This document shows, piece by piece, positions 1 to 43,999 of a stretch of DNA of 43,999 nucleotides. The notes under the pieces are model-generated. The model made no database searches and had not been told where the DNA came from. It saw nothing but the letters and a program-made list of their open reading frames with translations. A program made the position numbers and the translations under genes. Source of the DNA: a virus; IMG/VR virus record IMGVR_UViG_3300005731_000007, positions 1 through 43,999 of that record; one strand, written 5' to 3'. How positions within the stretch are numbered: position 1 is the stretch's first letter; the number at the start of each line of letters is the position of its first letter.

Positions 1-120
1 CGACATCCGGCAAATCAGTGACACCAATTTAAAAGAAGACCCACCGGGTGGCAATAGTAAAGAATCCTTTAAAAACAAACACTTAGAAATGTTATCGCTA
101 ACATATTTAAAGAACTAAAC

Positions 121-231
121 AGGAACGAATCATGAACTTATGTGAACAGTACAGAGAATCACTATACAATGTATATACAAAAATAACAGGAACGAATCAG
201 GACCAAATCAGGAACAATATAGGAACAAAGT
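121..231. repeat. Iteron-like 11-bp repeats (AGGAACNAATC type)
   Basis: Four head-to-tail 11-bp units lie at 188-198, 199-209, 210-220 and 221-231, starting AGGAAC or AGGACC. A further perfect copy of the first unit (AGGAACGAATC) lies 67 bases upstream at 121-131. An 11-bp period is about one helical turn, so a protein binding each unit would line up on one DNA face, as with iterons of replication origins or tandem operators. The repeats overlap the small frame at 132-233. Function is inferred. Confidence 0.6.
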
Positions 232-233
232 AA
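132..233 (+). CDS. Possible 33-residue protein, unknown
   Basis: An ATG at 132 sits 7 bases after AGGA and opens a 33-codon frame that ends at TAA 231-233. The peptide is polar (it begins MNLCEQYRES and ends NNIGTK) with no recognisable motif. Its second half is written by the 11-bp repeats, so the frame may be accidental. It is listed only because its spacing to AGGA resembles that of real genes here. Confidence 0.2.
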   Translation: MNLCEQYRESLYNVYTKITGTNQDQIRNNIGTK

Positions 234-292
234 GAGACTTAGTTCAGGGGTTAACTGTAGTGTAAAATAATAGTTTAATGTTAAAGTAAATG

Positions 293-310
293 TAGTTTAA
301 AGCTAAACTA
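293..310. repeat. Inverted repeat TAGTTTA-aagc-TAAACTA
   Basis: Two perfect 7-bp arms (293-299 and 304-310) are separated by 4 bases. There is no T-run after it, so a terminator is unlikely. A protein-binding site is possible. Confidence 0.4.
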
Positions 311-377
311 AATAATACCTGACTAAATAGGTCGAGAACTAATAGGTCAGTATGAATTACCTAATTAAATCAGTAAG

Positions 378-393
378 GTATACAATTGTATAC
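378..393. promoter_or_regulatory. 16-bp perfect palindrome, operator candidate
   Basis: GTATACAATTGTATAC is a perfect 16-bp palindrome. A degenerate relative (TATACAATGTATATAC) occurs near 165-180. Perfect palindromes of this length in an AT-rich intergenic region often bind dimeric regulators. No regulator gene is recognised in the window, so the partner may be a host protein. Confidence 0.4.
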
Positions 394-495
394 AAAGTGG
401 AGGGTGTTACAATATAACAGTGGCATTTATGCAACACGAAAGAATATTACCCAACTGCGCAACAATATTACTTAACCAAATGGTTTAGCTTCATG

Positions 496-520
496 GGTAC
501 CCCGGGGGGTTGGGGGTGCC
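496..520. other. G-rich stem-loop
   Basis: GGTACCCC (496-503) pairs with GGGGTGCC (513-520) over 8 bp with one G-T wobble, around a G-rich 9-base loop. The sequence stands out sharply from the AT-rich surroundings. It is not followed by a T-run on either strand, so it is not a standard intrinsic terminator. It could be a replication, packaging or RNA-processing structure. Confidence 0.4.
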
Positions 521-566
521 TTCTATATTCTGAATGACCCCTAAAGATTTTCTAATAAATTTTCTG

Positions 567-601
567 TGTAAACGAAGTTGAACGTAATGTAAACGAAGTT
601 G
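567..601. repeat. 14-bp direct repeat, 21-bp period
   Basis: TGTAAACGAAGTTG occurs at 567-580 and again at 588-601, exactly 21 bases apart (two helical turns). It lies about 50 bases upstream of the -35 box of the late promoter, where an activator or repressor could bind. Confidence 0.5.
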
Positions 602-649
602 TAGGAATGTACCAAATAGAATTTATTTAATGTTAATACAAAATAGTCC

Positions 650-678
650 TTGACATTCTCGGCGCAATAGTATATTAT
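650..678 (+). promoter_or_regulatory. Strong sigma70-like promoter of the late operon
   Basis: TTGACA (650-655) and TATTAT (673-678) are separated by 17 bases, very close to the bacterial housekeeping consensus. Transcription would start near 685 and read into the terminase small subunit gene at 852. A perfect promoter of this type, with no phage RNA polymerase gene in the window, suggests the host polymerase transcribes the virion genes. Confidence 0.75.
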
Positions 679-705
679 ATTACTATAAGGTATCAACTTA
701 AAGAT

Positions 706-798
706 AACTTAAGTTAGCTTAATGATTTTATAATCTCATATCTATTAAAGAAGAATATAAAAGAAGTAAGAGATAATCTTTAGGAAGACTTTAAAGTA
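706..798. promoter_or_regulatory. Palindromes in the late-operon leader
   Basis: AACTTAAGTT (706-715) is a perfect 10-bp palindrome. ACTTTAAAGTA (788-798) contains a 10-bp palindrome and occurs again at the promoter in front of the SSB gene (31785-31795). Both lie in the transcribed leader before the first late gene. They may be operators, or the shared word may be chance in AT-rich DNA. Confidence 0.35.
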
Positions 799-851
799 CA
801 TATAAATATTTTAATAATATAAAAATAGAGAAAAAGGATATTAGATTTATT

Positions 852-1373
852 ATGTCTTCTCCTCATAAATATGGAATGTTTTCTGAAGATGTCTTATACA
901 CTAGTAATGGTATTCGTAGGACTCGATCTCTATTTAAAGAAACTAGTGTAGCTGGAGATAAGCCTATCTTTACTTTGGGTAGAGATAAAGAGGATAAGTA
1001 TATTTGTCTTCGTGACCTATATATTAAGTTCTGCACTAAAGACCCATCAGAGTCAATCTTTGCTGAGACTGTCTTTGGTGATGTAGGCTTCTGGAATAAT
1101 ATCGCTAAGAGCCCTTGGATTCAAGAGTACCTCCAAGAGTGGCGTGAGATTGCTGAAGCTAAACGTAAAGCTATCGCCTTCCAAGCAATCATTGACGAGA
1201 TTGAGAATGGTGGTAGGTCTTCCCTTACAGCTGCTAAGTTCTTGATTGAAGAACCTTGGAAAGATAAGCGTAACCCTAAAGTTAAGAAAGACTCTGAGAA
1301 GACAGCTGAGTCAGCTAAGAGTCATTTCCACTCTGACTTCAAGAGACTTCAAGAAGAAGGTTTGATCAACTAA
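852..1373 (+). CDS. Terminase small subunit (putative)
   Basis: A 173-residue protein, first gene of the late unit, probably the DNA-recognition subunit of the packaging motor. The support is its size, its high helix-forming content after residue 85, a basic, Lys-rich segment around residues 135-150 (KDKRNPKVKKDSEK), and its position near TerL. The segment GRSSLTAAKFLIEEPWKDK resembles helix-turn-helix small terminases of podoviruses, which often read AAKFLxxxxWK. The ribosome site is weak (AAAAAGG about 13 bases before ATG 852). Two tail appendage genes separate it from TerL, which is unusual. Family assignment rests on general pattern and place, not on a diagnostic motif. Confidence 0.6.
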   Translation: MSSPHKYGMFSEDVLYTSNGIRRTRSLFKETSVAGDKPIFTLGRDKEDKYICLRDLYIKFCTKDPSESIFAETVFGDVGFWNNIAKSPWIQEYLQEWREIAEAKRKAIAFQAIIDEIENGGRSSLTAAKFLIEEPWKDKRNPKVKKDSEKTAESAKSHFHSDFKRLQEEGLIN

Positions 1374-1374
1374 C

Positions 1375-4185
1375 ATGACTAAGCGCCCTTCATTCAACTC
1401 GGTCTCTAACCGAGACGCTAATGCATCTGAGATTAATGATGCCCTTGACTCTGTTGTTGAAGGGTTTGATAATACTTTGTCTAGAGATGGGTCAACTCCT
1501 AATAACATGGAGTCTGACCTTGATATGGACTCCAATGACATCCTTAATGCTAGGGATGTAGATATCCTCCGTAACCTTACAGTCCAAGGGGTAGACATCC
1601 TAGATGCTATCTCTAACGAGGTTACAGGTGGAGAGATTTATAATACTCGTAATAGATTCCAAGGGGACGGTACGACTACTGAGTTCACTCTGACTACCAC
1701 TCCAGTAGGTGCATCTAATGTCTATGTCTTCATTAGTGGTGCATACCAGTTCAGTAACAAGTGGTCTCTCTCAGATAATGTACTAGTCCTTAATGAAGCT
1801 CCTGAGTATTCTGAGTCTCCTAACATTGAAGTCATTATCCAAGAGTCCCTTGAAACAGCCTCTCTGGGGACCGATGCTCCCGTTCTGTCACCTACCCTCT
1901 TCGGAGCTATTGGAGATGGTGTAGCGAACGATACAGTGGCTGTACGGGCCTGTTACTCCTATGCCAACCCCCTACGTCGCCCTGTATCCTTCTACGACAT
2001 GGAAGCTTGTCTTATCGATGCTGATGCTGAGATTCAAGTACGTGTGCCTACAGATGGTGCCGGTTGTCACTTGAAGGCAGCTGACGGTCTGGTAGGTACT
2101 CCTGACTCAGGCACAGTGAACACTATGTTCATTATTGAGGATGGTGCGACTCCTCTAGTGACAGGTAACGTAGACACTCCAGCTGCTGATGGTACTAAGG
2201 TTGCTGACCTAACTGCTGGTTCTACACGAGCCTGTGGTGACTTCATGCAGGATGCTGGATACGCCTACCTCCAAGGCTCAGGCGGTACTGGACCTAACAT
2301 TGTTGAACGGTATGAGGCTGGTGTAATTCCTTACCGCCAATCTTTCGCTATTGGTGTTAATGGCCGATCTCTTCAACCTCTCTCAATTGATATGTCTGCT
2401 GAGACTGAGTTGTACTACGAGACACGGGCTATGCCTTCTAGTGGTAACCTTAGATTCCAGAACTTCAATGTAGACCTCTCTACCTTCAACAACCAAGAGA
2501 TCGTACGTATCAGCCGTAACAACGTGTCTGTCTCTAACCTCCAGTTCATGCAAGAGGATGGTACAGCTGACCCAGACACTATCAATAGACTGATTAAAAT
2601 CTACAAGGCTGCTTATGTCTATATCGATGACATCACTGCTCATGCTCAACAAGATGGAGGAGACGGTGGAGGTACGTACATCTACAACCTAGAGAACTTT
2701 GCTGAGGTTCATATGAGCCGCTGCGATGGTACAGATGGTTGGGGAGCTATGGGGACTAACAATGGTAATGGTCTCTACGTAGTTGACTGTAACCTGAACC
2801 GAGTAGACTTCCACAATGGTGGTCATAACTACTTTGTCTCTAACTCTACTATCTACAACCGTGGTATCTTCCTCGGCTGGGGTGGTGGCTCCCTTAAGAT
2901 TACCGACTGTAAGTTTATCGACTCCCCTGTCATTCAGTACCGTGGAGACTACGGAGGTATCTTCTGGGGTGATATTATTATTGACGGTGTTGAGGGTGTT
3001 GACTCTGGTTTCATCTGGACAATCGTAGATGCTGATACTAACCCTGTAGGTTCTACAGTCTTGTCAGGTCCAGTGGCTAAGTCAATTGTAGTACGTAATG
3101 CTCATCGGTCAGACTTGGACGGCAATGGAGACAACCGTGAGATTGTCCCTGTACACATCACAGTAGACTCAACCTCAGGCACACTAGCTCCAATTGCCCC
3201 CACTAACATTCAAGTGGATAATGTAACTGGTTCTGGTAACTGGCGTATGCAGTGTTATGTTGACTATCAGAATATGGTCTTGGCTGCTGATACAGATAAC
3301 TGTACTTGGAACTTCACTAACATTAAAGCTACTCGTGCCAACTTCTCTGGAAATGGTATTCATATCCCTACTCAATATGCTGGAGCAGCTTCAGGTGTAG
3401 GAGACTACCGTGTACAGCTCAGGGTGTCAGACTCAACTAAGATTTCAATTAATGTAGATGAACATCCTAAGGTAGATGTCTATGTCTATGAGACTGACCT
3501 TAACCGTATCGTAACTCCCTCTGGTGCTGACGTTGAGATTGACGGTGGCACAATGGAGAACCCACAACTCCTTGGTGCAGAGACTCACACAGTAGTAGGC
3601 AACGCTAAATCAGGGGTAGGGTACACTACTGTCCGTAACGTAAAGGTCCAAGGGATAGATGCCTCTGAGGGCTGGGACTTCTCTAATGTAGAGAATATGT
3701 CTGGTGTTGACATCCCTGACGTATCCACCAATGATGGTATGATCTACCCTACTGGTTGTGATAGACTTCAAGCATTCTTCGGTTGGAAAACTGACGTTGC
3801 TGATAACCTATACACCACATCCTTTGTGGACGAGACTGGTAACACTTCTGACTCTGTTACAATACTGCACTACACAGTACAAGGTCTTACAACCATGCAA
3901 GTACAAGGAGTCACCAACATCGACTCTACCGGTATGGTTGGTGCAGAAGAGGTGCGCATTAATATTCCAGTGACCTCCGTCAACTCAAGTCTTAGACAGT
4001 CGGCGGTCAATGTTAACACAACCCAGTTGGCTGATCCCGGACAATACTTCTTTGTGTCTGAGGCTAATCAATCCTACATCAAATTAGTCAAGTCTAATGC
4101 TTCGAATAATACAGATGTTACTTGGGCTGATTTGTCTGCTAACAACGTGGACATCTCTGGGTTCACAATGAACATTTGGAACTAA
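1375..4185 (+). CDS. Tailspike or tail fibre with beta-helix
   Basis: A 936-residue receptor-binding or polysaccharide-degrading tail protein. Residues 1-75 look like the virion-anchoring end common in podovirus fibres: a helical start, then TPNNMESDLDMDSNDILNAR. Residues about 95-160 form a small beta-rich adaptor domain (FQGDGTTTEFTL). At about residue 178 the stretch GAIGDGVANDTVAV is the typical entry of pectate-lyase-3 type right-handed beta-helices. The long middle has repeated short beta strands rich in Asn, Gly and Asp, as such helices do. The C-terminal 150 residues may be the trimerisation or receptor tip. It starts one base after the TerS stop. Enzymatic activity cannot be confirmed from the sequence. 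Confidence 0.8.
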   Translation: MTKRPSFNSVSNRDANASEINDALDSVVEGFDNTLSRDGSTPNNMESDLDMDSNDILNARDVDILRNLTVQGVDILDAISNEVTGGEIYNTRNRFQGDGTTTEFTLTTTPVGASNVYVFISGAYQFSNKWSLSDNVLVLNEAPEYSESPNIEVIIQESLETASLGTDAPVLSPTLFGAIGDGVANDTVAVRACYSYANPLRRPVSFYDMEACLIDADAEIQVRVPTDGAGCHLKAADGLVGTPDSGTVNTMFIIEDGATPLVTGNVDTPAADGTKVADLTAGSTRACGDFMQDAGYAYLQGSGGTGPNIVERYEAGVIPYRQSFAIGVNGRSLQPLSIDMSAETELYYETRAMPSSGNLRFQNFNVDLSTFNNQEIVRISRNNVSVSNLQFMQEDGTADPDTINRLIKIYKAAYVYIDDITAHAQQDGGDGGGTYIYNLENFAEVHMSRCDGTDGWGAMGTNNGNGLYVVDCNLNRVDFHNGGHNYFVSNSTIYNRGIFLGWGGGSLKITDCKFIDSPVIQYRGDYGGIFWGDIIIDGVEGVDSGFIWTIVDADTNPVGSTVLSGPVAKSIVVRNAHRSDLDGNGDNREIVPVHITVDSTSGTLAPIAPTNIQVDNVTGSGNWRMQCYVDYQNMVLAADTDNCTWNFTNIKATRANFSGNGIHIPTQYAGAASGVGDYRVQLRVSDSTKISINVDEHPKVDVYVYETDLNRIVTPSGADVEIDGGTMENPQLLGAETHTVVGNAKSGVGYTTVRNVKVQGIDASEGWDFSNVENMSGVDIPDVSTNDGMIYPTGCDRLQAFFGWKTDVADNLYTTSFVDETGNTSDSVTILHYTVQGLTTMQVQGVTNIDSTGMVGAEEVRINIPVTSVNSSLRQSAVNVNTTQLADPGQYFFVSEANQSYIKLVKSNASNNTDVTWADLSANNVDISGFTMNIWN

Positions 4186-4194
4186 GAGGTACTC

Positions 4195-5349
4195 ATGTCA
4201 ACTAAAGTAACATATAACCTAATTGACCAAGGCCCTGATGGTGGTTCCTTCTATACTGATGGAGCTCTACCTAATAGCCCTATCCAACGTAACTCAGGTC
4301 GAGCCTTCTTCGGTGAGGCTGCTAGTCATGATGGAACTACAGATGATGGCTCAGCTAATGACACTGGATCATGGCTTCAGTCTTTCTCCTCAGGTGGTTT
4401 AACTAACCCTGTCACAGGCTGGGACTATATGGAGGACAATGCTCGTGTAGTCTCAGTGAGTGAGTTTGGTATTGCAGGTTCTTTTGTCTCTAGCAATGTA
4501 GGTGGTACAGTAAACGGTATCGGTCTAGTTGCTGGTGTCACTTCTGTTACCTCTGGTCCTAACAACTGGGCTATCTACGTAGATGGTGTTAAGACAACCA
4601 CAGGAGCCGCCTCAGTGTTCGTTACTGAGTCTCAGGCAGCTAACCTACCTAGTGTGTCTCCACACGGCGGCTGTGAGCCTCACAAGGCCCCTACGGCTGG
4701 TATGGTTCAGAACTTCCGTATTGGTGCAGGTAGTGACGCTGATGTATTCGAAGAGAGCTACGCTATTGATGGGTACATTGAGTTCATCAACAATGGTGCT
4801 GTAGCCCACTCAGGTATCACCTTTGCCTACAACTCTCTTAAGCGTGAGGGACAAGCTGATGAACAAGAGGTAACTAACAAAGGTTTCCATGACAGCTATG
4901 CTAAGGCTATCAACATGGCTTACTACCAAGGTCTGACTTGGTGGTCTCGTGATGCTGATGTAACTTCAGGTGAACGTGAGGAGTCCTTCCGTCTCTGGTC
5001 TCAAGTTGAGAGTGGGGATAAGATGTGGCGTATGTGTGCAGGTGAGGACACCTTTGTCATCGGTGAAGGTACATCTCCTGACAATAACAACCTGATCATT
5101 CCTTACGTAGCTGACTCAGGTACTGGACTAGCTATTGTCCCCGGTGAAGTAGGTGATGCACAGACTATTGAAGTACGTGGAACTAACGCAGACATCGTTC
5201 TAAAACTCTCCCCTAAAGGTACAGCTTGGGTTCAGATTCCAATTGCCAACGTACAAGACTTCGCTGACGATACAGCAGCAGCTGCGGGTGGTCTCTCGGT
5301 AGGAGCTATCTACCGTAACGGTTCAGCCTTGATGATCAGAGCTTCTTAA
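4195..5349 (+). CDS. Tail fibre / appendage protein
   Basis: A 384-residue virion surface protein, probably a second fibre or a structural appendage. It is rich in Gly, Ser, Thr and Asp and mostly beta. The C-terminus (ADDTAAAAGGLSVGAIYRNG, then SALMIRAS) is the short tail motif found at the end of many phage fibre and appendage proteins. It lies 9 bases after the tailspike, with GAGGTACTC before its ATG, and 2 bases before TerL. It may assemble with the tailspike. An alternative is a capsid-attached surface protein. No catalytic motif is visible. Confidence 0.55.
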   Translation: MSTKVTYNLIDQGPDGGSFYTDGALPNSPIQRNSGRAFFGEAASHDGTTDDGSANDTGSWLQSFSSGGLTNPVTGWDYMEDNARVVSVSEFGIAGSFVSSNVGGTVNGIGLVAGVTSVTSGPNNWAIYVDGVKTTTGAASVFVTESQAANLPSVSPHGGCEPHKAPTAGMVQNFRIGAGSDADVFEESYAIDGYIEFINNGAVAHSGITFAYNSLKREGQADEQEVTNKGFHDSYAKAINMAYYQGLTWWSRDADVTSGEREESFRLWSQVESGDKMWRMCAGEDTFVIGEGTSPDNNNLIIPYVADSGTGLAIVPGEVGDAQTIEVRGTNADIVLKLSPKGTAWVQIPIANVQDFADDTAAAAGGLSVGAIYRNGSALMIRAS

Positions 5350-5351
5350 GA

Positions 5352-6905
5352 ATGACTAAACTATCTAAGAGAGATGAGGAAGTAAGAGAGGCTGCTGAAG
5401 CTTCCCTTGAGACATTCATCTCTCTAGTCTCTAAAGGTCAGAGGGTTCTAGGTGGATGCCATAAGGAACTAATTGATTGGTGGGTACGTCCTGAAGCTAA
5501 GGACCACCAACTAGTCTTGTTCCCTCGTGACCACGGTAAGTCAGCTATGGTAGCCTACCGAGTAGCTTGGGCTCTTACTAAGGACCCTACTCTTCGTGTC
5601 TTGTACATCTCAGCTACTTCTAATCTAGCACAGAAACAGTTAGGGTTCATTAAACAAATCTTCGAGAGTGATGTTCATAGACACTACTGGCCTGACCATG
5701 TACACCCTGAGGAAGGTAAGAGAAGTAAGTGGACTCAGACTGAGATTGAACTAGACCACCCTCTCCGTAAGTTTGAACAAGTCCGTGACCCTAGTATTAT
5801 GACTGCCGGTCTTACCACAGGTATCACTGGTCTCCACTTTGACATCGCAGTATTGGATGACGTAGTTGTCTATGAGAATGCTTACACTCAAGAAGGTCGT
5901 AATAGAGTTGAGACTCAGTACTCTCTCCTAGCCTCTATCGAAGGCACTGGAGCACAGGAGTGGGTTGTAGGTACACGGTACCACCCAAAGGACCTATACT
6001 CTCTCATGCTTGAGATGATGGAGCCTACGTTCGATGACGATGGTCAAGTCACAGGGGAAGAGAGTATCTACGAGATTCTAGAGAGAGAAGTAGAAGATCG
6101 TGGTGATGGTACTGGTGAGTTCCTCTGGCCTAGACAACAACGTAAAGATGGTAAGTGGTTCGGCTTCGACATCAGAGAACTAGCTCGTAAGAAAGCTAAG
6201 TACGTAGACCGTACACAGTTTAGAGCTCAGTACTACAATGACCCTACTGACCCTGACTCTCGTCCTATCGACTATGATAAGTTCCAGTACTTTGACAGGA
6301 GTCACCTAACTCAGGATAATGGTTCTTGGTTCTATAAGAATAGGAAACTAAACCTAGTAGCTTCTATTGACTTCGCTTACTCTACTCGTAAGGAGGCTGA
6401 CTTCACAGCTATCGTAGTAGTTGGAGTGGACATGGATAATAATATTTATGTCTTAGATATTGATAGGTTCCAGACTGATAAGATATCTGATTACTTCAAG
6501 AGGCTCCTTGGTCTTCATAATAAGTGGGGTTACAATAAGCTCAGAGCTGAGACTACAGCTGCTCAACAAGCAATCGTTAAGTCTCTTAGACAAGACTACA
6601 TTGGACCTTACGGCCTCTACATCAAGATTGAAGAGGTCAAACCTACGAGGCATGAAGGTTCTAAAGAAGAGAGAATGGAAGCTGTCCTAGTACCTAAGTA
6701 CGACAATATGCAAGTCTTCCACTACAGAGGTGGTAACACTCAAGTCCTAGAAGATGAACTAGTCTCAACTAACCCACCCCACGATGACGTTAAGGATGCA
6801 CTAGCTAACGCTATTGAGGGAGCTGTAAGACCAGCTAGAGGGTTTGGTAAGAAGAAAGAAACTAATGTCGTATACCACTCTAGGTTTGGTGGCAGAGCTT
6901 TTTAA
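5352..6905 (+). CDS. terL: Terminase large subunit
   Basis: A 517-residue packaging motor: an N-terminal ATPase pumps DNA through the portal and a C-terminal nuclease cuts the concatemer. Residues about 55-65 (LFPRDHGKSAM) are a deviant Walker A like that of T7 gp19-type terminases. FDIAVLDDVV (about 168-177) is Walker B. ASIDFAYSTRKEADFTAI (about 337-354) gives the first nuclease Asp, and HDDVKDALANAI near residue 477 gives the last acidic residues of the RNase H-like nuclease. The T7 gp19-like type is often associated with genomes having direct terminal repeats, but ends are not visible here. Confidence 0.93.
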   Translation: MTKLSKRDEEVREAAEASLETFISLVSKGQRVLGGCHKELIDWWVRPEAKDHQLVLFPRDHGKSAMVAYRVAWALTKDPTLRVLYISATSNLAQKQLGFIKQIFESDVHRHYWPDHVHPEEGKRSKWTQTEIELDHPLRKFEQVRDPSIMTAGLTTGITGLHFDIAVLDDVVVYENAYTQEGRNRVETQYSLLASIEGTGAQEWVVGTRYHPKDLYSLMLEMMEPTFDDDGQVTGEESIYEILEREVEDRGDGTGEFLWPRQQRKDGKWFGFDIRELARKKAKYVDRTQFRAQYYNDPTDPDSRPIDYDKFQYFDRSHLTQDNGSWFYKNRKLNLVASIDFAYSTRKEADFTAIVVVGVDMDNNIYVLDIDRFQTDKISDYFKRLLGLHNKWGYNKLRAETTAAQQAIVKSLRQDYIGPYGLYIKIEEVKPTRHEGSKEERMEAVLVPKYDNMQVFHYRGGNTQVLEDELVSTNPPHDDVKDALANAIEGAVRPARGFGKKKETNVVYHSRFGGRAF

Positions 6906-6914
6906 GGAATTAAG

Positions 6915-8633
6915 ATGGCAAGAACTACAGTAGATGTCCACAGCCTGCTAGATGCTGACAACCTAGCTAAAGAGATTTCCAATCGCTGGACTCTCTGGAA
7001 CAACAACAGAGCTGAGTGGACTGAAGAGAAGGAGGAGTTGCGTAACTATGTCTTCGCTACTGACACTCGTTCTACGTCTAATCGAAAACTTCCTTGGGCT
7101 AACTCAACTACTACTCCTAAGCTTACACAAATCTATGATAACCTCAAAGCTAACTACGCAGCTGCTCTCTTCCCTAATACACACTGGATGAAGTGGGAAG
7201 CTTCAGATGTTGAGTCAGCTAATAAGGATAAGGCTGCTACAGTCCAAGCCTACCTTGAGAATAAACATAGACAGTCTGGCTTTGAACAGGAGATGGACAA
7301 ACTAGTTGATGACTTCATCCTCTATGGTAACTGCTTTGCTACTGTCTCTTACGAGAGTGAGTACAATGAAGTTGATGAGGAACTCATTGCTGGTTACATT
7401 GGTCCTCGTGTAAGCCGTATCTCTCCTCATGACATAGCCTTCGACCCTACAGCTGCTACCTTTGAAGACACACCTAAGATCACTAGGACTATTGTCTCTA
7501 TGGGCAGAGTAGCTACTGATCCTCTCTTCGAGACTGTTAAGGATCGTATGATTGCCAACAGACAGAAGGTATCCTCTTCTGACTATACGTCTAAGAGTAA
7601 AGGGTACATTGCTGATGGCTTCGCATCTATCGAACAGTACTACCAGTCTGAGTATGTAGAACTCTTGACATTCTATGGCACTATCTATGACCTAGAGAGT
7701 GGTGCTGTTAAAGCTAATAAGAAGATTGTTGTAGTCGATAGAGCTTATGTAGTCATTGAGGAAGACATCGCTAGTTGGTTAGGGAGTGCTCCTATCTTCC
7801 ACGCTGGGTGGCGTAAGCGTCCTGATAACCTCTACGCTATGGGTCCCTTGGATAACCTAGTAGGTATGCAATACCGTATCGATCACCTTGAGAACCTTAA
7901 GGCTGATGTCTTCGATCAGATTGCTTACCCTGTTAAGAAGATCAGAGGCTCTATTGATGACATCTCAGATGACCTAGGAGAGCATATCTACCTCGGGGAT
8001 GAAGGTGATGTTACATACCTAGTACCAGATGCTACAGCTCTTAACGCTGACTTCCAAATCCAAACCTTGGAGAATAAGATGGAAGAGATGGCTGGTGCTC
8101 CTCGTCAAGCTATGGGTATCCGTACCCCCGGTGAGAAGACAGCCTTTGAAGTGCAGACACTACAGAATGCTGCTAGCCGTATCTTCCAACACAAGGCTGC
8201 ACAGTTCGAGAGAGACTTCGTAGAGCCTCTCCTTAACGCTGAGCTAGAGGCAGCTAGACGTAACATGGCTCAGTCTGAGATGATTGCAGTATCTGATGAT
8301 GTCTTGAGTGCTACACTCTTCCAGACTATTACTAAGGAAGACATCACAGCTAAAGGGAAGATTGTCCCTATCGGAGCTAGACACTTTGCTGAGAGAGCGC
8401 AGAGAGTTCAGAATGTTAACCAACTAATTCAGATTAAAGCTAGTGATCCTACAGTTGGAGTACACCTTAGTGGTAAGAGTATTGCTAAACTACTCGCTGA
8501 GGAACTAGGAGAGAAGGCTCTGTACAAAGAGAACGTAGGTGTAGACGAACAACTAGAGACACAAGAAGTAGCTCAAGATGCACAAGTAGATGCAGAAGAA
8601 AGACAACTAGTAGCAGCAGAAGAAGGATTGTAA
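6915..8633 (+). CDS. Portal protein (head-tail connector)
   Basis: A 572-residue portal that would form the dodecameric ring at one capsid vertex, binding TerL during packaging and the tail later. The N-terminal part (RWTLWNNNRAEWTEEKEELRNYVF) and the segment around residues 55-85 (TTPKLTQIYDNLKANYAAALF) match the pattern of podovirus portals. The C-terminal 60 residues are acidic and Gln-rich (coiled coil or crown). Length and place between TerL and scaffold fit. It starts 9 bases after TerL with TTAAGGAATTAAG before the ATG. Confidence 0.85.
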   Translation: MARTTVDVHSLLDADNLAKEISNRWTLWNNNRAEWTEEKEELRNYVFATDTRSTSNRKLPWANSTTTPKLTQIYDNLKANYAAALFPNTHWMKWEASDVESANKDKAATVQAYLENKHRQSGFEQEMDKLVDDFILYGNCFATVSYESEYNEVDEELIAGYIGPRVSRISPHDIAFDPTAATFEDTPKITRTIVSMGRVATDPLFETVKDRMIANRQKVSSSDYTSKSKGYIADGFASIEQYYQSEYVELLTFYGTIYDLESGAVKANKKIVVVDRAYVVIEEDIASWLGSAPIFHAGWRKRPDNLYAMGPLDNLVGMQYRIDHLENLKADVFDQIAYPVKKIRGSIDDISDDLGEHIYLGDEGDVTYLVPDATALNADFQIQTLENKMEEMAGAPRQAMGIRTPGEKTAFEVQTLQNAASRIFQHKAAQFERDFVEPLLNAELEAARRNMAQSEMIAVSDDVLSATLFQTITKEDITAKGKIVPIGARHFAERAQRVQNVNQLIQIKASDPTVGVHLSGKSIAKLLAEELGEKALYKENVGVDEQLETQEVAQDAQVDAEERQLVAAEEGL

Positions 8634-8634
8634 G

Positions 8635-8868
8635 ATGCCACGTGAAACACTGAGAGATAGAGTCTACCGTCAGAAACTGAAAGACAGTGGGTATAATGAA
8701 CAAACCCACCCACCTATGTTTGAAGGCGGTATGCATATTAGGAATGTAGGCTTCAAAGATAACAACCCATTCCCCGGCCCCGGTAAGACAACCGGAGGGA
8801 AGACAGTGACTAAGAAGAACACACGTAAAGCACCTAAACTTGCTAAACCTAAGAAGCGTAAGAAGTAA
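8635..8868 (+). CDS. Small basic protein, unknown
   Basis: A 77-residue protein between portal and scaffold. The middle is rich in Gly and Pro (NNPFPGPGKTTGGK) and the last 25 residues are strongly basic (KKNTRKAPKLAKPKKRKK), so it may bind DNA or the inner capsid surface. It starts one base after the portal stop, and its final base overlaps the next gene's ATG. A minor head component is possible. I do not recognise a family. Confidence 0.7.
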   Translation: MPRETLRDRVYRQKLKDSGYNEQTHPPMFEGGMHIRNVGFKDNNPFPGPGKTTGGKTVTKKNTRKAPKLAKPKKRKK

Positions 8869-9098
8869 TGAACGTCAATTGGCTAGCAGGACATAAGGAC
8901 AAAGAGAAGAGAAAGAAGCAGGTACTGACGTATAAACCTGTTCTTGACGACTTGATCTCAGTCATAGAGAAGTCAGTCAAGAAGAAAGATAATGTTAGGG
9001 ACTATGATAAGCCTAACTGGGAGCTACGTCAAATAGCAGTCAATGAGTACAACCAAGCTCTATCTGACTTAATTGAATTAATCAAACTAAAGGAATAA
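8868..9098 (+). CDS. Small helical protein, unknown
   Basis: A 76-residue charged protein predicted to be mostly alpha helical, with a Lys-rich start (HKDKEKRKKQ) and a helix at the end (ALSDLIELIKLKE). The ATG overlaps the last base of the previous stop codon, which indicates translational coupling. Its place before the scaffold suggests a head-assembly role, but no domain is recognised. Confidence 0.7.
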   Translation: MNVNWLAGHKDKEKRKKQVLTYKPVLDDLISVIEKSVKKKDNVRDYDKPNWELRQIAVNEYNQALSDLIELIKLKE

Positions 9099-9107
9099 AG
9101 ACTAACC

Positions 9108-9893
9108 ATGTCTATCTTTAATCAAGACTCTTCAGACCCCACCAAAGGTACTCAAGAGCAATCAGGCGACAACCCTCAAGGTCAACCTAACACCAAGGAT
9201 GATTATCTAATGAAGGTTGTGGAGATGAAAGGTCAGCACTGGACTGATCCTCAAGAAGTAGCTAAAGGGTACCTGAACGCTCAGGAGTATATCCAACAGC
9301 TAGAGGAGAAGACTAAGGCACTGGAAGAAGCAGCTACTAAGGCTGACTACGGACAGGAGATTTTGTCTCTGCTTCAAGAGAAGGCTAAACCACAACAGGC
9401 TGCGACTCTTGAATCCACCGACCCCAATGGCAGCGCACTTGAACAGACTCAGCCACAAGCAGGGAATGTTAGTGAAGAGGTTCTAGAAAGCCTTGTAGCA
9501 AAAGTACTGACTAACCGAGAAGCTGCTAGTACTGAAGCTCAGAACAGAGCGGACGTAGAAGCTAAGATGCAAGAGTCCTTCGGGACCGATGCAGGTGATC
9601 ACTTGAAAGCTAAGTCTAAAGAACTTGGTATCTCTCTTGATCGTCTTAGTGATCTAGCTGGTGAGTCTCCCTCAGCATTCATGGCCTTGATGGGTCAGAG
9701 TGCGCCTAAGGAAACTAACCAGACACTGCATGGTTCTCTCAATACATCAGCTGCTTTGCAACACCGAGAGGAACGAGACGTTAGGTATTACACTAACCTT
9801 ATGAAGAGTAATTCTAAGGAGTATACTAAAGCCTCAGTCCAGAAACAAATGCGAGAAGATAAAGCCCGTCTGGGTTCTCGCTTCTTCAACTAA
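9108..9893 (+). CDS. Capsid assembly scaffolding protein
   Basis: A 261-residue protein immediately before the major capsid gene. The composition is typical of internal scaffolds: acidic and Gln-rich, low in Cys and aromatic residues, with a coiled-coil segment near residues 60-90 (QQLEEKTKALEEAATK) and a helix-loop C-terminus carrying basic residues (QKQMREDKARLGSRFFN) that could contact the capsid protein. The start segment (MSIFNQDSSDPTKGTQEQSG) and length are similar to T7 gp9-type scaffolds. A start at 9108 follows ACTAACC with a weak ribosome site. Confidence 0.8.
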   Translation: MSIFNQDSSDPTKGTQEQSGDNPQGQPNTKDDYLMKVVEMKGQHWTDPQEVAKGYLNAQEYIQQLEEKTKALEEAATKADYGQEILSLLQEKAKPQQAATLESTDPNGSALEQTQPQAGNVSEEVLESLVAKVLTNREAASTEAQNRADVEAKMQESFGTDAGDHLKAKSKELGISLDRLSDLAGESPSAFMALMGQSAPKETNQTLHGSLNTSAALQHREERDVRYYTNLMKSNSKEYTKASVQKQMREDKARLGSRFFN

Positions 9894-9919
9894 CAAACTT
9901 TACTTAGGAGTACCATACA

Positions 9920-10864
9920 ATGGCTACTGAAACCGTCGCCAATAACCAGTTGCTCATTGATGATGACATCTATTCTGCAATGCTCAAGGAAGCACTTCAG
10001 GATGAGCTCATCGCAATGCAGTGGGTAGACTGGCTGAATGACTTTAACCAAGGCGCTCACACTTATCGTATCCCATCGATTGGTGAAGCAGTCACTGATG
10101 ATTATGTCGAAGGAGAGGCGATTAAGTTCCGTCCGTTCGACAAAGGTGAGTTCACCATGGTCATCGACAAGCACAAGACTTCGGGTCACTCGATCTCTGA
10201 CATTGCTATGGAAGATGTTGACTATGCTTCGCAGCTGGTCGCTAAGATTCCATCGTCTGAGCTTCGTGCTATCATGAAGGCTGTTGAGACTGACATCTTC
10301 AAGTTGCAGGACAAACAGACTGCTGCTGATACCAACACTATTAACGGTGAGAAACACCGCTTCGTAGGTACTGGTACATCTAACCAGATCGGTATTGAAG
10401 ACTTTATGCGGGCTAACCTCTCGCTCAATAAAGCTAACGTCTCAGCTCGTAACCGTATCGCTGTGGTTGACCCCTCGGTTGAGTATACTCTCTCGACCCT
10501 GACCAACCTGACATCAGTATCTAACAACCCAATGTGGGAAGGTGTAGTTGCTGAGGGTATGACTTCGGGTATGCGCTTCACTAAGAACGTATACGGCTGG
10601 GACATCTATGTCTCTAACTATCTAGATGAGATTGAATCTGAAACTCTGGAGACTGTCGATTGTGCAGGCTTCAAAGCTAACATGTTCTTCTCAGCTGATG
10701 GTGAAGAGAACCCCTTCAAGGGTGCTTGGGCTCGTATGCCTCGCTTCAAATCTTGGCGGGATGAAGACCGTGAAGAAACTAAGTACGCTACTTCCAGCCG
10801 TTATGGTTTGGACCTGTACCGTCCTGAGTCTCTCATTGTCATTCCTACCAACACTTCGGTATAA
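9920..10864 (+). CDS. Major capsid protein
   Basis: A 314-residue shell protein, presumably HK97-fold. Support comes from its place after the scaffold, its size, a ribosome site (TTAGGAGTACCATACA before ATG 9920) and a change in codon use: TCG, CTC, CGC and TTC become more frequent than in neighbours, as expected for the most highly expressed phage gene. Residues about 58-80 (DYVEGEAIKFRPFDKGEFTM) could be the E-loop. The residues following SGHSISDIAMEDVDYA would be the spine helix. Strict T7 gp10 similarity is not obvious. Confidence 0.88.
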   Translation: MATETVANNQLLIDDDIYSAMLKEALQDELIAMQWVDWLNDFNQGAHTYRIPSIGEAVTDDYVEGEAIKFRPFDKGEFTMVIDKHKTSGHSISDIAMEDVDYASQLVAKIPSSELRAIMKAVETDIFKLQDKQTAADTNTINGEKHRFVGTGTSNQIGIEDFMRANLSLNKANVSARNRIAVVDPSVEYTLSTLTNLTSVSNNPMWEGVVAEGMTSGMRFTKNVYGWDIYVSNYLDEIESETLETVDCAGFKANMFFSADGEENPFKGAWARMPRFKSWRDEDREETKYATSSRYGLDLYRPESLIVIPTNTSV

Positions 10865-10876
10865 GGAGAATTAACA

Positions 10877-11359
10877 ATGGCTAATGAAGTAAATGCTGAT
10901 GGCCTGTTGATCCAGTATGGTCCACAGGAAGTACGTAACGTAGGTATCGTTGATGCCAATGCTAAGCGTCTCGTAGCTACCATCGACTTGACTGACCCTC
11001 TTGGGTTTACTGCTGACCTCGACAACGATGGTACTGCTGATGGATACGCTGAGGATGCTTTCATCCCAGCTGGTTCTTTCATCACTAACTCGTACCTGAT
11101 TGTCGATGAAGCTGCTGCTGGTGGTACATCTATCACCATCGGTTTGTATGAGGTTGATGGTACAGTTATCGATGCTGATGGTATTGATGCTGCTGTGCTC
11201 ACTGCTGCTATGGCTGCTAACAAGGCTGTCGTCAATGACGGTGCTCTGGTTGGTGGTACTGATACTGTAGGGGCTGCTGATGCATACCTCTTCGTAGCAG
11301 CTTCGGGTACCTTTACAGCTGGTAAAGCTAAGCTGGTTGTAGAGTACATCACTGTATAA
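10877..11359 (+). CDS. Capsid decoration / stabilisation protein (putative)
   Basis: A 160-residue beta-rich, Ala-, Gly- and Asp-rich protein directly after the capsid gene, with AAGGAGAATTAACA before its ATG. It has the same host-like codon preference as the capsid gene, which suggests high copy number. Cement proteins that sit on the shell commonly occupy this position. No Cys and very few charged Lys residues are present. It could also be a head-tail joining component. Confidence 0.6.
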   Translation: MANEVNADGLLIQYGPQEVRNVGIVDANAKRLVATIDLTDPLGFTADLDNDGTADGYAEDAFIPAGSFITNSYLIVDEAAAGGTSITIGLYEVDGTVIDADGIDAAVLTAAMAANKAVVNDGALVGGTDTVGAADAYLFVAASGTFTAGKAKLVVEYITV

Positions 11360-11369
11360 CTAAACTACT

Positions 11370-11395
11370 AGGGGAGGGCTTAAGTGTCCTCCTCT
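11370..11395 (+). terminator. Hairpin after the capsid genes, partial terminator candidate
   Basis: AGGGGAGG (11370-11377) pairs with CCTCCTCT (11388-11395), 8 bp with one G-T pair and a 10-base loop. It lies between the highly expressed capsid pair and the fibre gene. No T-run follows, so it is more likely an RNA-stabilising or weakly attenuating structure than a full terminator. Confidence 0.4.
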
Positions 11396-11418
11396 AACCT
11401 ACTGTACATGGAGCTACT

Positions 11419-12120
11419 ATGCCTGATATCTTACACTCTAATCTAACTAACTCAGAAATCCATGAGCCTAAGGGTGTAGCCAGTGCAGCCAATGGTACAG
11501 TCTACGTAGCTGATGGTGCTGGTTCAGGAGCTTGGGCTTTAGCTGAACCTAAAGGAATTGACACAGCTGCCACTGATAAAGTCTATGTCTCAAATGGATC
11601 AGGTGGTGGAGTATGGAAGACTCTCGTCAATAAAGGGTGGGAGAACATTGACCACGGTGGTGTCTCACAGTCCCTCACAAGCGGTGTAAGGACACTTGTC
11701 TTGAATGATGGGGCAGGCCCAGCAACTATCACTACCTACCAGCTACCGGACTCTACAGGCTCTGTATGGGACGCTTCTACTAACTCCTTCGATTGGTCTG
11801 CTGCTGACCTCAAGGTAGGGGACACGGTAGATATTAGATTTGATATTGATTACACTGTCAACTCAGCTAACGATGGGTTCCTATTTGAGATTGATCTAGG
11901 GATAGGAAGTGCTACTAACATTACACTCCCTATTGATAACTTCAATATTGATGTAGCAGGGACACAAAAGAGAGTCCCATTTAAATCTTTCTTTATCGGC
12001 AATGAAGACATTCTAAACAACCCAGCTCAACTCTATGTGACTGCTGATTCAGCTAGTGACTCTATCTCTGTCAATGGCTGGTATGTAAGAGTTAACCCAC
12101 TTAACCCGAGGTTCTCATAA
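11419..12120 (+). CDS. Head or tail fibre-like protein with internal repeat
   Basis: A 233-residue protein. Two related repeats near the N-terminus (EPKGVASAANGTVYVADGAG and EPKGIDTAATDKVYVSNGSG, about residues 14-65) are of the kind found in phage fibre shafts. The rest (from GWENIDHGGVSQ) is predicted beta, like a jelly-roll head domain. The gene follows the capsid block, so a capsid-attached fibre is possible. Its stop overlaps the start of the tail tube A gene (TAATG). Confidence 0.5.
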   Translation: MPDILHSNLTNSEIHEPKGVASAANGTVYVADGAGSGAWALAEPKGIDTAATDKVYVSNGSGGGVWKTLVNKGWENIDHGGVSQSLTSGVRTLVLNDGAGPATITTYQLPDSTGSVWDASTNSFDWSAADLKVGDTVDIRFDIDYTVNSANDGFLFEIDLGIGSATNITLPIDNFNIDVAGTQKRVPFKSFFIGNEDILNNPAQLYVTADSASDSISVNGWYVRVNPLNPRFS

Positions 12121-12845
12121 TGAAGAAGACACTCCTTGAGATTGTTAAGTCAATCCTATCTGACATGGACTCAGAGGATGTGTCTAGTCTCTCTGATACT
12201 ATTGAAGCTCAACAGGTAGCATCTATTGTAGAGGATACATTCTATAATGTCATAGCCTCTCGTATGATCCCTGAACATCAAGAACTAATTAAACTAACAC
12301 CAGCTTCAGACTCTGCCCACCCTACTCACTTCCATTACCCAACTAATGTTAAAGAGATTACTAAGGTATGGTATGAAGATGAGGATGGAGCTTATCGTAA
12401 GGTTGACTGGTGTGATCCTATGACGTTCCTTGAGCGCACAGACTCTACCTCTGACAACTATGATACTGTACTAGATCAGAATGGAGGTACTAAGCTACGT
12501 ATCTCTAACGATGAGACACCTACTTACTATACATCATTCGATGACTATTGGATAGTCTTCAACTCCTATGACTCGGATGAAGACACTACTCTTCAAGCTA
12601 GTAAGGTGAGAGCCTACGGAACTAAGTACCCAGTCTTCGAACAGTCAGACTCTTATATCCCTGACCTAGACGCTACTATGTTCCCTTACCTAATTGCTGA
12701 AGCTAAGTCAACTGCTATGTCTCTCCTTAAGGGAGGGTCAGACCCTAAGATTGAACAGGCTGCACGTAGACAGAAGTCTTATGTACAGAATGATATGTTC
12801 AGAACTAAAAGAAACCCTTCACGGAGAAACTATGGACGTAAGTGA
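12120..12845 (+). CDS. Tail tubular protein A (gp11-like adaptor)
   Basis: A 241-residue adaptor that would form the first ring below the portal. The pattern DTIEAQQVASIVEDTFYNVI at about residues 26-45 is the characteristic start of T7 gp11-like proteins in many podoviruses. The C-terminal helix with AARRQKSYVQ and a basic end (RTKRNPSRRNYGRK) also fits. It is longer than T7 gp11 (196 residues). Its ATG overlaps the previous stop, and its own end overlaps the next gene by 14 bases. Confidence 0.82.
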   Translation: MKKTLLEIVKSILSDMDSEDVSSLSDTIEAQQVASIVEDTFYNVIASRMIPEHQELIKLTPASDSAHPTHFHYPTNVKEITKVWYEDEDGAYRKVDWCDPMTFLERTDSTSDNYDTVLDQNGGTKLRISNDETPTYYTSFDDYWIVFNSYDSDEDTTLQASKVRAYGTKYPVFEQSDSYIPDLDATMFPYLIAEAKSTAMSLLKGGSDPKIEQAARRQKSYVQNDMFRTKRNPSRRNYGRK

Positions 12846-13167
12846 AACCCTTGATGAGATGGGAGTACCTATGTTTGTAGTGAAGACTCCCAAGTTTGCA
12901 TCAGCCTTTGAGGTCCGTAAGAAGTTTGGGAGAGGTCACTACTACGAGATTAAGAGAACTAAGGGTGATACCCCTAAGGCTCTAGCAGGTCTCTATACAA
13001 ACCATGAGAGAGCTCTATCGGCTCTTAGTCTCTACATTATCAAGTCTAAAGATTCTCAGGCTGTACAGAGAAACAAGAAGACAACACGAAGAGAGAAGTT
13101 TAAACAAGATGCCTCAACAAATGGACCAGACAATAAGGAACACGTTCAGCAAGGGACTCCTGACTGA
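12832..13167 (+). CDS. Unknown protein between the tail tube genes
   Basis: A 111-residue protein in a different frame from both neighbours. I chose the ATG at 12832 because GGAG lies 5 bases upstream. It begins MDVSETLDEMGVPMFVVKTP and ends in a basic and polar segment. It overlaps the tail tube A gene by 14 bases and the tail tube B gene by 59 bases. Small genes of this type often sit between the tail tube genes in such phages. No domain is recognised. Confidence 0.65.
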   Translation: MDVSETLDEMGVPMFVVKTPKFASAFEVRKKFGRGHYYEIKRTKGDTPKALAGLYTNHERALSALSLYIIKSKDSQAVQRNKKTTRREKFKQDASTNGPDNKEHVQQGTPD

Positions 13168-15274
13168 GTTCTCTGAACTTAACTTTCCTACTGAAGCCTC
13201 AGTTGATGAGCTTAACTGTACTCTCTTCAAGGCTGGCAACAGGACTAAGAGACTAGGCTTAGAGTATGAGGCTAGCTATGAGTTGTCTACTAATGTCTAT
13301 GATGAAGGAGTTCTCTCAGGCTCCTACTCATGGGACAACGTAGGTGAGGATTCAGATGTACAGTTTGCTGTAGTCCAGATCGGTTCCCTCCTTAGGTTCT
13401 ATGAGAAAGGTGAGGGAGCTCTATCTGGCTCAGCTGTACCTGTATCAGACTCTGACTCATCAGACTACATTCTTAACATGAACACCTTCAATAAAGTAGG
13501 TGGTGAAGGAGCTCAGAGTTCTCATGTTGATGTCACATCCATTAATGGTAGACTAGTCGTAGCCTCCCCTCAGATTGAGACATTCTATATTGAGAGAGAT
13601 GAGGCTGATGGTTCTTTCTCTACGCATCTTATTGACTTCAAGATCAGAGACTTCACTTACCTGTCAGATAGAGTAGACCTAACTTCTGAAGGTACCTCAC
13701 CTCCTACTGCTAATAGAGCGTACGACACTGCTAACTGTGGCTGGGTAGGGGATAACGGTGAAGCTGCCTTGGCCTCTTATGAAGCTAGTAACTCAGCTTA
13801 CCCTCCCTTGTCCCACCCTTGGTATTCAGGTAAAGCTTCTAATAGTTTGTTCTCTATCGTCCAGTGGGAGCAGGTCTACTCTGGGAATACTCTCATTGTC
13901 AATGGCCACTTTATTCTTGACTTGTTTACCCAGAATAGATCAGCTGCCTCAGGGTTCTCAGTAGATTCTACCCCTATCACGAGTAGGTTCTCATCTGTTA
14001 CCTCCTTTGCTGGTAGAGTATTCTTTGCTGGTGCTGATGAGAAGGTATACTTCTCTCGTATCCTTGAGGACTTCAGTGACATTGGCAACCTATATCAGAT
14101 CAATGATCCTACCTCTGAGGAGACATCAGACCTCCTAGACACTGATGGTGGCTACATTACAATCCCTGATGCTAATGGTATTAAGAAGCTATGTACCTTT
14201 GGTGCCTCTCTCCTAGTCTTTGCTGACAATGGAGTATGGAGAATCACAGGTGTTGATAATGTCTTTAGAGCTACAGAGTACTCAGTATATCGTATCACTG
14301 ATAATGGCCTCTCAGCTCGTAAGAGTTTTGTCCAAGGGCAGAATGGAGTTCCTTTCTGGTGGGGTTATACGGGTATCCATACTCTTTCAGTCACTGATGA
14401 TGGAGGATTGATTGAACAGAACCTTACCCAAGATACTGTCCAGACATTCTGGAATGAAATCTCAGGGGATAGTAGAGCCTCAGTATTCTCAGAGTACGAT
14501 GGACTAAACGATGTAGTCCTTTGGTTCTACCCTGACGATGACGAGACTGTAGAGGGTAAGGTCAATAACATCCTTCTACTAGATACTAGACTAGGGGCCT
14601 TCTACCCTTGGAGAGTCTCGGACTTAGATACTGATACTCCTTACATCATGGGGTCTAGCTTCTACAACGGTAAGGGTTCAAGCTCTGTTACTTATAATGT
14701 TGTAGACTCTAACGATAATAACGTAGTAGACTCCTCAGGTAATAATGTCACAGTCGACAGAACCAGTGGTATCATCAGGTCTTCAGCATTACAACTTCTA
14801 GTAAGGGACCCCTCAGGCTCTATTACATTTGCTGAGTTCACTAGCACTGATATGCTAGACTGGAATGAGGTTAACTATGAGGCTTACGCTGAGTCAGCAT
14901 ACAACTTCATGGGTGATCTAGGACGTAGGAAGAACTCTCCTTACATCACAGTATTCCTTAAGACTACTCAGACAGGTTGGGTATCTAACCCTGATGGGTC
15001 TTATACAGCTGTCAGACCTTCTAGTTGTAGGGTATCAACCTATTGGGACTTCAGGAAAACTATATCTTCTGTAAGACAAGAAGCTTATAGAGAGAAGTTT
15101 ACTGTTGACAATACTCTCGTTTCAGAGTATGATTATCCTTATACCGTTGTTGCTACTAGACTTAAGACTAGAGGCAGAGGTCGTGTAATGAGGGTTAGGT
15201 TCGAAGGTAAAGAAGGTTATGACTTCAACCTACTCGGATGGGAAACTTTGAATGGAAGAAACACCAGCTATTAA
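13109..15274 (+). CDS. Tail tubular protein B (gp12-like nozzle)
   Basis: A 721-residue tail nozzle protein from the ATG at 13109. The open frame extends further upstream, but MPQQMDQTIRNTFSKGLL followed by TEFSELNFP is the typical beginning of T7 gp12-like proteins, so the earlier start is rejected. The body has beta-propeller-like repeats, for example VDVTSINGRLVVASP and TSFAGRVFFAGADEKVYFSR, the second being a hallmark of the family. It forms the lower tail ring to which fibres attach. A strong ribosome site is missing, so coupling to the overlapping gene is likely. Confidence 0.85.
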   Translation: MPQQMDQTIRNTFSKGLLTEFSELNFPTEASVDELNCTLFKAGNRTKRLGLEYEASYELSTNVYDEGVLSGSYSWDNVGEDSDVQFAVVQIGSLLRFYEKGEGALSGSAVPVSDSDSSDYILNMNTFNKVGGEGAQSSHVDVTSINGRLVVASPQIETFYIERDEADGSFSTHLIDFKIRDFTYLSDRVDLTSEGTSPPTANRAYDTANCGWVGDNGEAALASYEASNSAYPPLSHPWYSGKASNSLFSIVQWEQVYSGNTLIVNGHFILDLFTQNRSAASGFSVDSTPITSRFSSVTSFAGRVFFAGADEKVYFSRILEDFSDIGNLYQINDPTSEETSDLLDTDGGYITIPDANGIKKLCTFGASLLVFADNGVWRITGVDNVFRATEYSVYRITDNGLSARKSFVQGQNGVPFWWGYTGIHTLSVTDDGGLIEQNLTQDTVQTFWNEISGDSRASVFSEYDGLNDVVLWFYPDDDETVEGKVNNILLLDTRLGAFYPWRVSDLDTDTPYIMGSSFYNGKGSSSVTYNVVDSNDNNVVDSSGNNVTVDRTSGIIRSSALQLLVRDPSGSITFAEFTSTDMLDWNEVNYEAYAESAYNFMGDLGRRKNSPYITVFLKTTQTGWVSNPDGSYTAVRPSSCRVSTYWDFRKTISSVRQEAYREKFTVDNTLVSEYDYPYTVVATRLKTRGRGRVMRVRFEGKEGYDFNLLGWETLNGRNTSY

Positions 15275-15572
15275 GAGTAAGAGAATTAGATTAGTAGAGA
15301 CTACTACTTACGGTATAGACCTAGAGTATAATGATGACTTTGCTATCTTACATATTCCTTATGTCAATAAGTTCAATAGAACAGTCCTAGCTGATATGGT
15401 CCTTAAACTTGAAGACTTAGGTGACTTCATAAACTGTATGGGATACCCGAGGATTCACTTAGGTATTCCTACTACAGACATCACAACACAGAAGCTAGCC
15501 CTAAGGCTAAACTTTGAACTCAAGGGTGAGAGCCAAGGCTTTAGCATCTACGAGTTATGGGTAGGAGATTAA
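15252..15572 (+). CDS. Small protein with GNAT-like C-terminus
   Basis: A 106-residue protein, start inside the end of the tail tube B gene (23-base overlap). The C-terminal half (GIPTTDITTQKLALRLNFEL) resembles the last helix-strand unit of GNAT acetyltransferases, but the acetyl-CoA loop (Q/R-x-x-G-x-G/A) is not visible, so catalysis is doubtful. Similar small GNAT-fold proteins are encoded between tail tube B and internal core genes in some podoviruses, where they may be minor virion or assembly proteins. Confidence 0.45.
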   Translation: MEETPAIKSKRIRLVETTTYGIDLEYNDDFAILHIPYVNKFNRTVLADMVLKLEDLGDFINCMGYPRIHLGIPTTDITTQKLALRLNFELKGESQGFSIYELWVGD

Positions 15573-15575
15573 AGT

Positions 15576-16031
15576 ATGCCACAGATTGCACTAGTAGCAG
15601 GAGCTGTAGCCTCAGTAGTAGGAACAGTAGCCTCTTACTCACAACAACGTAAAGCCTCTCGTCTGTCTCAACAACAGCAGGCTGTAGCTACACGCCGCAG
15701 TCAACGTCAGGCTATCAGAGCTTCTCAAATCAGACGTGCTCAGTCAGTAGCCTCAGCTCAAGCTGGAGGTTCTCTTGAGAGTTCAGGAGCTAAGGGAGGT
15801 ATCGGTGCTCTCAGTTCTCAACTAGGTGAACAACTAGGTTTCTCCACTCAAATGTCAGGACTCTCCCAAGAGATCGGTAGTGCCCAGAGTAGTGCTAGAT
15901 TGTTCGGTGATGTAGCTGGCCTAGGTCAACTAGGTGTACGCTATGGTGTAAGCAAAGGGGCTACCCTAGGTGGTTTCTGGGATTCCATCCAACCTAATAA
16001 GGCTCCTCTCTCTGGAGGTGGTGGCAAGTAA
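15576..16031 (+). CDS. Internal virion protein, gp14-like
   Basis: A 151-residue protein with an N-terminal hydrophobic helix (IALVAGAVASVVGTVASY) followed by a long Gln-, Ala- and Arg-rich helix (SQQRKASRLSQQQQAVATRR). This is the layout of T7 gp14, the inner core protein that forms the outer-membrane pore during DNA ejection. The order gp12-like, gp14-like, then two very large core proteins matches the T7 arrangement. Its stop overlaps the next ATG (TAATGG). Confidence 0.7.
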   Translation: MPQIALVAGAVASVVGTVASYSQQRKASRLSQQQQAVATRRSQRQAIRASQIRRAQSVASAQAGGSLESSGAKGGIGALSSQLGEQLGFSTQMSGLSQEIGSAQSSARLFGDVAGLGQLGVRYGVSKGATLGGFWDSIQPNKAPLSGGGGK

Positions 16032-19000
16032 TGGCAGACTTTATTGACTCCGTAGTTCCTGAAGAACCATTCCTTGAGATTGGTGTAGCTCCTAAGGAGA
16101 CTACTAAGACTGATATTGACATTAAGAAAGATTGGTTAGCCTTGACACTAGAGCTTACTAGTGATGAGGTAGCTGCTGGTATGGAGTCAGGACAAGAAGC
16201 CCTATTCACTAACCAAGCGAAGTCTAAAGCTAATGGAGTTAACACATCTAAGGCTGAGGAGAAGGTCTCTAAGGTTCTCTCTGAACAGCCTGAGGATGCT
16301 GAGGATCAACTCCTAGAGGCTGGTAGACAACTACAATACACTGACTATGTCTCCCCTGACTTCGCTGCTGCCTTGAATGAGCATGATACATTCAATGAGA
16401 CACAGAAGAAGATGTTTGACAAGCGTATGGCTGCTGAGCGTATTGTCTCTCGTAAGCGTGGTGAGAGTACTGAAGGCTTCGTAGCAGGCGTAGGTTACTT
16501 CCTAGATACAGCTGTGTCATCTATCGTACACAATGTTATTGGTGGTGGAGCTAGTCTTATCGGTATGGGTGAGGAGACCTTTGAAGGTGGTGCTCAACTA
16601 CAGGACCTAGCTCAAGAAGCTGCTATGCTCTATGTCTCTGACATCCCAGCTGATGAGTTCGAACAGAGGTTTGAAGCTATCCTTGATAGGGTACAGGATG
16701 CGGGTGGCTTTACTGAGGACAATCCATTCTACCTAGAAGGCTTCCTAGCTATGGTAGATGAAGGTGGTGTAGGTCTTAACACTGACTTCGAACTACTCTT
16801 TCAAGCACTAGACATAGTATCCTTGGGTACATCCTCAGCCGCTAAGATGGCTGTTAAGGCAGGTGCCCGTAGCGGCTCTGTCCCTAGAGCTGTGTCTAAG
16901 TTCAAGAGTTCAGATGAAGCTGCCAAGATTGTAGTACGTGAAGGAGACAAGAGAGTAGACTCTTCAGCTGTCTCTGAAGGCACAAGTACAGCTATGATTA
17001 GACCAGCTACTGAAACTCCTGACTACCATGCAGCCCCTGAGATGCTGGCTATGAGGGACCTAGAAGCTAACAACGCTATCTTCACAGCCTTTAAGCAGTA
17101 TGACTTTGGTCCTTTCGTAGACCCAGCTATCATTGCTGAGAAGAAGGCAGGATGGCTAGAGGAGACTCGTGAGCTTAACAAGAAGTACAAGCGTAGAGAA
17201 CTAGACTATAACATTAGAACTGATTCCTTCGGTAATATCTTTGGTCAAGCATTCCTTGGTAAGAGAGATGGTAAAGCCTTTAAGACTCTTAAGGGTGCTG
17301 AGAACTTTGCCAATGACATAGGTGGTGATGTAGTTAAGCAGCTCCATGAGGGGAAGGAACAATGGATTGTCACTAAGGAGTGGGCTATTCCTACTGAGGG
17401 ACTAGCTGATGCTACTGATGTACAAGAATTAGCTACAGGATTCTTCTCTAGTATCTTGTCTACCACAGCTAAGACTACCCCTGAACTAGATGCTATCCTT
17501 AAACAAGGTGAGGCTAAGACATCTCTAGTCCTTAATGATCTAGGTAAACAGTATAAGAAGGTAAGCCGAGGAGTTAAGTGGAGTGAACGTAAGAATGTTG
17601 ATGCTATCATGGAAGACCTCCGTGATGACCCTCTTGTCAACTCTCGTATCGAACCTTATACTACTGAGGAGTTCAGAGATACTTATACTGCTAAGCATGG
17701 TGTAGAACCACGTAAGGAAGTACTAGACTTCTACGACACCCTTGTTGAGATCAATGATGTAGACTACTATATCAACGCTGATAGACTTCTTAAAGAGGCT
17801 GTCAACAATAAGGAAGAGATGGTAAAGGTTAATGGTGTCTTCCGTAGGAGTAGAGTAGTCAAAGACCTAGAGCCTGACGAGAAGGTATGGGATAACCACA
17901 CTAAGAAACTAGTAGACTTCAGTGACCTTGATCCTGAGGTTGCAGTCGTACGTGAAATAGATGGTATGCTAGACCTCGAAGGTATTGGCTTGGTACGATA
18001 CACTGTAGACCAAGCAGCTATCACACGTAGGTTGTACCACTCTGATGTGTTACCTTATAACATAGGTGGACATCGTAAGTACTCGACCCAACAGAAGTTC
18101 TTCCTCAAACAAGAATCAGATATTAAACTTGCAGGTGGTAAGACTACTAAGGGTACACCTAAGACATTCATGGGTGTACGTTTTGAACAGGAAGCTAAGA
18201 TTACAGCTGACCAATGGAATACTATCTCAGCTGCTATTAAAGCTGATCTCCCAGTCGACCAAGTTAATAAAGTAATCCTTGACAACAATGCTTGGAATAG
18301 AAGTATTGAAGATGTAGCTGACCTAGAGAACTTCGCAGCTGAACACAACCTTGATATCCTCAAAGAGGTTCAGTGGGTTCCTGACGGTGAGGGTCTAGAG
18401 GGAGGCTTCGCAGGTAAGGGTACAGTAGGTGATGGGTTTAGGAACTCCCTTAACTCAGCTAAGAGACGTGGAGACAAACCTCTTATTGGGTTTGGTGGAG
18501 AGGGTCTAGATACTCTTAACCCTACTAAGGCTATTGAGAGAGGCTTTGCTCAGACTGTAGCTCGTAGAGGGGAGATGAACTATCTCTTCAATGCAATCAC
18601 AGGATGGACTAAAGCAGCTCAAGACTCAGGGGCTATCACTAAGGTAGACGCTAATGCTGTCTCCCCTAAGGCTCTGTTCGACTCCGTACAGTTGTCTAAG
18701 AGTTCAGTAGGGGTAGCCTTAGAGACTGAGAGACAGACTATTAGACAGAGATTGTCTAGTACCACATCGCTAGTCACAGCTGAGCGTAATCTTATGTCTT
18801 CTATTGCTAGCTTTGTCTACGGTAAAGGTGGTGTTAAACTTGCTAAGACACTAGACTGGGCTTCCACTAAGGACCCAGCTGGTTTCCTACGTGCTATGGC
18901 CTTCCATACTAAGCTAGGTATGTTTAACATTGACCAAGTTTATGTACAGGCTAACCAAATCATTAACATCATGGGTGTGACATCAGCTACCATTGGTCCA

Positions 19001-20368
19001 ATAGGGGCTGTACGTAGTGTACTAGGTGTCCTCCCTATGCGTATGGCCTTGGTTAAAGATATCCCTGATGGTGCCCTTGCTCATATTGCTAAGGTTCAAG
19101 CTCCATTCACTGGTATCTCAGCTGATGAGTTTATCACCTTGAGAGATTGGTTTAAGTCTACAGGTAGGAATATCGTAGATAGAACTGTAGTCGAGGAGAA
19201 CAACTCAGTAGCATTCTTAGGTAGCTCAGTCCTAGACTGGGGTCAAGTCTTCTTTAAGGAGGGTGAACTAGCTTCTCGTATCTCAGCCACTACTGCTACC
19301 TTCCTTGAACGTAAGGCTAAAGGTTTCAAGGAGGACATCTTCGATCCTCATGTAACTAGACAGATGATGCAGAGACAAGACGTACTGACAGCTTCTATGA
19401 CATCAGCTTCAGCTGCTCCTTGGCAACGTAGTCTTATGGCTGTACCACTGCAGTTTACAACTTACCATGTGCGTATGGTGGAACAACTCTTCACTGATCG
19501 TATCCTTACACCTAAGGAACGTGTCAGTCTAGGTTTGTCTCACCTATTGTTCTACGGTACAGCTGCTGTCCCTGCTGCTGGGTTCCTTCAAGATAAGCTA
19601 GGCTTTGATGGAGTTGTAGACCCTAACAGTGGAGCCTATGACTATGTTAGGTATGGTGCTATGGATGCTATCCTTACTGGTCTGTCAGGTGAAGAGACAG
19701 CCTTGAGTACTCGTCTTGCAGTCGGGGAGGGTGTATGGGACCTATTGGTTAAGTTCTCTCAAGAACCTCTACCTACCTTGGCAGCTGGCCCCGGTGGTGG
19801 TATCACTATTGAGAGTCTCTCAGCCCTTACAAAGTTTATGAACAATGTGATGGGTGGTCACTTTGAGATGGCTACTTATGATTGGAATAGATTTGCTAGG
19901 AATGTATCGTCTTACAATAAAGCTTATGTCAACTACGTTGGACGTAGGTACGGTGAGATGATCTCTCGTAACACTGAGGCTGCACTACAGACTGATATGT
20001 CTACAATTGAAACTACCTTAGCTACTATGGGTATCCCTCTTAGAGAGCAGGATGTACTCTGGTCTACTGTACCTAATCTTAAACAAGAGAAGGCACAGTT
20101 TGAGAGACATGTTAAAGAAATCCTTAGGACTAACAATATCCTCAATAGAGAACTAAGGGAAGAGACTAAAGACTACGATAAGATCGGTAAACTCATTGAG
20201 AACATAGGAGCTCAGATGGCTATCCTACAGCCTCATGAGAAGAGGAAAGCCCTTCAGAGATTGAAGATGAACTCTGATGTTATTAACGGGTTCCTTCGTA
20301 ACCTAATGACTACTGGTCATACAGAAATCGCTAACAAATTGGAGGCTATGCAGAATGGCAACCCTTAA
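16031..20368 (+). CDS. Giant internal virion / ejection protein
   Basis: A 1445-residue protein, the largest gene of the window, in the place of T7 gp15/gp16. It is mainly helical and hydrophilic, with an amphipathic or hydrophobic stretch around 155-180 (FLDTAVSSIVHNVIGGGASL) and others near 970-1030 and 1170-1200 (LLFYGTAAVPAAGFL) that could enter membranes during ejection. No lysozyme motif is seen here; it lies in the next gene. It is probably part of the ejectosome that spans the cell envelope. The domain boundaries are not recognisable. Confidence 0.75.
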   Translation: MADFIDSVVPEEPFLEIGVAPKETTKTDIDIKKDWLALTLELTSDEVAAGMESGQEALFTNQAKSKANGVNTSKAEEKVSKVLSEQPEDAEDQLLEAGRQLQYTDYVSPDFAAALNEHDTFNETQKKMFDKRMAAERIVSRKRGESTEGFVAGVGYFLDTAVSSIVHNVIGGGASLIGMGEETFEGGAQLQDLAQEAAMLYVSDIPADEFEQRFEAILDRVQDAGGFTEDNPFYLEGFLAMVDEGGVGLNTDFELLFQALDIVSLGTSSAAKMAVKAGARSGSVPRAVSKFKSSDEAAKIVVREGDKRVDSSAVSEGTSTAMIRPATETPDYHAAPEMLAMRDLEANNAIFTAFKQYDFGPFVDPAIIAEKKAGWLEETRELNKKYKRRELDYNIRTDSFGNIFGQAFLGKRDGKAFKTLKGAENFANDIGGDVVKQLHEGKEQWIVTKEWAIPTEGLADATDVQELATGFFSSILSTTAKTTPELDAILKQGEAKTSLVLNDLGKQYKKVSRGVKWSERKNVDAIMEDLRDDPLVNSRIEPYTTEEFRDTYTAKHGVEPRKEVLDFYDTLVEINDVDYYINADRLLKEAVNNKEEMVKVNGVFRRSRVVKDLEPDEKVWDNHTKKLVDFSDLDPEVAVVREIDGMLDLEGIGLVRYTVDQAAITRRLYHSDVLPYNIGGHRKYSTQQKFFLKQESDIKLAGGKTTKGTPKTFMGVRFEQEAKITADQWNTISAAIKADLPVDQVNKVILDNNAWNRSIEDVADLENFAAEHNLDILKEVQWVPDGEGLEGGFAGKGTVGDGFRNSLNSAKRRGDKPLIGFGGEGLDTLNPTKAIERGFAQTVARRGEMNYLFNAITGWTKAAQDSGAITKVDANAVSPKALFDSVQLSKSSVGVALETERQTIRQRLSSTTSLVTAERNLMSSIASFVYGKGGVKLAKTLDWASTKDPAGFLRAMAFHTKLGMFNIDQVYVQANQIINIMGVTSATIGPIGAVRSVLGVLPMRMALVKDIPDGALAHIAKVQAPFTGISADEFITLRDWFKSTGRNIVDRTVVEENNSVAFLGSSVLDWGQVFFKEGELASRISATTATFLERKAKGFKEDIFDPHVTRQMMQRQDVLTASMTSASAAPWQRSLMAVPLQFTTYHVRMVEQLFTDRILTPKERVSLGLSHLLFYGTAAVPAAGFLQDKLGFDGVVDPNSGAYDYVRYGAMDAILTGLSGEETALSTRLAVGEGVWDLLVKFSQEPLPTLAAGPGGGITIESLSALTKFMNNVMGGHFEMATYDWNRFARNVSSYNKAYVNYVGRRYGEMISRNTEAALQTDMSTIETTLATMGIPLREQDVLWSTVPNLKQEKAQFERHVKEILRTNNILNRELREETKDYDKIGKLIENIGAQMAILQPHEKRKALQRLKMNSDVINGFLRNLMTTGHTEIANKLEAMQNGNP

Positions 20369-22865
20369 TCCTCAGCTGAATACTGGTGTAAGCTTTGAGC
20401 AACCAGTTGAGACACCTTCCCTTCTGAGTGGGGTTGCTGGTATAGCTGGTGCTTTTATCCCTACTAAGACTACAGTAGCTAAACCTTCAGCTAAGGAGCT
20501 AGAGGGGGCAGCTCTACGTCCCTTCACTAAGAGACTGGATGATATCTTCAACTCTGACCTGAGTGATTCAGATAAGAAGAGACAGGCTCGTAGACTGGGT
20601 AAGGACTACATTGTTAATAACCCTGAGTATAGGGATGGAGCTACTGATGTACTCTCTAACTACAATGTAACTATCCAAGCACCTGAGGTTGACCTTGAGA
20701 GCTCTTACGTTGATAATGTTCAGAACTTCCTAGGAACTGTAGAGGGTCAGCAGGCTCTAGTAGAGGCTACAGTCTTTGGTCCTAATGGTCAGGTAGATGA
20801 AGTAGCTACTCTCAATAATGTTGAGGTTAAGTATCAACAAGACTTAGCTCATAAGGCTGATATTAAACGTACATCAGAAGAGATGCAACTCTCTCAAGAT
20901 GATGCTACACTGTGGAAGAACAAGAGTACTCGTAAGGTTACTGAGCTTAGTTCTGGTTGGCTTAAGAAGTCTGAGAACTACATTGACTCAGTGACTAAAC
21001 TAGCCCTCTCCGGTGACCCTTCAGTGGACACCCCTGAGGAGCAACTAGCTTGGCTACGTAGTAAGAGGGCTGAGCTACATAACACCTTTGTGTCTGACGC
21101 TACAGCCGCTGGTCTACACCCGTCAGCCTACAAGACAGGTGAAGGTTCTAAGAATATTGCCACAGCTCTGACTCCCATTGATACTATGATCCAGTTGATG
21201 GAGTCTAATACAGCTGACGCTACTATGTTCTTTAACGCTACCCAGACAGCTGCTAAGCAAGATGCTTTGATTAACATGATTGACTTCTTTGGGTCTCAAG
21301 CGGCACTACCAGCATTCCAAGATGCTATCATGCCTATGATTGCTCAGCAAGCCTACAAAGAGGACACCTCTAAGTTTCTATCGGACATGTCCATTAACAT
21401 TGATATGGGAGCATTGAATGTCTTTGAGGTAGGGTCAGAGGTTAGTGATGAAACTCTAGAGAAGAACATAGACGTAGCTCAGGCCAGTGACCCTGAGACT
21501 AAGCAGAAGATTGTAGAGGTTAATACAGCTGCTCTTAACAGTCAAGGCAGTGGAGACCATACAACTGATTCACGTATGGCTACTACTAACTTCAAAATGC
21601 TTAGGGCAGCTAATGCTAGGCTAGGTGGTAGTGTATTGTCTCAGGTCTACAACCCAGTCGCTGTTAACTCAGTCTCTGAGATTATTGCTAAGGGTGACGC
21701 CTTCGCAGCTGAGACTAAAGAAGCCTACACGAACTTTGCTAGTGAGCAGCTACGTATGAACATGGAGTTCATTGCAGACAACACTGATGCTGGTGTAGGT
21801 CTAGGCACTCGTATGGTTAATGGTGTTCTCCATGCGACTAAGGACGGAGTAATCTTTGATAGGTCTGGTCTTCTTAACACTAATGAACAAAACCTACTTA
21901 AGGCTGTTAAGAATGTTAACACTATCAACTCTAACTCTAAAACTATTTTAGGGATGAAGGATGAGGAACCTTCTACTGTCCTTCCGTTCCAGAATCTAGG
22001 TCTGACAGGTGAAGGTGGTGACAATGAGGTAGGTGGTAGCCAAGGTGGTGATACTTTAGAATCTACCGTGTCACCTACTGATCTTATCGCTGGCTTCGAG
22101 GGCTTTAGTCATGGGGCCTATTGGGATGTCAATGCGTATAGAGCTGGCTTTGGGTCAGATACTATCACTAGAGCTGACGGAACTGTAGAGAAGATTACCG
22201 AAACTTCTCAGGTAACAAGACAAGATGCTCAACGTGACTTAGCTAGACGTACACAGGAGTTCCAGAATAAAGCTAGAGCTAAGGTAGGTGGTGAGACTTG
22301 GGATAAACTCCCCGGTAATGTGACAGCAGCTCTTACATCTATTGCCTATAACTATGGGTCTATCCCAGATCGTCTCCTTGAGTCTATTAGGTCAGGAGAT
22401 ATTGAATCTATAGCTACTGCTGTCGAAGGGTTAGGCTCAGATAACGATGGCATCAATAAGGAACGCAGGGGTAAGGAAGCTGCATTGATTAGAGGCAAGG
22501 CGACACCACCACGTCCACCAGTCTCTGAGTACTCACCTAGACCTGAGGCTAGACCTGAAGTCTTTAAGACTGCTTCAGCTCCTGTTGAACCTACTATACG
22601 TCCTGTAGCCCGTCCTGAACCCCAGACTGGAGAGATTACCTTAGCTCAGGCTAGTACCTCTACAGGGAGCACAGAGAAGCCTACTCCTAGCCCCTCTACA
22701 GAGCCCCTGAAGCTACAGACTGATAAGCTCCTAGATAAACTAGGCTTGAAAGAAGATGAAGTACACCGATTCACCTCTGAGGAGGATGTCCGTAAGGCTA
22801 TCCAAGATGGTAGTATCGGTATTGGTGATGTAATTATCTTGAATGGACAGGTTATTGTACTATGA
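20355..22865 (+). CDS. Internal virion protein with lysozyme domain
   Basis: An 836-residue protein, starting inside the previous gene with GGAGG 9 bases before ATG 20355. Residues 1-560 are helical and probably structural. Residues about 573-705 form a GH24-type muramidase: LIAGFEGFSHGAYWDVNAYR puts the catalytic Glu at about 577 and an Asp 9 residues later, followed by GFGSDT. The Thr expected 15 residues after Glu is Ala. The 100-residue linker after it is rich in Pro, Thr and Arg, and a small folded end (DKLLDKLGLKEDEV) closes the protein. It likely opens a local hole in peptidoglycan for DNA entry, the role of T7 gp16, with the enzyme placed near the C-terminus. Confidence 0.8.
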   Translation: MATLNPQLNTGVSFEQPVETPSLLSGVAGIAGAFIPTKTTVAKPSAKELEGAALRPFTKRLDDIFNSDLSDSDKKRQARRLGKDYIVNNPEYRDGATDVLSNYNVTIQAPEVDLESSYVDNVQNFLGTVEGQQALVEATVFGPNGQVDEVATLNNVEVKYQQDLAHKADIKRTSEEMQLSQDDATLWKNKSTRKVTELSSGWLKKSENYIDSVTKLALSGDPSVDTPEEQLAWLRSKRAELHNTFVSDATAAGLHPSAYKTGEGSKNIATALTPIDTMIQLMESNTADATMFFNATQTAAKQDALINMIDFFGSQAALPAFQDAIMPMIAQQAYKEDTSKFLSDMSINIDMGALNVFEVGSEVSDETLEKNIDVAQASDPETKQKIVEVNTAALNSQGSGDHTTDSRMATTNFKMLRAANARLGGSVLSQVYNPVAVNSVSEIIAKGDAFAAETKEAYTNFASEQLRMNMEFIADNTDAGVGLGTRMVNGVLHATKDGVIFDRSGLLNTNEQNLLKAVKNVNTINSNSKTILGMKDEEPSTVLPFQNLGLTGEGGDNEVGGSQGGDTLESTVSPTDLIAGFEGFSHGAYWDVNAYRAGFGSDTITRADGTVEKITETSQVTRQDAQRDLARRTQEFQNKARAKVGGETWDKLPGNVTAALTSIAYNYGSIPDRLLESIRSGDIESIATAVEGLGSDNDGINKERRGKEAALIRGKATPPRPPVSEYSPRPEARPEVFKTASAPVEPTIRPVARPEPQTGEITLAQASTSTGSTEKPTPSPSTEPLKLQTDKLLDKLGLKEDEVHRFTSEEDVRKAIQDGSIGIGDVIILNGQVIVL

Positions 22866-23278
22866 CATACAGGCTAGGGAATAAGAGTAGGTCTAGATTA
22901 AGGGGAGTTCACCCTGATCTAGTCGCTGTAGTTGAGAGGGCTATTGAGATTACTGAACAAGACTTCACAGTCTTAGAAGGTGTTCGTTCATACGATAGGC
23001 AGGCTTATCTGTATGAGGCTGGTAAGTCTAAGACTATGAACTCTAGACATTTGACTGGTCATGCAGTCGATCTGGGTCCGTACCCTTGGGGTGCTGATCT
23101 TGATAGAGATGGAGTCCATAATGGTGCGGACTGGGACAACTATTACCCTATTGCTGACGCTATGAAGGAAGCAGCTAGAGAACTAGATGTCCCTATTGAA
23201 TGGGGCGGAGACTGGCGTTCCTTCAAGGATGGGCCTCATTGGCAACTTCCTTGGAGTAACTACGATGCCGACTCATGA
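22862..23278 (+). CDS. Endolysin, M15 family peptidase
   Basis: A 138-residue D-Ala-D-Ala carboxypeptidase or L-Ala-D-Glu endopeptidase of the VanY/M15 type. The zinc site is visible as SRHLTGHAVDL (about residues 60-70, pattern S-x-H-x-x-G-x-A-x-D), and the second His lies in GPHWQLP near residue 129. The length is typical of single-domain phage endolysins. There is no signal peptide, so it needs a holin to reach the cell wall. The ATG overlaps the stop of the previous gene (ATGA). Confidence 0.88.
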   Translation: MTYRLGNKSRSRLRGVHPDLVAVVERAIEITEQDFTVLEGVRSYDRQAYLYEAGKSKTMNSRHLTGHAVDLGPYPWGADLDRDGVHNGADWDNYYPIADAMKEAARELDVPIEWGGDWRSFKDGPHWQLPWSNYDADS

Positions 23279-23540
23279 TCTCACTAATAGTCCACTGCTC
23301 AATGCTGTCCTATCAGCTGCTCTTATTGGATTAATGGGTTGGACTCTACTTACTGTTCATAACCTGAGTAAAGACTTAAGTGTTATGAATGCTACACTTC
23401 AATTTACTATCCAAGATAGGTACACGAGTACTGAAGCTAAGGCTGACAATCTAGTTCTTAAGGCTGAGATCAGAGACCTTAAAGATGATGTCGCTTCTTT
23501 AAGGTTAAGAGTGAAGGAGCTAGAGTCTAATGGTAACTAA
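23265..23540 (+). CDS. Membrane-anchored coiled-coil protein of the lysis cassette
   Basis: A 91-residue protein. The start at 23265 follows GGAG with an 8-base spacer and lies inside the end of the endolysin gene. Residues about 12-32 (LLNAVLSAALIGLMGWTLL) form one membrane helix, and residues 50-88 form a charged coiled coil (LVLKAEIRDLKDDVASLRLR). The layout resembles small holins or inner-membrane spanins. Because a stand-alone u-spanin candidate is present downstream, its exact part in lysis is open. Confidence 0.6.
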   Translation: MPTHDLTNSPLLNAVLSAALIGLMGWTLLTVHNLSKDLSVMNATLQFTIQDRYTSTEAKADNLVLKAEIRDLKDDVASLRLRVKELESNGN

Positions 23541-23958
23541 ACTGAGAGATGCAGCTTTAGTATTAGGGGTAGGTTTTCTCATTGGCTACTCAGGTGTCGT
23601 TAACACTTACGTAGTGAGAGAAGAACCTTATTCTAGTCCTGAGATTGAGAGTGTAGAGCACCTCAATGATAATGAACTAATCGTCTCTATCACCTTTAAG
23701 AAGAATGCTAACTCCTGTGTATGGGGTGGGCTTAGAGTCTTAGGGTACCTACCCTCAGGACAATTCAGAGAACTCTCTGTTGAAGACGTAGAGGGAGATA
23801 AAGGTGATAGGTTAGCTGGTTGGCACACTATCCACCTCAAACTTACGGGTGTCTCAGGTATAGCTTTCATTGAAGGGTACACTAGACACTTCTGTTCTGA
23901 TGTTAAGAGAGATAGAGTCCTATTCCAAAAGAGTTTAGGTGGTGATGATGCTCCGTGA
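23530..23958 (+). CDS. Membrane or secreted protein in lysis region, unknown
   Basis: A 142-residue protein with an N-terminal hydrophobic helix (ALVLGVGFLIGYSGVV, about residues 9-24) and a hydrophilic, beta-rich remainder that contains two Cys (positions about 60 and 123) suited to a periplasmic disulphide. AAGGAG lies 10 bases before ATG 23530. It overlaps both neighbours. A periplasmic anchor domain is likely; no family is recognised. Confidence 0.6.
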   Translation: MVTKLRDAALVLGVGFLIGYSGVVNTYVVREEPYSSPEIESVEHLNDNELIVSITFKKNANSCVWGGLRVLGYLPSGQFRELSVEDVEGDKGDRLAGWHTIHLKLTGVSGIAFIEGYTRHFCSDVKRDRVLFQKSLGGDDAP

Positions 23959-24214
23959 TAAGACACTCAAGAGAGAACTTACAGCTCTATTCTCTATAAT
24001 CCTATGTTGGGAGATTTATATTAACAATGTTGAAATGGTTGAGGTCATCGTCTGGCCTGTTGTTACCCTTATCGCTGCTTCTGCTGGTCTCCATCTCTAC
24101 GGTGGGATGCAGCAAGGTGGGGGCTCTTTCACTTCTAACAGGGGGAGGACCCAACGTAGCAGCCAACGTCCAAGCGGGGAAGACAAATACCCAGACAATA
24201 GGGTCGACAAGTAA
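23945..24214 (+). CDS. Holin (putative)
   Basis: An 89-residue protein with two possible membrane helices: residues about 13-29 (LTALFSIILCWEIYI) and 33-54 (VEVIVWPVVTLIAASAG). It has a polar, basic C-terminal tail. This is the arrangement of class II-like holins. I prefer the ATG at 23945 over upstream GTG codons because it follows AGGTGGTG. The downstream half overlaps the u-spanin gene in another frame, as in many lysis cassettes. Confidence 0.6.
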   Translation: MMLRDKTLKRELTALFSIILCWEIYINNVEMVEVIVWPVVTLIAASAGLHLYGGMQQGGGSFTSNRGRTQRSSQRPSGEDKYPDNRVDK

Positions 24215-24398
24215 CTATGCACCTAAGGTTAGTGTTAGACCTAACTCTAGGGTCGATACAGTAGACCAAAGTGTAGAGAATACAACTAATAATCAGTTGC
24301 CAGCGTGGCTATGGATAGTAGGTATTGTCTTATTTATCGTAGGCTGGGTGACAGATACACCATCTACTTATATTAGAAACTTTAAGGGGAGCCGTTAA
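24027..24398 (+). CDS. u-spanin-like lipoprotein
   Basis: A 123-residue protein with a lipoprotein signal: basic start (MLKWLRSSS), hydrophobic core (LLLPLSLLLLVSI) and lipobox VGC-S with the lipidated Cys at about residue 28. A single C-terminal membrane helix follows (LPAWLWIVGIVLFIVGW, about 91-107). An outer-membrane lipid anchor plus an inner-membrane helix in one chain is the layout of u-spanins such as T1 gp11 (131 residues), which fuse the two membranes at lysis. Much of it lies in another frame inside the holin gene. The stop codon is in the loop of the terminator. Confidence 0.72.
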   Translation: MLKWLRSSSGLLLPLSLLLLVSISTVGCSKVGALSLLTGGGPNVAANVQAGKTNTQTIGSTSNYAPKVSVRPNSRVDTVDQSVENTTNNQLPAWLWIVGIVLFIVGWVTDTPSTYIRNFKGSR

Positions 24399-24410
24399 GC
24401 TCCCCTTTTT
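24386..24410 (+). terminator. Intrinsic terminator at the convergence point
   Basis: GGGGAGC (24386-24392) and GCTCCCC (24399-24405) form a perfect 7-bp stem with a 6-base loop, followed by five T (24406-24410). It ends the plus-strand late unit. On the minus strand the same hairpin follows the last leftward gene, though its T-run is weaker (TTAAAG), so it may work in both directions. Confidence 0.88.
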
Positions 24411-24417
24411 GTTTATC

Positions 24418-24639
24418 TTACAGTTCTTCCCCTGTCTTCAATGAATAGGGTGTACACTTAGACTCTAAGAGAGTCCACTGTTTACTTGGGTGGAGTTTCT
24501 TATTCCTCTCATGCATAGAGTTAGCTAGTTCAGACCCTGCACTTAGACAGGTTAGCTCGTTAGGGAACATCATTGCTTCAGTGTGACACCGACCATCATT
24601 ACTACAAAGGAGTATTACTCCTAGAACTACCTCTAACAT
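24418..24639 (-). CDS. Small Cys-containing protein, last leftward gene
   Basis: A 73-residue protein with a short hydrophobic start (MLEVVLGVILLCSND) and four Cys, two of them in the middle. It could be exported and disulphide bonded. The ATG overlaps the stop of the upstream gene (TAATG). No family is recognised. Confidence 0.6.
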   Translation of the reverse strand: MLEVVLGVILLCSNDGRCHTEAMMFPNELTCLSAGSELANSMHERNKKLHPSKQWTLLESKCTPYSLKTGEEL

Positions 24640-24800
24640 TACTGCACCCTTTCAAAACTAGACACATCAGCTGATGAGACTTTAACTTCTTCCATACACC
24701 AGTCGAATAAGTTCTTAGCTAGAGTCATCTTCTCTTCAGGGGTACCTTGTGTCTCCGCTAGAGTAGTCATAATTAGAATCTTAACCTCAAGAGTGTTCAT
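24639..24800 (-). CDS. Unknown 53-residue protein
   Basis: A complete frame (MNTLEVKILIMTTLAETQGT, ending SSFERVQ) between two close neighbours. GGAG lies 6 bases before the ATG. The stop (TAATG) overlaps the next start, and its own start lies inside the upstream frame. It is predicted helical and amphipathic, and no domain is recognised. Confidence 0.65.
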   Translation of the reverse strand: MNTLEVKILIMTTLAETQGTPEEKMTLAKNLFDWCMEEVKVSSADVSSFERVQ

Positions 24801-24948
24801 CAGTTTCTCCTACCATCTCTTCAATAATCTCATCACATAGTTGGACTAAGTACTGCCTCATTTTATTCTGTAACTCCTCATCAGGGAGTACTGCAATACC
24901 TAGGGACACTAGTTCAATAGATACTTTATACCGTAGTGTAGTCAACAT
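24787..24948 (-). CDS. Unknown 53-residue protein, acidic
   Basis: A complete frame (MLTTLRYKVSIELVSLGIAV, then a helical acidic C-terminus containing CDEIIEEMVGETDEHS). GGAG sits 6 bases before the ATG. It overlaps the next gene by 14 bases, and its start lies within the end of the DUF3310 gene. It has the same length and similar helical makeup as the gene downstream, so an old duplication is possible, although identity is low. Confidence 0.65.
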   Translation of the reverse strand: MLTTLRYKVSIELVSLGIAVLPDEELQNKMRQYLVQLCDEIIEEMVGETDEHS

Positions 24949-25168
24949 TCGTCTCTCCTACTATCTTAGTTAGTTCAGCGAGGTACCACTGAGCTTTCAT
25001 TAGGTCTTCATGTCCATTCTTATACCGCCATCGGTGCATGTACTTAGCTATGTTCCCTCGTAGGTATCCTATGTACTCCTCTGTAGTGAGGAAGTCTTTG
25101 ATGTATACGATACACTCAATGTCTCCCTGCCCATAGTGGGTGGGGTTGTTTACTTTGTCCTCACTCAC
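24926..25168 (-). CDS. DUF3310 protein, T7 gp1.7-like nucleotide kinase (putative)
   Basis: An 80-residue protein. VNNPTHYGQGDIECIVYI at the start and YLRGNIAKYMHRWRYKNG with ALxAL-like helix afterwards (HEDLMKAQWYLAELTKIV) are the hallmark pattern of the DUF3310 (SaV-like) phage family. T7 gp1.7, a thymidylate/dGMP kinase, belongs to this family as far as I recall. It starts with GTG inside the last codons of the thyX gene. If active, it would phosphorylate the dTMP made by ThyX. Confidence 0.75.
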   Translation of the reverse strand: MSEDKVNNPTHYGQGDIECIVYIKDFLTTEEYIGYLRGNIAKYMHRWRYKNGHEDLMKAQWYLAELTKIVGETNVDYTTV

Positions 25169-25820
25169 TTGTCAAAGCCTCCCATGCTACAGGGTATAGT
25201 CCCTTAAGAATCTCTCCAGCTTGCATAGCTACCTCTCTAGTCTCCTCTTGTGTGTACTCAGTCTTCCGTAGGTTGTACATCTTAGCCCATGCTGATAGAG
25301 TACCAGACCAATACCATTCTGTCAAGAGGGATTGTGGTAATACCATACGAGCTTGTTCAGGGCAAACACCCGAACTCAACATATCGCTATAAAGGTCAAG
25401 GCTATATGTTAAGTATCTATTATAGGCGTCATGAGTAGTCTGTTCTTTGAGGCCGCGCATACGAAGGAATGTTACCTCAGTGTCACCAGAACCCTGTTTA
25501 ATGTTATCCGCACGTTCCCTCCACTTATCAGGGGCATAGAACTCAGGGGGGTCATCTACATACCTACGGCTAACCTCATTCCAAGGCATATACTCATGCT
25601 TCACTAGTTGTCTAGCTACGAAGATAGGAGCCTTAACATGCATAGTGATATAGGTGTGATGGAAGGGTGAGATGTGGTTGTGCTTCCCTAGGTAGTCAAT
25701 TAGTTTAGTGTCCTTCTCCTCCTCAAACTCTCCATGCTTCTTACCAAAGGAGACCCGCGCTGAATTAACAACGCTAAGGTCCCCTCCCATGTGATCAATG
25801 TACGTTACTTCAATACTCAA
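25161..25820 (-). CDS. thyX: FAD-dependent thymidylate synthase
   Basis: A 219-residue ThyX that methylates dUMP to dTMP using methylene-tetrahydrofolate and FAD/NADPH. The ThyX signature is present but divergent: VKHEYMPWNEVSRRY at about residues 71-85 instead of RHRxxSxNExSxRY. The second Arg of RHR is Glu and the Ser is Pro, while NExSRRY is intact. ARMVLPQSLLTEWYW (about 154-168) is the dUMP-binding region. The start is TTG, 9 bases after GGAG, directly behind the RNR stop. Divergent signatures of this kind occur in marine phage ThyX, so function is likely kept. Confidence 0.9.
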   Translation of the reverse strand: MSIEVTYIDHMGGDLSVVNSARVSFGKKHGEFEEEKDTKLIDYLGKHNHISPFHHTYITMHVKAPIFVARQLVKHEYMPWNEVSRRYVDDPPEFYAPDKWRERADNIKQGSGDTEVTFLRMRGLKEQTTHDAYNRYLTYSLDLYSDMLSSGVCPEQARMVLPQSLLTEWYWSGTLSAWAKMYNLRKTEYTQEETREVAMQAGEILKGLYPVAWEALTSE

Positions 25821-27581
25821 TTAACTACACTCCTTCTGTCCGGTTACAGGATCGAAGTAACAAGCTGATCCTTCATTAACAAAGTCTTTACTATCCTCTA
25901 CCTTCTCTTCAGGTACTTCAGCTACATCCTCAGCTGCATCAGCATTAAGGATACCATATCGTTTACCTGAGACTCTGTAGGTCGTACATCCTGAGGCACC
26001 TTCATCATAGGCTTTCATGTAGACTTCCTTGAACTGATCCCAAGTAACTGAGTCACCTACGTTACAAGTCTTAGAGCAAGCTGAGTCTACAAACTTAGAT
26101 GCTGCAGTCAGTACACTTACATGGTCGAAGACACTAAGGTCGTCAGCTTTAACCCCTTTGATACCCCACTCACGGTAAGCATAGTCGTCTACTCGTTCTA
26201 CCTTAGGGCCATCAAAGGTTTGGATGGTACGTTTAAAGTAGTAAGAGAACACTGGTTCAATACCTGAGCTTACATTATCAGCAGATAGACTAATAGAGCC
26301 TGTGGGAGCGATAGACAGAAGATGAGAATTACGCAGACCGTGAACATTAATGTCATCTCGGATGTCTTGAGGAAGAGTCTTAGCAAACTCTGAGTCAAGT
26401 AGTTGTGTATCGAAGACAGGGAAAGGTCCTTTCTCTATAGCTAGAGCTACTGAACTACGGTAAGCTGTATCACGTAGGATTGTCATGACACTCTCAACAA
26501 ACTGGATGAACTCAGGACTCCCGTAAGGGTAGCCACAAGCCTCACCAGCGTTAGCTAGACCCGTTACCCCTAACCCCATACGTCGCTTATCCTTAGCCTC
26601 CTTCTCTTGCTTAGGTAGTGGGTATACAGCACGGTCTACTACGTTATCCATAGCCTGTACAATAGGTGGGATGTCATGTTTGAACTGCTCATAGTTAAAC
26701 GAGAGTACATCTTCATCTCCCATGTGGTCTTTATACACATACTTAGTAAGGTTGAATGAACCTAGGAGACATGCACCATAAGGAGGCAGGGGTTGTTCAC
26801 CGCATGGGTTGGTAGCTGCGATAGTCTCACAGTAATGGAGGTTATTCTTCTTATTCATAGTGTCAATGAAGAGTACCCCCGGCTCAGCCCAGTCCCATGT
26901 AGCCCGTAGAATCTTATCCCACAGTGCCTTAGCTCTGATAGTCTTGTATACCCTACCATCGAAGACTAGATCAAACTCAGTGTCCTCCTTAACAGCCTTC
27001 ATGAAGTCATCTGTAACACCTACTGAGATATTAAACTGAGTAAGCTTATCGTAGTTAGTCTTAGCCCCTACGAACTCTTCGATGTCTGGGTGGTCCACTC
27101 TAAGTACACCCATCTGAGCACCACGGCGATGTCCAGCACTAGAAATAGTTTGACATAGAGCGTCATAAATCCCCATGAAAGTAACAGGCCCAGATGAACG
27201 GGAGTTAAGAGACTTAATATTAGCCCCACGAGGACGAAGAGTAGAGAAATCATAGCCGATACCTCCTCCTAGCCGCATAGTTATACCAGCTTCTTTAGCC
27301 TTATCCATGATATCATCGAAGCTGTCCTCTACTGTCCCACTAACAAAGCAGTTATAAGGAGTGACGACCCGAGGAGCGCCCATAGCAGACTGTACCCTGC
27401 CAGCAGGAAGGAACCGCATATCATACAGAATGTCACGAACAACATTGAAGTGCTCCTCATCATCTTTAAGTGAGTCAGCTACCCGAGTCATAGCTTCTTT
27501 GAATGTCTCTCCTTCTCCTCGGTATTTCATAGCGTGAATCTCTTCACTGATAGGGAGAGTAGGTCCGTAATGTTTAGTCAT
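25821..27581 (-). CDS. nrdJ: Class II (B12-dependent) ribonucleotide reductase
   Basis: A 586-residue enzyme that reduces ribonucleotides to deoxyribonucleotides with adenosylcobalamin as radical source. Visible motifs include PYNCFVSGT (first redox Cys), RLGGGIGYDFSTLRPRGA, TNPCGEQPLPPYGAC (radical site Asn, Cys, Glu), RRMGLGVTGLANAGE, and APTGSISLSADNVSSGIEP. A C-terminal redox tail has Cys in GCTTYRVSGK and in the last residues (ACYFDPVTGQKECS). There is no NrdB partner in the window, consistent with class II. I prefer the ATG at 27581, since the longer frame extends through the upstream gene. It sits at the heart of a dNTP operon with thyX and a gp1.7-like kinase. Confidence 0.92.
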   Translation of the reverse strand: MTKHYGPTLPISEEIHAMKYRGEGETFKEAMTRVADSLKDDEEHFNVVRDILYDMRFLPAGRVQSAMGAPRVVTPYNCFVSGTVEDSFDDIMDKAKEAGITMRLGGGIGYDFSTLRPRGANIKSLNSRSSGPVTFMGIYDALCQTISSAGHRRGAQMGVLRVDHPDIEEFVGAKTNYDKLTQFNISVGVTDDFMKAVKEDTEFDLVFDGRVYKTIRAKALWDKILRATWDWAEPGVLFIDTMNKKNNLHYCETIAATNPCGEQPLPPYGACLLGSFNLTKYVYKDHMGDEDVLSFNYEQFKHDIPPIVQAMDNVVDRAVYPLPKQEKEAKDKRRMGLGVTGLANAGEACGYPYGSPEFIQFVESVMTILRDTAYRSSVALAIEKGPFPVFDTQLLDSEFAKTLPQDIRDDINVHGLRNSHLLSIAPTGSISLSADNVSSGIEPVFSYYFKRTIQTFDGPKVERVDDYAYREWGIKGVKADDLSVFDHVSVLTAASKFVDSACSKTCNVGDSVTWDQFKEVYMKAYDEGASGCTTYRVSGKRYGILNADAAEDVAEVPEEKVEDSKDFVNEGSACYFDPVTGQKECS

Positions 27582-27582
27582 A

Positions 27583-27795
27583 TTAATCTTTCTTTGGGAT
27601 AATGAAAAGGACAAGTAGGAAGAGTAGGATAAAGAAGACCCAGAGGCCAGCACTAATCCAGAGAGGTGAGAGTACCCACCACCAAGACCATGTGATATAC
27701 CCTACCAATTTGAGGGTGATAAAGACGATAGTTAGCAGACCTACGAAACCAATCCCACTGCTGCTGCTAGAAGCTCCTTTAGTTTCATTAACCAT
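27583..27795 (-). CDS. Small two-helix membrane protein
   Basis: A 70-residue protein with two hydrophobic spans, about 15-33 (GFVGLLTIVFITLKLVGY) and 45-65 (ISAGLWVFFILLFLLVLF), and a short polar start and end. The stop is one base before the RNR ATG. It may change the host membrane. No family is recognised. It overlaps the MazG-like gene by 8 bases. Confidence 0.7.
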   Translation of the reverse strand: MVNETKGASSSSSGIGFVGLLTIVFITLKLVGYITWSWWWVLSPLWISAGLWVFFILLFLLVLFIIPKKD

Positions 27796-28159
27796 TCACA
27801 AGGTCCTCCAAGTTTACCTTAGGATAGCTTTCATTCTTAAGAATCTTACCATCCTCTCTACGTTTAATAGTACCATCCTCTTGGATACACCGTCCAATGT
27901 TATTGTTATGTACTCGTTTAATAGCTTCGTCTAGGTCCCAGCCTCTTACATTAGCATAACCATAGATGACATAAACTAGATCAGCTAGTTCTTTAAGCTC
28001 TTCTTCAACACCTCCAAAGTCTCCATCACACCACTCCGTGTACTCTTCGTTAATGAGCGCGGTTGACATAGGTACATTAGGCTTCTGCCCTGTCACCTGA
28101 ACAAAGTCTCGTACCATATCCATAGTTGACCAGTTAAATTCTAGTTGTTTCTTTGTCAA
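27788..28159 (-). CDS. MazG-like nucleotide pyrophosphohydrolase
   Basis: A 123-residue all-alpha NTP pyrophosphohydrolase of the MazG/HisE type, which would hydrolyse NTPs or dNTPs, or lower ppGpp. The metal site is visible as INEEYTEWCDGD and VEEELKELADLVYVIYGYA (E-x2-E then E-x2-D, residues about 36-67). The start is TTG with AGGAG 6 bases before it. Its place in the dNTP gene group suggests pool control or removal of modified nucleotides. Confidence 0.75.
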   Translation of the reverse strand: MTKKQLEFNWSTMDMVRDFVQVTGQKPNVPMSTALINEEYTEWCDGDFGGVEEELKELADLVYVIYGYANVRGWDLDEAIKRVHNNNIGRCIQEDGTIKRREDGKILKNESYPKVNLEDLVNG

Positions 28160-28304
28160 AGTACTCTCCTAAATCTTTTAGTATTTCTTCTTCAATCAGT
28201 AGTTTAATTACGTACTCTTGTTCAATGTCATGGTCTAAGAGTAGTTGCTCTAATCCATAGCTCATAGCTAGCATACTAATCTGCTCTTCCGTTAGATCAT
28301 CCAT
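28134..28304 (-). CDS. Unknown 56-residue acidic helical protein
   Basis: A complete frame (MDDLTEEQISMLAMSYGLEQ with a long helix to residue 50) between the metallophosphoesterase and the MazG-like gene, overlapping both. GGAG at 7 bases (TTGGAGAGGGAGT) precedes the ATG. It is acidic and has no recognisable domain. Confidence 0.6.
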   Translation of the reverse strand: MDDLTEEQISMLAMSYGLEQLLLDHDIEQEYVIKLLIEEEILKDLGEYFDKETTRI

Positions 28305-29073
28305 ACTCCCTCTCCAACATACCTAGACTAATAAACTGAGGCTCGAACCTACCCTCATCTACGTCCCTCATAAGAACCACTCCATTCCACCAATCATTGT
28401 TCGCCTGTCCTGCCCATGTCTCCTCATGTCCTTTGTAGCACCCGACCACCATGCCAATACTGCCCGGACCATCCTTGAAATACAGATCACGTTTATGAGA
28501 ATGACCACAGACAGAAGAATTATGGCGATTGTTGATGACTGTATAAGCGTGATGTACACCAGAAGTAGCTGTGCCAAAGTTACCAGAACTAAAGAAGTGG
28601 CTGAAATCGACACCATTGTAGTTAGAGATGGAGGGGCCACCATTCTTGTACTCGTGGTATTCATCGAACCACTTGTCTGTTTGAAGATGCCCAAAGGATA
28701 CCCCGTATTTTTCTCCCTCCATTCGTGGGTGCTCTGCAAGGTACTTCTTGATCCGATGTTCGTGGTTACCCTCATGTCCGATCCACGTTGGCTTCTTCTT
28801 CTTGTTCTTCTTGAACTGATGTCTGAGCCTACTTTGCGAATCATTGTACACCTCTATATCTTTCTCATATTGATTGGCAACTAGTGCCTGAGGGTACCTA
28901 GTATCGAAGGAGTTAAGTGATACCATGTCAGCACCATCACCTAGGTCAATAACCATATCAGGTCTGGTGTCATAGATATATTTACCTAGCCAATCAAACC
29001 TCTCGTTACTGTGCTTAGGGTCGGCATGTGCACAGCTGAATACTAGAATATCTTTACTCTTAGACTGGGCCAT
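28297..29073 (-). CDS. Metallophosphoesterase
   Basis: A 258-residue calcineurin-like phosphoesterase. Motifs: DLGDGAD (about residues 44-50), GHEGNHEHR (about 99-107) and CGHSHKRD (about 188-195), which bind the two metals. The first motif, normally D-x-H, reads SCAHAD near residue 14, so the first metal Asp is replaced by Cys. Start at 29073 is chosen because GGAG lies 6 bases upstream. The substrate is unknown; phage relatives act on nucleotides or phosphoproteins. The gene overlaps neighbours on both sides. Confidence 0.8.
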   Translation of the reverse strand: MAQSKSKDILVFSCAHADPKHSNERFDWLGKYIYDTRPDMVIDLGDGADMVSLNSFDTRYPQALVANQYEKDIEVYNDSQSRLRHQFKKNKKKKPTWIGHEGNHEHRIKKYLAEHPRMEGEKYGVSFGHLQTDKWFDEYHEYKNGGPSISNYNGVDFSHFFSSGNFGTATSGVHHAYTVINNRHNSSVCGHSHKRDLYFKDGPGSIGMVVGCYKGHEETWAGQANNDWWNGVVLMRDVDEGRFEPQFISLGMLEREYG

Positions 29074-29215
29074 TGTTCTCTCCATAGTAACCATACTCAC
29101 TCTGATCTCCCATCTCTAGGTCTTGCAAGTACATAGACAAGTCCTTCTGCATCTTAATGAGGTCACTACGAGTAAGTTGAAGTGTCACCTTCTTGCCACC
29201 GATCTCAAAGTTCAT
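29060..29215 (-). CDS. Unknown 51-residue protein
   Basis: A complete frame beginning MNFEIGGKKVTLQLTRSDLI and ending ENNGPV, tightly packed between the phosphoesterase and the resolvase, with a 14-base overlap downstream. It looks like a small beta-helix fold with a helix near residues 17-34. A TTG at 29233 could give a slightly longer start. No family is recognised. Confidence 0.55.
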   Translation of the reverse strand: MNFEIGGKKVTLQLTRSDLIKMQKDLSMYLQDLEMGDQSEYGYYGENNGPV

Positions 29216-29225
29216 AGTATGTTTA

Positions 29226-29669
29226 TCACTCAAGTCCATCTAAATCTTCCTTCTCTTCTTCGGTTAACCACTCTTCAGGTATAGTCTTAGCTGCGTACTT
29301 GTACCCATGCCTATTACACCACTGAGCATAGGTAGTGTTAGAAGCTTTACTTAGTTTAGCATTAGGATTAGAGAAGACAAATCTAATATCCAAGTGAGGG
29401 TATTGTTTCTTAATCTCTAGGTGCTTCCGTCTATCAGCAGCTACGAACCTTCCTTTAGTTTCAATGATGATTCCATTACTTAAGATGAAGTCAGGTGTGT
29501 ATGTCCTAGTCCTATGGTCTAGCCACTTGATCTTCTTCTCTTCGTATGTAAACTTAACCTTCCTCTTACGTAACCAAGATGCTGTGTCCTTCTCAAGACC
29601 AGACCTATACCCATACTTAAGGGCTGCTTGTCTAGCCTTGAGAGCCTTTCCAGTTTGATGTTTAGTCAC
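29226..29669 (-). CDS. Holliday junction resolvase, T7 endonuclease I-like
   Basis: A 147-residue nuclease. YRSGLEKDTASWL at about residues 21-33 carries the active-site Glu, and TYTPDFILSNGIIIETKGR (about 56-74) contains the Asp and E-x-K of the PD-(D/E)XK fold as in T7 gp3. It would resolve branched DNA before packaging and also help break host DNA. The start appears to be GTG at 29669, 10 bases after GGAGG. The length matches T7 gp3 (149 residues). Confidence 0.88.
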   Translation of the reverse strand: MTKHQTGKALKARQAALKYGYRSGLEKDTASWLRKRKVKFTYEEKKIKWLDHRTRTYTPDFILSNGIIIETKGRFVAADRRKHLEIKKQYPHLDIRFVFSNPNAKLSKASNTTYAQWCNRHGYKYAAKTIPEEWLTEEEKEDLDGLE

Positions 29670-29675
29670 CAGCCA

Positions 29676-29993
29676 TTAGCCTCCTTGAAGTTTCTTCTCA
29701 AGCTTTTCAATACTCCTCTGTAAAATAGCTAGGTGTCTTTCATCTTCGTCTTGTTCCCTCTTTAGTCTATTCTTATACTCCTCGTCAGTCTCTTCTCTTC
29801 GAGTAGAGATATATGTATTTACACAAGTGTCTCCGTACTGAACTTCTGTATCTACATTGAAGGAGGCTTCTTCACCGTGTTCTTCGATTAGCTCTTTGAA
29901 CAGAGCCATACATTCTCCTAGAGTTTTGTATGATACATCTACCTCAAATTCTGTGTAGACCATCTTTTTCTTATTCTTTTCCTTATGAATCAT
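29676..29993 (-). CDS. Unknown 105-residue protein
   Basis: A Lys-rich start (HKEKNKKK), a beta-alpha core (about 12-60) and a charged, coiled-coil C-terminal half (about 65-103). Its ATG overlaps the stop of the nuclease gene (AAAATGA), and GAGG lies 7 bases before it. No domain is recognised. It lies between two DNA nucleases, so a link to DNA processing is possible only by context. Confidence 0.65.
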   Translation of the reverse strand: MIHKEKNKKKMVYTEFEVDVSYKTLGECMALFKELIEEHGEEASFNVDTEVQYGDTCVNTYISTRREETDEEYKNRLKREQDEDERHLAILQRSIEKLEKKLQGG

Positions 29994-30883
29994 TTTACTA
30001 CCTCTGGAACCTTAGGCTCTTTTCCTTCCTTCACATAAGTCAAGTAAACAGGACCGCTGGCATATAAAAACGTTCTAGCTTCGGGCCAGCAGGTGTTCTT
30101 CCAGTCACAATACGAACAGTTAATAGATAGTTTTCGATTGCCAGTGGGGAGAAAGCGACCTTGCCTTCTATAACCCACTGGTTCGTCTTCAAATCCTCTG
30201 GCAGGAGTTTCTCCTCCATTAACCATCTCCTTTCTTTGTTTAACGAACTCTTCTTTACCCTCTAGTTCATCAGTGAAGTCATACATATCTAGGCATAGAT
30301 GACCATTGACTTTATCGAAGGCTAGAAATCCAGCTTGAGTCTTGTCTTCAACCAGAGGATCATCTTGGCTAGCATAGAGATACGAGGAGAGTTGTTGGAT
30401 GTACCCGAAGGGGTCCTCTTCTCGGAGTCTATGTTCCTTGAACTTCTTATATGAGTAGGGTGATGCTGTCTTAACATCCACAAGTATCCCATCAATTACA
30501 CAATCCCTATGTCCTTTGATGCCTTGAATGTACATCTCATCTTGTTCTCCTTCTACCTTATGTCCAGCTGCTACAGCTAGTGAGAGGATGAAGTCTTCAA
30601 GTAGGTCACCGTAGAGAAACTTAAGATAAGTATTAGGTTGAAGTTCTTCCTTCTGTTTGGCATCAACATTACATTCGTACCATAGTTTACGTTCACATGG
30701 TTGTCCTAGATTAGACATCCTCAGTGAGCCCTTCTCTCTTACCTCTTCTTCAGGGGTGAGACGAGAGAGCAAGGTTTCCCCTACCCTCTCTTTGAAGTAC
30801 TCATTGATAACCTCAGACCAACCACCCTTCTTAGAGACAACAGAATAAATGTCATCTACTAGAGTGTCGATAGTCTTATCCAT
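29990..30883 (-). CDS. Cas4/RecB-like PD-(D/E)XK exonuclease with Fe-S cluster
   Basis: A 297-residue nuclease. HRDCVIDGILVDVKTAS at about residues 123-139 contains the PD-(D/E)XK core (Asp and D-V-K) and QLSSYLYASQ is the following helix. An N-terminal Cys (QPCERKLWYEC, about 63) and a C-terminal C-x2-C-x5-C (NCSYCDWKNTC, about 257-267) form a 4Fe-4S site, as in Cas4, AddB and Dna2. In such phages this gene probably replaces T7 gp6 exonuclease in recombination and host DNA breakdown. It is coupled to the downstream gene by a 4-base overlap. Confidence 0.85.
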   Translation of the reverse strand: MDKTIDTLVDDIYSVVSKKGGWSEVINEYFKERVGETLLSRLTPEEEVREKGSLRMSNLGQPCERKLWYECNVDAKQKEELQPNTYLKFLYGDLLEDFILSLAVAAGHKVEGEQDEMYIQGIKGHRDCVIDGILVDVKTASPYSYKKFKEHRLREEDPFGYIQQLSSYLYASQDDPLVEDKTQAGFLAFDKVNGHLCLDMYDFTDELEGKEEFVKQRKEMVNGGETPARGFEDEPVGYRRQGRFLPTGNRKLSINCSYCDWKNTCWPEARTFLYASGPVYLTYVKEGKEPKVPEVVK

Positions 30884-31145
30884 CAGTACTGTCCTTATCT
30901 TTAAGATACGTTACACCCTTCTTAGGCCACACCCAACCACCTTTGTGAAAAAAGATGAGCAAAGAAGGAATTGCGCAAGGCCAGATGAGAGAGGTCGTAA
31001 TGTGAAGGACCCAAGGTACCCTGTACTCATAACCCCCTTTGTACATGAGGGCATCATAATCCTCCACACTATCCCCGTGCTCATACCCAACGGAGAACAC
31101 GAAGAAGATTGCAACAGAGGTTAGATACAACAAAATCAATCCCAC
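30876..31145 (-). CDS. Small two-helix membrane protein
   Basis: An 89-residue protein with two hydrophobic spans: about 3-20 (LILLYLTSVAIFFVFSV) and 46-66 (LHITTSLIWPCAIPSLLIFF). A basic C-terminal tail follows. It overlaps the nuclease gene downstream and the SSB gene upstream. The function is unknown; membrane proteins of this size in phage early regions may affect superinfection or host membrane potential. Confidence 0.65.
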   Translation of the reverse strand: MGLILLYLTSVAIFFVFSVGYEHGDSVEDYDALMYKGGYEYRVPWVLHITTSLIWPCAIPSLLIFFHKGGWVWPKKGVTYLKDKDSTDG

Positions 31146-31633
31146 AGTTCATCACCCTCCTTCTTCTCTTTAACTTCTACATGATCCAAGACTTTCACTG
31201 ACTCCAAGCGAGTGCCGGGGTTGTACTTAGTATCATAGACAGACACTTCAACTTGAACAGTAGAACCATTACCGATAGGACCATCATCCTCAAAGGACCA
31301 AGGAGAACCATCAGCCTTAGTAACCTTAGGTGCACCTGATGCGAAGTCTAGAATCTTACCGCCTTTACCTTTCTTCTCATGCTCTCGACGGAAGCGTACA
31401 ATGTCGCGTCCTTCATCATCGAACTTAGAGTTCTTAGCTGCCACTGAGCCTGACATCTTAAGTGTCTTGTAGTCAGCATCAGACATAGTAAGCATTAGAG
31501 AGTAGACACCATTACATGGGGAAGGTGCAGTGAATGCTTGATCTTCTTCACTCCAAGCTTTCATGTCTCGGTTGTCTTCGAAGACCTTAGCCCAGTTACA
31601 GACACCAGTGAATGAATAAGTTTTAGTTGCCAT
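31136..31633 (-). CDS. Single-stranded DNA-binding protein, T7 gp2.5-like
   Basis: A 165-residue SSB. The start at 31633 is chosen because AGGAG lies 10 bases upstream. The pattern is an OB-fold (beta-rich residues 1-145 with KTYSFTGVCNWAKVF at the start) followed by an acidic tail with a terminal aromatic residue (EVKEKKEGDELWD). The tail with a terminal aromatic residue is how T7 gp2.5 contacts polymerase and helicase. It is the first recognisable gene after the promoter at 31790-31818, so it may be expressed independently and highly. Confidence 0.78.
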   Translation of the reverse strand: MATKTYSFTGVCNWAKVFEDNRDMKAWSEEDQAFTAPSPCNGVYSLMLTMSDADYKTLKMSGSVAAKNSKFDDEGRDIVRFRREHEKKGKGGKILDFASGAPKVTKADGSPWSFEDDGPIGNGSTVQVEVSVYDTKYNPGTRLESVKVLDHVEVKEKKEGDELWD

Positions 31634-31754
31634 TGTAAATATTCTCCTCATCAATGGACATTAGATAATCATAGTGACACTCATGTACCTCATAGTCATC
31701 TATAAGAAACATGTAATCACCTTCTTTATTTATATAATAATCTAGAGTAGTGAT
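31623..31754 (-). CDS. Possible small leader gene before SSB, non-standard start
   Basis: A frame that reads like protein (YYINKEGDYMFLIDDYEVHE, ending DEENIYNGN) runs from about 31754 to the TAA at 31623, overlapping the SSB start by 11 bases. A clean AAGGAG lies exactly 8 bases upstream of an ATC codon at 31754-31752, the same spacer used by many genes here, but ATC is a very rare initiator. The first ATG is at 31712 (29 residues, AAGG 7 bases before it). The gene is probable; the start is open. Confidence 0.4.
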   Translation of the reverse strand: MTTLDYYINKEGDYMFLIDDYEVHECHYDYLMSIDEENIYNGN

Positions 31755-31783
31755 ATTAGATACTCCTTGTTATCCTTAGGTTA

Positions 31784-31818
31784 TACTTTAAAGTACTATA
31801 AGTTTGTCTCCTTGTCAA
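31784..31818 (-). promoter_or_regulatory. Sigma70-like promoter in front of SSB genes, with 12-bp palindrome
   Basis: On the minus strand TTGACA (31818-31813) is followed after 17 bases by TACTTT (31795-31790). The -10 box overlaps a perfect 12-bp palindrome, TACTTTAAAGTA (31784-31795), a plausible operator. It is the only clear promoter inside the leftward unit and would boost transcription of SSB, nucleases and dNTP genes. Confidence 0.6.
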
Positions 31819-31831
31819 GTATTAATTTAAT

Positions 31832-32092
31832 TTATGTTAAGAATTCTCCGGGGAGGATCATCTCAATCTTCGCATCTTCCTTCTCTCTTAACCACCAATG
31901 ATCTACTCCCTTAAGTAACGTAAGCCATTGTGTAGAATAAGGAACTAGAGGGGGCTTACCGCTGTCTTCACACCTTATAACGTGGACATACTCTCCGTTC
32001 TCCTTTTCTCTCGTCATCCACATATACTCGGGCCACTCCACATACTCTTTTGTCTTTTTATATACGTAACTCTGTTGTCTACTCTTCTTCAT
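31832..32092 (-). CDS. PEF1: small protein with C-terminal LPGEFLT tail
   Basis: An 86-residue protein, the leftmost of 13 small proteins that share a C-terminal tail of the form hydrophobic-Pro-x-Glu/Asp-Phe-hydrophobic-acidic. The body is rich in Trp, Tyr and Lys (KKSRQQSYVYKKTKEYVEW). AAGGAG lies 8 bases before the ATG. It is followed by non-coding DNA and the SSB promoter, so its tail cannot serve as a ribosome site for a next gene; the Glu is coded GAA. It shares no domain I recognise. Function is unknown. Confidence 0.8.
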   Translation of the reverse strand: MKKSRQQSYVYKKTKEYVEWPEYMWMTREKENGEYVHVIRCEDSGKPPLVPYSTQWLTLLKGVDHWWLREKEDAKIEMILPGEFLT

Positions 32093-32105
32093 ATGTTAAT
32101 CTCCT

Positions 32106-32291
32106 TTACTCTAGAAATTCAATAGGACAATAAACCTTATGTTCTAGCTGGCTCCTCAAATCTCCTTCAGTCCAAGGAGACTTAGACTTAGACTGAGGGT
32201 TAAAGAACATCCTCATCCTACCTTCTTCAAAGACCATAAAGAGGTTTGACCCCTCTCTCTTCACAATACCTAAGTTCTTCATCCGGTCCAT
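32106..32291 (-). CDS. PEF2: small protein with C-terminal CPIEFLE tail
   Basis: A 61-residue protein directly behind the polymerase gene. GGAG in the last codons of that gene lies 9 bases before this ATG. The body has a beta-like start (GSNLFMVFEEGRMRMFF) and a short Ser/Lys linker. The ribosome site of the next gene (PEF1) lies after the stop codon, so the tail here is conserved without any ribosome-site role. Confidence 0.8.
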   Translation of the reverse strand: MDRMKNLGIVKREGSNLFMVFEEGRMRMFFNPQSKSKSPWTEGDLRSQLEHKVYCPIEFLE

Positions 32292-33320
32292 TCAGTGGGT
32301 CTCCTTCCAATTCTTCCCAATTCTATAGTCACCTGTTAGATCACAGAACATACCAAACTTCTTACCTACTTCAGTAAGAGATTGACACATAAGCTCACCA
32401 ATCTTCTCAGCCTCCTCATAGGTAGGACATTCTACTTGCCACTCATCATGTACTAGGTCGACCAATCTAAACCTAATGTTCTTTGCCTTAGCTTCTCTGG
32501 TCCACCACACTGTAGCGTGTTTCATGATAGTGCTCTCAGCATTCTGTAGGTAGCCAGCCAACATAAGGTGTTCACTATTACATGGTACCCTACGTCCATC
32601 CACTCCTTCGAACCAACCTCTTTTAGCATCCCTAGGTATCCTCCACTCCTTAAGCTTCTTCAACTCAGGGAGAGCCTTAAGGAAGTTAGCCTCAGCCTGT
32701 TTAGCTTGAGCAACTGAACACCTTAGGATAGCTGCAATCTTAGGTAGCCCAGCACCTAGAAGCCATGCATAGATGAATGTCTTAGCATCGTCTCTAGTAC
32801 GACAGATAGGTCCTAGTGCTTTCTTATTCAGGTTATGGATGTCAGTCTCTAACTCTTTAACACCTGACAAGATAGCATCTCTATAGTCTTCTGACTCCAT
32901 GTAGTGAGCAAGGACACGTAGTTGGATACCTTCAGCATCAGCACCTACTAAGTAATGTTCAGTCTTAAAGAGAGCCCTTAGTTTGTCATCATACTTATAC
33001 TTAACCTCTTCAACTGCTGATGTAGGTGGGATAGGATTACCATGTTTATCCTTAGGCCAACAGGCTGGGATGTTAGCTTGGTTAGGCGAGGAGTGAGACA
33101 TCCTATGTGTCCATGCACCTATATGCCAGAACTTACCGTGTATCCTACCATCGTCAGAGACACAGCCTAACCACTCCTCAAGGCTGCTACGCCTACCTTC
33201 TAGGGTCAACCACTTGGCTAGGTCTCTAGCTGCGTCAGGGGCTGTAGGAGGGAGTGTCTTAAGGTTCTCCTCTGAACACTTCCAACCGTACCTCTTGTAA
33301 TGTTCAATGTCTCTGATCAT
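32292..33320 (-). CDS. DNA polymerase A, polymerase-domain half
   Basis: A 342-residue family A polymerase domain, without the exonuclease. Motif A is GADAEGIQLRVLAHY (about residues 124-138), motif B RDDAKTFIYAWLLGAG (about 174-189), motif C VHDEWQVEC (about 288-296). The N-terminus (ERLEW-type: YGWKCSEENLKTLP) continues where the exonuclease half at 36382-37251 stops, so one T7 gp5-like enzyme is split in two. E. coli position 762 is Tyr, but position 766, normally Tyr, is Leu, and the Gly after 762 is Ala. The start is ATGATC, 8 bases after AGGGAG which lies in the tail codons of PEF3. Confidence 0.9.
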   Translation of the reverse strand: MIRDIEHYKRYGWKCSEENLKTLPPTAPDAARDLAKWLTLEGRRSSLEEWLGCVSDDGRIHGKFWHIGAWTHRMSHSSPNQANIPACWPKDKHGNPIPPTSAVEEVKYKYDDKLRALFKTEHYLVGADAEGIQLRVLAHYMESEDYRDAILSGVKELETDIHNLNKKALGPICRTRDDAKTFIYAWLLGAGLPKIAAILRCSVAQAKQAEANFLKALPELKKLKEWRIPRDAKRGWFEGVDGRRVPCNSEHLMLAGYLQNAESTIMKHATVWWTREAKAKNIRFRLVDLVHDEWQVECPTYEEAEKIGELMCQSLTEVGKKFGMFCDLTGDYRIGKNWKETH

Positions 33321-33499
33321 TCAAAGAACTCCCTTGGGAAGTGTCTTGCGCTCTTGTACTCTAATCTTTCCTCCAACACAAACCTGCTTACAGTGAAATG
33401 ATGACCAGAGTCTAGCCGCCGCCCTTTCATAGTGTTAATGTCTATAACAGCCGTTAGAGGGGTGCCATTCCTATCTTCTAACTCATAAAACAGCATCAT
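33317..33499 (-). CDS. PEF3: small protein with C-terminal FPREFFE tail
   Basis: A 60-residue protein just before the polymerase half. The start MMLFYELEDRNGTPLTAV is beta-like. The codons of its tail carry AGGGAG, exactly 8 bases before the polymerase ATG, and stop and start overlap (ATGA). Its own ribosome site, AGGGAG, is 12 bases upstream of ATG 33499, rather far. Function is unknown. Confidence 0.8.
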   Translation of the reverse strand: MMLFYELEDRNGTPLTAVIDINTMKGRRLDSGHHFTVSRFVLEERLEYKSARHFPREFFE

Positions 33500-33508
33500 T
33501 AGATTTCT

Positions 33509-33700
33509 CTACTCCCTCTCATCTTTACTCTCCTCATCCTTCTTATCAGAATAATCTCTCAACCTATCTTCCTTATGAAGCTCATGTATAGTCCTATCTT
33601 CAAAGATAGTATCTGATATAGATTGTCTACACTCACCACAATAGTAGTCACCATAGACCTTGACTACATTGTACTTAGAATTACATGCTCGACATCTCAT
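33509..33700 (-). CDS. Zinc-ribbon protein
   Basis: A 63-residue protein. The start at 33700 is chosen because its ATG overlaps the stop of PEF4 and because GGAGGA lies 9 bases upstream. It has a four-Cys zinc ribbon (C-x2-C at residues 3-6, MRCRACNSKY, and C-x2-C at about 20-23, YYCGEC). A charged acidic tail follows (DKKDEESKDERE). It lacks the PEF tail although it lies within the group. A small DNA- or RNA-polymerase-binding role is possible. Confidence 0.75.
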   Translation of the reverse strand: MRCRACNSKYNVVKVYGDYYCGECRQSISDTIFEDRTIHELHKEDRLRDYSDKKDEESKDERE

Positions 33701-33909
33701 TCTAGAAATTCCTCCGGTACTAGTAGGCACTTAAGGTCTTTATTGGCTTCAGCTCTAAACCATAGACAGGGATCGTCGTAATAGGGCTCACCTAAGTTGA
33801 AGGTATGGCTATGTCCAGTAGACAACCAAGAGAAACAACGGCAGGTATAAGGGCTTTGCCAGATACCTGCTGTGTACTTAGACCCGTCCTCGCAAGTTAC
33901 TGTAGTCAT
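33697..33909 (-). CDS. PEF4: small protein with C-terminal VPEEFLE tail
   Basis: A 70-residue protein with four Cys and several Trp and His (YTCRCFSWLSTGHSH), which may bind metal. The tail codons hold GGAGGA, the ribosome site of the zinc-ribbon gene, with stop and start overlapping. Its own ATG follows GGAG in the tail codons of PEF5 with an 8-base spacer. Confidence 0.8.
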   Translation of the reverse strand: MTTVTCEDGSKYTAGIWQSPYTCRCFSWLSTGHSHTFNLGEPYYDDPCLWFRAEANKDLKCLLVPEEFLE

Positions 33910-34121
33910 TCTAAAAACTCCATAGGTAGTTCCATCCTAGTCTTCTCAGTCATCTTATATGGCCTTTTCCACAAAACAGGGTGGTCTAGAGTTATATTTA
34001 GGAACTCTTTTATACCTCTGTCCTGTGATTTCAGACCTGTTTCTTTATCATAAATGTAGTAGCATCTATAGCCTACCCTATCTGAAGGTCGATACCTATG
34101 TGATAATACATACTTAGGCAT
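33906..34121 (-). CDS. PEF5: small protein with C-terminal LPMEFLE tail
   Basis: A 71-residue, Arg- and Tyr-rich protein (RYRPSDRVGYRCYYIY) with a helix in the middle (KEFLNITLDHPVLW). The tail codons include ATG-GAG, giving GGAG 8 bases before the PEF4 ATG. Its own ribosome site is GGAG in the tail of PEF6, 11 bases upstream. Confidence 0.8.
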   Translation of the reverse strand: MPKYVLSHRYRPSDRVGYRCYYIYDKETGLKSQDRGIKEFLNITLDHPVLWKRPYKMTEKTRMELPMEFLE

Positions 34122-34336
34122 CAGTCAAAGAACTCCGGTGCTATAAAGGATAGGTTTGAAGAAGAACTGGGCCCATTGAAGCTATTAGTGCAAATGTTTT
34201 TTGAGTAGACTCCATGAGCTATGCCCCCTGATTCTCCACTAGGCTTTAATTTTACGCAAGTATTTCCGTTGACTTCGAAATAAACCCCAGCTGGTAGGTC
34301 TAACCATGAGTCATAATCTCCTCCTCTCTTAATCAT
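34121..34336 (-). CDS. PEF6: small protein with C-terminal APEFFD tail
   Basis: A 71-residue protein. The ATG at 34336 is chosen because GGAGG at the end of the helicase gene lies 10 bases upstream; a TTG at 34342 also opens the frame. It is a variant of the tail: Pro sits directly before Glu, so one residue is missing compared with the others, and the end is Asp. The body is Gly- and Ser-rich (GESGGIAHGVYSKN). The tail codons form GGAG for PEF5. Confidence 0.75.
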   Translation of the reverse strand: MIKRGGDYDSWLDLPAGVYFEVNGNTCVKLKPSGESGGIAHGVYSKNICTNSFNGPSSSSNLSFIAPEFFD

Positions 34337-34338
34337 AA

Positions 34339-35919
34339 TCAAAGAACCTCCTTCAATGTGAATGTATCAGGGTCAAACTTAACCTGCCCCGCATATCCTG
34401 TGTAAGATGTAGGTCTGTTCTTCAAGACTGTAAGAGTTGTGATATTCTTAATCTCCTCATCTTCATTCATCTTATCACGAGATAGTTTAATAACTACATG
34501 AGCCCTCTTACTAATCATACGCGAGTCTCGTACTTGTCCATCGTCATTCTCGTGGGCGATAGTGACAATACCAATGTTAAGCTCAGCAGCCAGTCGTGCA
34601 AGCTTAGACGACAAGTCTCTCAATACTGGTTCAACACTCTCTCTACTGTCTCCACCATAGGCTAGGTCTTGAATAGGTTCAAAGAATACATACTTACAGC
34701 CACACACTGTAGCTAGGTACCTGATACGGTCAATGATATCTTCAGGATCACTAGTCATAGACAAAGTAAACTGATTGAAGTTCTCGTTATCTGAGAACTC
34801 TTTGATTACTTTCAACACCTCTTCTTCTGGTACTCCATTGTAGGAAGGAAGGAACCTCTGTTGTGGTCTACCTCTAGAGTCTTCAACAAACTCTGAGTCT
34901 TGGATGGTTACATTCTTATCCAGTACATAGGAGACTAAACCAAGAAGCCCTCTCTTCTGTACTTCCTCAAGGTGCATAGTGCCGAAGGGGATTGTAGGGT
35001 AGTCCTTAAGGAGTGTATGCTCAAACATCCTCATCAACTCAGTCTTACCGATACCCTCAGGTGCTTGGATAACTGTGAATGCTGATTGAGCTATGCCTCC
35101 AACCTTATCATCGAACTCTTCGATACCTGTAGGAATCATAGCATACCCTGAACTATCTTTAACAATAGTTTCAAACTGTTCGAAGGTATTGAATATCCAC
35201 TCAGGTGTGTACTTCTTCTTAGTATTCCTCCAAGCCCAGACAAAATCATCGGCATCACCTGACGTGAGGAAGTCATTAGGATCGTTATGTTTAGTTAGAG
35301 GTACACGGTATGTCTTATTAGGGAAGGCACTAGCAATCTTCTCAGCCGCCTCATCCCCAGCCTTATCGTTGTCAGTACATACTACAATACATTCAAAGGA
35401 ATCAAGGTACTCATGACAGTTCTTCAAGAGCTTATGAGATACACCAGCACCGGGGATACCCACCACTGGAAGCTTATGTCCTAACATCTGGTATGCACTA
35501 GGTACATCATCCTCTCCTTCTACGATAGTGATGTACTTAGAAGAACCAGCATTAAATTTGTCCATTCCAAATAGATGGTCGGTAGTAAATCCATAGTTCT
35601 TGGTGAAGTCCTTAGGAAGAATCCTGTACTTACTCTTGTGAGGATAGGGGTATACACGACGAGTAGCCTCCTTAGTTCTGTCATCGTAGGATGTAGTGAT
35701 ACCATAGAACTCTACAGCCTTTTGTTTAATACCACGATAAGGTTCTAGTACTTCAGTGTAACTAGATGTATCAGTTGCCATACTTCTTTCTCCTTTCTTT
35801 TCTTTTGGTTTCTCTCCACACTGGTGACAGTAGTATCCTCCATCATCCCATACTGTGAAGCAACCATGCCCACCACAGTAAGGACAATCAGCATGTGTCT
35901 TAACAGGTTCTTGTTCCAT
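34339..35919 (-). CDS. Helicase-primase, T7 gp4-like
   Basis: A 526-residue bifunctional replication protein. The N-terminal zinc site is CPYCGGHGCF with CHQC (residues 13-40). The TOPRIM primase has VEGEDDVPSAYQ (about 132-143) and CTDNDKAGDEAAEK (about 180-193). The RecA-like helicase has Walker A APEGIGKTELMR (about 283-294), Walker B CKYVFFEPIQD (about 407-417) and an Arg finger region near the C-terminus. It primes and unwinds DNA together with the split polymerase and the SSB. Its start follows GGAG in the tail codons of PEF7 with an 8-base spacer. Confidence 0.92.
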   Translation of the reverse strand: MEQEPVKTHADCPYCGGHGCFTVWDDGGYYCHQCGEKPKEKKGERSMATDTSSYTEVLEPYRGIKQKAVEFYGITTSYDDRTKEATRRVYPYPHKSKYRILPKDFTKNYGFTTDHLFGMDKFNAGSSKYITIVEGEDDVPSAYQMLGHKLPVVGIPGAGVSHKLLKNCHEYLDSFECIVVCTDNDKAGDEAAEKIASAFPNKTYRVPLTKHNDPNDFLTSGDADDFVWAWRNTKKKYTPEWIFNTFEQFETIVKDSSGYAMIPTGIEEFDDKVGGIAQSAFTVIQAPEGIGKTELMRMFEHTLLKDYPTIPFGTMHLEEVQKRGLLGLVSYVLDKNVTIQDSEFVEDSRGRPQQRFLPSYNGVPEEEVLKVIKEFSDNENFNQFTLSMTSDPEDIIDRIRYLATVCGCKYVFFEPIQDLAYGGDSRESVEPVLRDLSSKLARLAAELNIGIVTIAHENDDGQVRDSRMISKRAHVVIKLSRDKMNEDEEIKNITTLTVLKNRPTSYTGYAGQVKFDPDTFTLKEVL

Positions 35920-35924
35920 GTTTA

Positions 35925-36155
35925 TTACTCCATAAACTCATAAGGGACAACTCTCTCTGATCTGTCCCCTTCATACCAACCTTTAACTCTACGGTCTCTA
36001 ATCCAAGGATTCCTTAGGAAGGTGAATTTATTTATGAGTAGATTACCTATGAGTAGACTTGTACTAACTTTTTGATACCTCCAGACATCATCAGATTCAC
36101 TAGTCTCGATTGAGTAGTACTTCCCTGATCTATTAATCATAACCCACTTCATCAT
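35925..36155 (-). CDS. PEF7: small protein with C-terminal VPYEFME tail
   Basis: A 76-residue protein. Its start MMKWVMINRSGKYY is like that of PEF8 after residue 27 (MKWLIVHGGY), which suggests a common origin. The middle is rich in aromatic and basic residues. The last two codons of the tail (ATG-GAG) hold the GGAG used by the helicase-primase, 8 bases before its ATG. Confidence 0.82.
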   Translation of the reverse strand: MMKWVMINRSGKYYSIETSESDDVWRYQKVSTSLLIGNLLINKFTFLRNPWIRDRRVKGWYEGDRSERVVPYEFME

Positions 36156-36385
36156 TCAAAAAACTCCTTGGGCATGTGGAGGTCAGCATCACTAACTTTG
36201 TACTCGCTCGTACTTTTGTAGTCAACGACCTGTCGTAAACAATTCTCTGTCACATCTTTGAAAACATTCCTACAATAACCTCCGTGAACGATAAGCCACT
36301 TCATACTAGGTCTGAGTTCTCTGAGATCACTTTTGATCAGCCCTTTAGTCAACCACAACCCATCATGCATCTTCTTGCTTGTCAT
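36152..36385 (-). CDS. PEF8: small protein with C-terminal MPKEFFE tail
   Basis: A 77-residue protein. The start (AAGGAG 11 bases upstream, in the last codons of the exonuclease gene) gives an extra N-terminal 27 residues before the MKW motif shared with PEF7. The tail codons CCC-AAG-GAG contain AAGGAG, 8 bases before the PEF7 ATG, with overlapping stop and start. Confidence 0.82.
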   Translation of the reverse strand: MTSKKMHDGLWLTKGLIKSDLRELRPSMKWLIVHGGYCRNVFKDVTENCLRQVVDYKSTSEYKVSDADLHMPKEFFE

Positions 36386-37251
36386 CGTACTCTGTGCTCC
36401 TTAAGTTTCTTTAGGTGTCCTTGAGTCTTCTCATGAGGACTCCAGCCTGCATCCCATAGAGCATCAATCCTATCTCTAGGTGAGGCTGCATTAAATTCCT
36501 TGTAGTCATAACAGATTAATTCATCACCTTCAACTAATGTCTTAGGATATTCAGCTAGTGCCTTGATTACATTAGAGTATAGAGAACCATCAGCCTTAGT
36601 TCTGTACTTAATACGCTTAGCCTCTACTAATTTAGAACCGAAGGCAGCTTTAAAAGAGTCTTCTAACTCTTTCTTTTCCTTATTGATTTCAGATAGCAGT
36701 AGCTTAGCCTCAGGTACATCGAAACCAAACCCTGACTTCTGCATCTTGTAGCAGAGGTAGGCCATCTCATGTTCAACAGACATAGCCTCCTCCCACTTAG
36801 GGTCAAAGATTTCTTTCTCGTACATATTGAAGATAGCTTCTAAGACTACAACATCCTGATCACAATAGTCTCCCATCTCTTCAGTGTACGTATCCCAACC
36901 ACCAGTGTAGTCTCCCTTATGAACACCTAGGTGTTGACCTAGTTCTTTCAAAGAGTGAGTCCTGAACTTAGGGTAATTGACTAGTTTACTTACGACTGCT
37001 GTATCAATAACATCTTTATAGTTAATCTCAACACCTGTCAACTCACTAATAGCATGGACATCAAAGTTCAAACCGTTATGAAACACCCACTTGTCAGGTT
37101 TAGTATCCTCTATGTAATCCTCAAAGGCGCTTATATCTGTGAGCCTAGTAAGACTTGATGAACCTAAAAGTTTGCATGAGATACAGTGCATCTTAGTGTA
37201 GTCTAGGCCATCAGTCTCACAGTCAGCTAACAGTATTTTAAGAGGGCTCAT
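36382..37251 (-). CDS. DNA polymerase A, exonuclease-domain half
   Basis: A 289-residue 3'-5' proofreading exonuclease domain plus the beginning of the polymerase thumb. ILLADCETDGLDY (about residues 3-15) is DEDD motif I, VFHNGLNFDVHAI (about 54-66) motif II, and DYCDQDVVVLEAIF (about 134-147) motif III. The last 35 residues (FNAASPRDRIDALWDAGWSP) match the T7 gp5 linker before the thumb, then the frame ends. I choose the ATG at 37251: AAGGAG lies 10 bases before it, but only one base before the ATG at 37260. The two halves probably assemble on the template with the helicase. Confidence 0.9.
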   Translation of the reverse strand: MSPLKILLADCETDGLDYTKMHCISCKLLGSSSLTRLTDISAFEDYIEDTKPDKWVFHNGLNFDVHAISELTGVEINYKDVIDTAVVSKLVNYPKFRTHSLKELGQHLGVHKGDYTGGWDTYTEEMGDYCDQDVVVLEAIFNMYEKEIFDPKWEEAMSVEHEMAYLCYKMQKSGFGFDVPEAKLLLSEINKEKKELEDSFKAAFGSKLVEAKRIKYRTKADGSLYSNVIKALAEYPKTLVEGDELICYDYKEFNAASPRDRIDALWDAGWSPHEKTQGHLKKLKEHRVR

Positions 37252-37492
37252 TAGGTTCATACTCCTTATATTCTACATCAAGGAACTCTAAAGGTAAGAG
37301 GAATTCACCTAAAGTTTCTGGGCGGGTGTCATAGCAGCCTATGCGTATTTGATCTTCACTACAGATTACCACTTCAAGAAAGCTATTGTTATAGTCCACC
37401 TCAAAACCTTCGACTACAGTTAATAGAATATCATAATCCTCCGAACGATACAGTCCAGTCGATCCTCCATTCTTGAATAGTTCTAAACTCAT
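37238..37492 (-). CDS. PEF9: small protein with internal LPLEFLD motif and 12-residue extension
   Basis: An 84-residue protein. The shared motif LPLEFLD is present, but it is not at the end: 12 more residues (VEYKEYEPNEPS) follow and overlap the start of the exonuclease half. The ribosome site AAGGAG for that gene lies in the extension, not in the motif. The read-through looks like loss of the original stop. The body has repeated short beta strands. Confidence 0.78.
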   Translation of the reverse strand: MSLELFKNGGSTGLYRSEDYDILLTVVEGFEVDYNNSFLEVVICSEDQIRIGCYDTRPETLGEFLLPLEFLDVEYKEYEPNEPS

Positions 37493-37498
37493 CTTAAG

Positions 37499-37690
37499 TT
37501 ACTCCATAAATTCTATAGGACATAGAAACTTACCACTGAACTTACGTGTAACTTCCTTGTCCCAACCATGTGACTCCTCAGAGAAGAAGCTGGTCTCCCC
37601 TAGGCTGAGAAAGGGCCCATCTTTAGCAAGCACTACATACTTGCCACCCTTTTTTATAGCCAAAGACTCCAACAGATGCTTCCTTTCCAT
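37499..37690 (-). CDS. PEF10: small protein with C-terminal CPIEFME tail
   Basis: A 63-residue protein after the VWA gene. A clear ribosome site is missing before ATG 37690. AAGGA lies 8 bases before a TTG at codon 7 (37672), so the true start may be MESLAIKKGGKYVV. The last two tail codons (ATG-GAG) provide GGAG for PEF9; the tail Glu is GAA here. Confidence 0.78.
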   Translation of the reverse strand: MERKHLLESLAIKKGGKYVVLAKDGPFLSLGETSFFSEESHGWDKEVTRKFSGKFLCPIEFME

Positions 37691-37708
37691 GTCTAGTCAG
37701 GGCCATAA

Positions 37709-39508
37709 CTACTTCCCTCCGTCTACCAAAAGCTTAGTCAGTTTATTAAAGACAGCTGAACTAAGATCATTAACATTATTAACTACTACATTATCTGAGT
37801 AGATTCTAGCTACTGAACTATCGCAGATACCTATACCGATACACTCAACACCTTTCTTCTTAGCATCTTGAGTTGCAATCTTACAGTGTCTGATAAGTTC
37901 AGAGGTACTAGCATCCCCAGAGTTAACAGGACTCCCATCACTAAGGACGAAGAGTACCTTACGTTGTTCCTGTCTCTTAGTCAAGGCGTTAACTGCATTA
38001 ACAATGAAGTCATAGTCAGAGTTGTTACCTCCAACAGCCTTTGTAATCTGACCGATTGAGGACCTTGCAATACGTAGAGGTGTATCAAAGTCCTTGAAGA
38101 ATACAGTATCAAGAGGTTCAGGGCGGTGATATCCGTACCCTACGTCGTAGTTCCACCGTCTATTACAGAAACCTACAACATTGAAGGTGATACCAGACCC
38201 TGCGAGGCACTCACTCAAAGCTACAACACAGTCGTTAGCAACGTCAGCTTTCCTGCCATACATAGAACCTGACAAGTCAACGAGAATAGTGACAGCTGTG
38301 TCCTCTTCTTCTCTGTCGATACGCTGCTTGAATACTGTACGACTACCAGTGTACGCTGAGACTAGACGTTTACTATCCAAGCGGCCAACCTCACGTCCTG
38401 GGTCCCAGTCTCTTTGTTTCTTAGCGAGGAGTGAACGCTTGAGTTTAGTCTTCATGGTGTTAATATTCCCACTAATCTCAGCTTTCTTAGTGTCGTACTT
38501 AGAGTGGTCAGAAGAGTTGACAATCTTGTGAAGTTCGCCTAACCCTTGATCCGACTCCTTAACTCCTCTCTTATACTCGACATCATTCTTAGTAGACCAT
38601 ACTTTGTACGCCCCCTTAAGATTTCCATTGTTCCCACCGATAGCACCTGATGCGCCATCACCTTGCTCTGCACTATTCAAAGCCTCAGTGTTATCAGCCT
38701 TAGCCCACTGAGGTTCACCTTCTCCTTCTTTACCCTGACCTTGGTTAGAATCAAAAGGGTTACCTTCCTGTCCCTTACCTTTAGCCTGAGCTTTCTTGTA
38801 CTCCTCTGAGTTATCTCCTTCACCCATGTCCTCACCGGCTTGAGGATCAAAGTCTTCAGGAGACTGCTGCATCTCAGGGTCTTCCTCAAGAAGTTTGTAT
38901 ACACTCTTAGCTAGAGTAATAACTTCTTCCGAGTTCTCACATTTGATAGCATGTTCAACCCAACCACGTACATGATCTTGAAACTCTTCAGGTACTTGGT
39001 CGATAAGTTTCTTCATGTTGTCACCTGAGTTACCTTCGTAACCTACAGATGAGATACCATTACATACTGAACCATGATTAAAGGTCCCCCAATCAGTATC
39101 CTTACCCCACTCGTCAGCATTGGTCGAGGCAATCAACTCATTAAGCTGCCAAAGATTCTTACGAGTACCAGCGTACTCATCCATAACCTTAGCCTCCATC
39201 CAGTGATCTTCTAGACAGTTATGGATATCTCTTAGAGCAGCTTTATCATTGTTCTGACACCGATCATAGAACTCAATGACTCTAGGCATATCACTGTGAC
39301 GAATGTGTCCAGCCTCATGGTCTACGTAGCCACGCATAGCTCTTACCTGTGCGTTACTTAGGTTACCTGAAGTGGGTAGGGCTGGGAGATTGATTACCTT
39401 ACCATCAGTGTAAGCCTGATCTCCTTCGAACTGTACTTGGATGTCATGTTTACGGCCAAAGGTCGAGGCAGTACTCCGCATCTCATACATGAACTCATGT
39501 ACTTTCAT
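37709..39508 (-). CDS. CobT-like VWA-domain protein
   Basis: A 599-residue protein with an N-terminal segment carrying H64-E-A-G-H68, a zinc-protease-like HExxH motif also seen in CobT-like phage proteins. A long, acidic, Gly/Gln-rich linker covers about residues 220-300. A C-terminal VWA domain follows with MIDAS DLSGSMYG (about residue 405) and LSDGSPVNSGDA (about 530). MoxR/CobS ATPases act with such VWA proteins to insert metals or remodel proteins. The partner gene is 39930-41537, separated by PEF11 and PEF12. AAGGAG lies 8 bases before the ATG. Confidence 0.82.
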   Translation of the reverse strand: MKVHEFMYEMRSTASTFGRKHDIQVQFEGDQAYTDGKVINLPALPTSGNLSNAQVRAMRGYVDHEAGHIRHSDMPRVIEFYDRCQNNDKAALRDIHNCLEDHWMEAKVMDEYAGTRKNLWQLNELIASTNADEWGKDTDWGTFNHGSVCNGISSVGYEGNSGDNMKKLIDQVPEEFQDHVRGWVEHAIKCENSEEVITLAKSVYKLLEEDPEMQQSPEDFDPQAGEDMGEGDNSEEYKKAQAKGKGQEGNPFDSNQGQGKEGEGEPQWAKADNTEALNSAEQGDGASGAIGGNNGNLKGAYKVWSTKNDVEYKRGVKESDQGLGELHKIVNSSDHSKYDTKKAEISGNINTMKTKLKRSLLAKKQRDWDPGREVGRLDSKRLVSAYTGSRTVFKQRIDREEEDTAVTILVDLSGSMYGRKADVANDCVVALSECLAGSGITFNVVGFCNRRWNYDVGYGYHRPEPLDTVFFKDFDTPLRIARSSIGQITKAVGGNNSDYDFIVNAVNALTKRQEQRKVLFVLSDGSPVNSGDASTSELIRHCKIATQDAKKKGVECIGIGICDSSVARIYSDNVVVNNVNDLSSAVFNKLTKLLVDGGK

Positions 39509-39536
39509 TTCTTTCTCTCCTTAATTAATGTTAAGA

Positions 39537-39731
39537 CTACTCTAAGAAATCCCAAGGAATACTAAGTGTCTTAAGTTTCCTAATACAGTCAGGATTATCA
39601 TTGACATGCCACATGATAGAAAAAGTATGGCCAACAAGAGCTTCTGACACCCGCACCCAGTACCAGCCGTAGTCTTCATGGATAGTCACCCACCCATCAT
39701 TAGTCACATACAAACCATCTCTTAGTTTCAC
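39537..39731 (-). CDS. PEF11: small protein with C-terminal IPWDFLE tail
   Basis: A 64-residue protein, start GTG with AAGGAG 8 bases upstream inside the tail codons of PEF12. It is rich in Trp (five, for example EDYGWYWVRVSE). The tail has Asp in place of Glu and Trp at the variable position, and its codons contain no ribosome site; the AAGGAG of the VWA gene lies after the stop. Confidence 0.8.
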   Translation of the reverse strand: MKLRDGLYVTNDGWVTIHEDYGWYWVRVSEALVGHTFSIMWHVNDNPDCIRKLKTLSIPWDFLE

Positions 39732-39925
39732 TTGAAGAACTCCTTAGGTAGACAGATACTGATACGCTTAGCTGGTATGACTTGATACGTTAAACCTTCT
39801 TGGAGATAATTTAAGAGGTCCAACCAACCATGCGTAGAAGAAAAGGACATGATTGTCCCTTCCTTTCCTTTTCTAGTCTGGCTTAAACCATGGCTATAGA
39901 TTACGAACTTATCTCTATAACCCAT
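39728..39925 (-). CDS. PEF12: small protein with C-terminal LPKEFFK tail
   Basis: A 65-residue, Lys- and Gly-rich protein immediately behind the MoxR-like ATPase gene. The tail ends in Lys rather than Glu. AAG-GAG in the tail gives the ribosome site for the GTG start of PEF11. Its own start codon has only AAGG very close to it, so coupling to the ATPase gene is likely. Confidence 0.8.
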   Translation of the reverse strand: MGYRDKFVIYSHGLSQTRKGKEGTIMSFSSTHGWLDLLNYLQEGLTYQVIPAKRISICLPKEFFK

Positions 39926-39929
39926 AACC

Positions 39930-41537
39930 TTAAGCCACTCTGTCTACGATACCTGTCAGGTGAGAACGATCATCCTCGTTAGCCTTGTCAAGACATGACA
40001 TCTTAACAGCTTCCTTGAAACTACCCAGAACCAAGGTACCTTGAGCCAAGGCAAGCATACCACGAGGGGAGATAGGCTGAGTAATGTCCTGCTGTTCGAA
40101 GGATGCAAGGTGTTCAGTTGTATACTTACAAATCTTCTTAAGGTCTTCATCCTTAAGCATAGGATAGTGACGAGCTACCAAGTTCTCACGTTCCTGCTCA
40201 GTCAGGTACCCAACCTTACACCATACTGTGAAGCGGTCAAGGAGAGCAAGAGACTGAGGGCGAGCACCTTGATACATACCATGTTCATCTCCTTGCCCTA
40301 CTGTGTTACCCGTTGCAAACATACGCATGTTAGGATCAGGTTTAACAAGACGATCACCATCCTCAGTGATACGGAGACCATTACCTTCCAGAGCTGACTG
40401 CATAACATATGCTACATCAGGGCGAACGAAGTCAATCTCATCACAGCAGAGGATGCAAGGCATAGACATAGCACGAGGAAGCATACCATCAATAAAGGAA
40501 GAGACAGTGTTACCTTTATCATCAGTGGTAAGAACATCACGACCAATCAAGTCCATACGTGTAATCTCAGAGTCGAAGTTGATACGTACAAAGGGGTAGT
40601 TCAGGTGTGCACAGACTTGTTCAATGAGAGTTGTCTTACCTGAACCTGTGTGTCCTTGGAGGTAGGCACGTTCATTAGTCACGATAGCATAGAGTACACG
40701 AGACAGCAGGTCAGCACGGAAGATGTAGTGCTCATCCACTTTAGGTACATTAGGGTGAGGACCATCCCACTCCCAGTAAGGCACCTCAAAGTTAAGGGCT
40801 ACGTCTACGTTAGGGAAGAGATCAGATACATTCTTATGTACCAGCTTGCCATTAGGGATAGACCCATCACCTTCAACCTCGACCTCAGCTGTACCAGATG
40901 CTAGACTCTTGAGCGTGAGAGTGGTAAGCTCAGCACTAAGACGTTCAACCTCAGCTTCAGCTTGAGTCTGTGCCTTAAGAGCAGCCTTAGCTTTCTTGCC
41001 TTGTTCATTAGCCTCAACTTCTGCCTTACCTACACCTGAGATAATCTCCTCAATAGAGGGTAGTTTCTCACTAGCCAAGAGAGTGTCAATAGCTGTCTTC
41101 GAAGCACCTTCAGGCACAACAAGAGAACCCATGCTGGTCTCTACCACGTGAACACCTCCTACTTCAACAAGAATCTTCTGGGCTTCACGCCACTTATTAA
41201 CTGTCTCTTTCGTAGGTCCGAAGACAAACTCATACTTACTCAACTTAGCTTTGGACTTAGTTCCTACTTGGTCAAGTAGGTCGTGGGGAGTAGCCACTCC
41301 AGCCATCATAGCTACTACATCTCCGAAGTAAAAGGTGGAGAGAGTCTTGTAAAGTGTGAGTTTAGATGCAGCCTCAAACTCTTCCTTATGGCCGAGCTCA
41401 GTGAGGTATCGTTTAGCTGAGTGAAGGGCCTTGCTACGCTCAATCTCAACGAATGGTTCCAAGCCTTCCTCCGCTGGGTCCCACTGTACATGCTGGAAGA
41501 ACTCACGTTGGTACTGTTTAATAGTTTCTTTATTCAT
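39930..41537 (-). CDS. MoxR/CobS-like AAA+ ATPase
   Basis: A 535-residue ATPase with a helical N-terminal half (about 1-215, coiled coil around 165-205) and an AAA+ domain. Walker A is QGHTGSGKTTLIEQ (about 295), Walker B PCILCCDEIDF (about 358), sensor 1 MFATGNTVG (about 405), and sensor 2 in the region ISPRGMLAL. CobS-type ATPases drive cobalt insertion in B12 synthesis with CobT, but phage versions may instead be protein-remodelling chaperones. Together with the VWA gene downstream it forms a two-part machine. It has a weak ribosome site (AGGAAAAGAAG). Confidence 0.85.
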   Translation of the reverse strand: MNKETIKQYQREFFQHVQWDPAEEGLEPFVEIERSKALHSAKRYLTELGHKEEFEAASKLTLYKTLSTFYFGDVVAMMAGVATPHDLLDQVGTKSKAKLSKYEFVFGPTKETVNKWREAQKILVEVGGVHVVETSMGSLVVPEGASKTAIDTLLASEKLPSIEEIISGVGKAEVEANEQGKKAKAALKAQTQAEAEVERLSAELTTLTLKSLASGTAEVEVEGDGSIPNGKLVHKNVSDLFPNVDVALNFEVPYWEWDGPHPNVPKVDEHYIFRADLLSRVLYAIVTNERAYLQGHTGSGKTTLIEQVCAHLNYPFVRINFDSEITRMDLIGRDVLTTDDKGNTVSSFIDGMLPRAMSMPCILCCDEIDFVRPDVAYVMQSALEGNGLRITEDGDRLVKPDPNMRMFATGNTVGQGDEHGMYQGARPQSLALLDRFTVWCKVGYLTEQERENLVARHYPMLKDEDLKKICKYTTEHLASFEQQDITQPISPRGMLALAQGTLVLGSFKEAVKMSCLDKANEDDRSHLTGIVDRVA

Positions 41538-41907
41538 CTTCTTTTCCTTTTGTTCCTTGTAGGAGGTACTTCTCCAGAGAAATAGTTTCTTCTTCGGTCA
41601 GCTCTACCCTAGCTTGAGAGGGGTAAAAGGACAGAGCCTTCAGTCTTTCCAGTGTCTCTTTGAGTTCTTCCTCTTTCACCCAGATTTTATGTAGCCGTTC
41701 ATCAAAGTACTCATCTCCTTCCCCTACTTCTCTATTTGAATACTTAACGTACAACCAAGGGAAGATGTAAGACTTACGGTATCGTTCCTTATCTAAGTAC
41801 TCTAGACGTTCCTCCCTCATTTCTCCTAGTTGAGTTTCAAGGGAGAATCTCTTGACTTCTAAGGCATCAACAATCTGGGCTACCGTATAATGACGAGGCA
41901 ACCTCAT
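41530..41907 (-). CDS. Unknown 125-residue helical protein
   Basis: Rich in Glu, Arg and Tyr. A helix covers residues about 10-40 (QIVDALEVKRFSLETQLGEM), then a second helical part (EEELKETLERLKALSF). It overlaps the start of the ATPase gene by 8 bases. No family is recognised. It may be a partner of the ATPase by context only. Confidence 0.65.
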   Translation of the reverse strand: MRLPRHYTVAQIVDALEVKRFSLETQLGEMREERLEYLDKERYRKSYIFPWLYVKYSNREVGEGDEYFDERLHKIWVKEEELKETLERLKALSFYPSQARVELTEEETISLEKYLLQGTKGKEDE

Positions 41908-41908
41908 C

Positions 41909-42166
41909 TTAGTTATCCTCTTGTTTGTCAGTTGTAGGTGTCAAGTTGAAACCCATAGTAGTCTTGCTGTCAGTGGTGCTGTCGTCTAGTCCACTGTCAT
42001 TAGGTTGAACACTAGCGAAGGCTAGAGACATCTGATCCATAGCCCCTTTAGCTCCTGTCTCCAAGCCCTTACGGTACCATGAGTAGTGGGTGCTAACCCT
42101 AGCTAGACTACCTATGAGGTACCCAAGAAGGAACACCCCAATCATTCCAAAGATAATCATATTCAT
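41909..42166 (-). CDS. Small single-span membrane protein
   Basis: An 85-residue protein with one N-terminal membrane helix (MIIFGMIGVFLLGYLIGSLA, residues about 3-22) and a long polar, Thr- and Asp-rich tail. GGAG lies 7 bases before ATG 42166. Topology is uncertain. Confidence 0.65.
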   Translation of the reverse strand: MNMIIFGMIGVFLLGYLIGSLARVSTHYSWYRKGLETGAKGAMDQMSLAFASVQPNDSGLDDSTTDSKTTMGFNLTPTTDKQEDN

Positions 42167-42300
42167 TTTATTTCTCCTTCAAGACTTGAGATAATCTCAG
42201 TAATAGCTTCGTCGATATAGTTATAATCTTCTTCTGACATTACAGTATCCAAGACCAAAGCCACATCTCTTAGACTCTTAATAATTTCTCCAAGACTCAT
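42163..42300 (-). CDS. Unknown 45-residue acidic helical protein
   Basis: I choose the ATG at 42300 (MSLGEIIKSLRDVALVLDTV) instead of an earlier one, because AGGAG lies 7 bases upstream and because the ATG overlaps the stop of the membrane protein gene. It is mostly helical and acidic. No family is recognised. Confidence 0.6.
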   Translation of the reverse strand: MSLGEIIKSLRDVALVLDTVMSEEDYNYIDEAITEIISSLEGEIK

Positions 42301-42440
42301 TTCACATCTCCTGCAAGTAGCATACTCAAGATGACAGAACCAAAGAAAGCTACACATGCTTCGAGTGAGTCAGTCGTGGCCCATTCGTAAGCCCAAAACA
42401 TAGACACTACGAACCAGATTATATATAGAATAGTATTCAA
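42297..42440 (-). CDS. Very small two-span membrane protein
   Basis: A 47-residue frame starting at TTG 42440, which lies 8 bases after AAGGAG, the same spacer as elsewhere here. Two hydrophobic stretches are visible: about 2-18 (NTILYIIWFVVSMFWAY) and 29-42 (ACVAFFGSVILSML). It overlaps both neighbours by four bases (TGTTGA, AAATGA). A second ATG at 42447 lies only 1 base after the ribosome site and gives a short peptide, so it is rejected. Confidence 0.55.
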   Translation of the reverse strand: MNTILYIIWFVVSMFWAYEWATTDSLEACVAFFGSVILSMLLAGDVK

Positions 42441-42553
42441 CAGTCATACTCCTTATCTTTCAAACGACTCTTAAGGAAAGATACCTCTTTCTTTAGGTCT
42501 TCAACCTCAGCTTTAAGAGTCTTTACTTCTTCTTCTAGTAGTTGTTGCTTCAC
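42437..42553 (-). CDS. 38-residue coiled-coil peptide
   Basis: A 38-residue frame starting with GTG 42553, 9 bases after AAGGAG. Its middle is an almost ideal heptad coiled coil (LLEEEVKTLKAEVEDLKKEV). The codons AAG-GAG near its end form the ribosome site for the membrane protein that follows. Confidence 0.55.
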   Translation of the reverse strand: MKQQLLEEEVKTLKAEVEDLKKEVSFLKSRLKDKEYDC

Positions 42554-42579
42554 GTCGTTTCACTCCTTGTAATTCTATG

Positions 42580-42828
42580 TTATCTAAAGAACTCAGTTGG
42601 AAGCCAGATTTTTAAACCTTCAGCATTTTTAGCTTCTGAACAGTCAGCTAGGCAACTAGTTTCATCTAGGTGTTCCAAGAAGAGAGAAAGGTTAGATTCA
42701 AACCCTTCTCTAGAGCACCATCCAATAAGGACTTGACCTTTGTTTCCTAGAAGATCGAAGTCTTCCTCACTGTTAGAAAAGGAAGACCACTCAGCCTCTC
42801 CTAAAAAGCCTTCGTTCTCCCTGCTCAT
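42580..42828 (-). CDS. PEF13: small protein with C-terminal LPTEFFR tail
   Basis: An 82-residue protein from the ATG at 42828, whose ATGA overlaps the stop of the upstream gene; TTG 42855 and ATG 42843 also open the frame. The first 25 residues are charged, acidic and Ser-rich (ENEGFLGEAEWSSFSNSEED). It is the most distant member, about 2.7 kb from PEF12, and its tail ends in Arg. Tail codons have no ribosome-site function: the next gene uses AAGGAG placed after the stop. Confidence 0.75.
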   Translation of the reverse strand: MSRENEGFLGEAEWSSFSNSEEDFDLLGNKGQVLIGWCSREGFESNLSLFLEHLDETSCLADCSEAKNAEGLKIWLPTEFFR

Positions 42829-43178
42829 AGGTCTGTCAACCATGTGTGTACCCAAATCTTATCAGGGAAATAACCCCAAGAGTTCAGAGTCTTAGTCAAG
42901 AGATGAGTATCAACCTCATTCCCTTCACGTACCTGATTCTCTACACTCTTGTAGTCTCTGTCCTTCACAAAGGCACGAGCTAGGTGCAAGTACCTCTGCT
43001 CAATACGAAGAGACATACGAGTAGCGTACATAGTCTTACGTTCATCATCGAAGTAAGGATAGTTAGAGGTACGTTTACCTTCAGCCTTCTTAGCTTTACG
43101 TTTACACCGTTCCTCTTGCTTACGAAGGACACGTTGACACTGAGTATTAGTCAGGTATGCAAGTTTCATTTGAATCAT
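42825..43178 (-). CDS. Unknown 117-residue basic protein
   Basis: A Lys/Arg-rich protein (VLRKQEERCKRKAKKAEGKR), with a helix around 55-75 and an aromatic C-terminus (YFPDKIWVHTWLTDL). GGAG lies 7 bases before ATG 43178, which overlaps the stop of the upstream gene. It may bind nucleic acid; no family is recognised. Confidence 0.65.
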   Translation of the reverse strand: MIQMKLAYLTNTQCQRVLRKQEERCKRKAKKAEGKRTSNYPYFDDERKTMYATRMSLRIEQRYLHLARAFVKDRDYKSVENQVREGNEVDTHLLTKTLNSWGYFPDKIWVHTWLTDL

Positions 43179-43483
43179 TTCATTTCTCCTTTATTAATGT
43201 TGTCTGGCCCATCCACTGCAACGATAGTCCCATCGCGCCATCCGTTGACGAGTGCTGCCATCAATTCTGCATTTGCTTGCATTTGTGGTCTGTATCCATT
43301 TGCGGCTTCCCAAAATTTCTGTGAGAACCCGTCCCAATGAACAATTCCGCAGTCAGATTCTTCACACCAGATGCTTGGGGTGTTGTACCACCAAGAAACA
43401 TCACCAGCGTCGTAAGGAATAACTGTCCAAACCCCCTGCGTTGCGGCCTCTGACAGTGCGGTCAGTTTGTCGTGGGTGGTCAT
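43175..43483 (-). CDS. Ea22-like unknown protein, host-like codon use
   Basis: A 102-residue protein. LSEAATQGVWTVIP and ANAELMAALVNGWRDGTIV resemble the C-terminal pattern of small phage and prophage proteins (NAxLxAALVNxxR) often found in alphaproteobacterial prophages. Its codons (GCG, GGC, CCC, CGC) and GC content differ from most other genes here and look like recent import from a bacterial or temperate source. GAGG lies 9 bases before its ATG. Confidence 0.6.
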   Translation of the reverse strand: MTTHDKLTALSEAATQGVWTVIPYDAGDVSWWYNTPSIWCEESDCGIVHWDGFSQKFWEAANGYRPQMQANAELMAALVNGWRDGTIVAVDGPDNINKGEMK

Positions 43484-43505
43484 ATCGTTTAGCCTCTACT
43501 TGAAT

Positions 43506-43582
43506 TGGCCTCCCCTGTAGGACTCGAACCTACAACCTGCTGATTAGAAGTCAGCTGCTCTATCCAGTTGAGCTAAGGGGAG
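43506..43582 (-). tRNA. tRNA-Arg (anticodon UCU)
   Basis: A complete cloverleaf on the minus strand: acceptor arms CTCCCCT (43582-43576) and AGGGGAG (43516-43510), D arm with GCTC/GAGC, anticodon stem GCTGA/TCAGC with loop CTTCTAA giving anticodon TCT, T arm with GGTTCGAGTCC, discriminator G and an encoded CCA (43508-43506). It reads AGA, a codon used very often in this genome. It is between two small genes and is not in an integrase context. Confidence 0.95.
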
Positions 43583-43593
43583 TATTGTTTTGT

Positions 43594-43809
43594 TTACTTG
43601 ATAGGACGCTTAGCTTTGACACGTCCAGCCCAATCATCTTCTAGTCTCTTGAACAGTTCTCTTCCTTCCTTGATGGAGAACCCAGAACCATTTGCAATTA
43701 AGAAGGATGAACCACCAAACCCTATCCGCCATGAACCAGACTCACGTACTGTAAAGTGGTAAGGAGTGTGACGGTAGTCGTACTTATTCCTAAGTCTTTT
43801 ACCCTTCAT
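43594..43809 (-). CDS. Unknown 71-residue basic protein
   Basis: A short Lys/Arg-rich protein (MKGKRLRNKYDYRHTPYHF), with beta-like middle (SWRIGFGGSSFLIANGSG) and a helical, basic end. Its ATG overlaps the stop of the upstream gene (AAATGA). No family is recognised. Confidence 0.6.
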   Translation of the reverse strand: MKGKRLRNKYDYRHTPYHFTVRESGSWRIGFGGSSFLIANGSGFSIKEGRELFKRLEDDWAGRVKAKRPIK

Positions 43810-43999
43810 TTAATCTTCTCCATCTTGACGGACGCACAGTCAAGCTCGCCGTCTACTGTGTCATAGGTGATCTTATGAGTGTCGCCAATCACACCACCAT
43901 CAGCAAAGCACCACCCGTAAGCCAGCAGACCACCTTGAAGCGTCACGGTCTCGCGCTTAGACTCAGGCTTGATGCGGAATGCGACCTCCTCTACAAATT
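43806..43999 (-). CDS. C-terminal part of an unknown protein, cut by the window edge
   Basis: The frame is open at the right edge and encodes the last 64 residues (for example LLAYGWCFADGGVIGDTHKI, ending DCASVKMEKIK). GC-rich, host-like codons (CGC, ACC, GTG, GGC) distinguish it from the phage core. The start lies outside the window. No family is recognised. Confidence 0.65.
   Translation of the reverse strand, partial: FVEEVAFRIKPESKRETVTLQGGLLAYGWCFADGGVIGDTHKITYDTVDGELDCASVKMEKIK

Follow-up and report, generated by a model that had tools for sequence, protein, structure and literature searches.

Thirteen small genes with one C-terminal tail

The window, by which we mean the whole 44 kb stretch of DNA analysed here, represents a marine-type, Cobavirinae-like phage (Zobellviridae). 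Between positions 31832 and 42855, it carries thirteen minus-strand open reading frames, PEF1 to PEF13, whose products share the terminal sequence phi-P-x-[E/D]-F-[L/F/M]-x, with phi as a hydrophobic residue and with PEF6 and PEF9 as exceptions. A preliminary description of this DNA had reported thirteen small minus-strand proteins with a nearly identical tail in the interval 31832-42828. All thirteen frames are present and their tails read as given there, while the end of the interval is better set at about 42855.

PEF1 (31832..32092, 86 aa, LPGEFLT) sits in the pol-ssb gap and its tail places no start of a next gene; for PEF2 (32106..32291, 61 aa, CPIEFLE), a separate Shine-Dalgarno sequence lies downstream. 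In PEF3 (33317..33499, 60 aa, FPREFFE), the Shine-Dalgarno sequence is made by the tail codons and the gene shares an ATGA overlap with the polymerase gene. PEF4 (33697..33909, 70 aa, VPEEFLE) overlaps the start of a zinc-ribbon gene and PEF5 (33906..34121, 71 aa, LPMEFLE) overlaps the start of PEF4. PEF6 (34121..34336, IAPEFFD) most likely starts at the ATG at 34336, giving 71 aa. Upstream of the primase/helicase gene follows PEF7 (35925..36155, 76 aa, VPYEFME), the start of which is overlapped by PEF8 (36152..36385, 77 aa, MPKEFFE), while PEF9 (37238..37492, 84 aa, LPLEFLD) overlaps the start of the exonuclease part of a split polymerase. PEF10 (37499..37690, 63 aa, CPIEFME) has a Shine-Dalgarno sequence at its stop codon and the next start 9 bases further. 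PEF11 (39537..39731, 64 aa, IPWDFLE) again has a separate Shine-Dalgarno sequence downstream, and its own start is overlapped by PEF12 (39728..39925, 65 aa, LPKEFFK). The same separate, downstream arrangement is found for PEF13 (42580..42855, at most 91 aa, LPTEFFR), the start of which is uncertain as signals are weak at both TTG 42855 and ATG 42843. The two exceptions deviate just as described before: in PEF6 the Pro stands one position later, immediately before the Glu, and in PEF9 the motif is followed by 12 more residues.

The strict tail pattern occurs in 11 of the 49 predicted small minus-strand genes of the window, compared to a chance expectation of 0.003 on average and 1 at most (2000 residue shuffles of the 49 genes). 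In the first 83 loci, not one opposite-strand frame carried the tail. Among the PEF genes stand those of a CobT-like VWA protein with a MIDAS motif (37709..39508, minus strand, 599 aa; Pfam CobT_C, E 1e-25) and of a CobS-like MoxR-clade AAA+ ATPase (39930..41537, minus strand, 535 aa; Pfam AAA_5, E 2e-16, and alignment). The CobT MIDAS residues DxSxS and SDG are invariant in nine relatives.

Selection on tail residues and their variation between genomes

In genomes with P-tails, the codons of the tail Pro and Phe are invariant at bases 1 and 2 and free at base 3; the entropy of base 3 in the Pro codon amounts to 1.4-1.75 bits in six of seven such genomes and to 0.92 bits in the seventh. This pattern points to selection on the amino acids, and the silent variation in the Pro codons argues against tails being recent DNA copies. 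Hence, we disfavour as highly improbable that recent duplication or gene conversion within the phage keeps the tails alike without a function. Some body similarity is indeed seen in a few within-genome pairs, but the silent sites of the tail codons differ, bodies within a phage are as dissimilar as shuffled sequence, and a gap-by-gap orthology comparison found bodies from the same gap in related phages no more similar than other bodies.

Could the tail instead be a by-product of selection on DNA, i.e. of a Shine-Dalgarno and ATGA cassette for translational coupling? Tail codons double as the Shine-Dalgarno sequence of the next gene in about half of the PEF genes of the window. Of ten window members scored, five have GGAG (or AGGA) from their x-E codons 13-14 bases ahead of the stop and the start of the next gene at -1; the same holds for most members in the loci L001 and L151. 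This explanation is nevertheless largely refuted and very improbable, since PEF1, PEF2, PEF11 and PEF13 retain the tail although it places no start, PEF7 and PEF10 have the Shine-Dalgarno sequence at the stop codon instead, Glu is also encoded by GAA and one Asp by GAT, and the Pro and the preceding hydrophobic residue contribute nothing to a Shine-Dalgarno sequence. With four members keeping the tail without a tail-placed start and the third codon base left free, we rejected a ribosome-binding-site artefact and, on the same codon data, gene conversion. The preliminary description had named, as a finding that would refute it, conservation of the DNA around ribosome sites without conservation of the protein tail. 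This refutation fails, as selection acts at the amino-acid level, though many tail codons serve both purposes.

That description had also proposed a comparison of related phages. In these, 4-17 dispersed small genes per genome, located in the same gaps as in the window, carry a common tail, the version of which differs by genome (PxEF, PxEY, PxEML, GPxExxxW and others). Tail identity is 0.46-0.81 within a phage, where body identity is close to that of shuffled sequence, and 0.42 between phages. The tail residues vary in concert: all copies in one genome change together, while the bodies stay unlike each other. Such a genome-specific shared ending is expected if the ending plugs into one partner per phage. 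Tail counts for L003, L010, L012, L110 and L230 are based on pattern and position; these genomes did not pass the strict unsupervised test. An invariant tail Glu would be an attractive candidate for a MIDAS ligand, but this residue is absent in L230, inconstant in L012, L083 and L110, and thus not universal among tail types.

Bodies of the PEF proteins

Profile searches in Pfam and PHROG with 10 window and 40 family members gave no significant match (lowest E values 0.02-0.3, in every case for one member alone), and neither did searches of the PEF proteins against PDB sequences or folds (Foldseek). Literature searches found no description of such shared tails and, among the papers searched, none with DUF3150. 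The structure prediction of bodies suggested at that stage was realised with two models, both of low confidence. In the AlphaFold2 model of PEF11 (pLDDT 66, pTM 0.42), the protein is all-beta with five short strands and the tail forms the closing turn; the second model reached a pLDDT of 59, and in one of the two the tail is disordered.

Weak similarity between bodies exceeds chance, with 1.3-2.6% of pairs at z>4 compared to 0.4% for reversed bodies, and a GLY..Y..W pattern is common to them. Judged from sequence, the PEF bodies may form one extremely diverged family rather than a set of unrelated proteins. The tail would then possibly dock to nothing and simply complete a small fold common to the bodies, e.g. 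as the last turn phi-P-x-x-[FY]-phi of an SH3-like barrel. The body similarity, the shared pattern, the closing turn in the PEF11 model and the LPSKYL-type tails of L012, which look like SH3 ends, all speak for this. We consider it unlikely, as tails change in concert per genome while bodies are unlike each other, the models are of low confidence with one disordered tail, fold searches found no match, and tails in the unrelated virus contig L225 come after linkers on dissimilar proteins. The idea of a docking tail on varied bodies, as put forward in the preliminary description, is supported in part, by the retention of the tail per genome, its concerted change between genomes and the selection on its amino acids. 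In that proposal, the bodies would have different targets.

CobS/CobT as candidate partner

The phage-specificity of the tail and its association with CobS/CobT go beyond what had been seen before. In an unsupervised scan of loci of at least 8 kb, all top shared C-terminal motifs (corrected p <1e-4) fell into contigs bearing CobS/CobT, while N-terminal and internal control scans of the same loci were empty. Among complete or long contigs, those with CobT are all tailed (window, PQ867845, G001, G002, G003, G005, G010) and those lacking it have no tails (G020, G021, G022, G023, G025, SIO1, ICBM1, CRP-4, CRP-6, CRP-13). All long contigs with tails encode CobS/CobT except L010, which ends exactly where these genes would lie. 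L009, a 5.2 kb fragment with CobT, has neither small genes in its gaps nor tails. The tailed phages form one broad clade, so the co-occurrence is confounded by ancestry. Searching distant CobS/CobT phages for shared tails gave none except in L225, and many, including CRP-810, lack them.

The shared ending in L225 is WF, found on seven proteins. Among these are an SH3-domain protein and DUF3150, whose gene lies between those of MoxR and CobT; one tail protein matches SH3_15 (E 5e-8). No relatives of L225 were found in viral contigs. In unrelated MoxR-VWA loci of this virus contig, of ICEs and of plasmids, an element-specific aromatic C-terminus is common to DUF3150, the recombination exonuclease and some neighbours. 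DUF3150 ends in F, W or Y in all 26 dereplicated MoxR-DUF3150-VWA loci, and the exonuclease tail matches that of DUF3150 (mean BLOSUM 9.3 versus -5.7 for internal sequence; p 0.004 against locus exchange), while the ends of MoxR and VWA do not share it. Eight phage exonuclease homologues, taken as triad-free controls, have no such tail. This bacterial analogue was noticed post hoc; its aromatic end is preceded by acidic residues and is unlike PxEF.

What could one common ending on a dozen unlike proteins be for? We suggest, with a probability of about 0.45, that PEF proteins are hypervariable adaptors that plug by their tail into a shared partner, most likely the phage's own CobS-CobT complex, with the MoxR-type AAA+ motor and the VWA protein as its proposed halves. 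The PEF genes would encode a set of small proteins that change very rapidly except for a constant tag of about seven residues. This tag would plug each of them into the common partner. The variable body, with about 50-70 residues and probably folded as a small beta-rich domain, would recruit or block something else, and anything that a body brings in would then be remodelled by the motor. The partner of a docking tail could also be a host protein or a different conserved early protein of the phage (primase/helicase, split polymerase or ssDNA-binding protein); we regard this as rather unlikely. The tail genes are scattered among all the replication genes and not just around CobS/CobT, and replication proteins of other phages, such as T7 gp2.5 and gp4, dock through C-terminal tails. 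However, no shared tail is present in phages that lack CobS/CobT but have related primase, exonuclease, polymerase and ssb genes, and the aromatic end of DUF3150 persists in MoxR-DUF3150-VWA loci without recombination genes.

The adaptor reading has parallels in known systems. F-box type adaptors of eukaryotic ubiquitin ligases combine a constant docking piece with a fast-changing recognition part, a likeness in concept without homology. The C-terminal tail of SSB (DDDIPF type) is likewise a short hydrophobic tag for protein docking, as it would be in PEF proteins, and the bacterial analogue resembles it in the acidic residues ahead of its aromatic end; however, SSB is a single protein serving many partners, whereas in the PEF set many proteins share one tail. 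We rejected an SSB-type tail itself, since PEF tails contain no stretch of acidic residues, do not end in Phe and extend one residue beyond the final hydrophobic one. The AAA+ and VWA pair of the window corresponds to that of MoxR AAA+/VWA chaperones (CbbQO, NorQD, RavA-ViaA, Rea1, viral CobST), none of which has been described with a dozen small proteins under one C-terminal tag. In CbbQO, the MIDAS site of the VWA protein recognises an acidic client residue (PMC4660213), acidic client recognition was proposed for the NorD MIDAS (PMC13036017), and for viral CobST a role in cobalamin synthesis (PMC8651126). Similar in layout are MoxR-vWA ternary conflict systems with effector-associated domains, in which a constant coupling module joins many variable proteins to an AAA+/VWA core (PMC7159879); as there, a MoxR AAA+ protein and a MIDAS-bearing VWA protein are encoded in the same region of the window. 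Coupling in those systems relies on an entire domain that pairs homotypically and is also present on a core component (PMC7159879), whereas the PEF set uses a seven-residue tail, which has no copy on CobS, CobT or any ORF of at least 140 aa in the Cobavirus-like phages checked. The WF end of DUF3150 in L225 is the only case of such a copy on a core component.

More tentatively, MoxR-VWA elements of phages, ICEs and plasmids might in general use element-specific C-terminal tags to plug variable proteins into one AAA+/VWA machine, with about 10-17 hypervariable mini-adaptors directed against different host or defence targets in Cobavirus-like phages. The tails, if they plug into the viral CobS/CobT complex, would name its clients. 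If true, phages would gain a modular adaptor principle resembling ubiquitin-ligase adaptors and part of the unassigned phage mini-ORFs would be explained. A tail shared within one genome would then provide a simple handle for similar systems elsewhere, including widespread ICEs and IncC plasmids.

PEF tails and selection at the protein level

The window is an entire IMG/VR virus record (43,999 bases), and the nearest named relative found for it is phage T5S1-k141_653015 (PQ867845.1; Zobellviridae, Cobavirinae). As assigned from gene order and homology, the early arm of the window encodes CobS, CobT, a split DNA polymerase (exo and pol genes), a primase/helicase and an ssDNA-binding-like protein (ssb), with the PEF genes (bracketed numbers) filling the gaps in the layout CobS-[12,11]-CobT-[10,9]-exo-[8,7]-primase-[6,5,4, zinc ribbon, 3]-pol-[2,1]-ssb and PEF13 upstream. 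The T7-type DNA polymerase, a single gene in, for example, the relatives L012 and L029, is divided between 32292-33320 and 36382-37260 (minus strand), with seven small genes and the primase/helicase in between. Among the PEF genes of the primase-polymerase gap lies the gene for a small, tailless zinc-ribbon protein (MRCRACNSKYN..., 33509-33730, minus strand); a comparable small gene occupies this gap in the related contigs L001 and L151. The ssDNA-binding-like protein (31136-31654, minus strand) ends in GDELWD, its homologues in L003, L010, L011 and L012 in IPF or VPF.

The thirteen ORFs and their tails, as given in the preliminary description, match the ORFs in the sequence; PEF6 ends in IAPEFFD (most likely start: ATG 34336), and in PEF9 the tail LPLEFLD is followed by 12 further residues. 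The strict tail pattern occurs in 11 of 49 predicted small minus-strand genes; 2000 residue shuffles averaged 0.003 such genes and never exceeded 1, and opposite-strand ORFs gave zero matches in the first 83 loci. The genes mostly lie head to tail, commonly with ATGA overlaps, and most have a Shine-Dalgarno sequence. In about half of the scored window members, the x-E codons of the tail yield GGAG (or AGGA) 13-14 bases upstream of the stop, and the following gene starts at -1, so that the tail doubles as its ribosome site. As a cause of the tail we reject this function, since the tails of PEF1, 2, 11 and 13 place no start; PEF2, 11 and 13 have a separate Shine-Dalgarno sequence downstream. Bases 1 and 2 of the tail Pro codons are invariant and base 3 is free (1.57 bits in the window; 1.4-1.75 bits in five of six other genomes with Pro-containing tails, 0.92 in L228), Phe is encoded by both TTT and TTC, and the Glu codon is GAA in four window members, with Asp (GAT) in PEF11. 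Selection on the tails thus works at the amino-acid level, and the same codon pattern led us to reject recent DNA copying as their origin.

Genome-specific tails on hypervariable bodies

Related virus contigs were fetched by means of the polymerase, the primase, CobT and CobS. Their small genes at the corresponding gaps have common tails, each genome with a version of its own. The form PxEF[LFM]x is found in the window, L001 (16 members) and L002 (10-12 members), PxEYphi-x in L151/L004 (13-17 members), IPKEYT in L173, VPxEML at the very C-terminal end in L228, GPxExxxW in L231 and FPMEFLI in L088. (Identifiers of the same contig are L002/L084/L085/L226; L004/L151/L169/L229; L011/L097/L170/L228; L013/L173/L277; L083/L088; L003/L172/L227; and L110/L171/L237.) An unsupervised, motif-free count of residue pairs at C-terminal positions of all predicted genes gave corrected p values of 4e-29 (L151), 5e-21 (L001), 2e-18 (L002), 9e-14 (window), 1e-12 (L173), 2e-8 (L228), 2e-7 (L231) and 1e-5 (L088), as well as 3e-9 for the tail WF of an unrelated contig, L225; N-terminal and internal control positions gave no signal. 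Looser sets in L003 (PKEFLRC), L010 (LPLEFIT), L012 (LPSKYL), L110 (IPKELT) and L230 (CLVKW) are based on pattern and position and did not pass this strict test. The PEF feature is a real, protein-level, genome-wide repertoire and no curiosity of one phage.

Within one phage, tails are 0.46-0.81 identical and bodies 0.17-0.22, about the same as shuffled bodies. Among the window, L001 and L002, bodies from the same gap score no higher than those from different gaps (22.8 vs 22.2), despite 75% identity between the polymerases of the window and L002. Body pairs with z>4 make up 1.3% between phages and 2.6% within a phage, vs 0.4% for reversed bodies, which suggests a faint remnant of common ancestry; iterative profiles share a GLY..Y..W pattern that is partly tail-driven. 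Searches of folds, families and PDB sequences returned no match. The AlphaFold2 model of PEF11 has five short strands and a closing turn formed by the tail (pLDDT 66, pTM 0.42); that of a member with tail APKEML has a disordered end (pLDDT 59). The bodies are hypervariable and their fold is uncertain.

Association with CobS/CobT and a bacterial parallel

Shared tails were present in 7/7 long or complete Cobavirus-like genomes with CobT (window, PQ867845, G001, G002, G003, G005, G010) and in 0/10 replisome relatives without it (G020, G021, G022, G023, G025, SIO1, ICBM1, CRP-4, CRP-6, CRP-13), a count confounded by ancestry and made on complete or long records, of which the stretch read was not always the whole. 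A counter-example is the 5.2 kb Cobavirus-like fragment L009 (1-5239), in which CobT, exo, primase and pol have zero small genes between them. The other exception, L010, has tails and no CobT; its contig stops at the position expected for CobS/CobT. Most distant CobS/CobT phages lacked a shared tail.

Contig L225 (IMGVR_UViG_3300022696_000130) encodes a remote CobT and seven proteins, unlike in size and fold, that end in WF (e.g. 8190-9050, 15456-15764), among them an SH3_15-domain protein and DUF3150 (E 2e-73), the gene of the latter lying between those for MoxR and CobT. DUF3150 marks MoxR-DUF3150-VWA operons (triads) on ICEs and plasmids, and at such loci its aromatic end, specific to the element, recurs on a lambda-type exonuclease and on some neighbouring proteins. 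These ends read SFYF/SFYF at one ICE-like locus, FF/YW/YY/HFF on an IncC plasmid and, in Geobacter and Citrobacter, VFDF/VWDF and MVF/VVF/IVF, respectively. Nine plasmid, chromosomal or ICE loci (L309, L311, L313, L310, L329, L367, L371, L372, L377) have such ends (SFYF, EDHFF, LVFDF, MVF, others) on DUF3150, the exonuclease, sometimes Bet, and small neighbours. We found no description of an aromatic C-terminus common to proteins of these loci. The last residue of DUF3150 is F, W or Y in 26/26 dereplicated triad loci, in which MoxR and VWA ends gave no tail signal. Exonuclease and DUF3150 ends (BLOSUM, last four residues) scored 9.3, compared with -5.7 at internal positions and 6.4 with loci exchanged (p 0.004); Bet gave p 0.06 and p302 p 0.04 (n=5). 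Eight exonuclease homologues of control phages, taken as triad-free from a DUF3150 search of the phage collection, had other ends. This parallel, found post hoc and with a tail other than PxEF, supports tail sharing around MoxR/VWA machines as a principle and does not speak for homology.

A proposed common docking partner

We hypothesise that all tails of a phage dock to one common receptor, a reading to which we assign a probability of about 0.65-0.7. A receptor of this kind predicts the observed pattern, in which the tails of one genome vary in concert and their bodies have almost nothing in common. It may sit in the MoxR-VWA complex, which would fit both the phage distribution and the tail on DUF3150, the third triad component, kept also in loci without recombination genes. 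CobS/CobT is the best single candidate partner, and we rate the full statement that includes it at slightly below even odds. The VWA protein of CbbQO uses its MIDAS site to recognise an acidic residue of the client (PMC4660213). The Glu of the tail would be a suitable candidate contact of this kind, but in L230, L012, L083 and L110 it is missing or not constant. The bodies, as their rate of turnover suggests, may act on host or defence proteins, either by recruiting them for remodelling or by blocking them.
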